The notes under the pieces: generated by a model
Database searches by the model: none
What the model saw: the letters and a program-made list of their open reading frames with translations, nothing else
What the model was told of the DNA's origin: nothing
Assembly: GCF_002797325.1 (NCBI RefSeq)
Contig: NZ_KZ454938.1
Location: 1,066,267 to 1,130,266, forward strand
Length of the DNA stretch: 64,000 nt
Direction: 5' to 3'
Origin: Bacillus sp. FJAT-45037
Lineage (GTDB): Bacteria > Bacillota > Bacilli > Bacillales > Bacillaceae_D
Part shown: piece after piece, positions 1 through 64,000 of the stretch
Numbering within the stretch: the stretch's first letter is position 1
Layout of the letters: every line of letters starts with the position of its first letter
Made by a program: the position numbers and the translations under genes

Positions 1-390
1 TAAAAATAGTCCAGTTACAGTCAAAGCGATCGCTATGAAGGGCGGTGTTTTTAGAAACGTGCCAACTGAACCCTCGAGCAAGAAGCCTAGTACTCCAGTA
101 ATGCCTGTTGCAACGACGATGTAGAGCGCGAACAGGAATTGTACGCGATTTTCTTTTGAACGATTGCCAAAGTAAGAGAAAAAACCAGTTATCACTTCTA
201 CTAAATCTTTTCTGAAATAGATGATAACAGCTAAAATAGATGCTAAGTGCAAGAAAATTTCAAAGCCGAATCCAGGGAAAGAGTAGCCGAGTAACATTTG
301 AGTAATAACAATATGTGCTGTACTTGAGATGGGTAGGAATTCAGTAATCCCTTGCACAATCCCAAAAATAATTGCTTCAATTAATGACAT
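1..390 (-). CDS. uppP: undecaprenyl-diphosphatase UppP (BacA family), 5' part only
   Basis: Integral membrane phosphatase that recycles undecaprenyl pyrophosphate to the carrier lipid used in peptidoglycan synthesis; it also gives bacitracin tolerance. The reverse frame opens with ATG at 388-390 after an AAGGAGCC ribosome site. It reads MSLIEAIIFGIVQGITEFLP, then an SSTAH motif, the family's first conserved catalytic region (EGxTEFLPISSxxH type). Further hydrophobic segments follow. 130 codons are visible of a family length near 270, and the C-terminal half lies beyond base 1. No gene lies upstream on the same strand here. Family call is secure; the rest of the gene cannot be judged. Confidence 0.93.
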   Translation of the reverse strand, partial: MSLIEAIIFGIVQGITEFLPISSTAHIVITQMLLGYSFPGFGFEIFLHLASILAVIIYFRKDLVEVITGFFSYFGNRSKENRVQFLFALYIVVATGITGVLGFLLEGSVGTFLKTPPFIAIALTVTGLFL

Positions 391-508
391 AATGAGGCTC
401 CTTCTTTTTTTCGATGTTGTGTATGAGATAACTGCTCTATTCTAGCAAACTTTCACTATTTAGAAAAGAGTCTTTCAGAGGGGAATGAATTGTTTCTGTA
501 TTTGATCC

Positions 509-537
509 TTGCTTGCAGTCGTTAACCTTTCTATAAT
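509..537 (+). promoter_or_regulatory. SigA-type promoter for the thioredoxin gene
   Basis: TTGCTT at 509-514, 17-bp spacer, TATAAT at 532-537, about 40 bp ahead of the start codon at 579. The -10 is a perfect consensus and the -35 matches 4 of 6. Confidence 0.6.
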
Positions 538-578
538 GGGAATGTGAACAGTAATGCTTTTGAAATGGACGTGAGCAA

Positions 579-1094
579 ATGAAGCAACAGCGAACGATAA
601 TGGTTATAGGAGTTGCTCTTCTATTAATCATAGTAACAATCTTTACGACTGGTAAGCGTGAAGTTGGGAATGAGGTGGGCATGGTCGCAGAAAATTTTAC
701 CTTGCCTACTCATGAAAAGGGAGAAAGAGAATTTGCTGAGTACGAAGGACAAGTCATTGTCTTGAATTTTTGGGCTTCTTGGTGTGAACCTTGCCGGGAT
801 GAGATGCCTGCTTTAATGGAATTGCAAGAAGATTATCAATCAGAAGGTTTAGAAGTTGTGACAGTCAATGCTCAAAAAACAGAACGAACATTAAATGACG
901 CACCAGCTTTTATTGAAGAAATGAATTTAACGTTGCCAGTGTTCTTTGATGAGAACGGGGAGGTTTATGATCGTTACGGGCTAAGAGGGTTACCTACAAC
1001 GTTTGTTATTAACAGAGAAGGTATCATTGAACAAGTGTTGTTGGGTGAGGTTACGTATTCCGATTTAGAAGAGCATGTTGTTCCATTATTTTAA
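579..1094 (+). CDS. membrane-anchored thiol-disulfide oxidoreductase (TlpA/ResA-like)
   Basis: 171 aa. Residues about 7-24 form an uncleaved N-terminal membrane anchor, followed by a thioredoxin fold facing outward. The active site is WCEPC with Cys69 and Cys72, and a cis-proline loop (GLPTTFV) lies near residue 143. The CEPC motif is that of ResA, which reduces apocytochrome c cysteines, but resA proper lies at 54168 next to resBC, so this is a paralogue (StoA/YneN/ResA-like group). The gene stands alone between its own promoter and a terminator. The exact substrate cannot be told from sequence; disulfide exchange outside the membrane is well supported. Confidence 0.87.
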   Translation: MKQQRTIMVIGVALLLIIVTIFTTGKREVGNEVGMVAENFTLPTHEKGEREFAEYEGQVIVLNFWASWCEPCRDEMPALMELQEDYQSEGLEVVTVNAQKTERTLNDAPAFIEEMNLTLPVFFDENGEVYDRYGLRGLPTTFVINREGIIEQVLLGEVTYSDLEEHVVPLF

Positions 1095-1098
1095 AGAA

Positions 1099-1137
1099 GT
1101 CGAGCTTATGAATGTCTTTCATGAGCTCGGCTTTTTT
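1099..1137 (+). terminator. Rho-independent terminator
   Basis: GAGCTTATGAA (1102-1112) pairs with TTCATGAGCTC (1118-1128) with one G-T pair, followed by CGG and six T. It lies directly after the thioredoxin stop codon. Confidence 0.85.
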
Positions 1138-1215
1138 AATGTGTTAAACAATGGATAATCAGGTGTGAGGAGCCCAATACTAGTGAGTAAGAAAAAAAGC
1201 TAGGAGGTGGGATGG

Positions 1216-2310
1216 GTGTTTGCGGAAGAATTCACACAAGTTCAGTCGATTATTTATGAAGATGATTCTGTTCAGATCGTTGAAACACCCATCGGCGCTA
1301 AGAAAGCCATTCTCTATAAAACAATCATGCATGCTGTAAAGCCTGGTGATGATATTGTCGTCAACGTCACAGCGACGAATCTTCACTTAGGAACTGGAGG
1401 GTACGACTTTGTCAAGAGTGTAGAGCAAACAGGTCGTTATGTCTCTAAAGAGTTAACGCGTCAGGACGGTCATATTCTAAAGTTGCGATACACACCATAC
1501 CAACATCAAGTTCTTGCCATTGAGGCGCAAGAAAGCCCTTATCATTCCCTGTTCGAGCAACCTTTTTCTTTAGCGGGCAAGCCTGTCTTACTTGGTGAGT
1601 TACATAGTATGATTCCGCTCGTATACGCTACAACCCAAATTTTGAAGGGAAACGCCCGTGTCTGCGTCATCATTGATGATCAAGCAGCTCTTCCACTTGC
1701 GGTCAGTACAATGATGCGACAATTAATGAAAAAGAAATCATTTATGACAATTACGGTCGGCCAAGCGTTCGGGGGCAGCTTTGAGGCGATTACGATCCAA
1801 ACGGCACTACAATTTGCACATAATCACTTACATGCTGACGTCATAATGATTTCGGTAGGACCAGGTGTCGTTGGTACAGGAACTCACTACGGTTTTACAG
1901 GGATGTCTTTAGCTAGTTGGTCCAATATCGTTGCTTCTTTAAAAGGACTACCTGTTTGGATTCCTAGAATTTCTTTTTCTGACCCTAGACCAAGACACTT
2001 TGGGATTAGTCACCATACATTAACACCATTAAAAGAATTCTCCCTCGCCAAAAGCCTTCTACCACTACCTGTATTTACGGGTCATCGGAAAGTACGAATA
2101 AAAGAGCAGCTGAAGGAATTAGAGTGGGCTAAAGTGATGCCTGATATTCAGTGGGTATGTGAAAAACAAATGACTCCATTAACAGAAGAAGCATTGACTG
2201 CTTCTGATGTGGTCATTAAAACGATGGGGAGAGGGTATCAAGAGGACCCCTCATTTTTCTTATCTGTTGTTAGTTCGGTGTGGACGAGCTTTAATCTTGG
2301 CTCTGAGTGA
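1216..2310 (+). CDS. DUF3866 family protein
   Basis: 364 aa, recognised as the DUF3866 family of Firmicutes and Actinobacteria, which has no established function. GTG at 1216 is chosen because AGGAGGTG (1202-1209) sits 6 nt before it; the upstream GTG at 1207 is inside that ribosome site. The protein is soluble with no signal peptide. It has a Gly-rich stretch near residues 220-240 (SVGPGVVGTGTHYGFTGMSL) and SxxDPRxRHFGISHH further on, both patches of high conservation in this family. Its last about 70 bp are covered on the other strand by mciZ. Genome-neighbourhood only: it precedes nudF. Confidence 0.8.
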   Translation: MFAEEFTQVQSIIYEDDSVQIVETPIGAKKAILYKTIMHAVKPGDDIVVNVTATNLHLGTGGYDFVKSVEQTGRYVSKELTRQDGHILKLRYTPYQHQVLAIEAQESPYHSLFEQPFSLAGKPVLLGELHSMIPLVYATTQILKGNARVCVIIDDQAALPLAVSTMMRQLMKKKSFMTITVGQAFGGSFEAITIQTALQFAHNHLHADVIMISVGPGVVGTGTHYGFTGMSLASWSNIVASLKGLPVWIPRISFSDPRPRHFGISHHTLTPLKEFSLAKSLLPLPVFTGHRKVRIKEQLKELEWAKVMPDIQWVCEKQMTPLTEEALTASDVVIKTMGRGYQEDPSFFLSVVSSVWTSFNLGSE

Positions 2311-2429
2311 ACCGTCGCAATCCATTGATTCACATACGTGTATTGCTTTTTAGCTTCCTTTAATTTAGCTTTAATTTCCCATGCCTTCCCTGATAACATC
2401 ACACCCTGATTGTGTACATAAATCTTCAT
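2238..2429 (-). CDS. mciZ: MciZ-like mother-cell inhibitor of FtsZ, C-terminally extended
   Basis: 63 aa. Residues 1-40 match B. subtilis MciZ (40 aa) by recall: MK, then GVxLxGKAWEIxAKLKE and YxYVxxWI. MciZ is a SigE-dependent peptide that caps FtsZ filaments in the mother cell and stops further Z-ring formation. In B. subtilis it also lies beside nudF. A GAGGGG ribosome site lies 11 nt upstream of the ATG at 2429. No convincing SigE promoter was found in the about 90 bp upstream. The frame runs 23 residues past the usual end, into a Lys/Glu-rich tail encoded antisense to the 3' end of the DUF3866 gene. That tail is either a real lineage extension or the result of a lost stop codon. Confidence 0.8.
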   Translation of the reverse strand: MKIYVHNQGVMLSGKAWEIKAKLKEAKKQYTYVNQWIATVHSEPRLKLVHTELTTDKKNEGSS

Positions 2430-2509
2430 GTCCGCAGCATCCCCTCGATCTTAATTATGGTACACTCATATGTGCAGCGGACCATAAAAAGAACAAGGGA
2501 GCGAAAGTA

Positions 2510-3058
2510 ATGGATCACTTATATGAAAAGACGCTTCAATCGAGCTCAATCTATAAAGGGCGTATTATTGACTTACAAGTAGATGAAGTCGAGTTGCCGA
2601 ATAAAAAGACCAGTACACGCGAGATTGTTAAACATCCGGGGGCCGTGGCCATTGTTCCTGTGACAAAAGAAGGGAAGCTTATTCTTGTTCGACAATTTCG
2701 TAAAGCATTGGAAAAAACGATTATTGAGATTCCAGCTGGAAAATTGGATAAAGGGGAGTCTCCTATCGATTGTGCAAAACGTGAACTGGCGGAAGAAACG
2801 GGCTATGTGGCATCACAGTTAGAATTCCTAATTTCGTTCTATACTTCTCCAGGTTTTGCCGATGAAATCATTTATTTGTACGTTGCAACAGACCTCGAAG
2901 CAGGAGAAATGAATTGTGATGAGGATGAGTTTTTGGACGTGCTTGAAGTGTCATTGGAAGAGGCAGAAGAGATGGTGAAAGACGAGCGAATTCATGATGC
3001 GAAAACAGCCTATGCAATACAGTATTTACGCCTGCAGCAAATGAATCGTGAAAAATAA
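2510..3058 (+). CDS. nudF: ADP-ribose pyrophosphatase (Nudix hydrolase)
   Basis: 182 aa, close to the 185 aa of B. subtilis NudF. It hydrolyses ADP-ribose to AMP and ribose-5-phosphate in the cytosol. The Nudix box GX5EX7REUXEEXGU is complete (GKLDKGESPIDCAKRELAEETGYV region, about residues 78-101). The N-terminal ExxxxS.. and central beta region fit the ADP-ribose subclass. ATG at 2510 follows AAGGGAGCG. A longer in-frame reading from 2381 is rejected because its N-terminus is not family-like and it has no ribosome site. Confidence 0.93.
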   Translation: MDHLYEKTLQSSSIYKGRIIDLQVDEVELPNKKTSTREIVKHPGAVAIVPVTKEGKLILVRQFRKALEKTIIEIPAGKLDKGESPIDCAKRELAEETGYVASQLEFLISFYTSPGFADEIIYLYVATDLEAGEMNCDEDEFLDVLEVSLEEAEEMVKDERIHDAKTAYAIQYLRLQQMNREK

Positions 3059-3062
3059 AAGA

Positions 3063-3108
3063 AAAGACTTATTCCGTAGATGCATTGACCTTCGGAATAA
3101 GTCTTTTT
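3063..3108. terminator. bidirectional terminator between nudF and the gamma-lyase gene
   Basis: AAGACTTATTCCG pairs with CGGAATAAGTCTT around a 16-nt loop. There are six T on the plus side and a T-run on the minus side, so it can serve both convergent genes. Confidence 0.85.
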
Positions 3109-3110
3109 TA

Positions 3111-4298
3111 TTAATTGAGTGCTTGTTCTAGATCAGCAATAATATCTTCAACGTTTTCAATGCCTACAGAAAGTCGAATGAGTCCATCAGAAATGCCCAT
3201 TTTTATTCGTTCTTCTGCTGGGACGACAGAATGAGTCATTGAAGCAGGGTGTTGAATGAGCGAATCGACATCGCCAAGACTAACTGCTCGCTTTAGTAGA
3301 TTAAGTTTATTCATCATCTGAATACCAGCCTCTAACCCATCCGCTACTTCAAAGCTAATCAAACCGCCAAAACCGTCCATTTGTTTTTTCGCTAACTCAT
3401 GTTGAGGAAAACTCGGTAAGCCTGGATACATCACTTTCGTTGTTTTAGGATGAGCTTCAAGAAATTCAGCTACTTTTTGGGCATTCTCACAGTGACGGTC
3501 CATTCGCACACCGAGTGTCTTGATCCCTCGCACCAATAAGTAGGCGTCCATTGGGGCAAGGATGCCTCCAATATCCTTTTGAGTGGTGAAATGGATGTGA
3601 TCTAAGAATTCTTTTGTACCGATTGCCACACCTGCTATCAGATCACCATGTCCGCCAAGGTATTTGGTTGCGCTATGGACAACAACATCGCAGCCGTACT
3701 CAAGCGGGCGTTGCAAATAAGGAGACATAAAGGTGTTGTCAACAACCGTTTTGATATGCCGCTCTTTGCCGATTCGAGCTATCATTTCAAGGTCAATCAT
3801 TTCTAATGTAGGGTTCATTGGCGTTTCAATATAGATGACTTTTGTGTTTGGTTGGATGGCACGAGTCACACTGTCTTCATCAGTCATGTCACAAAGTGTG
3901 AATTCCACGTTGAATTTTTCTTTTAAAATCGATAAGAAACCAAACGTACAGCCATATAACCCCCGTGATGTCAGTATGTGATCACCAGAACGGATAAGGC
4001 CTAAAAGCACAGCTGAAATAGCAGCCATCCCTGAGGCGAAGGCCAATGCTTTTTCCCCATTCTCTAAAGCAGCTACTTTTTCTTCTAATGCTGTAACTGT
4101 TGGATTCCCAAGTCTTGAGTACACATACCCTTCTTCCTCACCCGCAAATCGTTTCCCGCCGATCTCTGTTGTTGGAAAGACAAAGGTGGATGTTTGGTGA
4201 ATTGGGAGAGCGAGAGAACCTGTTTTAGCATCTGGTTCATACCCTTTATGAACGGCTAATGTATGAAAACCGTAGGAATTGTTTTTCTTCGTTGTCAT
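3111..4298 (-). CDS. methionine gamma-lyase / cystathionine gamma-synthase family PLP enzyme
   Basis: 395 aa Cys/Met metabolism PLP enzyme. The PLP-binding lysine lies in SATKYLGGHGD, with the SRLGNPT and GMAAISA motifs ahead of it and the RLSVGIEN end motif. Overall closeness to bacterial methionine gamma-lyases (methionine to methanethiol, 2-oxobutyrate and ammonia) is recognised by eye. Cystathionine gamma-lyase or homocysteine-desulfhydrase activity cannot be excluded. The start at 4298 follows AAGGTG; a longer frame to 4328 would run into the -10 box and is rejected. No T-box or SAM riboswitch was seen in the leader. Confidence 0.83.
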   Translation of the reverse strand: MTTKKNNSYGFHTLAVHKGYEPDAKTGSLALPIHQTSTFVFPTTEIGGKRFAGEEEGYVYSRLGNPTVTALEEKVAALENGEKALAFASGMAAISAVLLGLIRSGDHILTSRGLYGCTFGFLSILKEKFNVEFTLCDMTDEDSVTRAIQPNTKVIYIETPMNPTLEMIDLEMIARIGKERHIKTVVDNTFMSPYLQRPLEYGCDVVVHSATKYLGGHGDLIAGVAIGTKEFLDHIHFTTQKDIGGILAPMDAYLLVRGIKTLGVRMDRHCENAQKVAEFLEAHPKTTKVMYPGLPSFPQHELAKKQMDGFGGLISFEVADGLEAGIQMMNKLNLLKRAVSLGDVDSLIQHPASMTHSVVPAEERIKMGISDGLIRLSVGIENVEDIIADLEQALN

Positions 4299-4328
4299 AA
4301 AACACCTTCTTTCTGTAAGCGTTTTCAA

Positions 4329-4357
4329 AATGTATCAAAAAAATAGATGAGTTACAA
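4329..4357 (-). promoter_or_regulatory. SigA-type promoter for the gamma-lyase gene
   Basis: On the minus strand: TTGTAA (complement of 4352-4357), 17-bp spacer, TACATT (complement of 4329-4334), about 30 bp ahead of the ATG at 4298. Confidence 0.5.
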
Positions 4358-4459
4358 GTATGAATAGTTATCTCGGGCTGCTTCAATTTCTACTATACTA
4401 GAAAAATGTAAAACAGAAAAGGGGTATTTTACTCAATCTAGTAATTGGATTGGACAACT

Positions 4460-4489
4460 GTCATAGACTTGCGGAGTCTCTCATAGAGT
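4460..4489 (+). promoter_or_regulatory. candidate SigE promoter of spoIIM
   Basis: GTCATAGA (4460-4467), 14-bp spacer, CATAGAGT (4482-4489), resembling the mother-cell SigE pattern of a -35 ATA-type box and CATAnnnT. It is 28 bp before the spoIIM start; spoIIM is a known SigE-dependent gene in B. subtilis. Confidence 0.6.
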
Positions 4490-4517
4490 GAAATAAGAGC
4501 AGACACGAGGAGGGCGT

Positions 4518-5159
4518 ATGATGTTTAAATATGGGGTGAGAGACCAAATAACGATGCACCTGCAAGAGAATAGATCGATTTACTTGTTTATTTCTGTTTT
4601 ATTTTTAATTGGGATTATTTTTGGTGCGATTGTCGTTAATAGTTTGAACTTAACGCAAAAAAATGATCTATATATGTATTTAGGACAATTTTTCGGACAA
4701 GTATCAGATGGGAATGTTGCTCAATCTTCGGATATTTTTAGTCAAAGCTTTGCTCATTACGCCAAATATTTCGGATTGATGTGGTTGCTTGGTCTATCGG
4801 TGATTGGTTTACCTGTAATCCTCGTTTTATTATTTCTAAAAGGTGTAGTAGTCGGTTTTACTGTTGGGTTTTTAGTGAATCAGATGGGGATGCCAGGTTT
4901 CTTTTTATCTTTCGTCGCTGTGATGCCGCAAAACTTCATCTTAGTTCCAGCATTTGTTATTGTCGGAACGGCAAGTGTTTCTTTTTGCTTAAAAATGATC
5001 CGACACCAATTCCTAAAGAAAACAAATACTCCCTTTTTCCCAATCTTTGTGAGGTATTCAGCCTTGATTTTATGTGTAGGGGGATCACTTGCCCTAGCGT
5101 CGGCAATTGAAGCCTATGTTTCACCCGTCCTAATGAAGCTAGTGTTAAATTCTTTTTAA
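4518..5159 (+). CDS. spoIIM: stage II sporulation protein M
   Basis: 213 aa membrane protein with an N-terminal cytosolic stretch and about five hydrophobic segments (about residues 22-42, 78-100, 103-122, 128-156, 175-195). In B. subtilis SpoIIM forms the engulfment complex DMP with SpoIID and SpoIIP and is made in the mother cell. AGGAGGG lies just before tandem ATG codons at 4518 and 4521, either of which could be used. Its place directly upstream of fur, yqzK and xerD is the expected one. Confidence 0.93.
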   Translation: MMFKYGVRDQITMHLQENRSIYLFISVLFLIGIIFGAIVVNSLNLTQKNDLYMYLGQFFGQVSDGNVAQSSDIFSQSFAHYAKYFGLMWLLGLSVIGLPVILVLLFLKGVVVGFTVGFLVNQMGMPGFFLSFVAVMPQNFILVPAFVIVGTASVSFCLKMIRHQFLKKTNTPFFPIFVRYSALILCVGGSLALASAIEAYVSPVLMKLVLNSF

Positions 5160-5197
5160 TAATTATTATAATTAAATAATCATTTTCGTCTTTTAAT

Positions 5198-5212
5198 TAA
5201 TAATCATTATTG
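5198..5212 (+). promoter_or_regulatory. Fur/PerR-type box at the fur promoter
   Basis: TAATAAT-C-ATTATTG is a 7-1-7 inverted repeat matching 12 of 14 bases of the Fur box TGATAATnATTATCA. It abuts the -35 hexamer at 5214. PerR boxes are similar, and B. subtilis fur is PerR-controlled, so which of the two proteins binds is open. Confidence 0.6.
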
Positions 5213-5213
5213 A

Positions 5214-5242
5214 TTGACACTTTTTTTAGGGATGATTATAAT
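5214..5242 (+). promoter_or_regulatory. consensus SigA promoter of fur
   Basis: TTGACA (5214-5219), 17-bp spacer, TATAAT (5237-5242): a perfect vegetative promoter. Transcription would begin near 5249, which excludes all in-frame starts upstream of 5280. Confidence 0.85.
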
Positions 5243-5279
5243 GATAGGAGGTAAAAGGCTCGGGAGGGACACACAACTA

Positions 5280-5735
5280 ATGGAGAAACGACTAGAACGT
5301 ATAAAAAAGCATCTGCATTCACAAAGCTATAAGCTTACACCTCAACGTGAAGCGACAGTTCGAGTGCTGTTAGAGCATGAAGAAGATCATCTGAGTGCAG
5401 AAGACGTATACCTCCTTGTTAAAGACAAAGCACCAGAGATTGGACTAGCTACGGTCTATCGAACACTAGAACTATTAGCTGAATTGAAAATCGTCGATAA
5501 AATCAACTTTGGAGATGGAGTATCTAGGTTCGACCTACGCCAAGAGGGTGCAGCTCACTTCCATCATCATTTAGTTTGCATCGAGTGCGGAGCAGTAGAT
5601 GAAATCCAAGAAGATCTATTAGGAGATGTCGAGGAAATTGTTGAGCGAGATTGGAATTTCAAGATTAAAGATCACCGTTTAACATTTCACGGAATTTGTC
5701 ACAGATGCCACGATAAAGAAGAAATTAAGGAATAA
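5280..5735 (+). CDS. fur: ferric uptake regulator Fur
   Basis: 151 aa (B. subtilis Fur 149 aa). An N-terminal winged helix (about 1-85, with GLATVYRTLELL recognition region) is followed by the metal-binding dimer domain. AHFHHHLVCIEC holds the His-rich ligand cluster, and CxxC pairs at CIEC and CHRC bind structural zinc. It represses iron-uptake genes with Fe(II). The ATG at 5280 is the family start (MEKRLERIKK) and lies about 30 nt past the predicted transcription start; GGGAGG is rather far (about 12 nt) upstream. A Fur-type box at its own promoter suggests autoregulation or PerR control. Confidence 0.95.
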   Translation: MEKRLERIKKHLHSQSYKLTPQREATVRVLLEHEEDHLSAEDVYLLVKDKAPEIGLATVYRTLELLAELKIVDKINFGDGVSRFDLRQEGAAHFHHHLVCIECGAVDEIQEDLLGDVEEIVERDWNFKIKDHRLTFHGICHRCHDKEEIKE

Positions 5736-5778
5736 GAGGAGTGCCGTTCACATATTGTGGATGGGCTCCTCTTTTATT
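5735..5778 (+). terminator. terminator after fur
   Basis: AAGAGGAG followed by tGCC pairs with GGgCTCCTCTT around 5760, then TTTATTT. It begins at the fur stop codon. Confidence 0.75.
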
Positions 5779-5858
5779 TCGTATTAAGGTATAAACCACT
5801 GTCTTTTTGGCATAGCTTGTTAGTAATTGGCATTTAAACTTGTTAAGAGGGTGAAGAG

Positions 5859-6089
5859 ATGAAACAATGGTTTTTACTTGTTTTGCAAAGTATAAAAGTT
5901 TTTCTCTTATTTATGGGATGCACACTCCTCTTTTATTATGGTATTCTATGGGTGAGTGCTGAATATGAAAGTTATCATCGATATGATGAACCAAAAGGAA
6001 AAGCAATCAAGGTTATGGGTATTGAGTCAAATGAGGTCGATGTAACATGGATCGATCGACTTATTTTCTATTATCAATACGGAGAATAA
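5859..6089 (+). CDS. yqzK: YqzK-like small membrane protein (DUF4227)
   Basis: 76 aa with one N-terminal transmembrane helix (about residues 7-30) and a short polar C-terminus ending in [11 protein letters not shown]. Size, sequence style and position between fur and xerD match the DUF4227 family of Bacillaceae. Function unknown. The ATG follows GAGGGTGAAGAG. It is probably co-transcribed with xerD, 34 nt downstream. Confidence 0.82.
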
Positions 6090-6123
6090 AGTAATACCTT
6101 GCTTTGCAAAAGGGAGGACTAAG

Positions 6124-7011
6124 TTGCAGAATGATGTAGTTGACTTCCTACAGTATATCCAAATCGAACGAGGGCTTGCAGACAACACAGTGCAGTCCTA
6201 TCGACGTGATCTATTAAGTTATGTGAAATTTATAGACAACGTAGCAACCGTTCAATCGTTTACCGATGTCACACGTCATCATATTGTGGATTATCTGTAT
6301 TTCTTAAAAGAACAGGGACGAGCTGAGGCAACGATTGCTCGAACAATTGCTTCGATTCGTGCACTTCATCAATTTCTTCTTCGAGAAAAACGAAGCACAG
6401 GAGACCCTTCTGTTCACTTAAACATTCCTAAGGCTTCAAAGCGCTTACCAAAAGTGTTATCATTAGGTGAGGTCGAAACATTCCTTGAAATACCAGGAAA
6501 CAGTCCTTTTGATCTAAGAAACAAAGCAATGATTGAAACGCTTTACGCTACAGGGATGCGCGTTTCTGAAATTATCAATCTAACATTGTCTGATACTCAT
6601 TTATCGATGGGGTTTGTTCGTTGTGTAGGTAAAGGAAACAAAGAGCGAATCATTCCACTCGGATCGCAAGCAACGAAAGCGCTTCAACATTATATAGAGA
6701 ATGCTAGATCTCACATGTTGAAGAAAAATCGCCATGAAGTATTGTTTGTGAATCATACCGGGAAACCGCTATCTAGACAAGGTTTTTGGAAGATTATAAA
6801 AAAACTTGCTCGAGAGGCAAAAATTGAAAAAGAACTTACACCGCATACGCTCAGACATTCATTTGCCACTCATTTATTAGAAAATGGGGCAGATTTAAGA
6901 GCCGTTCAGGAAATGCTGGGACATGTTGATATTTCAACAACGCAAATATATACCCATGTGACAAAAGCAAGAATGAAGGACGTTTATGCTCAGTTTCATC
7001 CAAGGGCATAA
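6124..7011 (+). CDS. xerD: site-specific tyrosine recombinase XerD
   Basis: 295 aa. An N-terminal SAM-like core-binding domain (about 1-90) precedes the catalytic domain. The catalytic residues are Arg146, Lys170, His241, Arg244 (HTLRH), His267 and nucleophile Tyr276 (IYTHVT). With XerC it resolves chromosome dimers at dif during division. The TTG start at 6124 has GGGAGG 9 nt upstream, and the resulting N-terminus is family-like. In B. subtilis it is called RipX/XerD and has the same neighbours. Confidence 0.95.
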
Positions 7012-7115
7012 TCGTGCACATTATAGAGGTCAGACTTCTGACATCTAATACAATTAGCAAATAACACCACTTATAGGCAATACTATATGGAGTGTTAGGT
7101 GAAGGAGGCATTTTT

Positions 7116-8297
7116 ATGAATAAAAAATCATTTAATCGAATTTTTTTAATTGTAATGGACTCTGTTGGGATTGGTGAATCCCCTGATGCAGCAAAATTTG
7201 GAGATGTAGGTTCAAACACTCTTGGACATATCGCTGAAAAAATGAATGGACTTAACATGCCTAATTTGGAAAAGTTAGGATTGAGCCATATAAAGGAAAT
7301 TAAAGGGGTCGAAAAAGTTACTCAACCTCTTGCCCATTATTCAAAAATGCAAGAAGCATCCAATGGGAAAGATACGATGACAGGACATTGGGAGATTATG
7401 GGCCTTAATATACAAGAGCCTTTTCAAGTTTTCCCACAAGGATTTCCTAGTGAGCTTGTTGAAGAACTAGAGCGATTAAGTGGCCGTAAAATCATAGGAA
7501 ACAAAGTCGCATCTGGAACTGAAATTTTAGATGAATTGGCGCAAGATCATGTAGAGACAGGTGCATTAATTGTTTACACATCAGCAGATTCAGTCTTGCA
7601 AATTGCAGCCCATGAAGAGATTGTGCCGATTGACGAATTATATAAAATTTGTGAAATGGCAAGAGAGTTAACGCTTGACCCAGTATATATGGTAGGTCGC
7701 ATCATTGCCCGTCCATTCCTTGGATCAATTGGTAATTGGATGCGAACAGCGAATCGTCATGACTATGCGTTAAAGCCATTTGAGCGTACCGTGATGAATG
7801 AATTAAAAGATGGTGGTCTCGATTCGATTGCGATTGGAAAGATTTCAGACATCTATGACGGTGAAGGAATCACAGAAGCCATTCGTACCATTTCTAATGA
7901 TGATGGCATGGAAAAGTTAATTGGGACGATGAAAAAAGATTTCAAGGGGATTAGTTTCTTGAATTTGGTTGATTTTGATGCGCTTTATGGCCATCGTCGT
8001 GACCCAATCGGTTATGGGATGGCGCTTGAGCAATTTGACCGTCAATTAACAGAAGTGTTTGCTGAGCTAAGAGAGAATGACCTGCTAATGATTACAGCAG
8101 ACCACGGAAATGATCCGACACAACCAGGAACCGATCATACGCGTGAATATGTGCCTTTACTTGTGCATTACAAAGGACAAACAGCAGCGAAAGATCTAGG
8201 AATTCGTGAAACATTTGCTGATATTGGAGCAACGATTGCGGATAACTTTAATGTTCAATTACCAAAGCATGGGAAAAGTTTTTTAAACGATCTATAA
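7116..8297 (+). CDS. deoB: phosphopentomutase
   Basis: 393 aa alkaline-phosphatase-superfamily mutase interconverting (deoxy)ribose-1-phosphate and -5-phosphate, so linking nucleoside phosphorolysis to central metabolism. The N-terminal metal motif is [12 protein letters not shown]; the inserted cap domain occupies about 100-220; C-terminal TADHGNDPT and the H of DHTREYVP complete the dinuclear metal site. GAAGGAGG at 7101-7108 fixes the ATG at 7116, shortening the longest frame by 8 codons. punA follows after 17 nt. Called drm in B. subtilis. Confidence 0.96.
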
Positions 8298-8314
8298 GTT
8301 AAGGGGGAAAAGAA

Positions 8315-9133
8315 ATGATAAACAAAACAGCATTACAAGAAGCAGCAAGTTTTTTAACTGAAAAAGTGGGTACAACACCAACCATCGGACTAATTTTAGG
8401 ATCTGGATTAGGTGTGTTAGCAGAAGAAATCGAAAATCCAGTCAAAATTCCATACAACGAAATTCCAAACTTCCCGGTATCAACTGTGGCAGGACATGCA
8501 GGACAACTAGTAATCGGTCAACTAGAAGGAAAGCAAGTTGTCGCGATGCAAGGTCGATTCCATTACTATGAAGGTTACAGCATGGATGTTGTAACCTTCC
8601 CAGTTCGTGTTATGAAAGAAATCGGTGTAAAACAAGTCATCGTCACAAATGCTGCTGGTGGGGTAAACGAGTCATTCGATGCAGGAAACCTAATGATTAT
8701 TCGCGACCATATTAATAACATGAATGCTAATCCATTAATTGGACCGAACGACGAAGCATTCGGTGTTCGTTTCCCTGACATGTCTAGTGCATATTCAGAA
8801 AAATTAAGTGCATTAGCGAGTGAAAAAGCAAAAGCATTAAACATTGAAGTAAAAGAAGGCGTATATGTCGGTAACACAGGTCCGTCTTATGAAACACCAG
8901 CAGAAGTGCGCATGCTTCGTAAAATGGGAGCAGATGCAGTTGGAATGTCAACCGTACCAGAAGTAATTGTTGCCCGCCATGCAGGCTTAGAAGTTCTTGG
9001 AATTTCTTGTATCTCAAACATGGCAGCAGGAATCCTTCCACAACCACTAACACATGATGAAGTCATAGAAACAACAGAACGAGTAAAATCCGACTTCCTA
9101 TCACTAGTCAAATCAATCGTAAAAGAAATGTAA
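8315..9133 (+). CDS. punA: purine nucleoside phosphorylase, trimeric type II (6-oxopurine specific)
   Basis: 272 aa. It phosphorolyses inosine and guanosine to base plus (deoxy)ribose-1-phosphate. The phosphate-binding LGSGLG (about 28-33), GHAGQL and [10 protein letters not shown] motifs are intact. The purine-contact residues of the family are kept: Glu193 in SYETPAE and Asn235 in CISN, matching Glu201 and Asn243 of human PNP. It closely resembles B. subtilis PupG. AGGGGGAAAAG gives the ribosome site. Third-position usage is rich in A and C, most at the 3' end (20 C against 10 G in 9041-9120). A composite repeat starts on the base after the stop. A paralogue lies at 9864. Confidence 0.93.
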
Positions 9134-9254
9134 TAAGAAAAGCGGAGGCGACTGATCTGGGATGAGGGAAAACTAGGGGAAGCGAAAAGAAGTCGCACTT
9201 TGACTTCGTTCGATTCACCGGTTTTACCCAAAGCCCAAGGAGCCGCAGCTAGAC

Positions 9255-9496
9255 AAGAAAAGCGGAGGTTGCCGGGTAGAGGCGTCATGCAAATGTTCTG
9301 GCAGATTAAAAGCGCTCTTTGCTTTTATATCTGGCAGGTTATTTGACCAAGAGCCTCTGGAAACCGCAGCTAGACAAGAAAAGCGGAGGTTGCCGGGTAG
9401 AGGCGTCATGCAAATGTTCTGGCAGATTAAAAGCGCTCTTTGCTTTTATATCTGGCAGGTTATTTGACCAAGAGCCTCTGGAAACCGCAGCTAGAC
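9255..9496 (+). repeat. two identical 121-bp tandem units
   Basis: 9255-9375 and 9376-9496 show no difference on reading. Each holds AAAAGC-N7-GCTTTT as an inner hairpin flanked by TCTGGCAG direct repeats. Copy B has only one such unit (24448-24567), so this is a recent local duplication. Confidence 0.92.
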
Positions 9497-9540
9497 AAGA
9501 AAAGCGGAAGGGCTCGTTTAGTTGCGTATAAAATGGAGTG

Positions 9541-9610
9541 CGGCGACCGAGATAAAGGAAACACAGAGAACGTAGTGATCTGATGTTGACTTATCGACCG
9601 AGGCGAACGG
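9541..9610 (+). repeat. 70-nt core identical to 24611-24680
   Basis: From CGGCGACCGAGATAAAGG to the final CGAACGG the two copies are the same base for base, while the flanking arms of the unit differ. CGACCGAG occurs twice inside it, and GATAA pairs with TTATC. Confidence 0.9.
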
Positions 9611-9684
9611 AATTTTACTAGCTACTGAGCCCTGTAGCTAGACAAGAAAAGCGGAGGGGATCGTTTTTCCATTTATTTCATGCG

Positions 9685-9781
9685 TTTGCGCGAAAACTTC
9701 CTTGTTTTGCGCGGAAATGTCGCCAATTCGCTCGGAAAAAGTATAACTTCGCGCGAAAACTACTACAATTCGCGTGAAACA
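9685..9781 (+). repeat. array of five palindromic sites with exact 21-bp period, copy A
   Basis: Sites start at 9685, 9706, 9727, 9748 and 9769: TTTGCGCGAAAAC, TTTGCGCGGAAAT, TTCGCTCGGAAAA, TTCGCGCGAAAAC, TTCGCGTGAAAC. The core TTCGCGCGAA is a perfect palindrome. The 8-bp spacers are unrelated. The period equals two helical turns, so all sites face the same side. Confidence 0.88.
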
Positions 9782-9863
9782 CTCGAAACCTAATCAGCTA
9801 TTAGCAAACAGCCAGTAGTTTTTCGCTTATAAAATAAAAAACAACCTAAAGGAGCTTTTATTC

Positions 9864-10691
9864 ATGGAAAATATGTTAGAAAAAATCAAACAATCAGCTA
9901 CATACTTAGAAGGGAAATTATCAACAAAACCTGAAATCGGTTTAATTTTAGGATCTGGATTAGGCGAGTTGGCAGATGAAATTGAAGATGCGGTAAAAAT
10001 CCCTTATACAGACATTCCAAACTTCCCTGTTTCTACAGTTGAAGGACATGCAGGTCAATTAGTGATTGGTAAGCTTAATGGGAAAGACGTTGTCGCGATG
10101 CAAGGTCGTTTTCATTATTATGAAGGGTATTCTATGCAAGATGTTACGTTCCCAGTACGTGTTATGAAACAAATTGGTGTTGAATTAATGGTTGTGACAA
10201 ATGCGTGTGGTGGGATGAATAAAAACTTTGCGCCCGGTGATTTAATGATCATTACAGACCAATTAAACATGACCGGTGATAACCCGTTAATCGGATCAAA
10301 TTTTGAAGAGCTTGGTCCACGCTTCCCAGATATGAGTAGTGCTTACACACCTGAATATGTTGACTTTGTTGAAAATACAGCAAAGAACTTAGATATTAAC
10401 GTTCAAAAGGGTGTATATGCCGGTGTAACTGGTCCAACATACATGAGTGGTGCTGAACTAATTATGCTTCGTAATGTAGGTGGAGACGTTGTTGGGATGT
10501 CTACCGTACCAGAAGTAATCGTAGCAAGTCATGCTAACATGAAGGTAATCGGTATCTCATGCATTACAGATATGGCGATTGGCGAAGACCTTAAAGGGAT
10601 TACGCATGAAGAAGTTGTTGAGGTCGCGAACCGTACGAAGCCGAAGTTTATTAAACTTGTGAAAGAAATCGTTTCAACAGTAAAGCTGTAA
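9864..10691 (+). CDS. purine nucleoside phosphorylase paralogue with altered base site
   Basis: 275 aa, clearly homologous to PunA at 8315, with LGSGLG, GHAGQL and [10 protein letters not shown] kept. The base-contact residues differ: the Glu of YET is Met194 (TYMSGAE) and the Asn of ISN is Asp236 (CITDMAIG). In human PNP these positions are Glu201 and Asn243. Methylthioadenosine phosphorylase, which binds 6-aminopurines, has Ser and Asp there. A shift toward adenosine-type substrates is inferred; it is not shown. AAAGGAGC precedes the ATG. The gene is separated from punA by 730 bp of repeats but lies only 21 nt from pdp. Confidence 0.85.
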   Translation: MENMLEKIKQSATYLEGKLSTKPEIGLILGSGLGELADEIEDAVKIPYTDIPNFPVSTVEGHAGQLVIGKLNGKDVVAMQGRFHYYEGYSMQDVTFPVRVMKQIGVELMVVTNACGGMNKNFAPGDLMIITDQLNMTGDNPLIGSNFEELGPRFPDMSSAYTPEYVDFVENTAKNLDINVQKGVYAGVTGPTYMSGAELIMLRNVGGDVVGMSTVPEVIVASHANMKVIGISCITDMAIGEDLKGITHEEVVEVANRTKPKFIKLVKEIVSTVKL

Positions 10692-10712
10692 AGCGAAGGA
10701 GATGTTTGACTT

Positions 10713-12014
10713 ATGCGTATGGTAGATGTGATTGAGAAGAAACGTGACGGAATTGAATTAATGAAAGAAGAAATTCAGTTTGTCATTGAAGGATATACAA
10801 ATGGAGAGATCCCTGAGTACCAAATGTCTGCACTTGCAATGGCGATCTTTTTCAAAGACATGACAACAGACGAGCGCGCCCATCTAACCATGTCAATGGT
10901 AGAGTCAGGTGATCAAATCGACCTGTCTGCTGTTGAAGGTATAAAAGTAGATAAGCATTCAACAGGTGGTGTTGGCGATAAAACAACGATCGCTCTTGCG
11001 CCTCTAGTCGCAGCACTTGGCATACCTGTAGCAAAAATGTCTGGTCGTGGACTCGGTCATACAGGTGGAACAATTGATAAACTTGAAGCGATTCCTGGTT
11101 TCAGCGTTGAAATTGAAACAGAGACGTTCATTGATCTTGTTAACAAGAATAAATTAGCAGTGATCGGTCAAACAGGAAACCTGACACCAGCTGATAAAAA
11201 ATTATATGGTTTGCGTGATGTAACAGCGACTGTTAATTCGATTCCTCTTATTGCAAGTTCAATAATGAGTAAGAAAATAGCTTCAGGAGCAGATGCGATT
11301 GTGCTTGATGTTAAGACAGGTTCTGGAGCTTTCATGAAAAAGTTAGAGGACTCTAAAGCACTTGCTCAAGCAATGGTAGAAATCGGAAATAACCTTGGTC
11401 GTGATACAATGGCGATTATTTCAGATATGAATCAACCGCTTGGTTTAGCTGTTGGAAACGCACTAGAAGTCAAAGAAGCAATCGATATGCTACGTGGTGA
11501 GGGTCCAGACGATCTACGCGAATTATGTTTAACATTAGGTAGCCACATGGTGTATTTAGCAAAGAAAGCAAGCTCAGTTGAAGAAGCACGTAAAATGTTA
11601 GAAGAAGTGATTGCATCAGGTAAAGCACTTGAAACGCTAAAAGTATTTATTGAGGCTCAAAATGGTGATTCTTCGATTGTAGACGAACCAGAGAAACTCC
11701 CAAAAGCTAAACACCTCATCGATGTAAAAGCAACGAAGTCTGGGACTGTTTCTGCGATCGTTGCAGATAAAATTGGAACAGCTGCGATGTTACTAGGTGC
11801 AGGTCGTGCAACAAAAGAATCAGAAATTGATCTTGCAGTTGGTCTGATCTTAAATAAGAAGATTGGCGATCACGTTGATGCAGGAGATTCGATCGTTACT
11901 CTTCATAGTAACCGTGAAGATGTACAAGATGTAATCGATATGGTGACGAATGCATATTCAATTACTGATGAAAATGTTGAAAAACCAACGTTAATTTATG
12001 ATGAAATTAAATAA
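10713..12014 (+). CDS. pdp: pyrimidine-nucleoside phosphorylase
   Basis: 433 aa. It phosphorolyses thymidine, deoxyuridine and uridine. The signature [16 protein letters not shown] lies at about 110-125, and the phosphate-site [10 protein letters not shown] at about 80-89, with KTGSGAFMK following. The length and the MRMVD start equal those of Bacillus Pdp; E. coli DeoA is related but thymidine-specific. GAAGGAGATG precedes the ATG by about 11 nt. With deoB and the two purine phosphorylases it forms a nucleoside catabolism group feeding ribose phosphates to DeoB. Confidence 0.95.
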
Positions 12015-12027
12015 GGATCATAATCAG

Positions 12028-12058
12028 CAATCTCTCTTTTTCTAGAGAGATTGTTTTT
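12028..12058 (+). terminator. terminator after pdp
   Basis: CAATCTCTCT pairs with AGAGAGATTG around a TTTTCT loop, followed by five T. Confidence 0.85.
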
Positions 12059-12135
12059 ATGTTTAACTTTTCTCAATAAGGAAATAGATAAGAGAGCAAC
12101 TGATTCGATCCAAACAAAAAGGAGTGTTTTCTAAC

Positions 12136-12558
12136 ATGTCAGACGTAATGTTTACAGCACAAGCAAAAGCAAAGAATGGTAGAAATGGACATGTGAAATC
12201 CGATAATGGTGTGATTGATCTTAAGCTTGTCATGCCTTCTGATGGGAAAGTTGGAACGGAAGGTACAAACCCAGAGCAACTATTCGGAGCAGGGTATGCA
12301 GCTTGTTTTGATGGTGCACTAAATTTATTGGCAAAAAATGAAAAGAAAGAAATTGATTCAGAAATTGAGTCGGAAGTGAGCCTAATTAAAGACCCTTCAG
12401 ATGGTGGCTTTAAAATTGGTGTGACACTCAATGTTCATATTAAAGGTGTATCACAAGCTATAGCAGAAGAATTAACGCATAAAGCACATGAATTCTGCCC
12501 TTATTCAAAAGCAACAAGAGGCAATATCGACGTAAAATTAAATGTAAAAGCAGAATAA
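12136..12558 (+). CDS. organic hydroperoxide reductase Ohr (OsmC/Ohr family)
   Basis: 140 aa. Ohr reduces organic hydroperoxides with two reactive cysteines; here they lie in AACFDGAL and FCPYSKATRGN, the usual Ohr motifs. The ATG at 12136 gives the family N-terminus, with AAGGAG upstream; the longer frame from a GTG at 12124 overlaps that site. Bracketed by terminators, so probably monocistronic. No OhrR-type regulator adjoins it. Bacillus has OhrA and OhrB (SigB-controlled); sequence alone does not say which. Confidence 0.9.
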   Translation: MSDVMFTAQAKAKNGRNGHVKSDNGVIDLKLVMPSDGKVGTEGTNPEQLFGAGYAACFDGALNLLAKNEKKEIDSEIESEVSLIKDPSDGGFKIGVTLNVHIKGVSQAIAEELTHKAHEFCPYSKATRGNIDVKLNVKAE

Positions 12559-12563
12559 GATGT

Positions 12564-12597
12564 AACCCACCTTCACTTAAGAAGGTGGGTTTTATTT
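12564..12597 (+). terminator. terminator after ohr
   Basis: AACCCACCTTC pairs perfectly with GAAGGTGGGTT, then TTTATTT. It may also serve the convergent gene ending at 12607. Confidence 0.85.
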
Positions 12598-12606
12598 AGC
12601 ATAAAA

Positions 12607-13500
12607 TTAATAAACGGATGTCAAGCGACCGTTAATACGGTAAGGCTGATCATTAAAAGTAGCATCGAACATGTCACCTTGAATTCTATATTCTCCTTCA
12701 TGTGAAAAGTAATAATTTTGTTCCTCGCCTATGACCAAATAATAATGGTTAAAGATGCCGTGCCGAGTAAGTCTATTTAAAGCGACATGGGCATCGTCTA
12801 ATGTTATTTGGACACGATATGGATCAGAACATACTTCGATATGTGTGGACTCCATACACTCAGATGGGGGGAGCTCTGCAACCATCGGCTCGAGCGGTTG
12901 GGCATCATAGACTTGTTCCATCGCCTCTACAATAAAATCATCTGTTAATCGATCTCGCTCCTGCTTCATCTTTAAGATACGTTCTTGTTCAGAAGAGTCA
13001 ACATAGTGTTGGGGAGCAAACAGACGAGTCGGGTGCGTTTGGAACCTAGAGAGCTCATGTTCTATCCAAGTGATCGAATACGTCGTTTGTGAGATGTCTC
13101 TAAATGCCGGACTCGCTAATTCTGGAACAAATTTATTGAAAGAATTGATAAGTTGAGCGTGTTTTTCTTCGAGGTCGACAATAGTATAAATTGGCGTTGG
13201 GAAAATCTCGTACTTGTAGTGATTAAAACCCACATATAGTACTAAAACAATAGCGAGCATCAGTAATTGCCTTCTAAATGTTTTGGCTGTGAGGCAAGTA
13301 GTTAACACGGCAATGAGGCCGCAAAGCATCGCGAATAAAAAAAGCTTATAGCTTATAAAGGCATGAAAGTAGAAAGCTAACGAAAATATTTGTGCCAACA
13401 AGAAAATGAATGCTCCTCTAACTCCCTCTTTTTTGTACGTTTTTACAATCGCAAATAACAAACCCGCAGTAAGTGCAATGATAATGATAAGTTGATCCAA
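12607..13500 (-). CDS. unrecognised membrane protein
   Basis: 297 aa, family not recognised. The first about 105 residues hold roughly four hydrophobic helices (about 3-20, 28-50, 52-68, 78-95). The rest is a soluble, charged domain of about 190 residues with two cysteines (ECMESTHIEVC) and many aromatic residues, probably exposed on one face of the membrane. The reverse reading has the normal codon use of its neighbours and a GAGGTG ribosome site before the ATG at 13500, so it is a real gene. It stands alone between ohr and the patatin gene. No function is proposed. Confidence 0.7.
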   Translation of the reverse strand: MDQLIIIIALTAGLLFAIVKTYKKEGVRGAFIFLLAQIFSLAFYFHAFISYKLFLFAMLCGLIAVLTTCLTAKTFRRQLLMLAIVLVLYVGFNHYKYEIFPTPIYTIVDLEEKHAQLINSFNKFVPELASPAFRDISQTTYSITWIEHELSRFQTHPTRLFAPQHYVDSSEQERILKMKQERDRLTDDFIVEAMEQVYDAQPLEPMVAELPPSECMESTHIEVCSDPYRVQITLDDAHVALNRLTRHGIFNHYYLVIGEEQNYYFSHEGEYRIQGDMFDATFNDQPYRINGRLTSVY

Positions 13501-13651
13501 GTTAACACCTCAAATCTATCCTTCGATGATAAAACTATACCATATTTACCATTTACTATGTGTTTTCTGAGTTTTTAAGATGACGAGATTTTCTTATCGT
13601 GCTCAATGGTGGTAAACTGAGATTATAGATAAAGTGTTAGGAGTGGTAGTC

Positions 13652-14503
13652 GTGAACGATGTCAGTCTTGTTTTAGAAGGCGGAGGAATGAGATCAGTGT
13701 ATACAGCAGGTGTTCTCGAGGTACTTATGAAGCGTGACATCGACATTCCTCATGTGATTGGAGTTTCCGCAGGGGCATGTAACGGGTCTTCATACGTCTC
13801 AAAACAAATCGATCGAAACCGTAAGGTGACGATTGATTATATTGATCGCCCTGAATATTTGAGCTTTAAAAATTTGATTAAAACGAAATCTGTTTTTGGG
13901 TGGGATTTTATTTTTGATAAGCTCCCTAATGAATTGGAGCCTTTTGATTACGAAACATTTGCGAACTCTGAAAAAACCTTTACAATTGTCACGACGGATT
14001 TAGAATCAGGAAAGCCTGTATATTTTAATGAGAAGTTACCTAAAGATGAGTTGCTAACGCTATTAAAAGCTTCAAGCAGTATTCCGTTACTTGCGCCTCC
14101 AGTAGCCTATAAAGATCAGATTTACTATGATGGCGGCATGGCTGATCCGATTCCGATTGAGCGCTCGGTTTCAGATGGTCATAAAAAGCATCTTGTTATA
14201 CTTACCCAAAATGAAGGCTATCAAAAGTCACCAATGCGTTTTAGTCGCCTAGCGAGGTGGTCGTTTAGAAATCATCCAGCATTCTTTCAAACAATGGCCA
14301 CACGTCATCATCAATACAATGATTCTTTAAAACGAGTTAAAGAGATGGAAGAACGTGGAGAAGCATTCGTTATCCGACCTAAATTACCGTTAAAGGTAGC
14401 GAGACTAGAAAAGAATAAAGGTCGTCTTGAAGCGCTCTATCAAGAAGGCGTAAAAGATATGGAGAATGAATTGACAAGTCTGAAAAATTGGTTTGATCAG
14501 TGA
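13652..14503 (+). CDS. patatin-like phospholipase family protein
   Basis: 283 aa. The oxyanion loop is EGGGMRSVYTAG near residue 9, the nucleophile Ser sits in GVSAG (about 42-46), and the catalytic Asp in YDGGMADPIP, giving the Ser-Asp dyad of patatin hydrolases. It resembles the YjjU-like group of bacterial patatins. The GTG at 13652 is chosen because TTAGGAGTGG (13637-13646) lies just ahead of it; an upstream GTG at 13634 precedes that site. No signal peptide, so a cytosolic esterase or lipase acting at membranes is likely. Substrate unknown. Confidence 0.86.
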   Translation: MNDVSLVLEGGGMRSVYTAGVLEVLMKRDIDIPHVIGVSAGACNGSSYVSKQIDRNRKVTIDYIDRPEYLSFKNLIKTKSVFGWDFIFDKLPNELEPFDYETFANSEKTFTIVTTDLESGKPVYFNEKLPKDELLTLLKASSSIPLLAPPVAYKDQIYYDGGMADPIPIERSVSDGHKKHLVILTQNEGYQKSPMRFSRLARWSFRNHPAFFQTMATRHHQYNDSLKRVKEMEERGEAFVIRPKLPLKVARLEKNKGRLEALYQEGVKDMENELTSLKNWFDQ

Positions 14504-14509
14504 GACGAA

Positions 14510-14538
14510 GGCTAGAGCTAAAGAGCTCTAGCCTTTTT
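14510..14538 (+). terminator. terminator after the patatin gene
   Basis: GGCTAGAGCT and AGCTCTAGCC pair perfectly over a four-base loop, followed by five T. Confidence 0.9.
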
Positions 14539-14653
14539 AGAATAAGTAAAAAGAATCTTTTATTTTAATGAAAATTATGGTATTCTAGCATAATGTTAAT
14601 AGGAACAAATGTTTTGTTAGCGAGAATTTTAATAAAAGGGAGTACCAAACATT

Positions 14654-15142
14654 ATGACTGGTAAAACACATCTTGTTGGAGGCGTGGCTCTATGTATGGC
14701 TGCTGATTCGTTATGGCTCGGCCAAAATGGAACGCCTCTTTATTACGTAGCAGGAATGGCAGGAGCGTTACTTCCTGATATTTGTCATATCCATTCGAAA
14801 ATCGGACGGAGATTACCGTTACTATCTAGAGTAATATCAAAGGTATTTGGACATCGAACGATTACGCATAGTTTATTGATCTTGGCTGTTACAGCGTTTA
14901 TTTTTTCTTTGTTTTTCCCTGATTATCTAATGGTTAGAAATGGACTGCTCATTGGAATGGTTAGTCATATCCTCTTAGATGCAATGACGGTTCGAGGAAT
15001 AAGGTTATTTTATCCACTTAATTGGCGCATAAGATTACCCTTTTTTATTCGAACTGGAGGAGGGATCGAGAGGGTCATTCTGTTAGCTTTATCTATATAC
15101 GTCTTTATTGCTTCCTTTGATATCTTTATGACATGGTTATAA
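14654..15142 (+). CDS. YdjM-like membrane-bound metal-dependent hydrolase (DUF457)
   Basis: 162 aa. Start MTGKTHLVGG, then LLPDICHIHSKIG, FGHRTITHSL and GMVSHILLDAMTVRGIRLFYPL: the His/Asp pattern of the YdjM/DUF457 family of integral membrane proteins that are predicted metal-dependent hydrolases. About four hydrophobic segments. GGGAGTACC precedes the ATG. Biochemical role not established for the family. Confidence 0.83.
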   Translation: MTGKTHLVGGVALCMAADSLWLGQNGTPLYYVAGMAGALLPDICHIHSKIGRRLPLLSRVISKVFGHRTITHSLLILAVTAFIFSLFFPDYLMVRNGLLIGMVSHILLDAMTVRGIRLFYPLNWRIRLPFFIRTGGGIERVILLALSIYVFIASFDIFMTWL

Positions 15143-15214
15143 AATGTGACATATATTTAAAGACGAATAATTCGTCTTTATGGTAAAGTGATAGTGGAGA
15201 TGGAGGTAGCAATT

Positions 15215-15640
15215 GTGAACAACCGAATTGAAAATCTATTAATCAGTGCTTGGCTCATATCGTTAGTTGCTACATTAGGATCGTTATACTTTTCTATTAT
15301 TAAGCAATTTGAACCTTGTACTCTCTGTTGGTATCAGCGGATTCTTATGTATCCACTCGTCATTCTATTACTTGTTGGAACGCTTAAGAAGGATGCAGGA
15401 GTGGCTTTATATTCGCTAATTTTTTCGGTTATTGGAATACTATTTTCAAGTTATCACTATGCAAATCAAAAATTAGCAGCGTTCCAAGAAGTTGCCCCTT
15501 CTTGTGGCCGTATCCCTTGTACCGGACAATATATTAATTGGTTTGGGTTTATGACAATTCCATTTCTTGCGTTGATAGCTTTTATAATGATTGCGTGTTT
15601 AAGTATTATGATTTTACGAATGAGCAAGGGGAGAAACTAG
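15215..15640 (+). CDS. bdbC: BdbC-like disulfide bond formation protein (DsbB family)
   Basis: 141 aa with four transmembrane helices. The quinone-linked pair Cys35/Cys38 lies in the EPCTLCWYQR motif and the second pair Cys97/Cys102 in the outer loop, as in DsbB/BdbC, which reoxidises an extracytoplasmic thiol oxidase. The GTG at 15215 follows GGAGGT, so the longer frame from 15188 is rejected. The next gene starts on the base after the stop, and that thioredoxin-like protein is the likely partner. Confidence 0.9.
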   Translation: MNNRIENLLISAWLISLVATLGSLYFSIIKQFEPCTLCWYQRILMYPLVILLLVGTLKKDAGVALYSLIFSVIGILFSSYHYANQKLAAFQEVAPSCGRIPCTGQYINWFGFMTIPFLALIAFIMIACLSIMILRMSKGRN

Positions 15641-16042
15641 ATGAAAAAAATCATTATTTTTGGTGGGATTGTTGTTACGTTATTTGTACTATTAGCCGTA
15701 GTGACCAACCTGCAAGAAGATCCTCACTATCAAAATACGATAGAGCCATCTGAATTAAACGAATCTCTTCAAAATGGTCAAGATGTAACGGTCTACTACT
15801 ACAGCCCAACTTGTCCTGCTTGCCAAGAAGCAACTCCACGTTTAAATGAAATAACAGAAAACCTTGGCGTGAATTTATTGCAATACAACATCAATGAACA
15901 TGGTGGTTGGGACACGTACAATGTAGAATTTACACCAACGATCATCCATTATGAAAATGGAGAAGAAGTAGCAAGAGTAGATAGTAGTTTAACAAATGAA
16001 GAATTCACAACATTTTTTGAAGAGAACGTGATAAATGAATGA
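15641..16042 (+). CDS. extracytoplasmic thioredoxin-like protein, partner of BdbC
   Basis: 133 aa. An N-terminal membrane anchor (about 4-22) precedes a thioredoxin fold with active site CPAC (Cys58, Cys61) and cis-Pro in EFTPTIIHY. It is directly abutted to bdbC (TAG then ATG), so translation is coupled. It differs from BdbD, which is longer (about 220 aa) with a DsbA-type insertion; this is the short thioredoxin-type partner. Role inferred: thiol oxidation of exported proteins. Confidence 0.82.
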   Translation: MKKIIIFGGIVVTLFVLLAVVTNLQEDPHYQNTIEPSELNESLQNGQDVTVYYYSPTCPACQEATPRLNEITENLGVNLLQYNINEHGGWDTYNVEFTPTIIHYENGEEVARVDSSLTNEEFTTFFEENVINE

Positions 16043-16051
16043 TGGTTGTAG

Positions 16052-16083
16052 AGGTAACTGTGATGGAGCAGTTACCTTTTTTG
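16052..16083 (+). terminator. terminator after the BdbC operon
   Basis: GGTAACTG pairs with CAGTTACC over an eight-base loop, followed by six T. Confidence 0.88.
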
Positions 16084-16189
16084 TTATGAATTGTGAGAAG
16101 TTTTTGACAGAATTAAAATACTGTAGAACGATCTATCACCTGAGGTTGTAGCAATGCCATTAAAACAAATTTTATAATTTCTTTCTACT

Positions 16190-16218
16190 AAATAGCCTTC
16201 CATCATGGGAGGCTATTT
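16190..16218 (+). terminator. orphan hairpin in the stretch 16084-16250
   Basis: AAATAGCCTTCC pairs with GGGAGGCTATTT around five bases; the T-run after it is weak (AATTTG). No gene ends here. A TTGACA lies at 16104-16109 without a good -10 at the right distance. The stretch between dacF and the upstream terminator otherwise holds only the SigF-like promoter below. Confidence 0.5.
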
Positions 16219-16250
16219 AATTTGTGTGCGTGTTTATCCTATTTCACTAT

Positions 16251-16278
16251 GTATAAAAAAGAAAACTTTGGTAAAAAT
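16251..16278 (+). promoter_or_regulatory. candidate SigF promoter of dacF-spoIIA
   Basis: GTATA (16251-16255), 14-bp spacer, GGTAAAAAT (16270-16278) fits the SigF pattern GYWTA and GGnnAnAnT, with the spacer one base short of the usual 15-16. dacF and spoIIA are transcribed from a SigF promoter in B. subtilis. Confidence 0.55.
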
Positions 16279-16362
16279 GGTGGATAGCAAACTTAGGGAC
16301 TTTATGTCTGTTGACTTGTTCCTAAGAAGACTAATGAAATTGATGAGATGGAGGTTGATGGG

Positions 16363-17523
16363 ATGAGGAAATTTTTATCTACACTATTAAGTTTAGTATT
16401 AGTAATTGGCGTAGTAGCACCATTAGGTCAAGCTGCAGAAAAGCAAGTGAATTTAGCAGAGAAAGCATCTTCTGCTATTGTGATTGAGCGTGATACAGGA
16501 GAAGTTTTATTTGAAAAAAATAGTCATGACGAACTTCCGCCTGCGAGTATGACAAAAATCATGACGATGCTTCTCATCATGGAAGCAATTGATGAAGGGT
16601 CACTCTCGTATGATGATAAAATTCGAACAAGTGAATACGCAGCATCGATGGGCGGTTCTCAAGTCTTTTTAGAACCAGGAGAAGAGATGACGGTCACAGA
16701 TATGTTAAAAGCAATTGCTGTAGCATCAGGAAACGATGCCTCCGTTGCAATGGCTGAACATTTAGGAGGCACTGAAGAAGAATTTGTCTCGATGATGAAT
16801 GAAAAAGCCAAAGAATTAGGATTGACGAATTCAAATTTTGTGAACTCGAATGGCTTGCCAGCTGAAAATCATTATACAACGGCTTATGATTTAGCGATGA
16901 TTTCAAAAGAGCTATTGAAATATGAAGATATTACAAAGTTTACAGGCATCTATGAAGATTATTTAAGACAAGATTCAGATAATAAATTTTGGTTAGTGAA
17001 CACCAACAAACTAGTGAGATTTTATCCTGGTGTGGATGGGTTAAAAACTGGATTCACTAGAGAGGCGATGTATTGCTTAACGGCGACAGCACAAAAAAAT
17101 GATATGCGTGTCATTACGGTTATAATGGGTGCGCCATCACCGAAGGATCGAAATGCACAAGTGACGGAAATGCTTGATTACTCGTTTAGTCAATTTATGA
17201 CACATAAGCTTTATGATCGTGATTATGTGATGGCTGATGTGAAAGTGAGCAAAGGTGATAAGAATACAATTCCTGTACAAACATCCGAATCCGTATCAAT
17301 CTTAACGAAAAAAGGGGTCAAGATTGATGATGTGACAGAGCGCATGGAGATTGATGAGCAGTTACGGGCACCTATTGCTAAAGGGGATCGAGTCGGGACC
17401 TTGTTCATTGAAAAAGAGGGCGAAGTATTAACAGAAACATCTCTTGTTGCAGGGGAAGATGTCTATGATGCTTCATGGTGGAAGTTATTTAAAAATGTTT
17501 TATCGAAATTTAGCGGCAAATAA
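16363..17523 (+). CDS. dacF: D-alanyl-D-alanine carboxypeptidase DacF (penicillin-binding protein)
   Basis: 386 aa, S11 peptidase. The signal peptide covers about 1-24 (cleaved near GQAAE). Active-site motifs: SMTK (Ser62-Lys65), SGN in VASGNDAS, and KTG in GLKTGFT. A C-terminal PBP5_C beta domain and an amphipathic anchor helix (SWWKLFKNVLSKF) follow. It trims pentapeptide stems in the forespore and sets cortex cross-linking. GGAGGT lies before ATG 16363; an earlier ATG at 16348 overlaps this site. Placed directly ahead of spoIIA as in B. subtilis. Confidence 0.94.
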   Translation: MRKFLSTLLSLVLVIGVVAPLGQAAEKQVNLAEKASSAIVIERDTGEVLFEKNSHDELPPASMTKIMTMLLIMEAIDEGSLSYDDKIRTSEYAASMGGSQVFLEPGEEMTVTDMLKAIAVASGNDASVAMAEHLGGTEEEFVSMMNEKAKELGLTNSNFVNSNGLPAENHYTTAYDLAMISKELLKYEDITKFTGIYEDYLRQDSDNKFWLVNTNKLVRFYPGVDGLKTGFTREAMYCLTATAQKNDMRVITVIMGAPSPKDRNAQVTEMLDYSFSQFMTHKLYDRDYVMADVKVSKGDKNTIPVQTSESVSILTKKGVKIDDVTERMEIDEQLRAPIAKGDRVGTLFIEKEGEVLTETSLVAGEDVYDASWWKLFKNVLSKFSGK

Positions 17524-17658
17524 GACGAATGTAGGCTAATTTTTACGAATTTGTACTAGTTTTGTCATGTGGCAGGGATGAGAGCACCTTAAAGCGAAAT
17601 CCACTCTTAGGAAAACAAACAGGTCTTCCTGTGTGTGAGCTATAAGGGAGTGATAATC

Positions 17659-18009
17659 ATGAGTTTAGTAATGGACTTAGAACGAAAAGGAAGTGTGTTG
17701 CTCGTTCGTCTTGAAGGAGAACTAGATCATCACACAGCAGAAAAATTGCGTAAGAAGGTTGAAGGTCACCTTGTCGATGCGAATGTATTACACATCGTGT
17801 TAAATCTTGAGCAACTTACTTTTATGGATAGCTCAGGTCTTGGTGTGATACTCGGACGTTACAAGCAGGTTAAAGCAAATGGTGGAGAGATGGTTGTATG
17901 TGCAATTTCCCCAGCTGTGAAGCGACTGTTTGAGATGTCTGGATTGTTCAAGATTATTCGTCTAGAAGAGAATGAACAATTTGCCTTGAAAACATTGGGG
18001 GTGGCCTAA
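17659..18009 (+). CDS. spoIIAA: anti-sigma F factor antagonist SpoIIAA
   Basis: 116 aa STAS-domain protein. The phosphorylated serine Ser58 is in FMDSSGLG, at the same residue number as in B. subtilis. In its unphosphorylated form it releases SigF from SpoIIAB, switching on the forespore programme. AAGGGAGTG precedes ATG 17659; a longer frame from 17635 is not family-like. First gene of a tight three-gene operon, with spoIIAB 3 nt downstream. A SigH promoter is expected just upstream, but I could not identify one with confidence. Confidence 0.97.
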
Positions 18010-18012
18010 AAC

Positions 18013-18453
18013 ATGCGTAATCAAATGGATTTAACCTTCTCGGCACTAAGTGATAATGAATCTTTTGCTCGTGTAACGGTAGGTGCATTTATCGCTCAAC
18101 TTGACCCAACAATGGACGAAATGACGGAGATCAAGACTGTTGTTTCTGAAGCTGTTACTAATTCAATTATCCATGGATATCACAATCAATCAGACGGTAT
18201 GGTGCATATTCACGTCACTATAGATGATGGGACTGTTGAATTGACTATTCGTGATGAAGGATTGGGCATGGAGGATATTGAAGAAGCAAGACAGCCTCTT
18301 TTTACGACAAAACCAGAATTAGAGCGCTCTGGTATGGGCTTTACGATAATGGAGAATTTTATGGATGAAATCAAGATCAGCTCAGAGCCAATGATTGGGA
18401 CGACCGTTTACTTGAAAAAGCATTTAACTAATAGCAAAGCAATTTGCAATTAA
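18013..18453 (+). CDS. spoIIAB: anti-sigma F factor and serine kinase SpoIIAB
   Basis: 146 aa GHKL-fold kinase. N-box [13 protein letters not shown] (about 45-57), G1 box DEGLGM and G2-like GMGFTIM bind ATP. It holds SigF inactive and phosphorylates SpoIIAA Ser58. The stop codon overlaps the first base-pairs of the sigF ribosome site (TAAGGAG), so translation of the two is probably coupled. Confidence 0.97.
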
Positions 18454-18465
18454 GGAGTTTTGCCT

Positions 18466-19236
18466 ATGGATGCCCAGGTAAAACAAGTGAAAAAGAAGAA
18501 GGAAGCGCACTTTTCGGATAAGGAAGTCAAAGTACTTATTGCTAGGAGTCAAGACGGAGACCAAGAAGCAAGGGACCTTATTGTAAATCGCAATACGAGG
18601 CTTGTTTGGTCAGTTGTGCAACGTTTCTTAAATCGAGGCTACGAAGCAGATGATCTGTTTCAAATTGGCTGTATTGGTCTGATCAAGTCGGTCGACAAGT
18701 TCGATCTTTCATATGATGTGAAGTTCTCAACTTATGCTGTACCTATGATTATTGGAGAGATTCAACGATTCTTACGTGATGACGGGACGGTGAAAGTTAG
18801 TCGTTCCATTAAAGAACTTGGAAACAAGATTCGGAAAATGAAAGACGAAATGACAAAGTCACTAGGTCGAGTGCCAACCATTAACGAGATTGCAGAACAA
18901 CTTGAGATCACTCCAGAAGAAGTGGTTTTTGCAGGAGAGGCAAGTCGTCAAATAACGTCGATTCATGAAACCGTGTATGAAAACGATGGTGACCCAATCA
19001 CACTCCTCGACCAAATTGCAGATCAATCCGAAACGAAATGGTTTGATAAAATTGCATTGAAAGAGGCGATTCGTGATCTTGACGAAAGAGAACGGTTAAT
19101 TGTTTATTTAAGGTATTACAAAGATCAAACCCAATCAGAAGTTGCCACTAGGCTAGGCATCTCGCAAGTTCAAGTATCGAGGCTCGAAAAGAAGATTCTT
19201 GAACAAATGAAAGAAGTCATGGGTGAGCAGACTTAA
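18466..19236 (+). CDS. sigF: RNA polymerase sigma factor SigF (SpoIIAC)
   Basis: 256 aa. Region 2 (DLFQIGCIGLIKSVDKFDLSYDVKFSTYAVPMI) and region 4 helix-turn-helix (TQSEVATRLGISQVQVSRLEKKIL) are clear. It is the first forespore-specific sigma factor. ATG 18466 has AAGGAG 8 nt upstream; the TTG at 18460 falls inside that spacing and is rejected. The target promoter type is visible upstream of dacF. Confidence 0.97.
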   Translation: MDAQVKQVKKKKEAHFSDKEVKVLIARSQDGDQEARDLIVNRNTRLVWSVVQRFLNRGYEADDLFQIGCIGLIKSVDKFDLSYDVKFSTYAVPMIIGEIQRFLRDDGTVKVSRSIKELGNKIRKMKDEMTKSLGRVPTINEIAEQLEITPEEVVFAGEASRQITSIHETVYENDGDPITLLDQIADQSETKWFDKIALKEAIRDLDERERLIVYLRYYKDQTQSEVATRLGISQVQVSRLEKKILEQMKEVMGEQT

Positions 19237-19268
19237 AGAGTAGAACAGAATAGGATGAACGGTAGGAG

Positions 19269-19296
19269 GAGAAGCTGTCATAGCTTCTCTTTTTTG
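19269..19296 (+). terminator. terminator after sigF
   Basis: GAGAAGCT pairs with AGCTTCTC over GTCAT, followed by six T. Confidence 0.88.
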
Positions 19297-19336
19297 CTTG
19301 TTTTAAAAAAGTGTTGGTTTTGTCCTTTTGTCTCAT

Positions 19337-19365
19337 GCATGTTTTTTGTTTCTTTCCTCATACTA
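19337..19365 (+). promoter_or_regulatory. candidate SigG promoter of spoVA
   Basis: GCATG (19337-19341), 17-bp spacer, CATACTA (19359-19365) fits the SigG pattern GHATR and CATnnTA. It lies 35 bp before spoVAA, and spoVA is a classic SigG operon. Confidence 0.72.
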
Positions 19366-19400
19366 ATTGATAACATTCATGACAAAAGGTGGTTGGAAAC

Positions 19401-20024
19401 GTGATTGGTGAAAACGTGTATATTCGCATGCGACAAAGAGTGAGTGCAGCACCCCATGATCAGTTAAAAGTTGGACAACTTGCTCAAGTCATTGCGAGTG
19501 AATCGATTGTTTCTGAAGTAACCTCCATGCCCGTTTATCAAATAAAAATAAAAGATCATAACCGTGTTGTCATAGATGTGATGGAGGTCATTCGAATCAT
19601 TCGTTTTCATTTTCCAGATGTGTCGTTTCAAACCATTGGGTCTGCTCAAACAGTTATCGATATTGAGGTTCAGAAAAAAAGTTTTAAGTGGATCTACATA
19701 ATACTCGTGTGGTTTCTACTATTTGTTGGTGCGGGTCTTGCGATTATGAATTTCCATGAAGATGTGAGTATGCGAGCGGTTCATCTCCGTATTTTCCAAT
19801 TGGTCACAGGAAACGAAGTCGCTAAGCCATTGATGCTTCAAATACCATATTCGATTGGCTTGGGTCTTGGGATGATCTTGTTTTTTAACCACTTTTTTAA
19901 GAAGCGGCTTAATGATGAGCCGAGTCCACTTGAAGTAGAGATGTTTAATTACCAACAAAACCTTGATCAATATGTGATCACGCATGAATTGAAGGAAAAT
20001 CAACGTAAAAAAAATGGTCATTGA
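19401..20024 (+). CDS. spoVAA: stage V sporulation protein AA
   Basis: 207 aa with a soluble N-terminal domain (about 1-100) and two C-terminal transmembrane helices (about 100-118 and 150-170). It is part of the SpoVA membrane complex that moves Ca-dipicolinate into the forespore and out at germination. GTG 19401 follows AAAAGGTGG; the GTG at 19389 overlaps that site. Its last 11 bp overlap spoVAB. Confidence 0.92.
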   Translation: MIGENVYIRMRQRVSAAPHDQLKVGQLAQVIASESIVSEVTSMPVYQIKIKDHNRVVIDVMEVIRIIRFHFPDVSFQTIGSAQTVIDIEVQKKSFKWIYIILVWFLLFVGAGLAIMNFHEDVSMRAVHLRIFQLVTGNEVAKPLMLQIPYSIGLGLGMILFFNHFFKKRLNDEPSPLEVEMFNYQQNLDQYVITHELKENQRKKNGH

Positions 20025-20427
20025 AGCCGTTAACATCATCTTTATCGGATTTGCTGGTGGAATTGCTGTAGGAAGTGGATTCGTCGCATTTTTAACCGTT
20101 CTTGGGATTATTCCTAGGCTTGCACAATTAACGAAATCAGAACGATCCATCAGGGGCTACGAAGCTGCGATTATTTTAGGGGCACAAGTTGGCACATGGG
20201 CGAGCTTTTATTCACTTTCTCTCCACACCTCTCCTTTTTGGTTGATTCCAATCGGACTAGCGTGTGGGGTGTTTGTAGGAATGTTGGCAGCTGCATTAAC
20301 GGAAGTGCTCAATGTTTTTCCGCTCTTAGCCAAACGAGTAGGAGTCACCGATAAAATTGTTTTATTGATGATGGCGATTGTATTCGGGAAGATTGTTGGT
20401 TCGATGATCCAGTGGCTTTACTTATAG
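20014..20427 (+). CDS. spoVAB: stage V sporulation protein AB
   Basis: 137 aa, four hydrophobic segments and no large soluble part, as for SpoVAB. The ATG lies inside the end of spoVAA (11-bp overlap), implying coupled translation within the spoVA operon. Role inferred from the complex: forespore inner membrane part of DPA transport. Confidence 0.93.
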   Translation: MVIEAVNIIFIGFAGGIAVGSGFVAFLTVLGIIPRLAQLTKSERSIRGYEAAIILGAQVGTWASFYSLSLHTSPFWLIPIGLACGVFVGMLAAALTEVLNVFPLLAKRVGVTDKIVLLMMAIVFGKIVGSMIQWLYL

Positions 20428-20439
20428 GAGGGGGTTTGG

Positions 20440-20895
20440 GTGTTAACGGATGAACAAAAGCGGTATCAGGCAAATATTGAATTGTATCATACAAGACCTC
20501 CTGTCATAAAAAACAGTTTGAAAGCCTTTGTTATTGGTGGAGGAATTTGTGCTCTTGGTCAGTGGATAAGCAATCTTTATATTACGTTTTTTCCTCTTAC
20601 TCAAAAAGAAGCCTTAAGTCCAACATTGGCAACGTTGATTTTAATTGCGGCTCTTCTCACTGGTCTGGGGGTTTATGATCGCATCGGCCAATTTGCAGGG
20701 GCGGGGTCACTTGTACCTGTAACCGGCTTTGCTAATGCGATGACTAGTGCAGCGCTCGAACATAAGAGTGAAGGCTTAGTGTTTGGAATTGGTGCTAACA
20801 TGTTTAAGCTGACGGGGGCAGTTATTGCCTTTGGAGTGTTATCCGCTTACGTGGTTGGATTAACAAGATTACTCGTGCAAATGCTCATACAGTAA
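20440..20895 (+). CDS. spoVAC: stage V sporulation protein AC
   Basis: 151 aa. Conserved run GLGVYDRIGQFAGAGSLVPVTGF, then NAMTSAALEHKSEGLVFGIGANMFKL, typical of SpoVAC, which behaves as a mechanosensitive channel for DPA release. Four membrane helices. GTG start after TAGGAGGGGG. A second copy lies at 47056 in the spoVA2 cluster. Confidence 0.95.
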   Translation: MLTDEQKRYQANIELYHTRPPVIKNSLKAFVIGGGICALGQWISNLYITFFPLTQKEALSPTLATLILIAALLTGLGVYDRIGQFAGAGSLVPVTGFANAMTSAALEHKSEGLVFGIGANMFKLTGAVIAFGVLSAYVVGLTRLLVQMLIQ

Positions 20896-20909
20896 AGGGG
20901 TTTGGCGCA

Positions 20910-21920
20910 ATGAAAGTAGGGAAGCAAACATGGTCCTTTAACAATGATGTGTTCATTCAATCAACTGGTACAGTGGTAGGTCCATTGGAAGGGAAAGGGC
21001 CACTTGGTTCATATTTTGATAAAGTGTTCGACAATTTGTATTGCGGTGCTGATAATTGGGAGCTAGCAGAAAGAGCCTTAATGGAAGAGGCGGTTCAAAT
21101 CAGTCTAGAGAAAGTGAACCGTAAACCGGCAGACATGGATGTTTTGCTAGCGGGAGACTTATTAAACCAAATCGTGACATCGAATTACACAGCCAGGCAG
21201 CTAGCGATCCCGTTTTTAGGTATGTTCTCAGCTTGTGCAACAGTAATGGAGGCAGTTGCTATTGCTTCTGTTCTCGTTAACAGCCAATACGTTGATCATG
21301 CATTGGTCGCTGTTAGTAGCCATCATTCTACAGCAGAACGTCAATTTCGTTATCCAACCGAATTCGGTGGGCAACGACCAGAAACATCAACCTATACCGT
21401 AACAGGTGCTGGTGCTGTGATTATTGGTCGAAAGGTGTCAAAGATAAAAGTAGAACTAGCTACTATTGGTCAGGTGGTAGATATGGGGATTGGAAATCCA
21501 ATGGATATGGGGTCAGCGATGGCTCCAGCCGCCGCCAAAACATTATTAACTCACTTAAAAGATACGAAACGCGATCCGACTTACTATGATTTGATTGTCA
21601 CTGGTGATTTATCACGTGTAGGAAGTTCTATTATGCGCAAGCTAGTAGAAGAAGAAGGTGTCAAATTAGGAACAAATTATGAAGATTGTGGCGTGATTTT
21701 ATATCACCAGGAACAACCTGTTTTCTCTGGTGGTAGTGGCGCAGGATGTCCTGCAGTCGTTACTTTTGGTTATTTGATGCGTGAGATGGAGCGTGGTGCC
21801 ATTAAGAAGTTATTAGTCATTGCTACAGGAGCTTTACTGAGTCCAATCATGATGCAGCAAAAAGAAACGATTCCCTCAATTGCACATGCAGTAGTATTTG
21901 AACGTTGGGGGGATGTCTAA
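20910..21920 (+). CDS. spoVAD: stage V sporulation protein AD (DPA-binding)
   Basis: 336 aa thiolase-fold soluble protein. SpoVAD binds dipicolinic acid on the inner membrane and feeds the SpoVA channel. Hallmarks: [14 protein letters not shown] near residue 20, [17 protein letters not shown] (thiolase-type Cys position), [12 protein letters not shown] and GATGALLSP-like end motif. The stop codon shares one base with the start of spoVAEb. Confidence 0.96.
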
Positions 21921-22270
21921 TGGAATACATCACGGCCTTTATCGTCGGTGGTATCATCTGCATCATTGGTCAGTTGTTCTTAGACATAGGTAAGCTCTCG
22001 CCAACTCATACATTGTGTGCACTTGTCGTATTAGGTGCTCTCTTAGACGGTTTTCATTTATACGACAGGCTAATTGATTTCGCAGGTGCGGGAGCAACAG
22101 TTCCGATTACAAGTTTCGGACACTCACTTGTTCATGGGGCGATGGCTGAGGGAGAAAGATATGGATTTTTAGGAGTCGGAATGGGTGTATTTGAGGTAAC
22201 TTCAGTGGGCATTTCATCGACGATTTTATTTAGCTTTTTAGTAGCTCTACTATTTAAGCCGAGGGGGTGA
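21920..22270 (+). CDS. spoVAEb: stage V sporulation protein AEb
   Basis: 116 aa, three to four membrane helices with the motif [23 protein letters not shown] shared by SpoVAC and SpoVAEb. The ATG overlaps the spoVAD TAA by one base (TAATG). The longer frame from 21905 would begin inside spoVAD and lacks a ribosome site. It is the likely channel partner of SpoVAC. Confidence 0.94.
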
Positions 22271-22276
22271 GTAGGT

Positions 22277-22864
22277 GTGGCAGATAAGCGTAAGGTGATT
22301 TTGATTACTGATGGAGATGAACATGCAAAAAGAGCGGTCGAATTGGTCGCAAAAGATATGGGGGGAAGGTGCATTAGCCAATCAGGAGGCAACCCTTCCC
22401 ATATTAGCGGTGAGGAACTTGTTCAAATGATTTTGCACGCACCTACAGAACCTGTACTAGTCATGTTTGATGATTGTGGGTACCATTACGAGGGACCGGG
22501 AGAACAAGCGATGAGAATTGTTGCTACTCATCCAGACATTAATGTATTAGGAGCGATTGCTGTCGCCTCTGCCACACATTCGTGCGAGTGGACGAAAGTC
22601 GATATTAGTCTTGATCGTTACGGAGAGTTAACAGAGTACGGAGTGGATAAGGACGGAGTAGCGGATATGGAAGTAGGAAGAATTAATGGCGATACCGTCT
22701 ATATTCTTGATCAACTAGATCTTCCGTTTATCGTTGGGATTGGCGATATCGGAAAGATGGCAGGGTTAGATACGGTGAAAAAAGGCTGCCCTGTCACAAA
22801 ACAAGCAGTAGAACTCATCTTAGAGAGGAGTGGTCAACGTGAGTCAAAAAAAGAAGGAACATGA
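22277..22864 (+). CDS. spoVAEa: stage V sporulation protein AEa
   Basis: 195 aa soluble protein with a Rossmann-like start ([22 protein letters not shown]) and the conserved [10 protein letters not shown] and [16 protein letters not shown] stretches of SpoVAEa. The GTG at 22277 follows GGGGGTGAGTAGG. It overlaps spoVAF by 26 bp. It is part of the operon in Bacillus but often absent elsewhere; its own role is unclear. Confidence 0.93.
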
Positions 22865-24326
22865 AGAGCATTTTACACGTGATTTCACAAAAAATGAGAC
22901 GCGTTTAGCAGAGCGACTTGGTTTAGGTAAATCTTTTGATGTTGGTGTTAGGAAGTTATTTATTTTAGATCGTCAAGTCAATATTTATTTTGTCAATGGA
23001 CTTGTAGATAACCAATATATTATTGAAATTTTAAAAGAGTTGATGGACCTTGACGTTCGTCACCGTAAAACAAATAGTGTCAAAGAAGCGATTAAAAATC
23101 ATTTAACCCATGTTCAAGTAGAAGAATCAAACTCAATTGATAATGTCATAACGCAGATGCTATCTGGATTAATCTTTATTCTTGTTGAAGGTGAAGAGGA
23201 AGCGTTTGTCATTGATGTGCGCATGTATCCGACGCGAGGACCAGAAGAACCAGATACGGAGCGTGTTGTACGCGGGGCGCGTGACGGATACACAGAGAAC
23301 ATTATTATTAATACGGCCTTAACGAGACGACGCATTCGTGATGAACGGTTACGTAATGAAATTTTGCAAGTAGGTGTTCGTTCGAAAACAGATATCAGTG
23401 TGACTTATATTGAAGGGATTGCTGACCCGAAACTTGTTGACATTATTATCAAAGAACTTGAAGCCATTGAAATTGATGGGATTGCAATGACAGACAAAAT
23501 CGTCGAAGAGTATATTGTAAAACAAGGGTTGAATCCATTTCCGCTTGTTCGTTACACTGAACGGCCAGACGTTGTGGCTACACATTTACTCGAAGGGCAT
23601 ATTGCCATCATTGTCGATACATCTCCGAGTGTCATTATTACACCAACAACTTTGTTTCATCATGTTCAACACGCGGAAGAATATCGTCAGTCGCCTGCTG
23701 TCGGAACCTTTCTAAGGTGGACTCGATTTGTAGGGATTTTCTTTTCATTGTTTATTTTACCATTTTGGCTCTTGCTAGTTGTTCAGCCAAGCTTATTACC
23801 TGCAGCGCTTGATTTCATTGGGCCGGAAGAAACGAATAATATACCGATCGTTCTTCAAATTCTCTTTGCCGAACTTGGTATTGAATTGCTACGAATGGCA
23901 GCGATTCATACACCATCTCCTCTTGCTACCGCATTAGGCTTAGTAGCAGCACTTTTAATAGGAGAGATTGCTATAGAGGTTGGATACTTTACTCCAGAAG
24001 TTATTTTGTATGTTGCCATAGGGGCAATTGGAATGTTTGCAACCCCGAGTTACGAGTTGGGGATTGCTCTTCGGATCGCTAGAGTGTTTCTTATAATAGC
24101 AGTAGCCATCTTCCATTTACAAGGATTTGTAATTGGTACAACATTGTTCTTGCTGTTCCTAGTAATGATGAAAACATTCAATAAACCATATATGTGGCCA
24201 TTCATCCCATTTGACCCACCAGCCATTTGGCAAATCTTAATCCGTTCAACTGTTCCATCCGTCCGCTGGCGCCCAAGTATCGTCAACCCACAAGACCCCG
24301 TCAAACAAAAACCAACCGGGAGGTAA
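22839..24326 (+). CDS. spoVAF: stage V sporulation protein AF (GerA family)
   Basis: 495 aa, homologous to the A subunits of nutrient germinant receptors. A long soluble N-terminal domain (about 1-285) precedes five to six membrane helices (about 290-460). The GTG at 22839 follows AGAGGAGTGG. The 3' end is markedly C-rich over G: 33 C against 16 G in the last 96 nt, unlike the body of the gene. A composite repeat begins directly after the TAA. Spore inner-membrane location is inferred from the family. Confidence 0.94.
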
Positions 24327-24610
24327 TAAGAAAAGCGGAGGCGACTTTTTTGGAATGAGGGAAAACTAGGGGGAGCCAAAAGAAGTCGCTTTTTGATTTC
24401 GTTGGATTCCCCGGTTTTCCCCGAATTCCAAGGAGCCGCAGCTAGACAGAAAAGCGGAGGTTGCCGGTTAGAGGCGTGATGCAAATGTTCTGGCAGATAA
24501 AAAGCGCTTTTTGCTTTTATATCTGGCAGGTTATTTGACCACGAGCCACTGGCAACCGCAGCTAGACAGAAAAGCGGAGGAGTCCGTTAAGTGACGTATG
24601 AAATGGAGGG

Positions 24611-24680
24611 CGGCGACCGAGATAAAGGAAACACAGAGAACGTAGTGATCTGATGTTGACTTATCGACCGAGGCGAACGG
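24611..24680 (+). repeat. 70-nt core identical to 9541-9610
   Basis: Base-for-base the same as the core in copy A, in the middle of a type 3 unit whose arms have diverged. Confidence 0.9.
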
Positions 24681-24772
24681 CATTTCACTAGGCGCTGGAC
24701 TCATGAGCTAGACAGAAAAGTGGAGGCGACTGTTCTGGGGTGAGGAAGGATTTTTTCCATATTTTTGATGCA

Positions 24773-24869
24773 TTTGCGCGGAAACTAATTTAATTTGCGC
24801 GGAAATGATACGATTTCGCTCGCATTAATCAAAATTTTGCGCGAAAACGGATAAGATTCGCTCGAAACT
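24773..24869 (+). repeat. array of five palindromic sites with exact 21-bp period, copy B
   Basis: Sites start at 24773, 24794, 24815, 24836 and 24857: TTTGCGCGGAAAC, TTTGCGCGGAAAT, TTCGCTCGCATTA, TTTGCGCGAAAAC, TTCGCTCGAAAC. Spacing and site number are the same as in copy A, while spacers differ. Both arrays are preceded by a TTTTTCCAT leader. Confidence 0.88.
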
Positions 24870-24906
24870 TCCTCTCTAAAATAATCTCACTTCTATCGTT
24901 TAAGGG

Positions 24907-24935
24907 TTGAAGCTTGCGAAATAGTGTGCTACATT
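24907..24935 (+). promoter_or_regulatory. SigA-type promoter of the lysine riboswitch-lysA transcript
   Basis: TTGAAG (24907-24912), 17-bp spacer, TACATT (24930-24935). Transcription would start near 24942, just ahead of the riboswitch. Confidence 0.6.
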
Positions 24936-24959
24936 TATTTCAATAACTGAATCAACCTC

Positions 24960-25199
24960 ATGAAAGTGGGGTAGAGGCGCAAAACGAATGAGTAGATTTG
25001 GGGAGCTTGTGGCAAGCATAGAACCAGATGGAAAGGTCAATTTGCCGAAGTACTTATGGATTGCCGATAACATAAGTGCTGGGTCGTTCTTAAACAAAGA
25101 ACGAACTGTCACTACTTTTGTAGTGGAGGACTATTCTAAAAATGAGGTTACTCTTTTGCATTTACAAGCAGCTAGTGTAACAACATTAGCTGCTTTTTT
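24960..25199 (+). promoter_or_regulatory. lysine riboswitch (L box) with terminator
   Basis: The aptamer at about 24960-25138 shows the L-box landmarks in order: GTAGAGGCGC, then GAGTAG, GAAAGG, TGCCGAAG, GCTGGGTC, GTCAC and GTGGAGG closing to CTATTC. An expression platform follows: AGCAGCTA (25167-25174) pairs with TAGCTGCT (25187-25194), ending in six T by 25199. It sits between the promoter and lysA, so lysine should switch off lysA transcription. A 91-codon open frame across it is not a gene. Confidence 0.9.
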
Positions 25200-25231
25200 G
25201 TATAGTTTTGAGATAAAAGGAGAGAGAATGA

Positions 25232-26554
25232 ATGTATATGCATGGATCAAGTCGAATAAATGAAAAAGGACATCTAGAAATTGGAGGAGTCGACACAGTT
25301 GAATTATCAAGTCAGTATGGTACCCCTCTATTTGTTTACGATATCGCCCTAATTAGAGAAAGAGCAGAACAATTTCAACAAGCTTTTATAGATGAAGGTG
25401 TTCAATACCAAGTTGCTTATGCTTCGAAAGCGTTTAGTTGCATCGCCATGTTTCAACTTGCACATGAACTAGGGTTGAGCTTAGATGTAGTCTCAGGTGG
25501 AGAGTTGTATACAGCTATTCAAGCAGGGATGCCGATGGAGCGGGTTCATTTTCACGGAAACAATAAAAGTATGAGCGAATTAGAAATGGCGGTTGAAGCT
25601 CGTATTGGTTGTGTCGTCGTTGATAACTTCTATGAACTAAAACAGCTTGGACGGATTTGTTCAAAACAGAATGTCAAAATGGATATTTTACTTCGAATTA
25701 CTCCGGGTGTTGAAGCACATACGCATGATTATATCTCAACCGGTCAAGAAGACTCTAAATTCGGTTTTGATTTAGAGAGCGGGCAAGTTGATGAAGCGAT
25801 TCATTTAGCTCAAGAGGACATACATCTAAACCTGTTGGGCATTCACAGCCATATCGGCTCGCAAATTTTTGAAACGAGTGGGTTTGTAATGGCTGTTGAG
25901 AAGATGTTTGAGTACATTGAGAAGTGGCGTAATGAGCTTCACTTTACTCCGTCTGTGCTGAACCTTGGCGGTGGTTTTGGTATTCGTTACATAGAAGGTG
26001 ATACGCCATTACCAGTTGGAGAGTACGTGGGTAAGATGGTTCAAGTAATCAAGGAAAAAGCTGCAACTCATGAGATCGAGATTCCGGAAATTTGGATCGA
26101 ACCAGGCCGCTCATTAGTTGGAGATGCTGGCACCACTCTTTATACCATTGGATCGAACAAAGATATTCCTAATGTCCGTCATTATTTATCTGTCGATGGA
26201 GGAATGAGCGATAACCTTAGACCAGCCCTTTATCAAGCAGAGTATGAAGGAATCCTTGCTAATCGTGCAAAGGAAGAAGCAACAGAAACCTTCTCGATTG
26301 CCGGTAAATGTTGTGAAAGTGGCGACATGCTCATATGGGATCTCCCGTTACCTAAAGCCAATCATGAAGACATCTTAGCGGTATTCTGTACAGGGGCGTA
26401 CGGGTATTCAATGGCGAACAACTACAACCGAATCCCAAGACCACCCGTTGTCTTCGTCGAAAAAGGGGAAGAGGAACTTGTAATAAAGCGTGAATCTTAC
26501 GAAGATCTTGTACGTCTTGATTTACCATTAAAACAAGTGACGAAAAACGTATAA
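25232..26554 (+). CDS. lysA: diaminopimelate decarboxylase
   Basis: 440 aa fold-III PLP enzyme making L-lysine from meso-diaminopimelate, the last step of lysine synthesis. The PLP lysine is in VAYASKAFSC (about residue 63), with the HSHIGSQ motif, the Gly-rich GGGFGIRY, EPGRSLVGDAG phosphate contact and CESGDML near the C-terminus. ATG 25232 has AAGGAG 9 nt upstream. Control by the lysine riboswitch just ahead. Position after spoVAF equals B. subtilis. Confidence 0.97.
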   Translation: MYMHGSSRINEKGHLEIGGVDTVELSSQYGTPLFVYDIALIRERAEQFQQAFIDEGVQYQVAYASKAFSCIAMFQLAHELGLSLDVVSGGELYTAIQAGMPMERVHFHGNNKSMSELEMAVEARIGCVVVDNFYELKQLGRICSKQNVKMDILLRITPGVEAHTHDYISTGQEDSKFGFDLESGQVDEAIHLAQEDIHLNLLGIHSHIGSQIFETSGFVMAVEKMFEYIEKWRNELHFTPSVLNLGGGFGIRYIEGDTPLPVGEYVGKMVQVIKEKAATHEIEIPEIWIEPGRSLVGDAGTTLYTIGSNKDIPNVRHYLSVDGGMSDNLRPALYQAEYEGILANRAKEEATETFSIAGKCCESGDMLIWDLPLPKANHEDILAVFCTGAYGYSMANNYNRIPRPPVVFVEKGEEELVIKRESYEDLVRLDLPLKQVTKNV

Positions 26555-26569
26555 AAGAATAGCTAGTAA

Positions 26570-26600
26570 GGCCGTAGATCCTCAAGATTTACGGCCTTTT
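26570..26600 (+). terminator. terminator after lysA
   Basis: GGCCGTAGATC pairs with GATTTACGGCC (one mismatch) around CTCAA, followed by four T. Confidence 0.85.
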
Positions 26601-26707
26601 GATCGTTCATACTAGTCTGAACTTGGCCTTCGATAATATCTATTACTCTACTCTTTTATGGTAAGATAAAGAAGGATAATTATGGGAATATAAAAAGGAG
26701 GATTTTC

Positions 26708-27457
26708 ATGAAAGTAGCTGTTCAATTGTATACGTTGCGGGACGAGTGTGAAAAAGATTTTGTTGGGACGTTAGAGAAAATTGCTGCTTTAGGCTATGAC
26801 GGGGTGGAATTTGCTGGTCACTGGGGTGGCTTTAAGGCGAATGAGTTAAGAGAGCTTCTCGATTCGATTGGTTTAGAAGCTTCGGGAAGTCATGTTTCGG
26901 TTGAGATGCTTCGAGACAATTTAGAAGAGATCTTGCAATATCAGCAAGTAATCGGTTCGAAACATGTGATTTGTCCCTACCTTGAAGAAGAACGCCGCCG
27001 TAACTTAGAGGACTATAGCAAGTTAGTACCTTTCTTTAATAAAGTGGGAGAGCGTTGTAAGCAATTGAACATCGCTTTTAGCTATCATAATCATGACTTT
27101 GAGCTCGAGGTATTTGATACAGTCAAACCGTTAAACCATCTTTTAGATGAGACGAATGCTGCTTATGTGAATGCTGAATTTGATATTTATTGGTTAACAA
27201 AAGCAAATGAACTACCAAGTGAGTGGATCAAACGCTACCATGGACGCACGCCATTGCTTCACCTTAAAGATATGACGGTAGATGATGAAAAAGAATTTGC
27301 TGAGCTTGGAACGGGTGGTGTCGATATAAAAGCTGCAATAGAGGCGGGTGCGGAGTCTGGTGTGGAGTGGCTAATCGTTGAGCAAGATCAATGTAAGGGT
27401 TCTCCCTTTGATAGTATAGAATTGAGTATTAACTATTTAAAAGGTATTCTCAACTAG
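26708..27457 (+). CDS. sugar phosphate isomerase/epimerase family TIM-barrel protein
   Basis: 249 aa of the xylose isomerase-like/AP endonuclease 2 superfamily. Start MKVAVQLYTLRDE with strand-end motifs YDGVEFAG, SHVSV, YHNHDFE, EFDIYW, LHLKD and EQDQ. The Glu, His and Asp residues at strand ends fit a divalent metal site. AAAAGGAGG precedes the ATG. The neighbours (lysA, ppiB) give no substrate clue and it appears monocistronic. Inositol or sugar epimerase-type activity is family-level knowledge only. Confidence 0.85.
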   Translation: MKVAVQLYTLRDECEKDFVGTLEKIAALGYDGVEFAGHWGGFKANELRELLDSIGLEASGSHVSVEMLRDNLEEILQYQQVIGSKHVICPYLEEERRRNLEDYSKLVPFFNKVGERCKQLNIAFSYHNHDFELEVFDTVKPLNHLLDETNAAYVNAEFDIYWLTKANELPSEWIKRYHGRTPLLHLKDMTVDDEKEFAELGTGGVDIKAAIEAGAESGVEWLIVEQDQCKGSPFDSIELSINYLKGILN

Positions 27458-27484
27458 TCTTTACCTTTTTTTGATTGCTTCGAT

Positions 27485-27513
27485 TTCACAATTGCTTCAG
27501 TTTCGTGTACAAT
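27485..27513 (+). promoter_or_regulatory. SigA-type promoter of ppiB
   Basis: TTCACA (27485-27490), 17-bp spacer, TACAAT (27508-27513). Confidence 0.5.
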
Positions 27514-27545
27514 AAGATGAAACTTATTTTATGGAGGCTATACAT

Positions 27546-27980
27546 ATGAAAAAAGGTAGTATTGCATTTGAAAACGGCGAAAAGTTAGTGATTGAATTTT
27601 ACGAAGAAGCTGCACCTAAAACAGTTGAAAACTTCGAGAAATTAGCAAATGAAGGTTTCTACAACGGTCTTACTTTCCACCGCGTGATTCCTGGTTTCGT
27701 AGCTCAAGGTGGCTGCCCTACAGGTAATGGTACAGGTGGTCCTGGTTATTCAATTAATTGTGAAACAGAAGGAAATCCTCATAAACATGTTGCAGGTTCT
27801 CTATCTATGGCGCATGCAGGTAAAGATACAGGCGGAAGCCAGTTCTTCTTAGTTCATGAGGCACAACCTCATTTAGACGGTGTTCACACTGTTTTTGGAC
27901 AAGTTGTTGAAGGACTTGATTTAGTAACACGCATTAAGCAAAACGATGTAATGCAAGAAGTGAAAGTTTGGGAAGAGTAA
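27546..27980 (+). CDS. ppiB: peptidyl-prolyl cis-trans isomerase B (cyclophilin)
   Basis: 144 aa (B. subtilis PpiB 143 aa). Cyclophilin core with catalytic Arg in [14 protein letters not shown], then [24 protein letters not shown] and the [10 protein letters not shown] loop. Cytosolic, no signal peptide. GGAGG at 27533-27537 supports ATG 27546, and the ATG at 27531 overlaps it. Confidence 0.96.
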
Positions 27981-27994
27981 ACGACATTAGGAGA

Positions 27995-28023
27995 AGAGTC
28001 ATCTACGGATGGCTCTTTTTTTC
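27995..28023 (+). terminator. terminator after ppiB
   Basis: AGAGTCATC pairs with GATGGCTCT over TACG, followed by a run of T. Confidence 0.88.
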
Positions 28024-28079
28024 GTATCTGAGGACAAGAGGATGGATTATTGAGCGAAGGTGAAAAATAATAATCACAA

Positions 28080-28113
28080 AGAAAGCTAGAGGGTATATGT
28101 TCTCCTCTAGCTT
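28080..28113 (-). terminator. terminator of the M24 peptidase gene
   Basis: On the minus strand AAGCTAGAGG pairs with CCTCTAGCTT over 11 bases, followed by TCTTTG, just past the stop codon. Confidence 0.75.
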
Positions 28114-28118
28114 GAGTG

Positions 28119-29219
28119 TTATTTTACAATCGTTAATTCTTTCGGTGTTTTTGTTAGGGTGATATGCCCATCTTTTGTAATGAGTACATCATCTTCAATC
28201 CGAACGCCGCCTAGGACGGGGTCATATATTCCTGGCTCGATCGTATACACCATACCTTCTTTTAAAACATCATTATTTAGATGGCTCATTGAAGGGTATT
28301 CATGAACATTAATGCCCATACCGTGTCCTATGCGGTGTGGGAAACGATCTCCGTAACCGGCCTCTGTAATTACATCGCGCGCAATCTGGTCTAGATCACC
28401 AATTCTTGTTCCAGGTTTACTAATGCGAAGAGAGGCAAGTTGAGCTTTTAATACAGTCTCATAAAGGGCTAACTTTTCTTCACTGATGGAATCAAAAGCA
28501 AAAGTACGTGTGATATCTGATGTATATCCTTCAAGAACTACACCTAAATCAAATAATACGAAGTCGCCCTTTGCTAATTTACGGTTACCAGGATTTCCAT
28601 GAGGGGCGCCTGATTTTTCACCGAATAATACCATTGTTGAAAAGGACATTTCACGAATGCCTTTTTTCTTCAGTTCATACTCAATCGTTGCTAAAACTTC
28701 CATTTCGGTAATGCCTTCTTTTAACGATTCCATACCTACTTTGACACCGAAGTCAGCAAGCTCTGCTGCGCGTTTGATAATCTCAATCTCATGATCGTCT
28801 TTTATAACACGCATTTGATTTAATTCATCATGAACGGCAGAAAGCTGAGCATGTGGGAATAATGTCAGTAAGTCATTCATTCGTGAAACGGTGAGGACAT
28901 CGGTCTCAATCGCTACATCGTTTATTGATTTGATGTCACGTTCACTAAGAGTCGCTCTGAAAAGATCCCATGGGTTTTCGTGATCGGCATAGCCAATTAA
29001 TTCATCCGTCCATCCGGCATCACGCACCTGAGATGTTTCCATCCCTGGTGTAATCATAAGCGGAGCTTTGTTTGGAAAGACAAACAAGCCAACTAATCTC
29101 TCATGAGGGTCTGTGTAAAAATTAGATAAATAGAAGATGTTTTCCTTAGACGTAATAAATGCTGCATCTTTTTCTTCGTCTTTTAACCATTGAGTTAAAC
29201 GTTCTATACGTTGTTTCAC
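28119..29219 (-). CDS. M24 family metallopeptidase, Xaa-Pro dipeptidase/aminopeptidase type
   Basis: 366 aa. An N-terminal creatinase-like domain (about 1-130) precedes a pita-bread catalytic domain. The five metal ligands are visible: Asp in FDLGVVLEGY, Asp in SDITRTF, His in RIGHGMGINVHE, Glu in IEPGIY and Glu in RIEDDVLI. It resembles YkvY/YqhT of Bacillus. It cleaves X-Pro bonds in peptides in the cytosol. On the same strand, 16 nt upstream, lies the remnant of a sodium:solute symporter, so the two were perhaps once an uptake-and-cleavage pair. Confidence 0.88.
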   Translation of the reverse strand: MKQRIERLTQWLKDEEKDAAFITSKENIFYLSNFYTDPHERLVGLFVFPNKAPLMITPGMETSQVRDAGWTDELIGYADHENPWDLFRATLSERDIKSINDVAIETDVLTVSRMNDLLTLFPHAQLSAVHDELNQMRVIKDDHEIEIIKRAAELADFGVKVGMESLKEGITEMEVLATIEYELKKKGIREMSFSTMVLFGEKSGAPHGNPGNRKLAKGDFVLFDLGVVLEGYTSDITRTFAFDSISEEKLALYETVLKAQLASLRISKPGTRIGDLDQIARDVITEAGYGDRFPHRIGHGMGINVHEYPSMSHLNNDVLKEGMVYTIEPGIYDPVLGGVRIEDDVLITKDGHITLTKTPKELTIVK

Positions 29220-29235
29220 AAAATCGTCCTCCCTA

Positions 29236-29901
29236 TTACGTGGTTTTTACTGATTGAGATTGATTATTCTTTTGTGTAAATAGTGATACGACAATTAAGA
29301 CGATGATTGCAAACGGAACGGAAACGACAGCTGCATTCAGTTCAAATGGTTGTCCGAGAGCAACTTCCCACGTTAACATTGAGATGAGTCCTGCAAACAT
29401 AGATGCAATACCTCCAAGAACAGTCACTCGCTTCCAGAAGAATACGGCAAGAACGGCTGGTGTGATACTTGCTCCATACACCGTGTACGCATACATTTGA
29501 ACTGCGAGAACTGATGGGAAGAAACTGATCATAATGAATGCTAAGACGCCAAGAACAACAATAAACATGCGTGTCATCCAAAGTTTTCGCTTATCTGTTG
29601 CATCCCGGTTAATATAGTTGCCATAAATGTCATAGGTTAAGTTCGTTGCAGCTGATAATAAATAAGAGTTCCCTGTTGTAATGATAAAGGATGCAGCGGC
29701 AGCAAGCAATAGTCCACCGATTGCAGTTGGCATAATAACGGTAGTAGCAAGTAGCGCCATTCCAGGATCAATATCTGGGAAAATCGAGCGTGATGTGAAG
29801 GCAATAATGGCAATAGATGGTGAAATAACAAGCATAGCAATTAACCAACCTATTTGACCACGCTTTGAATGGGTCTTGTTGTAATTCCATAACGTTAAAT
29901 T
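29236..29901 (-). pseudogene. sodium:solute symporter, 5'-truncated remnant
   Basis: The reverse frame is open for 222 codons (about 200 aa from its first ATG at 29835) and reads as the C-terminal part of an SSS-family transporter. It holds the TM8-like ASFIITTGNSYLLSAATNLTYDIYG segment with the serine-rich Na-site region, then four to five more helices. Full members run about 480-520 aa. Upstream an in-frame TGA at 29902-29904 closes the frame and no symporter N-terminus follows in any frame up to about 30.2 kb. A gene decayed by deletion is the simplest reading. A short AGGAG-ATG at 29905 opens a different frame and is not functional here. Confidence 0.75.
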
Positions 29902-29905
29902 TCAT

Positions 29906-30269
29906 CTCCTAATTGTTTTTTTCGCATTTACTCACATATGTGACGATTCAAACGGCGCTTATTAAGCTAACATAGTTTTTAAAGGAAATAAAATTGAATT
30001 AAAAGTTGATATGTCAGGGGAAGTGGGCATATTTTTGTTTTGTGTATTATTTCACAAATGCAATTTAGTTAATAAGAGCATAGCTTTGCAAAATTGGTTT
30101 ACTTTTATGAATTATTACATAAAATACACGATTTACTCAACTTAAATAGTTCTTTATACCTACAAAATAATACGGCTAAACTAACATTTACCGTCATTAT
30201 TGAGCGAGTCTGGAATAGACTACTAGAGATGTTTCAACCGTGTGAAAGACTATGGAAGGGAGATATGAG
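29906..30269. other. 364-bp stretch without a gene
   Basis: AT-rich sequence upstream of the SIMPL gene and of the truncated symporter. I see no structured RNA, repeat or convincing promoter; short open frames lack ribosome sites. It probably includes scar sequence of the symporter deletion. Confidence 0.5.
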
Positions 30270-30893
30270 ATGGAAGATCTTCAAAAATTAACGGTGATTG
30301 GTGAAGGGGTTATACGGGTTGCCCCTGACCGAGCACAAGTGACGCTGGGTGTAGTAACGGAGGATGAGTCCGTTAGTCAAGCGCAACAAACGAATAACGA
30401 TCTTTTTGAGGCAATCATTACCGGGTTAAACACTTTAGGTATTCAAGAAGAGGACATTCGAACAACCACTTATCGAATCGAACCTCGTTATGATTTTGTA
30501 GAGGGTGTTCAAAAATTTAGAGGGTATGAAGTCACCCATATGATTCAAATCATTGTCGAAGATTTAACACAGACAGGTGTGGTTATCGATGTCGCTGTTG
30601 AAAATGGAGCGAACGTAATATCGTCGATTGATTTTACGGTCGAAGAAACAGCGAGTATCTATCAACAAGCATTGCAGCTTGCGCTCGGAGATGCTAAAAA
30701 TAAAGCGTTAGCGATGACTGAATCGACTAATGTTACATTAAACGATATTCCAATTAAAATGACAGAACGTTCCGATGGAGGGCAGGCGCGATTTTATGAT
30801 GGGGTGATGATGAGTGCCCAGGCCACACCAATCCAAGCTGGTACGATCTCTATTCTGGCAACGGTAGAGGTTGTGTATACGTACGGAACATAA
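30270..30893 (+). CDS. SIMPL domain protein (DUF541)
   Basis: 207 aa. It starts LTVIGEGVIRVAPDRAQVTLGVVTEDESV, the typical opening of SIMPL/DUF541 proteins (BP26 and oxidative-stress defence protein YggE relatives), and ends with a second beta-alpha repeat. No signal peptide is seen, unlike many members. ATG 30270 follows GGAAGGGAGAT; an ATG at 30252 precedes that site. The family forms oligomeric rings; its precise role is not settled. Confidence 0.85.
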   Translation: MEDLQKLTVIGEGVIRVAPDRAQVTLGVVTEDESVSQAQQTNNDLFEAIITGLNTLGIQEEDIRTTTYRIEPRYDFVEGVQKFRGYEVTHMIQIIVEDLTQTGVVIDVAVENGANVISSIDFTVEETASIYQQALQLALGDAKNKALAMTESTNVTLNDIPIKMTERSDGGQARFYDGVMMSAQATPIQAGTISILATVEVVYTYGT

Positions 30894-30895
30894 AA

Positions 30896-30934
30896 AAAGG
30901 AGCTGTGACCCTACTCAGGTTACAGCTCTTTTAT
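30896..30934. terminator. bidirectional terminator
   Basis: GAGCTGTGACC (30900-30910) pairs with GGTTACAGCTC (30918-30928). There is a T-run on the plus side, and the A-run at 30892-30897 gives a T-run for the convergent ABC operon. Confidence 0.85.
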
Positions 30935-30938
30935 TTGA

Positions 30939-31631
30939 TTACTTGTTATAGATTTCTGTCATCCATTCTACAATGCTTTTATTCTTCGTGAATCGTAGGT
31001 CCTCAACGTTATGATGACCAACAATATCTCCGTCTCGAATCGCAATGACTTCATCAAGAATAGTCTCCACTTCTTTAATTTCATGAGTGGTGATGATGAT
31101 GACTTGATTTTCAAGGTCGACAAACGAGATGAGACCTTGAACAATTGACTCACGTACCATTGGATCAAGACCCGAGAAAGGTTCATCAAGTAAAATTACA
31201 GGCACATCACGAGCAAGGGTTAAGATCAGCTTTAAACGACCACGATTCCCCTTAGAGAGATGTTTTAACTTTGCTTTTGAATCAAGCTTCATAAACAAGC
31301 GGATTTCTTCGGCTTTTTCGATATTGAAATCTTCAAATTGAGTAGCAAAAAACCGGATCGTTTCGCCGACATTATAGAAACTGTAATATTCATCAAGCTC
31401 CGAAAGATAAGTGACATCTGTAGCAATTTGACGAGTCACCTTTTTACCATTTACTGTAATCGTCCCTTTGTTTGGTTGAGTAAGGCCTGCAATCAATTTT
31501 AACGTTGTTGATTTACCACTTCCGTTTTCACCAATTAATCCTATGATCTTTCCTTTAGAAAGTTCTAAATTTATGTCTTTTAACGCGACTTTTCGAACGT
31601 ATTTTTTTGTTACATTTTTAAATGAAATCAT
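30939..31631 (-). CDS. ABC transporter ATP-binding protein (YtrB-like)
   Basis: 230 aa single ATPase domain. Walker A GENGSGKST (about 35-43), Q-loop region, a signature variant LSKGNRGRLK instead of LSGGQ, Walker B VILLDEPFSGLD and the switch His in TTHE. The permease is two genes upstream and the GntR gene overlaps its start by 4 bp (ATGA), so all three form one operon. Resembles the ytr system, which responds to cell-wall antibiotics in B. subtilis; the substrate here is unknown. Confidence 0.88.
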   Translation of the reverse strand: MISFKNVTKKYVRKVALKDINLELSKGKIIGLIGENGSGKSTTLKLIAGLTQPNKGTITVNGKKVTRQIATDVTYLSELDEYYSFYNVGETIRFFATQFEDFNIEKAEEIRLFMKLDSKAKLKHLSKGNRGRLKLILTLARDVPVILLDEPFSGLDPMVRESIVQGLISFVDLENQVIIITTHEIKEVETILDEVIAIRDGDIVGHHNVEDLRFTKNKSIVEWMTEIYNK

Positions 31632-32011
31632 TGGTTTGACTCCTCTCTATTACTCTGTAAAAATTCTAATAATCCAACTTCTATTTCTTTATTTGAATAA
31701 CCCATTTGATGCATCAAGGAGACAAACTGAGAAATCTCTTCATTTTTTAAGGACTCGCGCATCGTTTGAAGAACGTTCTGATTTTCTGTGACAAATGTTC
31801 CTTGGCCCCGTCTTGATTCCACAATGTTCATCCCCTCTAATTCTCGGTATGTTCGTTGCACAGTGTTTGGATTAACGCTTGCCGAGAGCGCAGTGTCACG
31901 GACAGATGGTAGTTTGTCTCCTGGAGCTAATTCTCCTCGTAAAATTTCCCCTTGGATGCGTTCAGCTAATTGAATGTAGATTGGTTTTGATGAGTGGAAT
32001 GTATCTGTCAT
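31628..32011 (-). CDS. GntR family regulator, YtrA subfamily
   Basis: 127 aa. The N-terminal winged helix (about 10-75) includes KPIYIQLAERIQGEILRGELAPGDKLPSVR and PNTVQRTYRELE. The short C-terminal helical tail (no effector domain) is the mark of the YtrA subfamily. Located between permease and ATPase genes, it most likely represses its own operon through the inverted repeat at 32849-32876. Confidence 0.9.
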   Translation of the reverse strand: MTDTFHSSKPIYIQLAERIQGEILRGELAPGDKLPSVRDTALSASVNPNTVQRTYRELEGMNIVESRRGQGTFVTENQNVLQTMRESLKNEEISQFVSLMHQMGYSNKEIEVGLLEFLQSNREESNQ

Positions 32012-32014
32012 AAC

Positions 32015-32821
32015 TTACACCTCAATTTTTCGATCTAATATCCAACAAGCAAGGAAGAACAAAACAATGGCAAACATAGTATCGTAGACAACGGTTCCTG
32101 TATAAAAAGAGAACACATCATAGCCAGTTGTTACTTCTGTTCCGCCTTCCAGACTTGTTTCGAAGTCAATGCTTTGAAGCATATTGCCTAGTTCAATTTT
32201 CCCCCACTGTGTTAATGTCTCGTGAAATCGAGTGGAGGAGAACCATCCGACAAAAGCACCAAGTGCTAAGGCGCTTAATCCTGTCACAATAAAACTTAAG
32301 AAACCGTGCATGATAGAAGATAGGCGCAAGAAAATCACCCAAAAGAACATGATCCAGACTGAAATGGATAGAGCCATTAAAAATAAGGCGATACCTCCGT
32401 AAAAACCAAGTTCTAACAGTTGAGCTACTGTAATAAATTCAGATACATCCGCCCAAACAGGTGAATTAGTTAGAGCAATAAATCCGACTGTCACAACAAG
32501 GATTGTTGTGACAATCATCGAAGCCGCACCAGCAACTAATTTTGCTGTCAATAAACCGTAAGACGGAAGCGGGTTATGAAGCCAAAGATGTAACTTTTTC
32601 TTCTCTGCTTGTAAACTGTAGAGCATGTAATAGGCTAAATAAAAAATTTGAAGACCAGTAGCTAGAATCGTGATTCCTATTAATGGCTCCCACATGATGT
32701 CGTACCTGTTACCAAAGAAGAGGCCAATCAAACAAAGTGCAATAAATGCAATAACAGGCATTAAAAACGCCGGTATTCCTAAACGTAATTCTTTTTTTAC
32801 TAAATTCCCCCATGCCGTCAT
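32015..32821 (-). CDS. ABC transporter permease of the GntR-linked operon
   Basis: 268 aa with about six transmembrane helices (near 16-36, 46-68, 94-118, 140-165, 170-195, 240-262) and a loop rich in polar residues near 205-235. No domain name is certain; its role as the membrane partner is inferred from the tight gene order (3 nt before the GntR gene). GGAGGG ribosome site before the ATG. First gene of the operon. Confidence 0.78.
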   Translation of the reverse strand: MTAWGNLVKKELRLGIPAFLMPVIAFIALCLIGLFFGNRYDIMWEPLIGITILATGLQIFYLAYYMLYSLQAEKKKLHLWLHNPLPSYGLLTAKLVAGAASMIVTTILVVTVGFIALTNSPVWADVSEFITVAQLLELGFYGGIALFLMALSISVWIMFFWVIFLRLSSIMHGFLSFIVTGLSALALGAFVGWFSSTRFHETLTQWGKIELGNMLQSIDFETSLEGGTEVTTGYDVFSFYTGTVVYDTMFAIVLFFLACWILDRKIEV

Positions 32822-32848
32822 GTAAATCCCTCCAGATTTTATTAAGTG

Positions 32849-32893
32849 TTAGTGTGTTAGTTAGATAGTACACTAATACATAATTACAGTCAA
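32849..32893 (-). promoter_or_regulatory. promoter with YtrA-type operator
   Basis: On the minus strand TTGACT (complement of 32888-32893), 17-bp spacer, TACTAT (complement of 32865-32870). The inverted repeat TTAGTGT-N14-ACACTAA (32849-32876) covers the -10 box and the start site, the layout expected for repression by the GntR regulator. Confidence 0.72.
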
Positions 32894-32991
32894 TAGATGT
32901 AAAAAAATAATCAAGCCTATCTTGTGCTATTAGTTGTCATCACATTGTTGTTACGTAACAATAGTAGATAATTGAACAGGAGGGTGAAAGG

Positions 32992-33453
32992 ATGCCAATC
33001 GAACAGTATCAAGGAAAATCTTTTTGGAAGGTACCATCGGAATACAAACCGGGAAAGAAATTAACGGAGGAGATGGTTAGGAAGGTAGAAGAGATGCTAG
33101 ATGTTTCGTTGCCCAAAGAATATGTTTCGTTAATGATGGAGCAAAACGGAGGAGAACTAAACTATCGCTACGTATTCTTTGAAGATGATGAGGCGGCGAT
33201 CATTCCGTTCTTTCATGAATTAGATGAAGAAACAGGTGTGGGATTATCGCAAATTTTTATGACTCAGCTGCATTTAGCCGAACGGCAAGTGTTGTTAACA
33301 GGCGACATGCATACATGGACTTCTTTAGACTATCGCTACGACCACCAACCGAGAGTTGTTTATTTTTATGAAACAGGGGACGGGCAATGGGGTGAAGAAC
33401 TGATTGCTGAAACATTTGATTTGTTTTTAAGCAAACTTTTTAAAAAAGAATGA
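32992..33453 (+). CDS. SMI1/KNR4 (SUKH-1) family protein
   Basis: 153 aa soluble protein. The SUKH hallmark ExxLxxxLPKEYVSLMMEQNGGEL lies at about 35-58, followed by the acidic FFEDDEAAIIPF strand. SUKH domains often serve as immunity proteins against nuclease toxins, but no toxin gene lies nearby and single SUKH genes of this type are common in Bacillus. GGAGGGTGAAAGG ribosome site. Cytosolic. Confidence 0.8.
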   Translation: MPIEQYQGKSFWKVPSEYKPGKKLTEEMVRKVEEMLDVSLPKEYVSLMMEQNGGELNYRYVFFEDDEAAIIPFFHELDEETGVGLSQIFMTQLHLAERQVLLTGDMHTWTSLDYRYDHQPRVVYFYETGDGQWGEELIAETFDLFLSKLFKKE

Positions 33454-33487
33454 TGAGTTTGGAAATTTAAGAGTGATGTTAAAGAGC

Positions 33488-33527
33488 AAAACCTATTTCC
33501 CACTGTAGTGTGAGAGATAGGTTTTTT
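33488..33527. terminator. terminator between the SUKH gene and the antiporter gene
   Basis: AAACCTATTTCCCAC pairs imperfectly with TGTGAGAGATAGGTTT and is followed by six T. It overlaps the last bases of the convergent antiporter gene. Confidence 0.75.
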
Positions 33528-35019
33528 ATGCTTTTTGTGATTTAGGATTTGATTCTTTCTCTAATAAAGAGATGAGTTTTTTTTCGCTTTCTTTAGAGAC
33601 AAGGATATAGAGAATATCGCCTATTCGAATGGTTGTTTGTCCTGAGGGTGTAATTAACTCTCCATTTCGTATGATCGCGTTAATTAATACGTCTTTTGGG
33701 AATGGTATGACACTTAATGCCAGATTCGTTATTTGAGTTTCTTCATTTACTTCATATTCAATGATCTCAGCATTCGCCTGTCCAATCGAAACCAACTCAA
33801 GTGAATGCATCGGAGTAATCTTTTTTGGTCCGGTTAAATCTAGGGATTTGGCGAAGAAGTCAATGGTTGATCCTTGAATGAGTGTAGAGGTTAGCACAAT
33901 AAAGAAGATAACATTGAAAAATAATTGGCTGTTGTCAAGACCAGCAATCAGAGGAAATGTAGCTAAAACAATCGGTACGGCTCCGCGTAAGCCAGCCCAT
34001 GAAAGGAAGAGTTTTTCTCTCCATTCAAAACGCATCCCTGTTAATGAAAGAAACACTGCGACCGGACGTGCAACCACGATGAGGATGAGGGAGAGAGAGA
34101 TTCCACCAATCATTACAGTAGGGTTTAATAAGTCTGTTGGCAAGACAAGCAAACCTAGAATCACAAACATGGAAATTTGCATCATCCAAGCAAACCCTTC
34201 ATTAAAACGAAAAATCGAGTGTCGATACGTTAAATCATGGTTTCCAATCACAAGGGCCGCAACATAGACAGCAAGCAGTCCGCTCGCACTACTAAAGGCA
34301 GCAACACTATAGGCTAAAAGAGCAAACGCTAGAGCGAAAACGGGGTAAAGTCCACTAGAGTCAAGATTGATTCGGTTGATAGATATCGAAGCTATTTTAC
34401 CGATCACGAGTCCAATGACCAATCCTGCGCCCATTTGCCATAAGAAGGCGGAAATCAGTGCAAGGATAGAAACTGAGTCATGAATAATGAGTTGAATAAA
34501 AGAAATCGTGAGAAATACCGCCATCGGGTCATTGGCTCCTGACTCCGCTTCAAGTGTTGAACCAAGACGTTCGCGGATATTATGGCCTTTTAATACAGCA
34601 AAGACTGCTGCTGCATCCGTTGAACCGACGATTGCCCCTATTAAGAATCCCTCTAACCAAGTTAGACCAAGTATATATTTAGCGGCAATAGCGATGATCG
34701 CCGTTGTTAAAAGAACACCGCCTGTGGCTAATGAAAGAGAGGGAATCATAACCGGTTTGACTTGTTTCCATTTCGTTTGGAGTCCACCTTCAAATAAAAT
34801 GATGACAAGAGCAAAGATGCCTAGCAATTGAGCAAAACGAGTATTTTCGAAATGGATAAAGCCAATGCCATCACTGCCAAATAGCATCCCTAGTAAAATA
34901 AAAAGGACAAGAGCAGGAACGCCAAAACGAGAAGAAAATTTCGCTGCTAATACACCTGTGATCAATAGCAGGGCACCAAGTAACATGAAGTAATCATTCG
35001 AAGAGAGACTTTCAAACAA
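33526..35019 (-). CDS. potassium/proton antiporter, NhaP2/CvrA type (CPA1) with TrkA-C domain
   Basis: 497 aa. About twelve to thirteen membrane helices (1-390) carry the CPA motifs GSTDAAAVFAVL and EAESGANDPMAVFL, with the paired acidic residues of the ion site. The C-terminal about 75 residues (ETQITNLALSVIPFPKDVLI to LYILVSKESE) form a TrkA-C (RCK-C) regulatory domain. The arrangement is that of K+/H+ antiporters rather than of Na+-specific NhaA. It likely helps with pH and K+ balance. It faces the rib leader divergently. Confidence 0.88.
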   Translation of the reverse strand: MFESLSSNDYFMLLGALLLITGVLAAKFSSRFGVPALVLFILLGMLFGSDGIGFIHFENTRFAQLLGIFALVIILFEGGLQTKWKQVKPVMIPSLSLATGGVLLTTAIIAIAAKYILGLTWLEGFLIGAIVGSTDAAAVFAVLKGHNIRERLGSTLEAESGANDPMAVFLTISFIQLIIHDSVSILALISAFLWQMGAGLVIGLVIGKIASISINRINLDSSGLYPVFALAFALLAYSVAAFSSASGLLAVYVAALVIGNHDLTYRHSIFRFNEGFAWMMQISMFVILGLLVLPTDLLNPTVMIGGISLSLILIVVARPVAVFLSLTGMRFEWREKLFLSWAGLRGAVPIVLATFPLIAGLDNSQLFFNVIFFIVLTSTLIQGSTIDFFAKSLDLTGPKKITPMHSLELVSIGQANAEIIEYEVNEETQITNLALSVIPFPKDVLINAIIRNGELITPSGQTTIRIGDILYILVSKESEKKLISLLEKESNPKSQKA

Positions 35020-35184
35020 ATGTATGCCCCCCTTTTATTAATGATAGACTTGTTCGATTTTAAGATAGAATCGTTCTTGTTTTATACTAAGTATATGTAG
35101 GTATTTGCCTATATGTTCACTAATTTATATTAATAAGTTTAGTAAAGCGCTTCCAAATAACTTCTTTAATTCAAGATGTTTTAG

Positions 35185-35214
35185 TTGACGGTTTGTAAGA
35201 AAACAAGATACAAT
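35185..35214 (+). promoter_or_regulatory. SigA-type promoter of the rib operon
   Basis: TTGACG (35185-35190), 18-bp spacer, TACAAT (35209-35214), placed 28 bp before the FMN riboswitch. Confidence 0.65.
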
Positions 35215-35241
35215 GTCGGTAGTTGTAAAAAAATGAATAAT

Positions 35242-35421
35242 GTTTCCTTCGGGGTGTGGTGAAATTCCCGACCGGCGGTGAGGAAGGTTCGCCTTCTAAG
35301 TCCGTGACCCGTTTTCGCCTTAAGAGGTGATGCATGAATCATTTAAATCATGTGTCGTAGAAAACGGTGGACCTGGTGTGAATCCGGGACCGACAGTTAA
35401 AGTCTGGATGGGAGAAGGAAC
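35242..35421 (+). promoter_or_regulatory. FMN riboswitch (RFN element)
   Basis: All RFN landmarks are present: TTTCCTTCGGGGTG, GGTGAAATTCCCGACCGGCGG, AGTCCGTGACCC, GTGTGAATCCGGGACCGACAG and TCTGGATGGGAGAAGGAAC, which closes the P1 stem. It precedes ribDEAH, so FMN should shut the operon off through the terminator at 35628. Confidence 0.96.
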
Positions 35422-35627
35422 GAGAGCATGATGATCAAAGGTTCTTTGCGAATTTTAACGATTTTACGTTGATTCGCATTGAGATTAAACATGCCTTATT
35501 AAGGTATACTTTTTTGAGATGGTATCCTTATTATAGGGACAAGTCTGTCTTTTTGCCTTTATCATTTAAAAGCTATTACGTATTCTATGTAGTAGTTAAT
35601 TCATGCTACTCTTCTATAAAGATTAAT

Positions 35628-35659
35628 CCCCCGAATAGCACCTTTATTCGGGGGTTTTT
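35628..35659 (+). terminator. riboswitch-controlled terminator of the rib leader
   Basis: CCCCCGAATA pairs perfectly with TATTCGGGGG around seven bases, followed by five T, 38 bp before ribD. About 200 nt separate it from the aptamer, a long platform; the open frame crossing it is leader, not a gene. Confidence 0.9.
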
Positions 35660-35697
35660 GTTTCCCATGAAGGGACATAGTAGGAGAGGGTTGCATC

Positions 35698-36780
35698 ATG
35701 AATGACACAGATTACATGAAGTTTGCACTGCAATTGGCCGAACAAACGAGAGGCCAGACTTCTCCTAATCCAATGGTTGGTGCCGTCGTTGTTAAAAACG
35801 GGACAATTATTGGAATGGGTGCGCATCTTCGTGCCGGGGAAGGTCATGCAGAAGTTGAAGCATTAAAGATGGCAGGGGATAAGGCAAAAGGAGCAACAAT
35901 TTACGTTACGCTTGAGCCTTGCAGTCATCACGGGAAAACGCCGCCTTGTGCGGGCTTGATCCTTGAAAAACAATTGAGCCGCGTTGTCGTAGCGACAGTA
36001 GACCCTAATCCGAATGTAGCAGGACGAGGCATCAAGCTATTACGAGATGCCGGTCTTACCGTCGATGTTGGAGTCTGTGAGCAAGAGGCGATTGAATTAA
36101 ACCAAATGTTCTTCCATTATATTTTAACGAAACGACCATATGTCACGTTAAAAACGGCGACCACACTTGATGGTAAAACGGCAACTGTGACAGGTGAGAG
36201 TAAATGGATTACAAGTGAAGCAGCTCGAGTCGACGTCCATCAAGACCGCCATACTCATGATGCGATTTTAGTTGGGATTGGAACGGTTTTAGCAGATGAT
36301 CCATCTTTAACTACGCGACTAGATCAAGGGGGGCGGAATCCGACCCGAATCATTCTAGATCGCACGTTACGGCTGCCGACATCAGCGAAGGTAGTCACAG
36401 ATCGCGAAGCGCCGACTTGGGTCATTACGACGAAAGAAGCATCGAATAAAAAGCAACTTGAGTTAGAGCAATTAGGCGTGACCATTATCCGTTTAGAACA
36501 AGATTCAATTCGAACTCTGTTAGAGGAACTTGGGCGACGACAAATTATGTCTTTATATGTAGAAGGTGGACAACAAGTTCATGGAAGCTTTTTAGAGGCG
36601 AGGGCAGTGAATCAAGTGATCACGTATTTAGCGCCTAAACTAGTTGGCGGAACAATGGCTCCCACAGCAGTCGGTGGCAGAGGAATAGAGAAAATGAGCG
36701 ATGCGATCGAACTTGATCTTGTCGATGTCAGACGAATTGGTCCGGATATTAAGCTGACATCAATTGTAAAGGAGGGGTAA
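35698..36780 (+). CDS. ribD: bifunctional riboflavin biosynthesis protein RibD
   Basis: 360 aa. The N-terminal deaminase domain (about 1-145) has the zinc motifs GHAEVEAL and PCSHHGKTPPC. The C-terminal reductase domain (about 146-360) has TLDGKTAT and LYVEGGQQVHGSF. It converts the 2,5-diamino-6-ribosylamino pyrimidinone phosphate through deamination and side-chain reduction. GGAGAGGG ribosome site. First gene of the FMN-controlled operon. Confidence 0.96.
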   Translation: MNDTDYMKFALQLAEQTRGQTSPNPMVGAVVVKNGTIIGMGAHLRAGEGHAEVEALKMAGDKAKGATIYVTLEPCSHHGKTPPCAGLILEKQLSRVVVATVDPNPNVAGRGIKLLRDAGLTVDVGVCEQEAIELNQMFFHYILTKRPYVTLKTATTLDGKTATVTGESKWITSEAARVDVHQDRHTHDAILVGIGTVLADDPSLTTRLDQGGRNPTRIILDRTLRLPTSAKVVTDREAPTWVITTKEASNKKQLELEQLGVTIIRLEQDSIRTLLEELGRRQIMSLYVEGGQQVHGSFLEARAVNQVITYLAPKLVGGTMAPTAVGGRGIEKMSDAIELDLVDVRRIGPDIKLTSIVKEG

Positions 36781-36781
36781 G

Positions 36782-37441
36782 ATGTTTACTGGAATCATAG
36801 AAGAGATTGGAACGATTGAAGAAGTAAGACAAAGCGGAGAAGCGATTGTAATGAAAATTGCTGCATCACATATTTTAACGGATGTCGCATTGGGCGATAG
36901 CATTGCAGTAAACGGCGTATGTCTAACCGTTACTTCCTACACAGATCGCTCCTTTACAGTTGATTTGATGCCAGAGACCGTAAGAGCAACGAGCTTGAAT
37001 GGATTAGGGCGAGCATCAAAAGTTAACTTAGAACGCGCCATGAGTGCGAAGGGACGTTTCGGTGGTCATTTTGTATCTGGACATGTAGATGGGACTGGAA
37101 CGATTCTTTCAAAAGATCAAAAAGATAACGCGGTGTATTACCGGATAGAAGCAGCTTCAGAACTGTTGCGTTATATGATATATAAAGGTTCTATTGCTGT
37201 AGATGGCACGAGTTTGACAATTTTCGGAGTAGATGAAGAATCCTTTACGATTTCCATCATCCCTCACACGATTGAAGAAACCATTATTGGAAGTAAGGGT
37301 GCAGGAGATATTGTGAATATTGAGTGCGATATGATCGGAAAATATATAGAGAAGTTTGTAACGAGACAAGGAATACAGCAATCAGCTACAAAAAAATCTT
37401 CATTAACAGATGCATTTTTATCTGAACATGGGTTTAAATAG
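36782..37441 (+). CDS. ribE: riboflavin synthase alpha subunit
   Basis: 219 aa made of two lumazine-binding repeats: [12 protein letters not shown] to about 95, and [14 protein letters not shown] onward. It dismutates two 6,7-dimethyl-8-ribityllumazine molecules to riboflavin. It begins 1 nt after the ribD stop, with AAGGAGGGG ahead of the ATG, and is followed closely by ribBA. Named ribE in B. subtilis (ribC in E. coli). Confidence 0.95.
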
Positions 37442-37455
37442 GAGCGGTGGATAAG

Positions 37456-38661
37456 ATGACAGAGAAATTATTTGATCCAATTGAAGAAGCAATTTATGAA
37501 TTAATGCAAGGAAATGTCGTGATCGTGTGTGATGATGAAGACCGAGAGAACGAAGGAGACTTTGTGTCAATCGCTGAGAAAACAACACCAGAAGTGATTA
37601 ACTTTATGGTGACTCATGGTCGGGGCTTGGTATGTACTCCAATTACTGAAGAACGTGCAAAAGAGCTTGATCTTACACCGATGGTTGATCTTAATACCGA
37701 TCCTCATGGTACGGCGTTTACGGTGAGTATTGATCACCACACAACGACAACGGGGATTTCTGCACATGAACGCGCGGCGACAGTTCAAGCTTTAGTCGAT
37801 GATCAAACAAAAAAGTTGCATTTTAAACGACCTGGTCATATTTTCCCACTAATTGCTAAAAATGGTGGGGTCCTTCGCCGTGCCGGTCATACAGAAGCAG
37901 CAGTCGACCTAGCAAGACTTTCAGGGGCTAAACCTGCAGGGGTTATTTGCGAGATTATGAATGAAGATGGATCGATGGCACGTGTACCTCAATTAAGAAA
38001 AATTGCTGATGAACATGATCTGAAGATGATTACAATCAAAGATCTTATCCAATATCGTCACCGTAAAGATAAGTTAGTTAAGCGAGAAGTAGAAATTAAA
38101 CTACCGACTGATTTCGGTGATTTTCGTGCGATTGGTTACACGGATGTGATGGAAGGAAAAGAAAGTGTTGCTCTTGTAAAAGGGAACATATCTGAAGGAG
38201 AACCAACACTTGTCCGTGTTCATTCTGAGTGTTTAACTGGTGATGTATTTGGTTCAAAACGCTGCGATTGTGGTCCGCAGTTACATGCAGCTCTTGCTCA
38301 AATTGAGGAAGAAGGCACTGGAATTTTGCTTTATATGCGTCAAGAAGGTCGTGGGATTGGCCTGATGAATAAAATGAAAGCTTATAAACTGCAAGAAGAG
38401 GGCTATGATACAGTGGAAGCGAACGAGAAACTAGGATTTGGTCCCGATCTTAGAGATTATGGAATTGGTGCACAAATCTTAAGGGACCTAGGTGTGACTC
38501 AAATGAAGCTTTTGACGAATAACCCTAGAAAAATTACAGGTTTGAGTGGATATGGTCTTGAAGTTGTTGATCGTGTGGCCATTCAAATGCCTCATAATGC
38601 GGAGAATGAAAAATATTTACGCACTAAAAATGAAAAATTAGGACATATGCTTCATCTTTAA
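37456..38661 (+). CDS. ribBA: bifunctional 3,4-dihydroxy-2-butanone-4-phosphate synthase / GTP cyclohydrolase II
   Basis: 401 aa. The N-terminal DHBP synthase half holds [10 protein letters not shown] and the HTEAAVDL motif. The C-terminal GTP cyclohydrolase II half holds the zinc cysteines in [18 protein letters not shown] and RQEGRGIGL. It supplies both precursors of riboflavin. ATG 37456 is chosen as AGGAG at 37440-37444 is too near the GTG at 37447. Called ribA in B. subtilis. Confidence 0.96.
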
Positions 38662-38743
38662 TATTCACTAGACGGAAGGGTCGCATCACTAGCGACTCTT
38701 CATAACACAAACATACATACATACAACTTAGGAGGAATTTATA

Positions 38744-39211
38744 ATGGGTAAAGTATACGAAGGAAGTTTAGTAGCAACAGGATTAAAGGTAGGAATCGTG
38801 GTTGGTCGCTTTAATGAATTTATTACAAGCAAGCTTTTAGGAGGAGCAGAAGATGCTCTTAAGCGTCATGGAGTAGAGGATTCAGATATTGAAGTAGCAT
38901 GGGTGCCTGGTGCATTTGAGATCCCGTTTGCAGCTAAAAAAATGGCGGATAGTGGTAAATACGACGCCGTGATCACTTTAGGTACGGTTATTCGTGGTGC
39001 TACACCTCACTTTGATTTTGTTTGTGGGGAAGTAGCAAAAGGAGTTGCATCCCTCTCGTTATCTTCAGGAAAGCCTGTTATTTTTGGAGTATTGACAACA
39101 GACACGATTGAGCAAGCGATTGAGCGCGCAGGAACAAAAGCAGGAAACAAAGGCTGGGATGCTGCAACAGCAGCCATTGAAATGGCTAACTTCAGTCGTT
39201 CGTTCGAATAA
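38744..39211 (+). CDS. ribH: 6,7-dimethyl-8-ribityllumazine synthase
   Basis: 155 aa. Motifs [33 protein letters not shown] and the C-terminal [14 protein letters not shown] are all standard for lumazine synthase, which forms a 60-mer capsid in Bacillus. TAGGAGGAATT ribosome site. The 235-bp palindromic repeat begins 12 nt after its stop and ends in a T-run, so it could terminate the operon before ribT. Confidence 0.96.
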
Positions 39212-39223
39212 ACTTCATTTTTA

Positions 39224-39458
39224 GAGGTTGGGACATATAGAAAGTGTTTAACTGAAAATCCGAACAATGCGCAATTTTAGCGGATGAAATATACGTAGCC
39301 TCCTTCTGGATATAAAGCAACGTTGAGACCTCACAGTGCGGACCACGAGGAGGCTCAGCAGCTTCCTTGCGAGTGTGAAGTATATTTCAGGAGCGGTTTA
39401 CATAAACCGCTCCCGTAATGTTCGGAATTTTAGAAGTTAAAATACTTTGTCCCAGCCT
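39224..39458 (+). repeat. 235-bp palindromic MITE-like repeat, copy 1
   Basis: Ends are inverted: GAGGTTGGGACATA against TTTGTCCCAGCCT. Further inner arms pair, such as GATGAAATATAC with GTATATTTCAGGAGC and GTGCGGACCACGAGGAGGCTCAGC within the centre. The element is followed by TTTTTTT. Its sequence recurs as the reverse complement at 46337-46572. It separates ribH from ribT. No ORF. Confidence 0.88.
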
Positions 39459-39587
39459 TTTTTTAGTTGTAAGACAAAAGACCTGTTATAAAATGCGCTA
39501 CATTTATCATGAGAATTATTAGGAATTATGATAAAATTTGTATATGTAAGCAAAATTGTAAAAAAATAGAGTAGGAGAGGATAAACG

Positions 39588-39929
39588 ATGCTAATACCAT
39601 ATAAGACCTCTCAAAAAAAGATTGCGATGGGACTTCTTTCGTACATGCCGAAGGAAAAAGATGTAAAACAGCTCATGCATACGATAGAACGTTATGAAAC
39701 GGAATCTAATTGGTCGCTTTTTTTCTGGAGAGAAGAAGATGACCTTGTTGGAATTGCTGGATTTGAAAAACGTGAAGACAAGGTGATCCTCCATCATTTA
39801 AGCGTCATCCCGTCTTATCGTAAAGAAGGTATTGGAACGAGGATTCTTCAAGCCATTCAAGCAAAATTCGATCTACCGCTCGTTCCATCAAAGGCAACAA
39901 AGGATTTTGTAGAAAATTGTAATGAATAG
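39588..39929 (+). CDS. ribT: RibT-like GNAT acetyltransferase
   Basis: 113 aa (B. subtilis RibT 124 aa). Start MLIPYKTSQKKIAMGLLSYMP is RibT-like, and the acetyl-CoA loop is VIPSYRKEGIGTRIL (about 82-96). Its biochemical role is unsettled; it is the last gene of the rib operon in Bacillus. Here it is set 376 bp apart from ribH by a repeat whose hairpin and T-run may cut read-through, so it may need its own promoter. The C-terminus is about ten residues shorter than in B. subtilis. Confidence 0.86.
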   Translation: MLIPYKTSQKKIAMGLLSYMPKEKDVKQLMHTIERYETESNWSLFFWREEDDLVGIAGFEKREDKVILHHLSVIPSYRKEGIGTRILQAIQAKFDLPLVPSKATKDFVENCNE

Positions 39930-39973
39930 TAATTACGCAAAATCAGTGCGAAGAAGTAGGCTCAATTGAGTTA

Positions 39974-40486
39974 CTACTTTTTTTTTTTTTCGAGTAATCT
40001 TTGTTGTCGCTCGTTGATTACATCTGTTCGGTCACGTAGACGATGTTTATGAATAAGAGGGTCAAGCAACAGTTGACTCGGATGACCCCATGTGAGGTCT
40101 CTTGATTGAGAGAGTTTTTGGCATTTGTTGATTAAGTCTTGATCGGTTAGAGGAATCGATAGATCTTCAAATGGTCTGTCAAGATTTACTAAACGTGTAG
40201 AAAGCAGTTGTGCTAATTCATCGACATCAATAGCTAGCTTTCTTAGGGGGATCGATTCGACCTGGATAATCCTTAATGAACTATGGTACATTCGCTTTGC
40301 TCCTACTGAATTGCCTCTTCTTTCATGGTAAAGAGCAACAGCCAATTGAATTAGCCCGACCCAATGAAGTTTACGTTCTTTTTTTTCCTCTTCTTTCCAA
40401 TGCTCTTCTAAAATCTCATGACATTCAAAATAATCTCTTGAGGAATGAAACTCAATTAAAAATTCAATATATGCGGGTGGATACAT
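39974..40486 (-). CDS. DUF309 family protein (YpuF-like)
   Basis: 170 aa. The DUF309 signature lies at the start: FHSSRDYFECHEILEEHWKEE, then WVGLIQLAVALYHERRGN, an all-helical domain with conserved His/Glu residues. ATG 40486 has AAAGGAG 9 nt upstream; a TTG two codons earlier is too near. Its C-terminus is Lys-rich, ending at a run of A. YpuF occupies the same interval between ribT and scpA in B. subtilis. Function unknown. Confidence 0.84.
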   Translation of the reverse strand: MYPPAYIEFLIEFHSSRDYFECHEILEEHWKEEEKKERKLHWVGLIQLAVALYHERRGNSVGAKRMYHSSLRIIQVESIPLRKLAIDVDELAQLLSTRLVNLDRPFEDLSIPLTDQDLINKCQKLSQSRDLTWGHPSQLLLDPLIHKHRLRDRTDVINERQQRLLEKKKK

Positions 40487-40634
40487 AATCAAAAACTCCT
40501 TTTATACATCTCCAGTTTGTCTTTTAGCATACATCCATCATACCAATAATGAATTCATTTTGTCAGCTTCAGAGCGGAGTATACTGTTTGAATATTCAGC
40601 TAATAAAACCTTTAAAACCTAGTTGGTTTGCTTG

Positions 40635-40663
40635 TTACACGTTATTTAGAAGTGTGGTATAAT
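40635..40663 (+). promoter_or_regulatory. SigA-type promoter of scpAB
   Basis: TTACAC (40635-40640), 17-bp spacer, TATAAT (40658-40663); the leader would be about 25 nt. Confidence 0.6.
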
Positions 40664-40692
40664 CTCATCTAGCGCAAAATTCTACGAAGCTA

Positions 40693-41484
40693 GTGGTGAA
40701 TGATTTGAATTCAAATGAAATAAATCCGTATAGTGTTAAACTTGATGCATTTGAAGGACCGCTTGACTTACTTCTTCATCTGATAAATCAGGCTGAGGTT
40801 GATATTTATAATATTCCAGTAGCACCGATCACGGACCAATACATGAAGTATGTCCAAGCGATGCAAGAGCTTCATCTAGACATTGCAAGCGAGTATCTTG
40901 TGATGGCAGCGACTCTTCTAGCTATCAAAAGTAAAACTCTCCTCCCTAAACAAGAGGATCTTTTCGATGAAGAATTGATCATGGATGAAGATGATGATCC
41001 ACGTGATGAACTGATGAATCGATTAATTGAGTATCGTAAATATAAAGAAGCAGCAACTGACTTAAAAGACAAAGAAGAGAAACGAAATCTTGTACATACG
41101 AAGCCTCCTGAAGATCTAGAACCTTTTATTAATGAAGAAGACAGAAGAGAAGTTGCCATTCAAGGAGTTACTTTGTTTGATATGTTATCTGCGTATCAGA
41201 AACTAGTAAAAAGAAAGACGTTAAAAGCTCCGCGTATGACAACGATCAAAACACAAGAATACTCAATCGAAGATAGAATGACAGAGGTAATGGACTTTGT
41301 CAATCAATTAGCAACGGGGTCTTGTAAGTTTGAAGAACTGTTCCCAGTCCCAGAAAAGGGACATATTGTCGTGACTTTTTTAGCGGTGTTAGAGCTGATG
41401 AGAACAAAAGCGATTCGTTGTGAACAAGAAGAAAACTTCTCAGATATTATGATATTCAAACAGGAAGGAGGGCTAGTAGGATGA
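40693..41484 (+). CDS. scpA: segregation and condensation protein A
   Basis: 263 aa kleisin. The N-terminal Smc-binding helices start at VKLDAFEGPLDLLLHLI and the C-terminal winged helix ends the protein; a very acidic linker (DEELIMDEDDDPRDE) lies near 98. With ScpB and Smc it organises the chromosome. The start is uncertain: no clear ribosome site precedes the GTG codons at 40693 and 40696 or TTG 40705, and the leader is short. scpB overlaps by 4 bp. Confidence 0.94.
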   Translation: MVNDLNSNEINPYSVKLDAFEGPLDLLLHLINQAEVDIYNIPVAPITDQYMKYVQAMQELHLDIASEYLVMAATLLAIKSKTLLPKQEDLFDEELIMDEDDDPRDELMNRLIEYRKYKEAATDLKDKEEKRNLVHTKPPEDLEPFINEEDRREVAIQGVTLFDMLSAYQKLVKRKTLKAPRMTTIKTQEYSIEDRMTEVMDFVNQLATGSCKFEELFPVPEKGHIVVTFLAVLELMRTKAIRCEQEENFSDIMIFKQEGGLVG

Positions 41485-42059
41485 CAACGGAAGAAATGAA
41501 GGCAATTGTAGAAGGATTGTTGTTCGTTACAGGCGATGAAGGAATGACTTATGAACAATTAGCTGAGGTTATGGAGCTTGAACTTGAGACAATTAAAGAT
41601 GTGGTCGGTGAACTTGAGACAACGTATCAAAGTACGAATCGAGGGTTACAAATGGTCGAAGTAGGCGGAGCGTTTAGGTTGGCAACGAAAGCTGAACATG
41701 CAGATTACATGAAAAAGTTAGCTACTTCACCGCTCCACTCTGGTCTATCACAAGCAGCCCTTGAAACCTTAGCGATTGTCGCATACAAGCAGCCCATCAC
41801 AAGAGTAGAAATTGATGAGATTCGTGGCGTGAAATCAGAAAGAGCTCTGCATTCACTGAACTCGAAATTGTTGATTAAGGAAGTTGGCCGTCAACCAGGT
41901 ACAGGCCGTCCGATTCTCTACGGAACAACGAGGCAGTTCCTTGACCATTTTGGATTGAAGCGTCTAGATGAACTTCCTCCGTTGCCAGAGGATATTACAG
42001 ATGATTCGATTGAGGATGAAGCGGATCTTTTCTTTAAAAACATGGAAGAAGTACTGTGA
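41481..42059 (+). CDS. scpB: segregation and condensation protein B
   Basis: 192 aa with two winged-helix domains: ALLFVTGDEGMTYEQLAE-type start, and GLSQAALETLAIVAYKQPITRVEIDEIRGVKSERAL in the second, then GRQPGTGRPILYGTTRQFLDHFGL. It forms a dimer on ScpA in the condensin complex. ATG overlaps the scpA stop; GGAGGG precedes it. Confidence 0.95.
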   Translation: MTTEEMKAIVEGLLFVTGDEGMTYEQLAEVMELELETIKDVVGELETTYQSTNRGLQMVEVGGAFRLATKAEHADYMKKLATSPLHSGLSQAALETLAIVAYKQPITRVEIDEIRGVKSERALHSLNSKLLIKEVGRQPGTGRPILYGTTRQFLDHFGLKRLDELPPLPEDITDDSIEDEADLFFKNMEEVL

Positions 42060-42098
42060 AAAATCTTGCCACAATTGTTTGTGGTAAGATTTTTTTTT
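42059..42098 (+). terminator. terminator after scpAB
   Basis: AAAATCTTGCCACAA pairs with TTTGTGGTAAGATTTT, followed by T; it begins at the last base of the scpB stop. Confidence 0.9.
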
Positions 42099-42240
42099 AG
42101 TGGGATTTCGCCATCGTTTAGTCACACAATGATAAGAATTGTTGTATTTAACATTTACGCAATAAATTTCTTTAAGGCCAAGTTCAGATCTGTTTTATTC
42201 ATTCATATGATAGCGTGATGGATTAAAAGGAGGCTATATC

Positions 42241-43128
42241 ATGAATCATGGGCGAGGCATTGTCGAATGGGCAGAAGAGCTTAAGTACATTTGGAATGAA
42301 CATAGCACAGTAATTGAAGAGCAAGTTGGTGTCGGTAGAACTAGACCATTTGTGCAATCATTAACATCATTGTTAAATACATTAGAGCGAACACCTTTAC
42401 ATGCAGACGAACAAGAAGTAGAGCAAGCGGCTTGGAGAGTGTATAATGCCTGGAATAATATGGGAGAATGGTCTGAAAAATATGAGCGAGGTGAGAATGG
42501 GTCGGTACCTATAGGTGGACACACATTGCCTCCATTAACGTATTCATACGATGCGCTTGAGCCGTATATAGACGCTGAAATTATGAGGCTACATCATGAT
42601 AAGCATCATCAGAGTTATGTTGATGGGCTAAACAAAGCAGAGATTAAAATGCAAGAAGCACGAGAAACGGGCAACTATGAATTGATCAAGCATTGGGAAA
42701 GGGAAGCAGCGTTTCATGGTGCTGGCCACTACTTACATTCCATTTTTTGGGAGGTTATGAATCCTAATGGCGGAGGGATTCCGGGTGGTGAACTGTTAGA
42801 GGCGATTGAACGAGATTTTGGTAGTTTTGAGAAGATGCAAGAACATTTTGCAGCTAGTGCTAATGCGGTAGAAGGTAGTGGATGGACGATGTTAGTGTGG
42901 TCGCCACGGGCTCGTAGACTTGAAATTTTACAAGCGGAGAAACATCAAAACTTATCCCAGCAAGATCAAGTTCCCTTACTCGTATTAGATATGTGGGAGC
43001 ATGCTTACTATTTACAATATAAAAATGAACGCAAACCTTATATTTCAAATTGGTGGAACGTTGTCAATTGGCCCGAGGTAGAAGCTCGTTTTGATCAAGC
43101 GCGACAATTAAAATGGGAACCATATTAA
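42241..43128 (+). CDS. iron/manganese superoxide dismutase with N-terminal extension
   Basis: 295 aa, about 90 residues longer than plain Sod enzymes. The extension (about 1-90) is helical and charged. The catalytic core starts near HTLPPLTYSYDALEPYID. The four metal ligands are seen: His in MRLHHDKHHQSY, His in GHYLHSIFW, Asp and His in LDMWEHAYY. B. subtilis SodF has a comparable extension. AAAAGGAGG ribosome site. The metal (Fe or Mn) cannot be told. Stand-alone gene between terminators. Confidence 0.9.
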   Translation: MNHGRGIVEWAEELKYIWNEHSTVIEEQVGVGRTRPFVQSLTSLLNTLERTPLHADEQEVEQAAWRVYNAWNNMGEWSEKYERGENGSVPIGGHTLPPLTYSYDALEPYIDAEIMRLHHDKHHQSYVDGLNKAEIKMQEARETGNYELIKHWEREAAFHGAGHYLHSIFWEVMNPNGGGIPGGELLEAIERDFGSFEKMQEHFAASANAVEGSGWTMLVWSPRARRLEILQAEKHQNLSQQDQVPLLVLDMWEHAYYLQYKNERKPYISNWWNVVNWPEVEARFDQARQLKWEPY

Positions 43129-43129
43129 C

Positions 43130-43177
43130 AGAAGAGCCAAAAGGATAAGTGTACTCGCTTATCCTTTTGGCTCTATT
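43130..43177. terminator. bidirectional terminator overlapping a convergent stop codon
   Basis: AGAGCCAAAAGGATAAG pairs perfectly with CTTATCCTTTTGGCTCT. The right arm also encodes the last residues and stop (43159-43161) of the convergent phosphatase gene. Confidence 0.85.
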
Positions 43178-44748
43178 TCCTCTTGAAAAAGGGAAATGAA
43201 GTAGTCTTTTAAGTCCCTGATTCTTCTAAATTCTGGATAGTGATCTGTACCTGCGACAAGGAGTGCAGCGCGTGTGTCATCTTGATGGAATCCACCGTGC
43301 TCACCACCGCCATAATGAACAGGTGCATCTTCTGTTTTTAACGTATATCCAGGTCGTGCTGTGACGATTAGTGCCGCGTCTTGGCTCTTAAGGGCGGAAT
43401 CCATTTGCTCAAGACCATCTGGGTATTGACCAAACGTTATTGTCTTTTCTTTATCATTTAAGGTCAGGTCTAATACGTTTGGATCACCTTCAAGATGCCA
43501 TGTTTGTCCATATTCATCAGTCCATGGTCCGTTAGGTGTGAATGTCAACGTGTTTTGTACGTGGCTAGATTGAATCAACGTTCGATTATTTTCACGCCAT
43601 GCAATATGGTCTATGCGATCATCATTTAAAAGAGGATCGGCTATTTCTTTTAGGTGAATATTTGGATTGATACGATGAATGTAGGCCATTCGATGATTAT
43701 TAGCAATGATTAGATCACTATTTTTGGGTCCATCTAGTAATTCTGCTATTGACCATGGCTCAAGCAACGCTTCAAGTTCAATTGCGGTATGCTCTCCTTT
43801 GTCATGTAACAATACTTGATTATGATCACCGAGAATAATAAAAATCGTATCTTCTAGCGCTTGCTCCCAACTATCATAGCTATTTAAGATCGTTTGTAGT
43901 TGATAATCAGCTCTTGCAAACCCATCAAGGTAATGAGGGCCATGAACATGAGCTTCTGTATCAAAATCAGGAAGGAACGCCATCAAAAAATCTGGTTGTT
44001 GTTCCGATTGAATCAATGATTGCACAACGTTGACAGAATATTGATCATTCAAACCGTATTTTTCATATAAATGATCAGGTAATGATCTGTCTTTAACTGC
44101 ATCTGGCTTCACTAATTGTCCAAATGAAAGTAGGTCGGGTCCTTTGGTGATAATAGATTTCTCCATATGTAACGATTCTGAGACAAACGGTGGTACATGT
44201 AAGATGTGCTTTTTTGGCCCGCGATACAAAAGCATATTCACAGAACCTGTTGATCTGTTTTGCTTAGCTAGTTCATCATAAATCGTGTCAATTTTTGGAT
44301 TAAGGTGGAAGTTATTTAAATGATTTAACCCGTCTTGTACAACTTGTTTTGTTCCTAGTTTTAACGTTCTAGGAATCGTTGAACCATAATCGACTAACCG
44401 CTCTTCATTGGGGTGATACCAAATCAAACCTGGCACGTGGTGGGCGTTAGGGCCGACACCGGTAAGCAAAGAGCTTTCAATCACGACAGACATTGAAGGA
44501 AAAGGCGCAATTAAATCATCAAACACCTTTCCGTTTTCTTTTAAAAAGGCGAGGGCTGGTGTTCTTCCTTCTGATATCCCCTTATCAATTAACTCGCTTG
44601 TCATGGAATCAATCATCACGACCATCACTTTTTTGCCCGTATTCTCACTTGCTTGGATTGTTGCTCCTTTAGTCGATGAATCAGACTCTTTTACACAACT
44701 ACATAAAAAAAGGATAATTAGAAGACTAATGAATATTCGATACCACAT
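43159..44748 (-). CDS. alkaline phosphatase/phosphodiesterase superfamily lipoprotein
   Basis: 529 aa. The signal peptide ends in lipobox LCSC with Cys18 as the lipidated residue. Superfamily metal motifs: VMIDSMTSE with the nucleophile region near Thr/Ser, then the PDFDTEAHVHGPHY, ILGDHNQ and HYGGGEHGGFHQDDTRAALLVAG stretches, as in type I phosphodiesterases/nucleotide pyrophosphatases. Outer face of the membrane. It starts 3 nt after the DUF421 gene, so the two are co-translated. Substrate unknown. Confidence 0.85.
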   Translation of the reverse strand: MWYRIFISLLIILFLCSCVKESDSSTKGATIQASENTGKKVMVVMIDSMTSELIDKGISEGRTPALAFLKENGKVFDDLIAPFPSMSVVIESSLLTGVGPNAHHVPGLIWYHPNEERLVDYGSTIPRTLKLGTKQVVQDGLNHLNNFHLNPKIDTIYDELAKQNRSTGSVNMLLYRGPKKHILHVPPFVSESLHMEKSIITKGPDLLSFGQLVKPDAVKDRSLPDHLYEKYGLNDQYSVNVVQSLIQSEQQPDFLMAFLPDFDTEAHVHGPHYLDGFARADYQLQTILNSYDSWEQALEDTIFIILGDHNQVLLHDKGEHTAIELEALLEPWSIAELLDGPKNSDLIIANNHRMAYIHRINPNIHLKEIADPLLNDDRIDHIAWRENNRTLIQSSHVQNTLTFTPNGPWTDEYGQTWHLEGDPNVLDLTLNDKEKTITFGQYPDGLEQMDSALKSQDAALIVTARPGYTLKTEDAPVHYGGGEHGGFHQDDTRAALLVAGTDHYPEFRRIRDLKDYFISLFQEEIEPKG

Positions 44749-44751
44749 AAT

Positions 44752-45447
44752 TTAGCCCTTCTTTCTTTCATACGTTTGGATTTCAAACCCATCCCCGTCT
44801 AACCATTCTGCATAGAGAACCGCTTTAACACTTGGAATGCTCCGTTTTAACAATTCTTGCTGAAGCCACTCTTCATTTTTATTTAGTGAAGCTAAACTAT
44901 CGGGAATGAGTTCTCCGTCTAAAATAAGCAGAGTCGGCAATGACACCGATTTTTCTGGAATATTTAGGTCTTGATTTATTGGGCTGTCATAAGGCTGCTT
45001 TCTCAATACACTGACTGAGCCATTCGTCTCTAAAATGCCATATTGCACTTCACGGACAGAAAAGACACTTTTCTCGCGTAAAAGGTGTTGCAATTGGTTT
45101 AGGTCGAGCTTATTTTTCCGTAATTCCTCATATTGGATTTTCCCCTCGGAAATGACGAGAGCAGGGGTGCCTTCTAATAGCGCACGTGACCCTCTAAATT
45201 TTTGAGTGATGATTTCAATAAAATAAATCAGAGTACCCCAAAATGCAATCGCAAAGAGGACATATTGTAATCCAATTTCTCGGTCATAAATGGCATTACC
45301 GACAAGCTCCCCTAATACTAGAGCTGAAATAAAGTCAAAAGGAGTGAGTTGTGTGATTTGGTTTTTCCCTAATACCTTTGTTAAAAATAATAAAGCGAAG
45401 AAGCCGACAAATAACTCAGTGGTCAGCGATACGAAATCTGTGTGCAC
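44752..45447 (-). CDS. DUF421 (YetF/YcaP-like) membrane protein
   Basis: 231 aa. Three N-terminal transmembrane helices (about 8-80), with the family motif LTPFDFISALVLGELVGNAIYD. The cytosolic domain follows with LEGTPALVISEGKIQYEELRKNKL, REVQYGILETNGSVSVL and LILDGELI, all DUF421 marks. GTG start at 45447 with AAAGGGG upstream. It is one of three DUF421 genes within 6 kb. Middle gene of a reverse trio. Confidence 0.87.
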   Translation of the reverse strand: MHTDFVSLTTELFVGFFALLFLTKVLGKNQITQLTPFDFISALVLGELVGNAIYDREIGLQYVLFAIAFWGTLIYFIEIITQKFRGSRALLEGTPALVISEGKIQYEELRKNKLDLNQLQHLLREKSVFSVREVQYGILETNGSVSVLRKQPYDSPINQDLNIPEKSVSLPTLLILDGELIPDSLASLNKNEEWLQQELLKRSIPSVKAVLYAEWLDGDGFEIQTYERKKG

Positions 45448-45496
45448 AGCAATACCCCTTTACCTAAGATCATTTATAGTTTGAGCAGTTGCGCCT

Positions 45497-46015
45497 TTAT
45501 TTATTAATGGTGAGTAAGAGTTGATCAAGCTTTCTTACTAATTGAATTGAAGCGAGATGAAGTTGAGCTAATTCAGAGTTAGATTGAGCTTTGCTGCCTT
45601 TGAAAATTCTTTTGTACTGCAACTGATCTGTGAGCCAGTGTTTCGTCACGTAGTTTTCAAAAAGACTAAAAAATGAGTGTAACGCTATAACTTCTGTAGG
45701 TGTAAAGCATTGTGCGACTTCATCCGCTGTTAAGCTGTGATCGGTCGGTAATGATTCAATCAAGCGTGGATGAAGGTCATCGATTTGTTTCGAAACTCCA
45801 TCCCTTATTTGAAAAGCGATCATTAAAATATGCGTGCGACGCTCGTCCATAAGAGACTCGTGATGTTGGTTGTGTATGAGGTTGTTTGCTTCTGTCAGGC
45901 TTGTTTGAATAGATTGAATACGCTGGCTTAGTTTCTTCTGGTTTAGAAAAATCATGATCACCAATGCGGTGTTTACAATGAAGATAGAAAGTAGGGTAAT
46001 TTCTGTTATTAACAT
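45497..46015 (-). CDS. unrecognised protein with N-terminal membrane helix
   Basis: 172 aa. One hydrophobic helix at about 4-24, then a probable coiled-coil stretch (QKKLSQRIQSIQTSLTEANNLI), then a soluble helical domain. No family recognised. AGGAGTCATAC precedes the ATG and codon use is normal. First gene of the reverse trio, and divergent from the spoVA2 operon across a 108-bp gap, so the two may share control. A link with sporulation is guesswork. Confidence 0.68.
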   Translation of the reverse strand: MLITEITLLSIFIVNTALVIMIFLNQKKLSQRIQSIQTSLTEANNLIHNQHHESLMDERRTHILMIAFQIRDGVSKQIDDLHPRLIESLPTDHSLTADEVAQCFTPTEVIALHSFFSLFENYVTKHWLTDQLQYKRIFKGSKAQSNSELAQLHLASIQLVRKLDQLLLTINK

Positions 46016-46123
46016 GTATGACTCCTGTTCATGTAAATATCGTTTACAAATTTTGTATGTAATAAGTTACGTTCATTTAATTCATTCTATAAAGGAATGT
46101 TACTTTAAAAAAGGAGTGTTTAT

Positions 46124-46327
46124 ATGACTGTTGCAAATAAAATGAAGCAAACTCTAGCTGGATTAAAAAGTGCTCAGGCAAGTCTAGAAACATTTGCGCT
46201 AGAAACAGATAACGAACAAGCTAAGCAATTGTTTCAGCAAATGGCTACACAAACTCAAGGTGTTGTAGATGGGTTAGGTCCACGCCTTCAAGAAATAGAG
46301 CAAGAAGAACCACAGTATAAACAATAA
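46124..46327 (+). CDS. DUF1657 small protein, spoVA2 operon
   Basis: 67 aa, entirely a DUF1657 domain: helices with LAGLKSAQASLETFALETDNEQAKQLFQQM, ending in the conserved EEPQYK. AAAAAGGAGTG ribosome site. Upstream a SigG-like -10, CATTCTA (46083-46089), is present, but its -35 is poor (GTAAT, 19-bp spacer). First gene of a spoVA2mob-type cluster, as known for spore heat-resistance operons. A 236-bp repeat follows it. Confidence 0.88.
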   Translation: MTVANKMKQTLAGLKSAQASLETFALETDNEQAKQLFQQMATQTQGVVDGLGPRLQEIEQEEPQYKQ

Positions 46328-46336
46328 CGAAACTTG

Positions 46337-46572
46337 GAGGCTGGGACAAAAGTATTTTAACTTGAGGAATTCCGAACATTATGGTTGTTGCTTATGTAAC
46401 CGCTCCTGAAATATACTTCGCTTTTCGCGGGAAGCTGCTGAGCCTCCTCGTGCTTCGCACTGTGGGGTCTCACCGTTGCTTTTCATCCCGCAGAAGTCTA
46501 CGTATATTTCATCCGCTAAATTAGCGCTTCGTTCGTATCCAGGGTTACACACTTTAGTTATGTCCCAACCTC
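46337..46572 (-). repeat. 236-bp palindromic MITE-like repeat, copy 2 (inverted)
   Basis: Reverse complement relative to copy 1 at 39224-39458. Ends GAGGCTGGGACAAAAGT and, on the other side, TTATGTCCCAACCTC form inverted repeats. Internal GAAATATAC and GTATATTTC arms pair. It lies between the first DUF1657 gene and the lipoprotein gene of the spoVA2 operon. No ORF. Confidence 0.88.
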
Positions 46573-46614
46573 TTCTACATACATCATTGTAACAAATAGG
46601 AAGGAGTGATTGGT

Positions 46615-47043
46615 ATGAAGAGAATGATTTTTCTTCTCATAGTTATGGTGTGCTTCGTTTCGGGGTGTGGAGGACAAGCGAATACTGTAAAGCCTCTTCA
46701 AATTGGCAATGAAGCAATTGTTTCACAACAGGATGCTGATGAAGCTAAACAAATTGTGTTAGCGATGGATGAAGTTTTAGAAGTCAAAGGCTTAACACAT
46801 GATCAAAAAATATATCTTTCACCAAGAGTGAAGCAGTTTGACCGGCTACATCTTAATGATATTCGCAAGAGGTCTCATGCAAGTGTAGCGAAACGATTTC
46901 CAAAACATGATATTTTTCTATCTTCCGATAAAAAGATCTATATGGAGTTAAAGAGGTTGGAGACAGAATTAAAGAATAGAGAGATCAGTGAAAAACGATT
47001 AAAAGAAGAGCTCGTTCAACTCGAAGATAAAATGAAAGGTTAA
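46615..47043 (+). CDS. YhcN/YlaJ-like spore lipoprotein
   Basis: 142 aa. Lipoprotein signal with lipobox VSGC, Cys18. The body is charged with a C-terminal coiled-coil (LKRLETELKNREISEKRLKEELVQLEDKM). Similarity to the YhcN/YlaJ family is by general pattern (VLAMDEVLEVKGLT, ISPRVKxF-like) and by position: a YhcN/YlaJ gene is a fixed member of spoVA2 clusters. ATG 46615 follows GGAAGGAGTG; the GTG at 46606 is inside that site. Confidence 0.82.
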   Translation: MKRMIFLLIVMVCFVSGCGGQANTVKPLQIGNEAIVSQQDADEAKQIVLAMDEVLEVKGLTHDQKIYLSPRVKQFDRLHLNDIRKRSHASVAKRFPKHDIFLSSDKKIYMELKRLETELKNREISEKRLKEELVQLEDKMKG

Positions 47044-47055
47044 GGAGGGGAGAAT

Positions 47056-47535
47056 ATGTCATCGAGCAAAGTAAAAAATAGTAGTCCGACACAGCAAGAG
47101 TATCAACGCTTGGCAAAAAAACATGAGTTAAAAAGGCCAGTAGGTAAAAACTGCATTCGAGCATTTATCATTGGTGGATTGATATGTGTGTTGGGGCAAG
47201 GCATTCAAGTTATATTCTATACATTTTTCGATTTTACGGAACGAACGGCTGGAAATCCGACTGTTGCTGTGCTCATTTTTCTTTCGGTTTTATTGACTGG
47301 TTTTGGGGTGTATGATCGCTATGCCCAGTTTGCTGGTGCAGGGACAGCTGTTCCTGTGACGGGATTTGCGAACTCTATTGCTTCAGCCGCGATTGAACAT
47401 AGAACGGAAGGATATGTGTTGGGCGTTGGGGGAAACATGTTCAAACTTGCTGGCTCAGTTATCGTATTTGGGACGGTAGCGGCATTTGTTATTGCTCTTA
47501 TCAAAACGATTCTAATTCAGTGGGGAGGGTTGTAA
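47056..47535 (+). CDS. SpoVAC paralogue (spoVA2 cluster)
   Basis: 159 aa with the SpoVAC motifs GFGVYDRYAQFAGAGTAVPVTGF and ASAAIEHRTEGYVLGVGGNMFKLAG. Compared with the spoVAC at 20440 it is clearly diverged, so not a recent copy. The N-terminus is a charged 30-residue tail. AAGGAGGGG ribosome site. Predicted channel subunit in the forespore inner membrane. Confidence 0.93.
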   Translation: MSSSKVKNSSPTQQEYQRLAKKHELKRPVGKNCIRAFIIGGLICVLGQGIQVIFYTFFDFTERTAGNPTVAVLIFLSVLLTGFGVYDRYAQFAGAGTAVPVTGFANSIASAAIEHRTEGYVLGVGGNMFKLAGSVIVFGTVAAFVIALIKTILIQWGGL

Positions 47536-48552
47536 ATGTTAATTGGACACCAATCATGGACATTTGATAAAAGGCCAGTCATTCTCTCGACAGGAACAGT
47601 AGGAGGACCATTTGAAGCAAGAGGTATGTTGGCAAATGATTTTGATTTGCTTCATGAAGACCTTTGGTTAGGACAAGATTCCTATGAGAAAGCACAACGG
47701 GTATTAGTAGAGGAATCTGTCACCAGAGCGATTGAAAAAGCTCAGTTAACGAATGGAGACATTCAATTTATGTTAGCTGGAGATTTATTAAATCAACTTA
47801 CTCCATCAAGCTTTGCTTGTCGTGCGCTTTGTATTCCTTATCTAGGGATGTTTGGTGCCTGTTCAACATCGATGGAAGGATTGGCTTTAGCGGCTTTTCT
47901 TGTGAATGCTAATGGGGCAAAGCATGTCGTAACAGCAGCGACGAGTCATAATGCAGCAACAGAAAAACAATTTCGTTATCCTACAGAATACGGCGGACAA
48001 AAGCCACCAACTGCGCAGTGGACAGTAACGGCATCAGGTGCTGCAGTGATTGCAAAAGAAGGCAACGGGCCTGTTGTGACATCAGCAACGATTGGAAAAG
48101 TGATTGATATGGGTTTGTCAGATCCATTTAATATGGGAGGAGCGATGGCGCCTGCAGCTGTTGAGACCATCGAATCACATTTTCGCGATTTGAACTTGCC
48201 AACAGATCATTACGATTTAATTGCCACAGGCGATCTAGGTCGAGTAGGATTACCGATAGCGAAAGAAATGTTAGCTCAACGTGGTCTCGTCTTCGCAGAA
48301 GGTGTTTTTCAAGATTGTGGGTTGATGATCTACCGTGAGGGTCAGCCAGTACTCGCTGGTGCGAGTGGGCCAGGTTGTTCAGCATCAGTCACATATGGTC
48401 ATTTAATAAATAGAATGAAACGTGGAGAAATCAAGCGAATGCTTATTGTCGCAACAGGTGCACTGTTATCTCCATTATCTTTTCAACAAAAAGAAACGAT
48501 TCCATGCATCGCGCATGCCGTATCGATCGAAGCAAGTGGGGTGAGCGTATGA
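47536..48552 (+). CDS. SpoVAD paralogue (spoVA2 cluster)
   Basis: 338 aa thiolase-fold protein with the SpoVAD motifs [30 protein letters not shown] and [13 protein letters not shown]. It starts on the base after the SpoVAC stop. Residue choices around the Cys pocket match those of SpoVAD at 20910, so DPA binding is likely kept. The 3' end overlaps the SpoVAEb-like start by 4 bp. Confidence 0.94.
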
Positions 48553-48899
48553 TATTTCTATGGGCGTTTATCGTTGGAGGTTTGATCTGTGTGATTGGAC
48601 AACTTCTAATAGACGTTGGGAAATTAACACCCGCTCATACGATGAGTACATTAGTAGTCGCAGGAGCTATTTTAGACGGTGTTGGGTTATATGAACCTTT
48701 AATTGATTTTGCAGGAGCGGGTGCGACAGTTCCGATTACTAGTTTTGGTAATGCCCTTGTTCATGGGGCGATGGCAGAGGCGGAGCAATACGGAATTGTC
48801 GGAGTTATCACAGGAATCTTCGAAGTAACAAGTGCAGGGATATCAGCAGCCATTATTTTTGGTTTTCTTGCCTCACTTGTATTTAAATCGAAAGGGTAG
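48549..48899 (+). CDS. SpoVAEb paralogue (spoVA2 cluster)
   Basis: 116 aa, the same length as the spoVAEb at 21920. The [23 protein letters not shown] motif and three to four helices are kept. ATG 48549 overlaps the preceding stop (ATGA); the longer frame from 48504 lies inside spoVAD2 and is rejected. Confidence 0.93.
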
Positions 48900-48908
48900 G
48901 TGAATAGT

Positions 48909-49115
48909 ATGTCAGTCGCTGGACAAGTGAAAGGAACTCTTTTTTCATTAAAAGGAATTGAGGCAACTTTATCTAAATTAGCGCTGCAATCGGTTGATGA
49001 TGAAGCGCAGCGGGTTTATCATCATGGGGCATTGAAGGTACGAACGATTGTTAAGGAAATGGAAGATCAAGTGATGTTTTTAGAACGTGAAGAGCCACAA
49101 TATAAAGGAAATTAA
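48909..49115 (+). CDS. second DUF1657 small protein of the spoVA2 cluster
   Basis: 68 aa DUF1657 domain (LFSLKGIEATLSKLALQSVDDEAQRVYHHGALKV, then EREEPQYKGN). Start at ATG 48909, with AGGTG ahead that overlaps the end of the previous gene. It shares the EEPQYK ending with the gene at 46124. Confidence 0.87.
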   Translation: MSVAGQVKGTLFSLKGIEATLSKLALQSVDDEAQRVYHHGALKVRTIVKEMEDQVMFLEREEPQYKGN

Positions 49116-49126
49116 GGAGGGATTGT

Positions 49127-49984
49127 ATGCCTGGATGGCTTGAGGTTGCGAGTAGAAGTATTGGTGTTCTCATTCTTTTATTTATGTTCTTTCGTGGATT
49201 TATAAGAAAGCCAGTGGGAGAATGTTCCTCGTTTGAATTTTCATTAGTAGTCGGGATATCAATCATCGGGGCCATAGGAGCCTTTAATTTGCAAATCCCT
49301 ATTGCTTTTGTTTTAGTTGCTTTATTTGTATGGGGCAGTGTTGCAATAGGACTTTCTGTAGCTGTTGAGAAAAGTTCGAAGCTTAGGACATTTATGTACG
49401 GTCGGGGTATTCCGATGATGAAAGACGGGAAAATTCTCGAAGATAATATGTCCAAACAACATGTGACAACAGACGAATTGTTAAGGAAATTACGGTCAAA
49501 AAATATCTTTCAAACTTCAGATGTAGAATTTGCTGTATTAGAATCGAACGGTGAATTAAATGTGTTATTAAAGTCAGAAAAACAGCCAGTCAACCCATCT
49601 ACATTACAAATGAATGTCGCGCAGACAAAACAACCAGAGACAATCATTAAAGATGGCGAGATCATGGATGAGCCACTTGCTACACGAGGATTAAATCGTG
49701 AATGGCTTCATACAGAATTATCGAAACTAGATGCTTCCGTTGAAAATGTTTTTCTAGCTCAGGTCGATCGAGATGGTCAGTTAAATGTTGATTTATTTGA
49801 TGACAAAATCACGGTTCCAGAACCGACGGAACTTGCGTTGCTTGCAGCGGGGCTGAAAAAAGTACAGGCTGATTTTTCGATATATGCACTTGATACAGAC
49901 AATGAGCAATCAAAAAAAAGATATATATGGTGTGAAAAAGAAGTCGCTCAACTCATTGACACGTTAAAACCTTATACGAATTAA
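49127..49984 (+). CDS. 2Duf-type protein: DUF421 membrane domain fused to a DUF1657 domain
   Basis: 285 aa. Residues about 1-75 hold three membrane helices (GVLILLFMFFRGFIRKPVGECSSFEF); about 80-225 is the DUF421 cytosolic part (GIPMMKDGKILEDNM, DVEFAVLESNGELNVLLK, IIKDGEIMDEPL). Residues about 235-283 (LLAAGLKKVQADFSIYALDTDNEQSKKRY) repeat the DUF1657 pattern of the two small genes nearby. The same architecture, '2Duf', in the mobile spoVA2mob operon raises spore wet-heat resistance in Bacillus. AAGGAGGG ribosome site. Last gene of the cluster; its stop overlaps that of the convergent gene by 2 bp. Confidence 0.9.
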   Translation: MPGWLEVASRSIGVLILLFMFFRGFIRKPVGECSSFEFSLVVGISIIGAIGAFNLQIPIAFVLVALFVWGSVAIGLSVAVEKSSKLRTFMYGRGIPMMKDGKILEDNMSKQHVTTDELLRKLRSKNIFQTSDVEFAVLESNGELNVLLKSEKQPVNPSTLQMNVAQTKQPETIIKDGEIMDEPLATRGLNREWLHTELSKLDASVENVFLAQVDRDGQLNVDLFDDKITVPEPTELALLAAGLKKVQADFSIYALDTDNEQSKKRYIWCEKEVAQLIDTLKPYTN

Positions 49985-50697
49985 TGTTGCACGAGCTCAT
50001 AGCGATCATCTTTTGATGAATAAGAGAGCTGAAGATCTCCCTCATGTGTAATCGTGCATAAAAATATTTTTTCAAGTCGAATCACTCCCATATTTTCAAG
50101 GCGTTTTTGGAGTGATTCTTTCGTAATGTCTAATTGCTTCAATACCTCCTCACGCATTTCCCCTTCAATAATGACTGGATATGAGATACCAAGGTATTTC
50201 TTCTTCAAATTTAGGTCCTCCAAGCTCGGTGTTGCTTTATTAGGCTTCTTTTGCACACTAATATCTCCATTGGCTTCAATGATCGCTAAATGAACATCTC
50301 CAATATCAAAGACACCCTTTTGTCTCAGCATTTGCAGGACATTATCGATGGAATAACGAATTGCCGTGACATTATCCACTAGCATCTTTCCTTCCTTGAC
50401 GACAACAGTCGGTTCAAAGGTAATCCATTTACCGAAAGGGCGATGACGAATCACTGAAAATGCAACGGCTTTTTGAAAGAGAGCAATGATGACAATGGCA
50501 TAAGCTGTATGAATATGACTTACGTTTGGATCAGCAATATCAGCACCAGTGACAGAGGCTAGCGTGACAATGACCAAAAAATCAAATATAGGCACTTGAC
50601 CGATCGAGCGTTTCCCCATCGTTAATGTCATGAATAGTAACAAAGGGAGTATGGTGAAGATGCGACCTGTAACAATAGCTAACTCTTGGAAAATCAT
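49981..50697 (-). CDS. DUF421 (YetF-like) membrane protein
   Basis: 238 aa. Three helices (about 8-90) with KRSIGQVPIFDFLVIVTLASVTGADIAD, then a cytosolic DUF421 domain: EPTVVVKEGKMLVDNV, DIGDVHLAIIEANGDISVQKK, PVIIEGEM. ATG 50697 follows GGGAGGAG. It is convergent with the 2Duf gene and the two stop codons interlock (TTAA). Third DUF421 gene in the region and the one without DUF1657. Confidence 0.87.
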   Translation of the reverse strand: MIFQELAIVTGRIFTILPLLLFMTLTMGKRSIGQVPIFDFLVIVTLASVTGADIADPNVSHIHTAYAIVIIALFQKAVAFSVIRHRPFGKWITFEPTVVVKEGKMLVDNVTAIRYSIDNVLQMLRQKGVFDIGDVHLAIIEANGDISVQKKPNKATPSLEDLNLKKKYLGISYPVIIEGEMREEVLKQLDITKESLQKRLENMGVIRLEKIFLCTITHEGDLQLSYSSKDDRYELVQH

Positions 50698-50795
50698 CTT
50701 TACTCCTCCCAATTTAAAAATAGAGATCAGCCATTAGTATGTTCTCTAATTGGTAATGATATGCAAAGCGAAGGGCCCTACCATAAGAATCGCAC

Positions 50796-50821
50796 ATATC
50801 TAAGGTTGTCTTGCATAAACT
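50796..50821 (+). promoter_or_regulatory. candidate SigE promoter of dacB-spmAB
   Basis: ATA at 50796-50798, 15-bp gap, CATAAACT (50814-50821). It fits the loose ATA and CATAnnnT pattern; dacB is SigE-dependent in B. subtilis. About 70 bp before the start. Confidence 0.4.
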
Positions 50822-50890
50822 TGTCTTACAGATATTTAGGTTAGATTGCTTCAGAAAAAAGCAGATAACTAGACGAGGTGGGGATCATAT

Positions 50891-52042
50891 ATGATAAAAC
50901 GCGTGGTTTATGTAGGCCTTATAAGTTTATTCTTATTTTCATCAATGCTAACGTCATCAATCGAAGTCGATGCACGTAATTTCTCTGTATCTGCACAGGC
51001 CTCTATTTTAATGGAGCAAGAGTCAGGGCGAGTGTTATATGAGAAAAATGCACGCGAGCCACTTAGGATAGCCAGTATTACAAAAATCATGACAGCTATT
51101 TTAGCGGTTGAATCCGGAAAAATGAAGGATGTTGTGAAAGTTTCTTCGAATGCTGAAGGCACAGAAGGTTCATCGATTTACCTTAGGGCAGGAGAAAAAA
51201 TCTTACTTGAAGATCTTGTCTATGGATTAATGCTACGAAGTGGAAATGACTCTGCTGTTGCCATTGCTGAACATGTAGGGGGAAGTTTGGAAGGCTTTGT
51301 TTATTTAATGAACGAAAAAGCGAAAGAACTCGGAATGTCAAACACACTATTTCAAAATCCACATGGACTAGACGACCACGAGGACCATTACTCCTCGGCT
51401 TATGACATGGCAGTCCTAACGCGCTATGCTATGAACCATCCGACGTATCAAGAGATATCATCGACAAAAACACACCGAGTTGAGGGAGATCAGATTCGTG
51501 TATGGACGAATAAAAACCGTTTATTAACAGAATTGTATCCTCATTCAACGGGTGGAAAAACGGGCTTCACAAAGCGTGCTAGACGAACACTCGTGTCAAC
51601 AGCGAGTAAAGATGACCTTGACTTAATTACAGTGACACTTAATGCACCAAGTGATTGGCATGATCATATGAATCTATTTAACTGGGCATTTGATACATTT
51701 AAATTAGAGACATTGGTAAAAGAGGGTGAGTTTACTGAAGTGGAGGATGCTTTTTACAAAGGACATATTTTTAGTTCGTATGCCTTTGAATACCCACTTG
51801 CAAGCAATGAAGTCGACCAGCTCGATAAGCGTGTAACATTGTATACCCCACCAACTGAAGATAAGCGGGAAGGATATATTCCACCTCAACCAGTTGGGAA
51901 AGTTGAGCTTAGCCTAGCAGCAGAAAGAATTGGTCAGGTTCCGCTCTATTATGATGCTCCTGAAGGCGAACAGAAAAAAGGATTTTGGTCGAGATTTTTA
52001 GGAGTTTTCCAGATCACGCTTGGGGTGAGGTCGGGTGATTAA
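50891..52042 (+). CDS. dacB: D-alanyl-D-alanine carboxypeptidase DacB (PBP5*)
   Basis: 383 aa S11 peptidase made in the mother cell to control spore cortex cross-linking. Signal peptide about 1-28. Motifs: SITK (Ser62-Lys65), SGN in LRSGNDSA and KTG in GGKTGFT. Ends with an amphipathic FWSRFLGVFQITLG anchor. First gene of dacB-spmA-spmB; it overlaps spmA by 8 bp. Paralogue of dacF at 16363, with the usual division of labour between compartments. Confidence 0.95.
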   Translation: MIKRVVYVGLISLFLFSSMLTSSIEVDARNFSVSAQASILMEQESGRVLYEKNAREPLRIASITKIMTAILAVESGKMKDVVKVSSNAEGTEGSSIYLRAGEKILLEDLVYGLMLRSGNDSAVAIAEHVGGSLEGFVYLMNEKAKELGMSNTLFQNPHGLDDHEDHYSSAYDMAVLTRYAMNHPTYQEISSTKTHRVEGDQIRVWTNKNRLLTELYPHSTGGKTGFTKRARRTLVSTASKDDLDLITVTLNAPSDWHDHMNLFNWAFDTFKLETLVKEGEFTEVEDAFYKGHIFSSYAFEYPLASNEVDQLDKRVTLYTPPTEDKREGYIPPQPVGKVELSLAAERIGQVPLYYDAPEGEQKKGFWSRFLGVFQITLGVRSGD

Positions 52043-52628
52043 TAAAATTTGGGTGGGGATGCTCGTCATCGGCATACTATTTGCGGCTGTAAACGGTAGG
52101 ATGGAAGAAGTAAATGAAGCGATTTTTTCGGGAGCAAAAGATGCAGTCGCTATTTGTATCGGCCTCATTAGTATTCTTGTGTTTTGGTTAGGTTTGATGA
52201 AAATCGCTCAAGTTGCAGGAGTGCTCAAAGGGTTAGCGAAAGTCATGCGACCACTTGCAACAAGATTATTTCCGGAAGTTCCAGCTAATCATCCTGCAAT
52301 GGGTTATATTCTCTCCAATATGACAGCCAATTTATTTGGTTTAGGCAATGCAGCGACGCCGATGGGGATCAAAGCGATGGAACAGTTAAAAGAATTAAAT
52401 GAAGGGAAAGACTCTGCTAGTCGTTCTATGATTACGCTTCTTGCGATAAATACAGCAAGCATCACCCTTATCCCGACAACGGTCATTTCCATTCGAATGA
52501 GTTACGACTCTGTTTCACCAACAGAGATTGTTGGAACGACGCTCTTAGCAACAACCTGTTCGACTGCGGGAGCGATTTTGATTGATCGATATTTTTATTA
52601 TCGGCGACTGAGAAAGGGGAGAGCCTAA
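52035..52628 (+). CDS. spmA: spore maturation protein A
   Basis: 197 aa, about four to five membrane helices with the nucleoside recognition (Gate) fold: LGLMKIAQVAGVLKGLAKVMRPL and NLFGLGNAATPMGIKAM. SpmA and SpmB affect spore core dehydration. GTG start overlapping the dacB end. spmB starts on the next base after its stop. Confidence 0.94.
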   Translation: MINKIWVGMLVIGILFAAVNGRMEEVNEAIFSGAKDAVAICIGLISILVFWLGLMKIAQVAGVLKGLAKVMRPLATRLFPEVPANHPAMGYILSNMTANLFGLGNAATPMGIKAMEQLKELNEGKDSASRSMITLLAINTASITLIPTTVISIRMSYDSVSPTEIVGTTLLATTCSTAGAILIDRYFYYRRLRKGRA

Positions 52629-53162
52629 TTGGGTGCTTTAACCATCATCTCCATATGGTTCATACCTGTTCTCATCGGCTTCATTCTTGTGTATGGGACG
52701 TATAAAAAAGTACCGACATATGAAACCTTTGTTGAAGGAGCAAAAGATGGATTTGGGATGGCAATCTCGATCATTCCCTATTTAGTAGGGATGCTTGTTG
52801 CAATTTCTGTCTTTCGAGCCTCGGGTGCGATGGAATTTCTCATAGAATTAATGAAGCCTATGCTAGAAGTGGTTGGGGTTCCATCAGAGATCGTTCCATT
52901 AGCGATGATCAGACCAATATCAGGAACTGGAGCACTTGGGATGACGAGTGATTTAATCGCGACGTATGGGCCGGATTCATTTATCGGTCGACTAGCATCG
53001 ACAATGCAAGGTAGTACGGATACAACATTGTACGTATTAACGGTTTACTTCGGGGCAGTTGGCATTAAAAAGATGGGAGACGCGTTAAAAGTAGGGTTAC
53101 TAGCAGATTTAGTTGGAATTATTGCTTCGATTATTATCGTGACGATTGTTTTCGGTATGTAA
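52629..53162 (+). CDS. spmB: spore maturation protein B
   Basis: 177 aa, about five helices. Conserved PYLVGMLVAISVFRASGAM and RPISGTGALGMTSDLIATYGPDSF. TTG start with AAGGGGAG 7 nt upstream. Last gene of the dacB operon, followed by a terminator. Confidence 0.94.
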   Translation: MGALTIISIWFIPVLIGFILVYGTYKKVPTYETFVEGAKDGFGMAISIIPYLVGMLVAISVFRASGAMEFLIELMKPMLEVVGVPSEIVPLAMIRPISGTGALGMTSDLIATYGPDSFIGRLASTMQGSTDTTLYVLTVYFGAVGIKKMGDALKVGLLADLVGIIASIIIVTIVFGM

Positions 53163-53177
53163 AAAGGTATAAATTTG

Positions 53178-53216
53178 AGTCTAACTTCCAAATAATGAAG
53201 GAAGTTAGACTTTTAT
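53178..53216 (+). terminator. terminator after spmB
   Basis: GTCTAACTTCC pairs with GGAAGTTAGAC around an 11-base loop, followed by TTTTAT. Confidence 0.85.
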
Positions 53217-53353
53217 ATTGGATTAATTTCTAAAATAACCATTTTATTGAATGGTAATGGTGACAAAAAAATGAACGCTCAAGTTGAATGACGTCTTCTG
53301 CTTGAGAATTACGATATCTGAGAGTATGATGGTAGATGAGGTGAAGGAATAGA

Positions 53354-54082
53354 ATGGAACGTTTACAGAAAGTTATTGCACAAGCAGGAATTTCGTCAAG
53401 AAGAAAGGCAGAGACCTTAATTTCTGACGGCAAAGTTAGAGTGAATGGAAAAGTAGTGACAGAACTTGGTGTGAAAGTAAATGCACATAAAGATGAAATT
53501 GAAGTAGAAGGCGTACCAATTGATCGCGAGACACCCGTTTATTTTCTAATGTACAAGCCCCAAGGTGTTATCTCGAGTGTGAAAGATGAAAAAGGTCGCA
53601 AAGTTGTAACAGACTTCATAGATGTCGAGCAACGTGTCTTCCCGGTTGGTCGTCTAGATTATGATACATCTGGTTTATTATTATTAACAAATGATGGGGA
53701 TTTTGCTAATCAACTTATGCATCCAAAATTTAAGATTGAAAAAGTGTACGTTGCCAAAGTACGAGGTATACCGACGCGTGAAGAGATCAAAAGATTACAA
53801 GATGGTGTGATGTTAGAAGATGGGAAGACTGCTCCTGCAAAAGTGAAAATCATGTCATTTGATAAGAAGAAACAAACGGCGATTGTTCGCATTGTTATTC
53901 ACGAGGGGAAAAATCGTCAAGTGCGTCGGATGTTTGATGCGATTAGTCATCCTGTCATGAAGTTGAAGCGTGAGCAATATAGCTTCTTAAACTTACACAG
54001 CATGAATCCTGGTGATGTGAGACCACTTAAGCCAATTGAAGTTAAGCATTTGCGAGAACTAGCTTTCACGAAACCGTCATAA
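53354..54082 (+). CDS. rluB: ribosomal large subunit pseudouridine synthase B
   Basis: 242 aa. The N-terminal S4 RNA-binding domain (ERLQKVIAQAGISSRRKAETLI) precedes the RsuA-type catalytic domain with GRLDYDTSGLLLLTNDG (catalytic Asp) and EGKNRQVRRMF. It modifies 23S rRNA (position 2605 in E. coli numbering). It sits between spmB and resA as in B. subtilis. Confidence 0.93.
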   Translation: MERLQKVIAQAGISSRRKAETLISDGKVRVNGKVVTELGVKVNAHKDEIEVEGVPIDRETPVYFLMYKPQGVISSVKDEKGRKVVTDFIDVEQRVFPVGRLDYDTSGLLLLTNDGDFANQLMHPKFKIEKVYVAKVRGIPTREEIKRLQDGVMLEDGKTAPAKVKIMSFDKKKQTAIVRIVIHEGKNRQVRRMFDAISHPVMKLKREQYSFLNLHSMNPGDVRPLKPIEVKHLRELAFTKPS

Positions 54083-54167
54083 AAGAAAACGTTGTGCGTC
54101 GCCCATACAGCTATAATAGCAGTATCGGGCAAATTGATTTGTGTAGAAAAGGGGAGAAACATACAAA

Positions 54168-54695
54168 ATGAAGCAAAAACGATTAATCATGCGTACGTCT
54201 ATTCTTGCTGTGATTGCAATCGCCCTTGCCTATACGTTTTATTCCAACTTTATTGCAGATCATAGTGTTGCTAGAGCGGGAAACGATGCGATTAACTTCG
54301 CCGTGGTTGACCTTGAAGGAGAACGTATTGAGTTAGAGGATTATAAAGGAAAAGGCGTTTTCTTGAATTTCTGGGGAACGTATTGCCCTCCTTGTGTGGA
54401 AGAGATGCCAGTAATGGAAGATCTTTATCGTGAATACAAGGAACAAGGTGTCGAAATAATCGCTGTTAACGCTAATGAAACAGATGTTGTCGTTAAGCAG
54501 TTTGCTAATCGCTTGAACTTAACATTCCCTATTGCCATCGATAAAGGTAGACAAATCATTGATGCTTACGGCATACGTCCTTTACCAACGACGATTTTAA
54601 TCGATGAACATGGTGAGATTGTTAAAGTCCACACCGGTGGAATGAGAGAAGCTCAAGTTAGGGAATTTTTAGAACAAATAAAACCAGGTACTTAA
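54168..54695 (+). CDS. resA: thiol-disulfide oxidoreductase ResA
   Basis: 175 aa. N-terminal membrane anchor (about 8-26) and thioredoxin fold. The active site is CPPC (Cys73, Cys76), unlike CEPC of B. subtilis ResA; the Glu in that motif affects substrate reactivity, so this is a notable change. It reduces the haem-binding cysteines of apocytochrome c. First of the resABC cytochrome c maturation genes. A TATAAT lies about 60 bp upstream without a clear -35, as expected if ResD helps expression. Confidence 0.93.
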   Translation: MKQKRLIMRTSILAVIAIALAYTFYSNFIADHSVARAGNDAINFAVVDLEGERIELEDYKGKGVFLNFWGTYCPPCVEEMPVMEDLYREYKEQGVEIIAVNANETDVVVKQFANRLNLTFPIAIDKGRQIIDAYGIRPLPTTILIDEHGEIVKVHTGGMREAQVREFLEQIKPGT

Positions 54696-54709
54696 TTGAG
54701 GTGTAAGGC

Positions 54710-56371
54710 ATGAACAAGGTAACCTGTGAATGTGGGCATCAAAATCCTCATGGTACAGAAATATGCGAATCATGCGGAAAGCCAATCGAGGAGAACGACA
54801 CCCAAAAGAAACTTCTTGATATGAAGTATGAGGGTGTGGCAAGACGTTCACAAACATACACAACTACTATCATTGATAAAATATGGATGTTCTTTTCGAG
54901 TGTAAAAGTAGGGATCTGGATTATCGTTCTGACACTACTAGCATCCTCACTTGGAACGATCTTTCCACAAGAAATGTATATTCCACCGACGGCGGTTGCG
55001 TCGATCTATTATGCTGAGGAATACGGATATGCGGGGGAGATTTATTATTTACTAGGTCTTCACAATTTGTATAGCTCTTGGTGGTATATGTTACTCATTG
55101 CAGCTCTTGGTGTTTCTATTATTATTGCCAGTCTTGATCGTGCTATACCGTTACATCGTGCTTTAAAAACACAAAGAGTGACAAGACATGCTAATTTTAT
55201 GAAAAGACAGCGTGTGTTTGGTACATCATCAATTTCGAGTGAGGAAGTCGACGAAACGTTTGCAAAGGTAAGACAACGACTAGAAGAGAAAAAATACAAG
55301 ATTGCTGAAGAAAATGGAAATCTTGTTGCTGAAAAAGGTCGTTTTGCTCGTTGGGGCCCTTATGTGAATCATGTCGGTCTTATTATTTTCTTAATTGGTT
55401 GTATGTTGCGCTACTTCCCTGGGATGTACATTGATGAACATGTGTGGGTCCGAGAAGGAGAAGAAGTCGTTGTTCCGGGTACCGACGGTCAATACTTTAT
55501 TGCTAATGAACGTTTTATGATAGAAACATATGATGAAAATGATGAGCGTTTTAGTGAAGCAATTGAGCGTTCAGGTAATCCTGTCATTAGTAATTTCCAA
55601 ACGGATGCCGTGTTGTATGAACGTACGGAAGCTGAGACTGTGGGAGAACGAGGAGAGTTAGTAAAAGTAGCTGAACACCCTATTCGTGTGAACTACCCAC
55701 TAAGTTATGATGGATTTAATTTCTATCAACTTAGCTACAAACTTAATGAATTTAAGACGATGAGTTTTACATTAGAAGACAAAGAAACAGGGGACACGTT
55801 CGGGCGAATGGATATTGACCTTTATAACCCGCAACCAAGTTATGACTTAGGTGATGGGTATGAGGTGCGGATCCAAGAATACTTCCCTGACTATTTCTTG
55901 AATGACAACAATGTGCCTGCCACACGTTCAAGCATTCCTGATAACCCTGTATTTATTTTCAATATGATCACGCCAGAAACACCAGAAGGAGAAGTGAGTT
56001 TCGTCGGTATTAGACAGAACCTCGAACCACTCGGTGAAAATGATTATAAGATGACCTTTGTTGATGTAGAGACGAACAATGTTACCTCGCTTGGAGTCAG
56101 ACGAGATCGAACAATTCCTATCCTAATTGTTGGTGGAGTCATCTTTATGTTTGGACTTATTCAAGGTGCTTATTGGGCCCATCGTAGAGTGTGGCTACAA
56201 CGAATCAATGGAGAAGTGTGGATTTCAGGTCATACAAATAAGAACTGGTTAACACTTAGAAAAGACATTGACGAATCGATTCAAGAAACAACATTGGATC
56301 CACCGCTTGATCAGGTGGAAGAAGAAGAAAAACTGACAAAACAAATAAATAACACGGAAATGAAAAGCTAG
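54710..56371 (+). CDS. resB: cytochrome c biogenesis protein ResB (Ccs1)
   Basis: 553 aa. The N-terminus is a zinc-ribbon (CECGHQNPHGTEICESCGK), then three helices near 65-90, 118-140 and 220-240, a large outer domain, and a last helix near 470-490. With ResC it forms the system II haem delivery and ligation complex. It starts 14 nt after resA, GAGGTG ribosome site. The C-terminal about 60 residues are very acidic. Confidence 0.94.
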   Translation: MNKVTCECGHQNPHGTEICESCGKPIEENDTQKKLLDMKYEGVARRSQTYTTTIIDKIWMFFSSVKVGIWIIVLTLLASSLGTIFPQEMYIPPTAVASIYYAEEYGYAGEIYYLLGLHNLYSSWWYMLLIAALGVSIIIASLDRAIPLHRALKTQRVTRHANFMKRQRVFGTSSISSEEVDETFAKVRQRLEEKKYKIAEENGNLVAEKGRFARWGPYVNHVGLIIFLIGCMLRYFPGMYIDEHVWVREGEEVVVPGTDGQYFIANERFMIETYDENDERFSEAIERSGNPVISNFQTDAVLYERTEAETVGERGELVKVAEHPIRVNYPLSYDGFNFYQLSYKLNEFKTMSFTLEDKETGDTFGRMDIDLYNPQPSYDLGDGYEVRIQEYFPDYFLNDNNVPATRSSIPDNPVFIFNMITPETPEGEVSFVGIRQNLEPLGENDYKMTFVDVETNNVTSLGVRRDRTIPILIVGGVIFMFGLIQGAYWAHRRVWLQRINGEVWISGHTNKNWLTLRKDIDESIQETTLDPPLDQVEEEEKLTKQINNTEMKS

Positions 56372-56382
56372 GAGGGTTTAAA

Positions 56383-57570
56383 ATGGCAGCTTTAAGTGGG
56401 AATTTACTCTACGTTGCCTTTTTCCTCTATCTTGCATCGACCATTGCCTTCGCTGTATCGGTAACAGGTAGGAAGTGGCGTGACAAGGCAGGAGAAGTAA
56501 AGGGAAATAAATGGGGAGCAATTGGCTTTATCTCGTCTGTTGCAGCATCTGTCTTTGCGATAGGGTTTTTTATTACAAGATGGATCCATGCTGGACATGC
56601 TCCTGTAAGTAATATGTTTGAGTATATGACATTCCTTGGTATTTCAATAGGAATTGCCTTTGTAATCATTTATGCTATTTATCGTTCGAATGTCGTTGGC
56701 ATGTTCACATTACCACTTGTTATGTTGATCATTGCTTACGCCTCTTTGTTTCCAAGAGAAGTGGAGCCACTGATTCCAGCTTTACAAAGTAGTTGGTTGA
56801 AAATCCACGTCATTACAGTTGCTCTAGGACAAGGAATTCTAACGATCGGTATGGCAGCGGGTCTAGTGTATCTTGCTCGAACATTAGATTTCACGAAACG
56901 AAACCGCCGTACGTTTTCATTTGAATTAGTTATGTATTCATTAATTAGTTTATTAGGCTTCATTATCATTAGCTATACGTTCTCGGCCTTGAACTATGAG
57001 GCGAATTTTAACTATGTAAATGAAAATGATGTTGAAGTTCAAATGGAATATAACTTGCCTGCCTTAGTAGGTCCACATGAAGGTCAATTACTGACGGAAA
57101 ATCGTATGGAACCATTCTTTAACGCACCAGCGATTATTCGAAGTAATGATTTAAATACAGTTATTTGGTCACTTATTACAGGACTGCTCTTATATGTAGT
57201 TCTAAGACTCGTTCTACGTAAACGAATAGGTGGAGCTATTCAACCATTATTAAAAGGTGTTAGCCCACAAGCGGTTGATGAAGTGAGCTATCGTGCGATT
57301 GCGATTGGGTTCCCTGTTTTTGCGCTTGGAGGATTAATCTTCGCTATGATCTGGGCTCAAATTGCTTGGTCACGCTTTTGGGGATGGGACCCTAAGGAAG
57401 TATGGGCTCTTATTACTTTCTTATTCTACGCAGCGTACTTGCATTTAAGATTATCTAGAGGATGGCAAGGGGAACGTTCTGCATGGTTATGTGTTATCGG
57501 ATTTGGGCTTATTATGTTTAATCTAGTCTTTGTTAACTTAGTTATAGCTGGGTTGCATTCATACGCATAA
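56383..57570 (+). CDS. resC: cytochrome c biogenesis protein ResC (CcsA)
   Basis: 395 aa with about eight to nine membrane helices. The haem-handling motif WSRFWGWDPKEVWALITFL (WWD-type) lies at about 332-350, with conserved His residues on both sides. Partner of ResB. Ribosome site TAGGAGGG. A terminator follows and so separates resABC from the resDE signalling genes. Confidence 0.95.
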   Translation: MAALSGNLLYVAFFLYLASTIAFAVSVTGRKWRDKAGEVKGNKWGAIGFISSVAASVFAIGFFITRWIHAGHAPVSNMFEYMTFLGISIGIAFVIIYAIYRSNVVGMFTLPLVMLIIAYASLFPREVEPLIPALQSSWLKIHVITVALGQGILTIGMAAGLVYLARTLDFTKRNRRTFSFELVMYSLISLLGFIIISYTFSALNYEANFNYVNENDVEVQMEYNLPALVGPHEGQLLTENRMEPFFNAPAIIRSNDLNTVIWSLITGLLLYVVLRLVLRKRIGGAIQPLLKGVSPQAVDEVSYRAIAIGFPVFALGGLIFAMIWAQIAWSRFWGWDPKEVWALITFLFYAAYLHLRLSRGWQGERSAWLCVIGFGLIMFNLVFVNLVIAGLHSYA

Positions 57571-57577
57571 GTCAATT

Positions 57578-57610
57578 GGACCCTCGATTTCATGCGAGGG
57601 TCTTTCTTTT
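57578..57610 (+). terminator. terminator between resC and resD
   Basis: GACCCTCG pairs with CGAGGGTC around eight bases, followed by TTTCTTTT. It suggests partial or condition-dependent read-through into resDE. Confidence 0.8.
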
Positions 57611-57706
57611 GATCATTTGAATACATGTTGTTTTTTCTTTTTTTTCACAAGACATGCTACACTATCCTTATCGAACTTATTTGTACTTGCAGGAGGTTTT
57701 TTACAT

Positions 57707-58423
57707 ATGGAAAAAGAAGCGCGTATTTTAGTCGTGGATGATGAAGATCGTATTCGTCGTTTATTAAAGATGTATTTTGAAAGAGAAAACTATGAAGTAG
57801 AAGAAGCTGAAAATGGGGAAGAAGCATTAGAGCTGGCACTTAAAACAGATTATGACCTTATTTTACTAGATATTATGATGCCTGGAATTGATGGAATCGA
57901 AGTCTGTCAAGAATTGCGCAAAACGAAAGCAACACCAGTGATTATGTTAACAGCAAAAGGCGAAGAAACGAACCGTGTGCAAGGTTTTGAAGTTGGGACA
58001 GATGATTATATTGTCAAGCCTTTTAGTCCTAGAGAAGTTGTCTTACGTGTGAAAGCGCTACTACGTAGATCATCGACAACTAAATTTCTGCAGACCGATA
58101 CACAAACTAAAGATGTTTTAGTTTTTTCTCACTTAATGATCGATAATGATGCCCACCGAGTTACGGTAGCGGGTGATGAGATTAGCTTAACCCCTAAAGA
58201 ATATGAATTGTTGCATTATTTAGCACAATCCCCTGATAAAGTATTTTCGCGTGAGCAATTACTAAAGGATGTGTGGAATTATGACTTCTTTGGTGATTTA
58301 AGAACCGTTGATACACATATTAAGAGGCTGCGAGAAAAATTAAACCGAATGTCACCTGATGCTGCAGCGATGATCTCCACTGTTTGGGGTGTTGGTTATA
58401 AATTCGAGGCTGCGAAAGAATAA
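57707..58423 (+). CDS. resD: response regulator ResD (OmpR family)
   Basis: 238 aa. Receiver domain with phospho-acceptor Asp55 (LILLDIMMPG), acidic pocket DDED and Lys in YIVKPF. OmpR-type winged helix from about 140. It controls aerobic and anaerobic respiration genes. ATG 57707 has AGGAGG about 10 nt upstream; a longer frame from 57617 starts inside terminator-proximal T-runs and is not real. The stop shares a base with the resE start. Confidence 0.95.
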   Translation: MEKEARILVVDDEDRIRRLLKMYFERENYEVEEAENGEEALELALKTDYDLILLDIMMPGIDGIEVCQELRKTKATPVIMLTAKGEETNRVQGFEVGTDDYIVKPFSPREVVLRVKALLRRSSTTKFLQTDTQTKDVLVFSHLMIDNDAHRVTVAGDEISLTPKEYELLHYLAQSPDKVFSREQLLKDVWNYDFFGDLRTVDTHIKRLREKLNRMSPDAAAMISTVWGVGYKFEAAKE

Positions 58424-60228
58424 TGTTTTGGCGGAGTGTTGTTGGTAAACTTTGGTTTACTATTTTGTTGTTAGTTTCAGTAGTTCTTTCCATTCTTATG
58501 GTCTTGCTGCTGCAATCATTTGAACGTTTTCATGTAAATGAGGCAGAATCACAATTAGTGAACCATGCAAACATGATAGCTGCTATTTTCGATGGCTATG
58601 ATGAACAAGATGATGCATTAAGGACAATTTCACAGTATGGCTCTTCCTTTGAAACTCATGCGGTCATCTTCGTTGAAGGTAGAAAAGTTTGGGGAACGAA
58701 TAATACGTCAAATGATGAAATTCATGCAAAATTATTTGTGACGAATCCAACGTTATCTCAAGTATTTAACGGCGAGCAAGTCGTTGCCACGGAAGAGGAC
58801 TTTCCTTTTACACATGATGGTGAAATATCGAATACAGAAATGATGGTAGTAGGTGTCCCTCTACAATCCGATGAGTTAGAAAATAGTGCGGTCTTTCTTT
58901 ACCAATCACTATCAGCCATCGAAGAGACTTCAAATGAGACACGTCGAATTGTATATTTCTCTGCTGGAATAGCGCTTGTGTTAACGACGATTTTTGCTTT
59001 CTTCTTATCATCACGTATTACAGCTCCATTGCGGAAAATGAGGCAAGTAGCTTTAGAGGTGGCCGAAGGAAAGTTTAATACTAAAGTACCTATATTAACG
59101 CATGATGAAATTGGACAACTTGCGATTGCTTTTAACCGAATGGGTCGAGAGTTAAATCGTAACATTCATGCTTTAAATCAGGAGAAAGAACAACTGTCTC
59201 GGATCTTAGTAAGTATGGCAGATGGTGTCATTACTTTAGATCGTAAAGGGAAATTAGTTGTAACGAACCCACCTGCAGAACGATTCATGCAGTCATGGTT
59301 TTACGAACAAGGCATTGATGAGAAAGAGAAGACTGCATTACCACAAGCGGTTCAGCAATTGTTTGAACGTGTTGTATCGGTTGAAAAAGAACAAATGATT
59401 GAGCTTGATGTGCAAGGTAGAAGCTGGGCGATTTTGATGACCCCGTTATATGATCGAGAATATGTGCGAGGAGCAGTTGCTGTCATTCGCGATATGACAG
59501 AAGAACGTCGTCATGATAAACTACGTAAAGATTTTATTGCTAATGTTTCTCATGAGTTGCGAACACCGATTTCAATGCTTCAAGGTTACAGTGAAGCGAT
59601 TATTGACGATATTGCTGGAACGGAGGAAGATCAGAAAGAAATAGCAAAAATCATTTACGATGAGTCATTGCGTATGGGGCGTCTTGTAAATGAATTACTC
59701 GATATTGCTCGAATGGAATCAGGGCATATCGAACTCTATTTCGATGAGATCGATCTTCACATTTTTTCTGATCGCATTGTGAGGAAGTTCCAAGGTTATG
59801 CTAAGGATGAAGGTGTCACTCTAAAATTAGATTTAAAAAGAAATGGGAAATCCTTCTCTTTTGATTCGGATCGAATTGAGCAGGTGTTAACTAATCTGAT
59901 TCACAACGCCATTCGTCACACTGAGGCTGACGGAGTAGTCATATTAAAAATAAGACCATTTGAGAGTGCGGTTAAATTTGATGTGATTGATACAGGTTCA
60001 GGTATTCCTGAAGAAGATTTACCTTATGTGTTTGAACGATTTTATAAGGCCGATAAAGCACGTACGAGAGGGCGCGGAGGGACAGGACTTGGTTTAGCGA
60101 TTGCTAAAAACATCGTTGATGCTCATAAAGGTCAAATTTCCGTTCATAGTAAAAAAGATGAAGGAACAACCTTCTCCTTCTTCATTCCTGATGCGAGACT
60201 AGAAAAAGAATCGGAGGAACTTCAGTAA
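58423..60228 (+). CDS. resE: sensor histidine kinase ResE
   Basis: 601 aa. Two membrane helices (about 10-32 and 170-192) enclose an outer domain; then HAMP (about 195-250), a PAS-like region (about 255-365), HisKA with phospho-His in ANVSHELRTPISML, and HATPase_c with N, G1 (DTGSGIPEEDLPYVFERFY) and G2 (RGGTGLGLAI) boxes. It senses oxygen/nitric oxide conditions and phosphorylates ResD. TAATG overlap with resD. Confidence 0.95.
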   Translation: MFWRSVVGKLWFTILLLVSVVLSILMVLLLQSFERFHVNEAESQLVNHANMIAAIFDGYDEQDDALRTISQYGSSFETHAVIFVEGRKVWGTNNTSNDEIHAKLFVTNPTLSQVFNGEQVVATEEDFPFTHDGEISNTEMMVVGVPLQSDELENSAVFLYQSLSAIEETSNETRRIVYFSAGIALVLTTIFAFFLSSRITAPLRKMRQVALEVAEGKFNTKVPILTHDEIGQLAIAFNRMGRELNRNIHALNQEKEQLSRILVSMADGVITLDRKGKLVVTNPPAERFMQSWFYEQGIDEKEKTALPQAVQQLFERVVSVEKEQMIELDVQGRSWAILMTPLYDREYVRGAVAVIRDMTEERRHDKLRKDFIANVSHELRTPISMLQGYSEAIIDDIAGTEEDQKEIAKIIYDESLRMGRLVNELLDIARMESGHIELYFDEIDLHIFSDRIVRKFQGYAKDEGVTLKLDLKRNGKSFSFDSDRIEQVLTNLIHNAIRHTEADGVVILKIRPFESAVKFDVIDTGSGIPEEDLPYVFERFYKADKARTRGRGGTGLGLAIAKNIVDAHKGQISVHSKKDEGTTFSFFIPDARLEKESEELQ

Positions 60229-60250
60229 CAACACCTAAAATCTTTAAGTG

Positions 60251-60288
60251 AAAAGGTGGCAGTGAATCATTCACTGCCACCTTTTTTT
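60251..60288 (+). terminator. terminator after resDE
   Basis: AAAAGGTGGCAGTGA pairs perfectly with TCACTGCCACCTTTT over ATCAT, followed by more T. Confidence 0.92.
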
Positions 60289-60328
60289 ATTAGTGTCCTA
60301 ATGATTTTTAGAGGGAGATACAGATTGA

Positions 60329-60357
60329 TTGATTTAATTCTTGCATGCTGATACTAT
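60329..60357 (+). promoter_or_regulatory. SigA-type promoter of the MarR-MATE pair
   Basis: TTGATT (60329-60334), 17-bp spacer, TACTAT (60352-60357), 33 bp before the MarR gene. Confidence 0.55.
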
Positions 60358-60390
60358 ATTAGAGTGTATTTTTTGTTAGGAGGCTAACCA

Positions 60391-60843
60391 ATGTTTGAAC
60401 GTGATGTTGAAAATAGAATAGGTCATCATATTGCGCTTTTATCGCACCGAATTCAAAATCGATACAATCAGAAGCTAGCGGAGTTCGACCTCACTGCTGC
60501 GCAAGCGAGAGTTCTTTATTTACTAAGTCATTATGGTTCACAAACGCAAGTAAATTTGCAAAAGCGTTTATATATAAAAGGGTCGACTATGAATGGCATC
60601 ATTGAATCTCTTCTAAAAAAAAAATGTATTCAAAAGGTTAATAGTATAGAAGATAAACGAGCAAAGGTCATTCATCTAACACAAGCAGGAAAGCAAGTAG
60701 AAGAATCTCTTTGGAAAGAAACGGATGTATTCGAACATGAGTTAATGAGTCGGTTTACAAAGGAAGAAACCGCCTTGCTACTGTCGTGGTTACGAAAAAT
60801 TGAAGATAACTTAGAATGTGAGGGGCGGAGTGCTCAATCTTAG
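60391..60843 (+). CDS. MarR family transcriptional regulator
   Basis: 150 aa winged helix protein: LTAAQARVLYLLSHYGSQTQVNLQKRLYIKGSTMNGIIESLLKK is the DNA-binding part, followed by the EDKRAKVIHLTQAG wing. It lies 11 nt before a MATE efflux gene and most likely controls it, as is usual for such pairs. AGGAGG ribosome site. The ligand is unknown. Confidence 0.9.
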   Translation: MFERDVENRIGHHIALLSHRIQNRYNQKLAEFDLTAAQARVLYLLSHYGSQTQVNLQKRLYIKGSTMNGIIESLLKKKCIQKVNSIEDKRAKVIHLTQAGKQVEESLWKETDVFEHELMSRFTKEETALLLSWLRKIEDNLECEGRSAQS

Positions 60844-60854
60844 GGGGAGAACAA

Positions 60855-62249
60855 ATGAAACAAAAAAATCAAAGCGCGAGACTCGGGACTGAATCTATCC
60901 CGAAATTATTGCGTGATTTATCGGTTCCAGCAATGATTGGAATGTTTGTCATGGCGCTATACAATGTCGTCGATACGATCTTCATATCATACGGGGTTGG
61001 AATTGACGCTGTAGCTGGGGTTACGATCGCATTTCCTGTCATGATGCTTATTATGGCGATTTCTGCAGCGCTTGGAATTGGAGGGGCATCAGTTATCTCC
61101 AGACTTCTTGGAGAAAATAGAGGAAAAGAAGCCAATCAAGTATTTGGGACAGTGATTTCTTTAATTTTTCTTATTAGTTTATTAGGTGTGATTGCAGCTT
61201 TCACCTTTTTAGAAGAAATGCTCTTGTTGTTTGGAGCAAGCCCAGATATATTGCCATTCGCTGTGGACTACACATTTCCAATTCTAATAGGTACATTTTT
61301 CTTTGCTTTTGCTTTTGCCATCAATAATATTATCAGATCTGAAGGTAATGCAAAATTTGCGATGATGACCATGATTATTCCGGCAGTGATTAATATTATT
61401 TTAGATCCGATCTTTATCTTTGGATTAGACATGGGCGTAAAAGGAGCTGCGATCGCAACCGTGATTTCTCAAGCGGCTGTGACAGTTGTACTCCTTCACT
61501 ATTACCTCTCAGGAAAAAGTACGATTGCGATCACGTGGAAAAATCTCGCTATTAAGTGGAGCATCATGAAAGAAGTCGTTTCAGTTGGTATTCCTGCTTT
61601 TGTCCAACAAGCTTCTGGCAGTATCATGATGATTGCGATTAATTCGATGCTCATTCAGTTCGGTAGTGACTTGTATGTGGCGATTTTCGGTATTATCCAA
61701 CGAATTATTATGTTTACCGTCATGCCGATTATTGGTTTGCTACAGGGCATGATGCCAATCGTTGGATATAATTACGGAGCGAAGCAGTTTGACCGGATGC
61801 GAGAGACGATCTGGTTAACGATGAAAATGGTAATTATTTGTTCGGTCGCTGTTTTCATTTTGATGATGACGATCCCAGGTGTGTTTATGAGAATCTTTAC
61901 AGCAGATCCAGTCGTGATTGAAGCAGGTTCGAATGCGATACGGATTATGTTCTTAGGTTTTTTTGTAGTCGGTGTGCAAGTGGTGGCTGGAGGGTTGTAT
62001 CAGGCACTTGGAAAACCGAAGCCAGCTTTGATCTTATCTTTATCAAGGCAAATTTTATTCCTCATTCCACTCGTATTAATCCTCCCGCATTTCTTCGGAG
62101 TGAATGGTGTGTGGATCGCGTTTCCAATCGCTGATATTTTGTCATTTATTCTAGCATCGGCTTTACTTTATAAAGACCGAGATACGATGTTGGTCAAAGG
62201 AAAAGAAGAAAAGATGGATCAAGAACATATGATACCCGTATCGAATTAA
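60855..62249 (+). CDS. MATE family multidrug efflux protein
   Basis: 464 aa with twelve membrane helices in two halves. Early helix motif LLRDLSVPAMIGMFVMALYNVVDTIFI; the second half starts near VVSVGIPAFVQQASGSIM, the mirrored pattern of MATE/NorM-type Na+ or H+ drug antiporters. GGGGGAGAA ribosome site, in one operon with the MarR regulator. The substrate is unknown. Confidence 0.92.
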   Translation: MKQKNQSARLGTESIPKLLRDLSVPAMIGMFVMALYNVVDTIFISYGVGIDAVAGVTIAFPVMMLIMAISAALGIGGASVISRLLGENRGKEANQVFGTVISLIFLISLLGVIAAFTFLEEMLLLFGASPDILPFAVDYTFPILIGTFFFAFAFAINNIIRSEGNAKFAMMTMIIPAVINIILDPIFIFGLDMGVKGAAIATVISQAAVTVVLLHYYLSGKSTIAITWKNLAIKWSIMKEVVSVGIPAFVQQASGSIMMIAINSMLIQFGSDLYVAIFGIIQRIIMFTVMPIIGLLQGMMPIVGYNYGAKQFDRMRETIWLTMKMVIICSVAVFILMMTIPGVFMRIFTADPVVIEAGSNAIRIMFLGFFVVGVQVVAGGLYQALGKPKPALILSLSRQILFLIPLVLILPHFFGVNGVWIAFPIADILSFILASALLYKDRDTMLVKGKEEKMDQEHMIPVSN

Positions 62250-62338
62250 CGGACTTTTTCTGATGAGAAAAAATAAGTACTGTCACATCCTGATTATTCA
62301 TGTATAATAAAGGTACTTATTACAATCTCATATAGCGT

Positions 62339-62506
62339 ACATCTAGGTCACTCATATTTTATGAGTGATAATAGGGAAGTTGGTGCAATTCCAACACGGT
62401 CCCGCCACTGTAAATGCTAGATTGTTTCATTGATTCCACTGTCACTCCATGTGATGGGAAGGAGAAACAATTGTCATGCATAAGTCAGGAGACCTGCCTA
62501 GTTGTT
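62339..62506 (+). promoter_or_regulatory. cobalamin riboswitch
   Basis: ATCTAGGT opens the P1 stem, closed by CCTAGTTG. GGGAAGTTGGTGCAATTCCAAC, then CGGTCCCGCCACTGTAA, and the B12 box AAGTCAGGAGACCTGCC are all present. It leads the B12-type ABC importer genes. Confidence 0.96.
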
Positions 62507-62592
62507 TTTCGTGAAACCTTCGAGGAAAGGGGAAGCAGTCTAGGTTGTTCTATTATCTTTATGGAACTAGTTAGTACTACTTTTATAGTCTA

Positions 62593-62623
62593 AAGCACTC
62601 CTCATTTGAGGGGTGCTTATTTT
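62593..62623 (+). terminator. terminator of the cobalamin riboswitch leader
   Basis: AAGCACTCCTC pairs with GAGGGGTGCTT over ATTT, then ATTTT, 86 bp before the substrate-binding gene; likely the switch's OFF structure. Confidence 0.82.
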
Positions 62624-62708
62624 AATTGGATATAAACCCAGTTCAAAGAAGTTTTACATCACTGCTTGAGAGAGGGATAAGTGAAATTACATAGTAGGAG
62701 TGGGTCAA

Positions 62709-63716
62709 ATGTTAAAGAAGTGGAAATGGTTTTTAGTCACCCTCGTTATTGCAAGTATGCTAGCTGGTTGTGGCGAGACGAAGGTTTCGGAATCGGTTGA
62801 ACCAATTGATTCAGAAGAAAACGAGCAAGTTGAAGAGGCTCCATCAGAATCGACTGCAGATGAGCAAGAGAATGGTCAATTTCCAAAAGTGGTGACGGAT
62901 GTTTTAGGGGATGAAGTCACGATTGAACAAAAGCCAGAAAGAGTGGTTTCATTAATCCCAAGTGTCACAGAAACGCTGTTTGCTTTAGGTGAAGGAGACT
63001 ATGTAGTTGGTCGAAGTGATTGGGATAATTATCCTGAGGAAGTCCTTGAAATTGAAAGTGTTGGGGACATGACATTTGATGTCGAGCGTGTTCTTTCCTT
63101 ATCACCAGACCTTGTGCTTTCACATGAGTCTACCGCTTATAGCTCTACTGAAGGACTTGATCAAATCCGTTCTGCGGGCATTCCAGTTGTCGTGATTAAT
63201 GATGCTAACTCGATTGAACATGTGTACAAAGCCATTTCATTAATTGGAGAGTCAACTGGTGCAGACCAAGAAGCAGCAGATATTATAGATGAAATGAAAG
63301 CAAGCTTTGCCGTAATTGAAGAAAAGGCAGCTAACATACCTGAAGAAGAACAAGTGAGTGTATGGATTGAGGTATCAGATGAATTATATTCAGCTGGTCA
63401 TAACACGTTTATTAATGAAATGCTTCAAATGATCCAAGCAGAAAATATTGCAAGCTCAGAATCAGACTGGCCTCAATTTACAGAAGAACAAATTGTTTCA
63501 CTGAATCCTGATATTATCATTACAACTTACGGATATTATGTTGAAAATTCGAGTGAGTTAGTGAAAGATCGAGCTGCATGGCAAGATGTGAATGCAGTAG
63601 TAAATGATCGAGTGTATGATGTGAACTCAGATGAAGTGACGCGATCTGGTCCGCGTCTTGTCAAAGGAGTAGAGGAACTTGCAGCAATCATCTATCCAGA
63701 GGTTTTTGGCGAATAA
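62709..63716 (+). CDS. btuF: vitamin B12 ABC transporter substrate-binding lipoprotein (BtuF-like)
   Basis: 335 aa. Lipobox LAGC with Cys21, then an acidic Glu/Ser linker (about 25-60), then a two-lobe class III periplasmic-binding domain starting at [18 protein letters not shown] with DWDNYPEEV and [11 protein letters not shown] 62709 follows TAGGAGTGGG. The cobalamin riboswitch directly upstream supports a cobalamin or cobinamide substrate over iron-siderophore. Its end overlaps the permease frame. Confidence 0.9.
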
Positions 63717-64000
63717 CCATTTTATCGCCTATCTCATCGTCATTCTTTTTGCGCTTGTTGCAGCGATGATCAGTATCGGAAAGGGAAGTGTCGAACTTCC
63801 CTTCTCGACTGTTTTACTGATTATCCTATCTGAAGGACTACATATACCTATCGATGTCGAGTTAGAGCCGCTGTATATCAATATTGTGATGGATATAAGG
63901 TTACCTAGAACATTATTAGCGATGTTTGTAGGGGCTAGTTTAGCGGTTGCAGGAGCAGCCTTTCAAGGATTTCTTAAAAACCCACTTGCTGACCCGTATA
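63706..64000 (+). CDS. btuC: FecCD-type permease, B12 importer (BtuC-like), 5' part
   Basis: 98 codons visible: a first hydrophobic helix ([17 protein letters not shown]), then [35 protein letters not shown], the highly conserved FecCD/BtuC signature. A TTG at 63706 (overlapping btuF by 11 bp, weak AGAGG) is the likely start; ATG 63766 would lose half of the first helix. The rest of the gene lies past base 64000. Confidence 0.88.

Follow-up and report, generated by a model that had tools for sequence, protein, structure and literature searches.

A dispersed intergenic cassette of five GC-centred sites at an exact 21-bp period in a Bacillaceae genome: a putative phased protein-binding array

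Two places in the 64-kb stretch of DNA analysed here (the window) carry the same cassette, in which a leader (about TTTTTCCATTTTCTTGCTGCA) precedes TTYGCGCGRAAA, which occurs five times as a direct repeat at a period of exactly 21 bp. At least 42 copies of this cassette were found in the host genome by a search with a model of the window-type core (T0). The most natural reading, made from sequence, is that of a putative protein-binding array. The cassette may well serve as a phased non-coding docking platform, to be occupied by a multimeric DNA-binding protein with a probably architectural role, a view that we hold at about even strength. Judging by its congeners, the host genome belongs to Alkalihalophilus, an alkaline-loving relative of Bacillus.

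All ten site positions given in a preliminary description of this DNA were found (the 9685-9769 and 24773-24857 series). An exact TTYGCGCGAA stands on the forward strand at three of them (9685, 9748 and 24836), five further sites carry one mismatch, and those at 9727 and 24815 (TTCGCTCG) carry more than one. That description called the sites palindromes, which holds in part: over 110 units, 71% of the pairs are complementary at the best centre, but the unit consensus TTYGCGCGRAAAC is direction-specific and all units have the same orientation. In these 110 units the information content is 1.42 bits per position at positions 1-12 versus 0.15 at positions 13-21. The spacers had been taken as unrelated, which is true between the units of one array; spacers of the same rank, however, are partly alike between arrays 1 and 2, and the two arrays are therefore regarded as copies of one cassette. 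The 21-nt leader before each array was absent from that description. Throughout alignment A2 (22 copies, with the leader forming part of their selection score) its distance to unit 1 is constant, with no indels.

Table 1. Positions in the window of the two cassettes and of the repeat trains upstream of them
Feature	Position	Strand	Details
Train of dispersed repeat modules upstream of array 1	9135..9660	+	module starts 9135, 9255, 9376, 9497, 9644
Leader of array 1, TTTTTCCATTTATTTCATGCG	9664..9684	+	21 nt
Array 1, five 21-bp units	9685..9789	+	unit starts 9685, 9706, 9727, 9748, 9769
Train of these modules preceding array 2	24328..24740	+	AGAAAAGCGGAGG or one mismatch at 24329, 24448, 24568, 24714
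Leader of array 2, TTTTTCCATATTTTTGATGCA	24752..24772	+	21 nt
Array 2, five 21-bp units	24773..24877	+	unit starts 24773, 24794, 24815, 24836, 24857

The spacing was evaluated by scoring five rows at period 21 in a motif-agnostic way, scores of 60 or more counting as calls. Only two calls were obtained in the 64-kb window (scores 90 and 86), corresponding to arrays 1 and 2, whereas 200 first-order Markov simulations reached 62 at most. Periods 17-20 and 22-25 yielded nothing at or above 66. Period 21 gave 22 calls in 400 kb of the host genome and 26 in 400 kb of the relative G001, nine other periods gave 0-3 calls each in these samples, and four control periods gave none in 35 stretches of G001. 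The whole-genome scan proposed in the preliminary description revealed phased rather than randomly spaced copies, with 155 spacings between neighbouring core-model matches of exactly 21 bp. Its suggestion that the spacing is selected is supported by the genome-wide dominance of 21 bp, by the near-emptiness of other periods in the stretches tested and by the rarity of indels in orthologous arrays of sister types.

Five in-register units are present in 33 of the 42 copies, four or more in 37, and every copy is clear of predicted genes. A coding repeat (21 bp being seven codons) was rejected, as no predicted gene overlaps any array; open frames of at least 100 aa overlap seven arrays, with negative codon scores for all. 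One match in a relative (L076) is coding-like. Of the 41 classifiable copies, 13 are flanked by convergent genes and only six by divergent ones, several adjoin terminator-like hairpins as judged by eye, and z falls below -2 in three of eight RNA folds, all of which favour an RNA element or a read-through terminator copied 3' of genes. The other five folds, however, lie between -0.40 and +0.71, both strands included, no Rfam match occurs at the arrays, and no pairing plan is visible in common among cores of different types. Because the folds are inconsistent and the arrays lack an Rfam match, this explanation was rejected as extremely improbable.

The genes next to the arrays were surveyed through 76 neighbouring proteins, 69 scanned together and most of the other seven separately. 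Among the families listed (25 of 108 Pfam families), only Transposase_mut and MULE (three members each) and PNP_UDP_1 and SEC-C (two each) recur beside arrays. Since the neighbouring genes are unrelated to one another, operator arrays for a regulon were rejected, the operator function considered in the preliminary description is unlikely, and an architectural role appears probable. An iteron, also considered there, is unlikely because the copies, at least 42 in number, are scattered over one chromosome. A phage or plasmid origin was rejected too, as blastn of window positions 24440-24880 gave no match in phage or plasmid collections; the leader pattern matches four stretches on viral contigs and 18 on genome contigs, and five matches are from Alkalihalophilus.

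Congeners have much the same layout with differently spelled cores, and a 20-21-bp layout is also found in other families. The T0 core is common to the arrays of the host genome and is species-specific; a model of core type T1 has 98 matches in G003 and none in the host genome (E 0.001). At one orthologous gap in three species, the leader and the flanks are common and the cores are three different ones. Constraint was assessed in the sister types T1 and T2, not in the T0 of the window, using 12 orthologous pairs chosen as recognisable in both genomes. Cores differ at 84 of 732 positions versus 94 of 516 for spacers (Fisher p about 0.001; 0.076 for T2 pairs alone), and gap columns number 13 of 1,261 within arrays versus 91 of 1,493 in the flanks. 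In these orthologous arrays, spacers diverge faster than cores and few indels occur, which are signs of constraint. Exact phase does not extend to all types, since at orthologous gaps some steps in T3 and T4 arrays measure 20 bp. As sister species keep nearly the same layout with differently spelled sites, layout appears to be more important than spelling.

The proposed docking platform consists of the leader and, after it, a GC-centred near-palindromic site of 12-13 bp in five direct copies. With the sites two helical turns apart, a sequence-specific protein, or several dimers, would be aligned on one helix face and could line up cooperatively along about 105 bp of DNA. The cassette would spread through intergenic DNA as one unit; selection would preserve core and phase but let the spacers drift, and between sister species the recognised core would be re-spelled. 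Rather than controlling a regulon, the cassette would probably help to organise the nucleoid or to anchor the chromosome. A search for candidate binders found none, RacA and Noc being unsupported. What speaks against a docking platform is that few positions are conserved between the host genome and G001: 19 copies lie left of oriC, five of them have adjacent orthologues in G001, and one of these five gaps holds an array there. Copies are also missing from long stretches and are densely placed in rearranged DNA, as expected of a tolerated repeat.

REP- and MITE-type repeats are dispersed and intergenic, and the cassette resembles them in its tens of copies, its intergenic placement and its mosaic arrangement with other repeats. 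A dispersed selfish or neutral cassette of this kind with an internal satellite, which multiplies in intergenic DNA through copying and gene conversion and retains five units at 21 bp as its founder form, is possible although rather unlikely. The likeness of same-rank spacers between copies implies descent from one cassette, presence is lineage-specific at lysA (inspection by eye of 11 related genomes revealed no array within 900 bp upstream of this gene) and at four of five comparable gaps, near-duplicates occur locally, and the surroundings are rearranged. Other repeats are close by as well. The modules before array 1 each begin with AAGAAAAGCGGAGG or a near-match and include an exact 121-bp duplication (9243-9363 and 9364-9484), and 21 of the 42 copies are placed after AAGAAAAGCGGAGG units and terminate such trains, which refutes the idea that arrays always follow these units. 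REP/MITE-type repeats differ from the cassette, however, in that it has a phased multi-site interior with signs of constraint and no transposase partner was seen. Also against a tolerated repeat are the recurrence of the 20-21-bp layout with other cores in congeners and other families and the constraint on cores and spacing in orthologous T1 and T2 arrays. A few empty-site comparisons, made across large divergence, showed no clear boundary and no flanking target duplication of the cassette, and the latter may also count against it.

The ram site of RacA is a 14-bp inverted repeat, and the arrays might, like ram sites, be centromere-like elements for polar chromosome anchoring in sporulation, which we consider unlikely. 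Nineteen of the 42 copies are found to the left of oriC at a distance of about 115-265 kb, and in G001 the 31 typed arrays from about 700 kb left of oriC lie at about 180-600 kb from it. According to the available sections of the sources, ram sites in B. subtilis are concentrated in 250 kbp of DNA to the left of oriC (PMC4949633), and the form of RacA that binds a GC-rich site is a symmetric dimer (PMC5859096). The arrays are likewise GC-rich at their sites, dense left of oriC and present elsewhere, although a grouping of ram sites into phased fives at 21 bp is not described in those sections (PMC4949633; PMC6593407; PMC5859096). A RacA gene is present in the host genome (L240:1489-2040; NF009647, 8.4e-78; PDB 5i41, 1.1e-12). 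Its DNA-binding part, however, is nearly identical in the host and A. pseudofirmus OF4 while the array types differ, so that type does not follow this domain, though a few differing residues could matter. Moreover, no RacA was detected at E 1e-5 in G026 (72 model matches) or G030 (13), 23 of the 42 copies lie outside the stretch left of oriC, and the dense stretch of the host genome is mostly rearranged relative to G001. A belt left of oriC with a near-empty remainder, suggested by 20 sampled OF4 stretches, was overturned by a whole-genome search with the T1 model: a further dense group of T1 arrays in OF4 (26 of 82 merged) occupies 1.6-2.2 Mb, close to the terminus. Because of this rearrangement and this second cluster, a centromere role is only a lead. 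For the nucleoid or partition site named in the preliminary description, the evidence points both ways.

The binding site of the nucleoid occlusion protein Noc (NBS) is a ATTTCCCGGGAAAT-like sequence, from which the T0 core differs in the middle. NBS and array sites have a common plan of TTT, six GC-rich bases and AAA, and G026 lacks model matches from 1.36 to 2.78 Mb, a stretch containing the terminus. It is nevertheless very improbable that the arrays are Noc sites with an altered recognition sequence. Noc of the host, OF4, G001 and G026 keeps Q173, K179 and R201 of NBS binders, position 184 being H in the three Alkalihalophilus (alignments read by eye; residues from the available part of PMC7383237), and a species-specific motif is therefore not explained by Noc; near-NBS sites with up to one mismatch are few (2-5 per genome in four genomes). 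The arrays do resemble NBS and the parS sites of ParB in being short sites scattered over the chromosome, whose organisation NBS and parS serve; the specificity of NBS and parS is conserved within each family, as far as that part of the source describes it, whereas array cores vary between sister species (PMC7383237).

The five-site cassette extends the known 20-21-nt tandem repeats of Bacillus (Subirana and Messeguer, 2021). Within the sections available, these are described as having a constant length of two helix turns, a mostly noncoding location, a function not explained, a short species-specific core and several families per genome (PMC8161180). The main text of that work lacks the terms pseudofirmus, marmarensis, intergenic, palindrom and terminator (PMC8161180). 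Such repeats have been termed enigmatic on account of a conserved length that is not matched by a conserved sequence. The arrays agree with this description in their 20-21-nt period, constant in the host genome and G001, in at least four repeats (37 of 42 copies), in noncoding placement (42 of 42) and in a species-specific core; they depart from it in having mostly five units with a preceding leader, spacers so diverged that little except the core recurs between units, and a core changed at an orthologous place where leader and flanks are kept (PMC8161180, same sections).

It can be conjectured, though at low probability, that Bacillaceae possess a chromosome-organising system of fixed geometry (a leader and five sites two helix turns apart) with a fast-changing core, in which arrays are re-spelled in place between sister species and are read by a protein family not yet known. 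If true, such a system would be a bacterial counterpart of fast-evolving centromere sequence. The defined five-unit cassette and its leader, the signs of constraint and the orthologous place with three cores provide material for a test that was previously missing, and the cassettes could serve as defined probes for finding the protein.

Both window arrays are copies of one cassette, whose typical members carry the leader consensus TTTTTCCATTTTCTTGCTGCA followed by direct 21-bp units. When the window was scored without any motif (five rows at period 21), only two places reached 60 or more, with 90 and 86, and these sole calls coincide with the two arrays of the preliminary description. In 200 first-order Markov simulations the score peaked at 62, and no window place scored 66 or more at periods of 17-20 or 22-25. 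Across 400 kb of the FJAT-45037 genome, 22 calls were obtained at period 21 (some resembling coding repeats) against 0-3 at each of nine other periods.

Array 2 as a DNA query gave 68 matches in the FJAT-45037 genome at E <= 1, and R1, a sequence model made from 22 cassette copies, gave 86 at the same threshold, on both strands. At least 42 arrays were read out of the R1 matches, with 150 of 982 candidates scored, the better strand taken, and reverse-strand echoes and one 35-bp fragment dropped. Exactly five units (at least 7 of 11 core matches each) were present in 32 of the 42 arrays, while the others had five plus two outlying weak matches (one array), four (four), three (four) or two units (one). 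The exact 21-bp period described for the window holds genome-wide: 155 distances between adjacent core matches are 21 bp and two are 20 bp, the remaining values (2, 17, 24, 29, 35 bp and longer, mostly once each) belonging to damaged arrays or stray matches. Mean information among 110 units is 1.42 bits per position at unit positions 1-12 versus 0.15 at positions 13-21.

The suggestion that arrays always follow AAGAAAAGCGGAGG units did not survive, as only 21 of the 42 arrays have AAGAAAAGCGGAGG within 200 bp upstream, and the 14 copies at 2.736-2.804 Mb all lack it there; these units are a separate dispersed repeat family. Their modules in the window form a mosaic in which at least three bodies can be told apart by eye and one 121-bp segment is exactly duplicated. 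They have no Rfam match at gathering score, and window 24440-24880, which holds several of them, has no match in plasmid or phage collections.

All 42 arrays lie outside predicted genes: 22 in co-directional, 13 in convergent and 6 in divergent gaps, plus one without a gene call on one side, according to a simple codon-score script that missed some genes, such as the NERD gene between two arrays. No relatedness was found among array-neighbour proteins (69 of 76 scanned). One array is interrupted by a transposase gene, which we take to be of the IS256 family; its Transposase_mut family is also matched by 3 of 69 other array neighbours. Arrays are mostly of one orientation within each replichore of FJAT-45037 (right arm 5 plus and 13 minus, left arm 18 plus and 6 minus), with a Fisher p of 0.004 that is optimistic because copies are related. 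The same test gave p 0.02-0.08 in Alkalihalophilus pseudofirmus OF4, depending on terminus placement, and p 0.17 in the relative G026.

Features of the window and of related loci, with core types of the congeners
Feature	Location	Sequence or remark
Array 1	window 9685-9789	
Array 2	window 24773-24877	
Modules beginning AAGAAAAGCGGAGG	window 9135-9660 and 24328-24740	
Lysine riboswitch	window 24964-25141	upstream of lysA; starts 87 bp past array 2
FMN riboswitch	window 35241-35423	
Cobalamin riboswitch	window 62328-62515	
Transposase_mut gene	L091:11008-12198 (G000:C1:2771008-2772198)	within one array; model positions 33-39 on either side
NERD-domain protein gene	L092:7097-8095	between two inverted arrays, leaders facing outward
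22-bp repeat of G026	L299, near G026:C1:4209276	core quite different
21-bp repeat of G026	L298, near 3803418	core quite different
T1 core		ATTGCGYCGGTT
T2 core		TTTGTTCGAAWTA
T3 core		TTTGCTARAATAA
T4 core		TTCGTTTATAAAT

R1 matched 17 of 39 relatives at E 0.01 (18 of 40 genomes with its own). Many of these loci, inspected by eye, hold arrays with a similar period but other cores. Such cores are under-counted because R1 rests on the FJAT-45037 core (T0) and scoring covered only some of the candidates. Eight loci tested in G026, a member of another family, score at period 21 and none at 19, 20, 22 or 23; two arrays of this genome with quite different cores are tabulated. Four other cores, T1-T4, occur in the congeners G001 and OF4. 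A T0-like leader precedes T2 arrays in most cases and T3 and T4 arrays in some; T1 arrays are without it and often extend to a sixth unit spaced 19-20 bp. Sampled stretches of G001 and OF4 showed no T0, and those of FJAT-45037 no T1-T4. At E 0.001 a T1 model had no match in the FJAT-45037 genome versus at least 98 in OF4 (82 once merged; 150 of 760 candidates scored).

Constraint was assessed in 12 orthologous pairs between G001 and OF4 (9 T1, 3 T2), namely 11 distinct same-type pairs and the T1 pair 3691812/3462633, which lacked a placement on both sides and was matched by likeness. Differences in T1 numbered 60/537 in cores, 70/396 in spacers and 228/1044 in flanks, and in T2 24/195, 24/120 and 57/358, so that T2 flanks (0.159) are not faster than T2 spacers (0.200). 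Gap columns within arrays were confined to one T1 array (12) and one T2 array (1), the other 10 having none, and flanks had 81 (T1) and 10 (T2). Cores differ less than spacers at p 0.001 pooled, 0.005 for T1 and 0.076 for T2, in a test tilted towards conserved cores because pairs were chosen with both members recognisable.

In FJAT-45037, 19 of the 42 arrays lie about 115-265 kb left of dnaA, a gene that maps to about 3.002 Mb of contig C1, at the sign change of the GC skew. In G001, 31 typed arrays in 3.38-4.08 Mb all lie about 180-600 kb left of oriC, which the positions of soj, spo0J and noc put at the contig end. RacA was tested as a candidate because B. subtilis RacA sites also cluster left of oriC, mainly within a 250-kbp region (PMC4949633). 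It is encoded in FJAT-45037, but its DNA-binding part is nearly identical to that of OF4, and no RacA was detected at 1e-5 in either G026 or G030, two genomes that R1 matched. The T1 arrays of OF4, searched across its whole genome, form several clusters, with 26 arrays near the terminus at 1.6-2.2 Mb, and 2.10-3.10 Mb is without T1 matches among the 150 of 760 candidates scored. Noc is encoded, with the residues of a binder of the Noc binding site (NBS), and near-NBS sites are few.

At one orthologous gap the core is T2 in G001, T4 in G002 and T3 in OF4, with flanks and leader TTCCATATATTTGCTGCG kept; the steps are all 21 bp in T2, include one of 20 in T3 and, in our reading, are mostly 20 in T4. 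A second gap holds T2 with similar spacers in all three. Among 28 G001 arrays from a 280-kb stretch, a same-type OF4 array was called in 13 rows (11 distinct OF4 arrays); three others were of the same type below threshold, two of different type, seven unplaceable and three without a call, the absence at 3674064 being doubtful because a T1 match was later found there. The array-dense stretch of FJAT-45037 is mostly rearranged relative to G001, and only 5 of the 19 gaps with arrays left of oriC are comparable, one holding a G001 array, of type T1. No array was seen by eye in 11 lysA upstream regions of relatives. This patchy, lineage-specific placement is best accounted for by a tolerated dispersed repeat.

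No paper on the five-unit cassette was found in the open-licence full-text literature; a wider class of repeats has been described by Subirana and Messeguer, who propose protein binding in the nucleoid or a small RNA (PMC8161180). Three facts are the strongest: the geometry is fixed, core and spacing are constrained, and sister species differ in their core. These would be best explained if the cassette were a phased docking platform on which a DNA-binding protein assembles cooperatively, and such a platform and a tolerated repeat can hold together.
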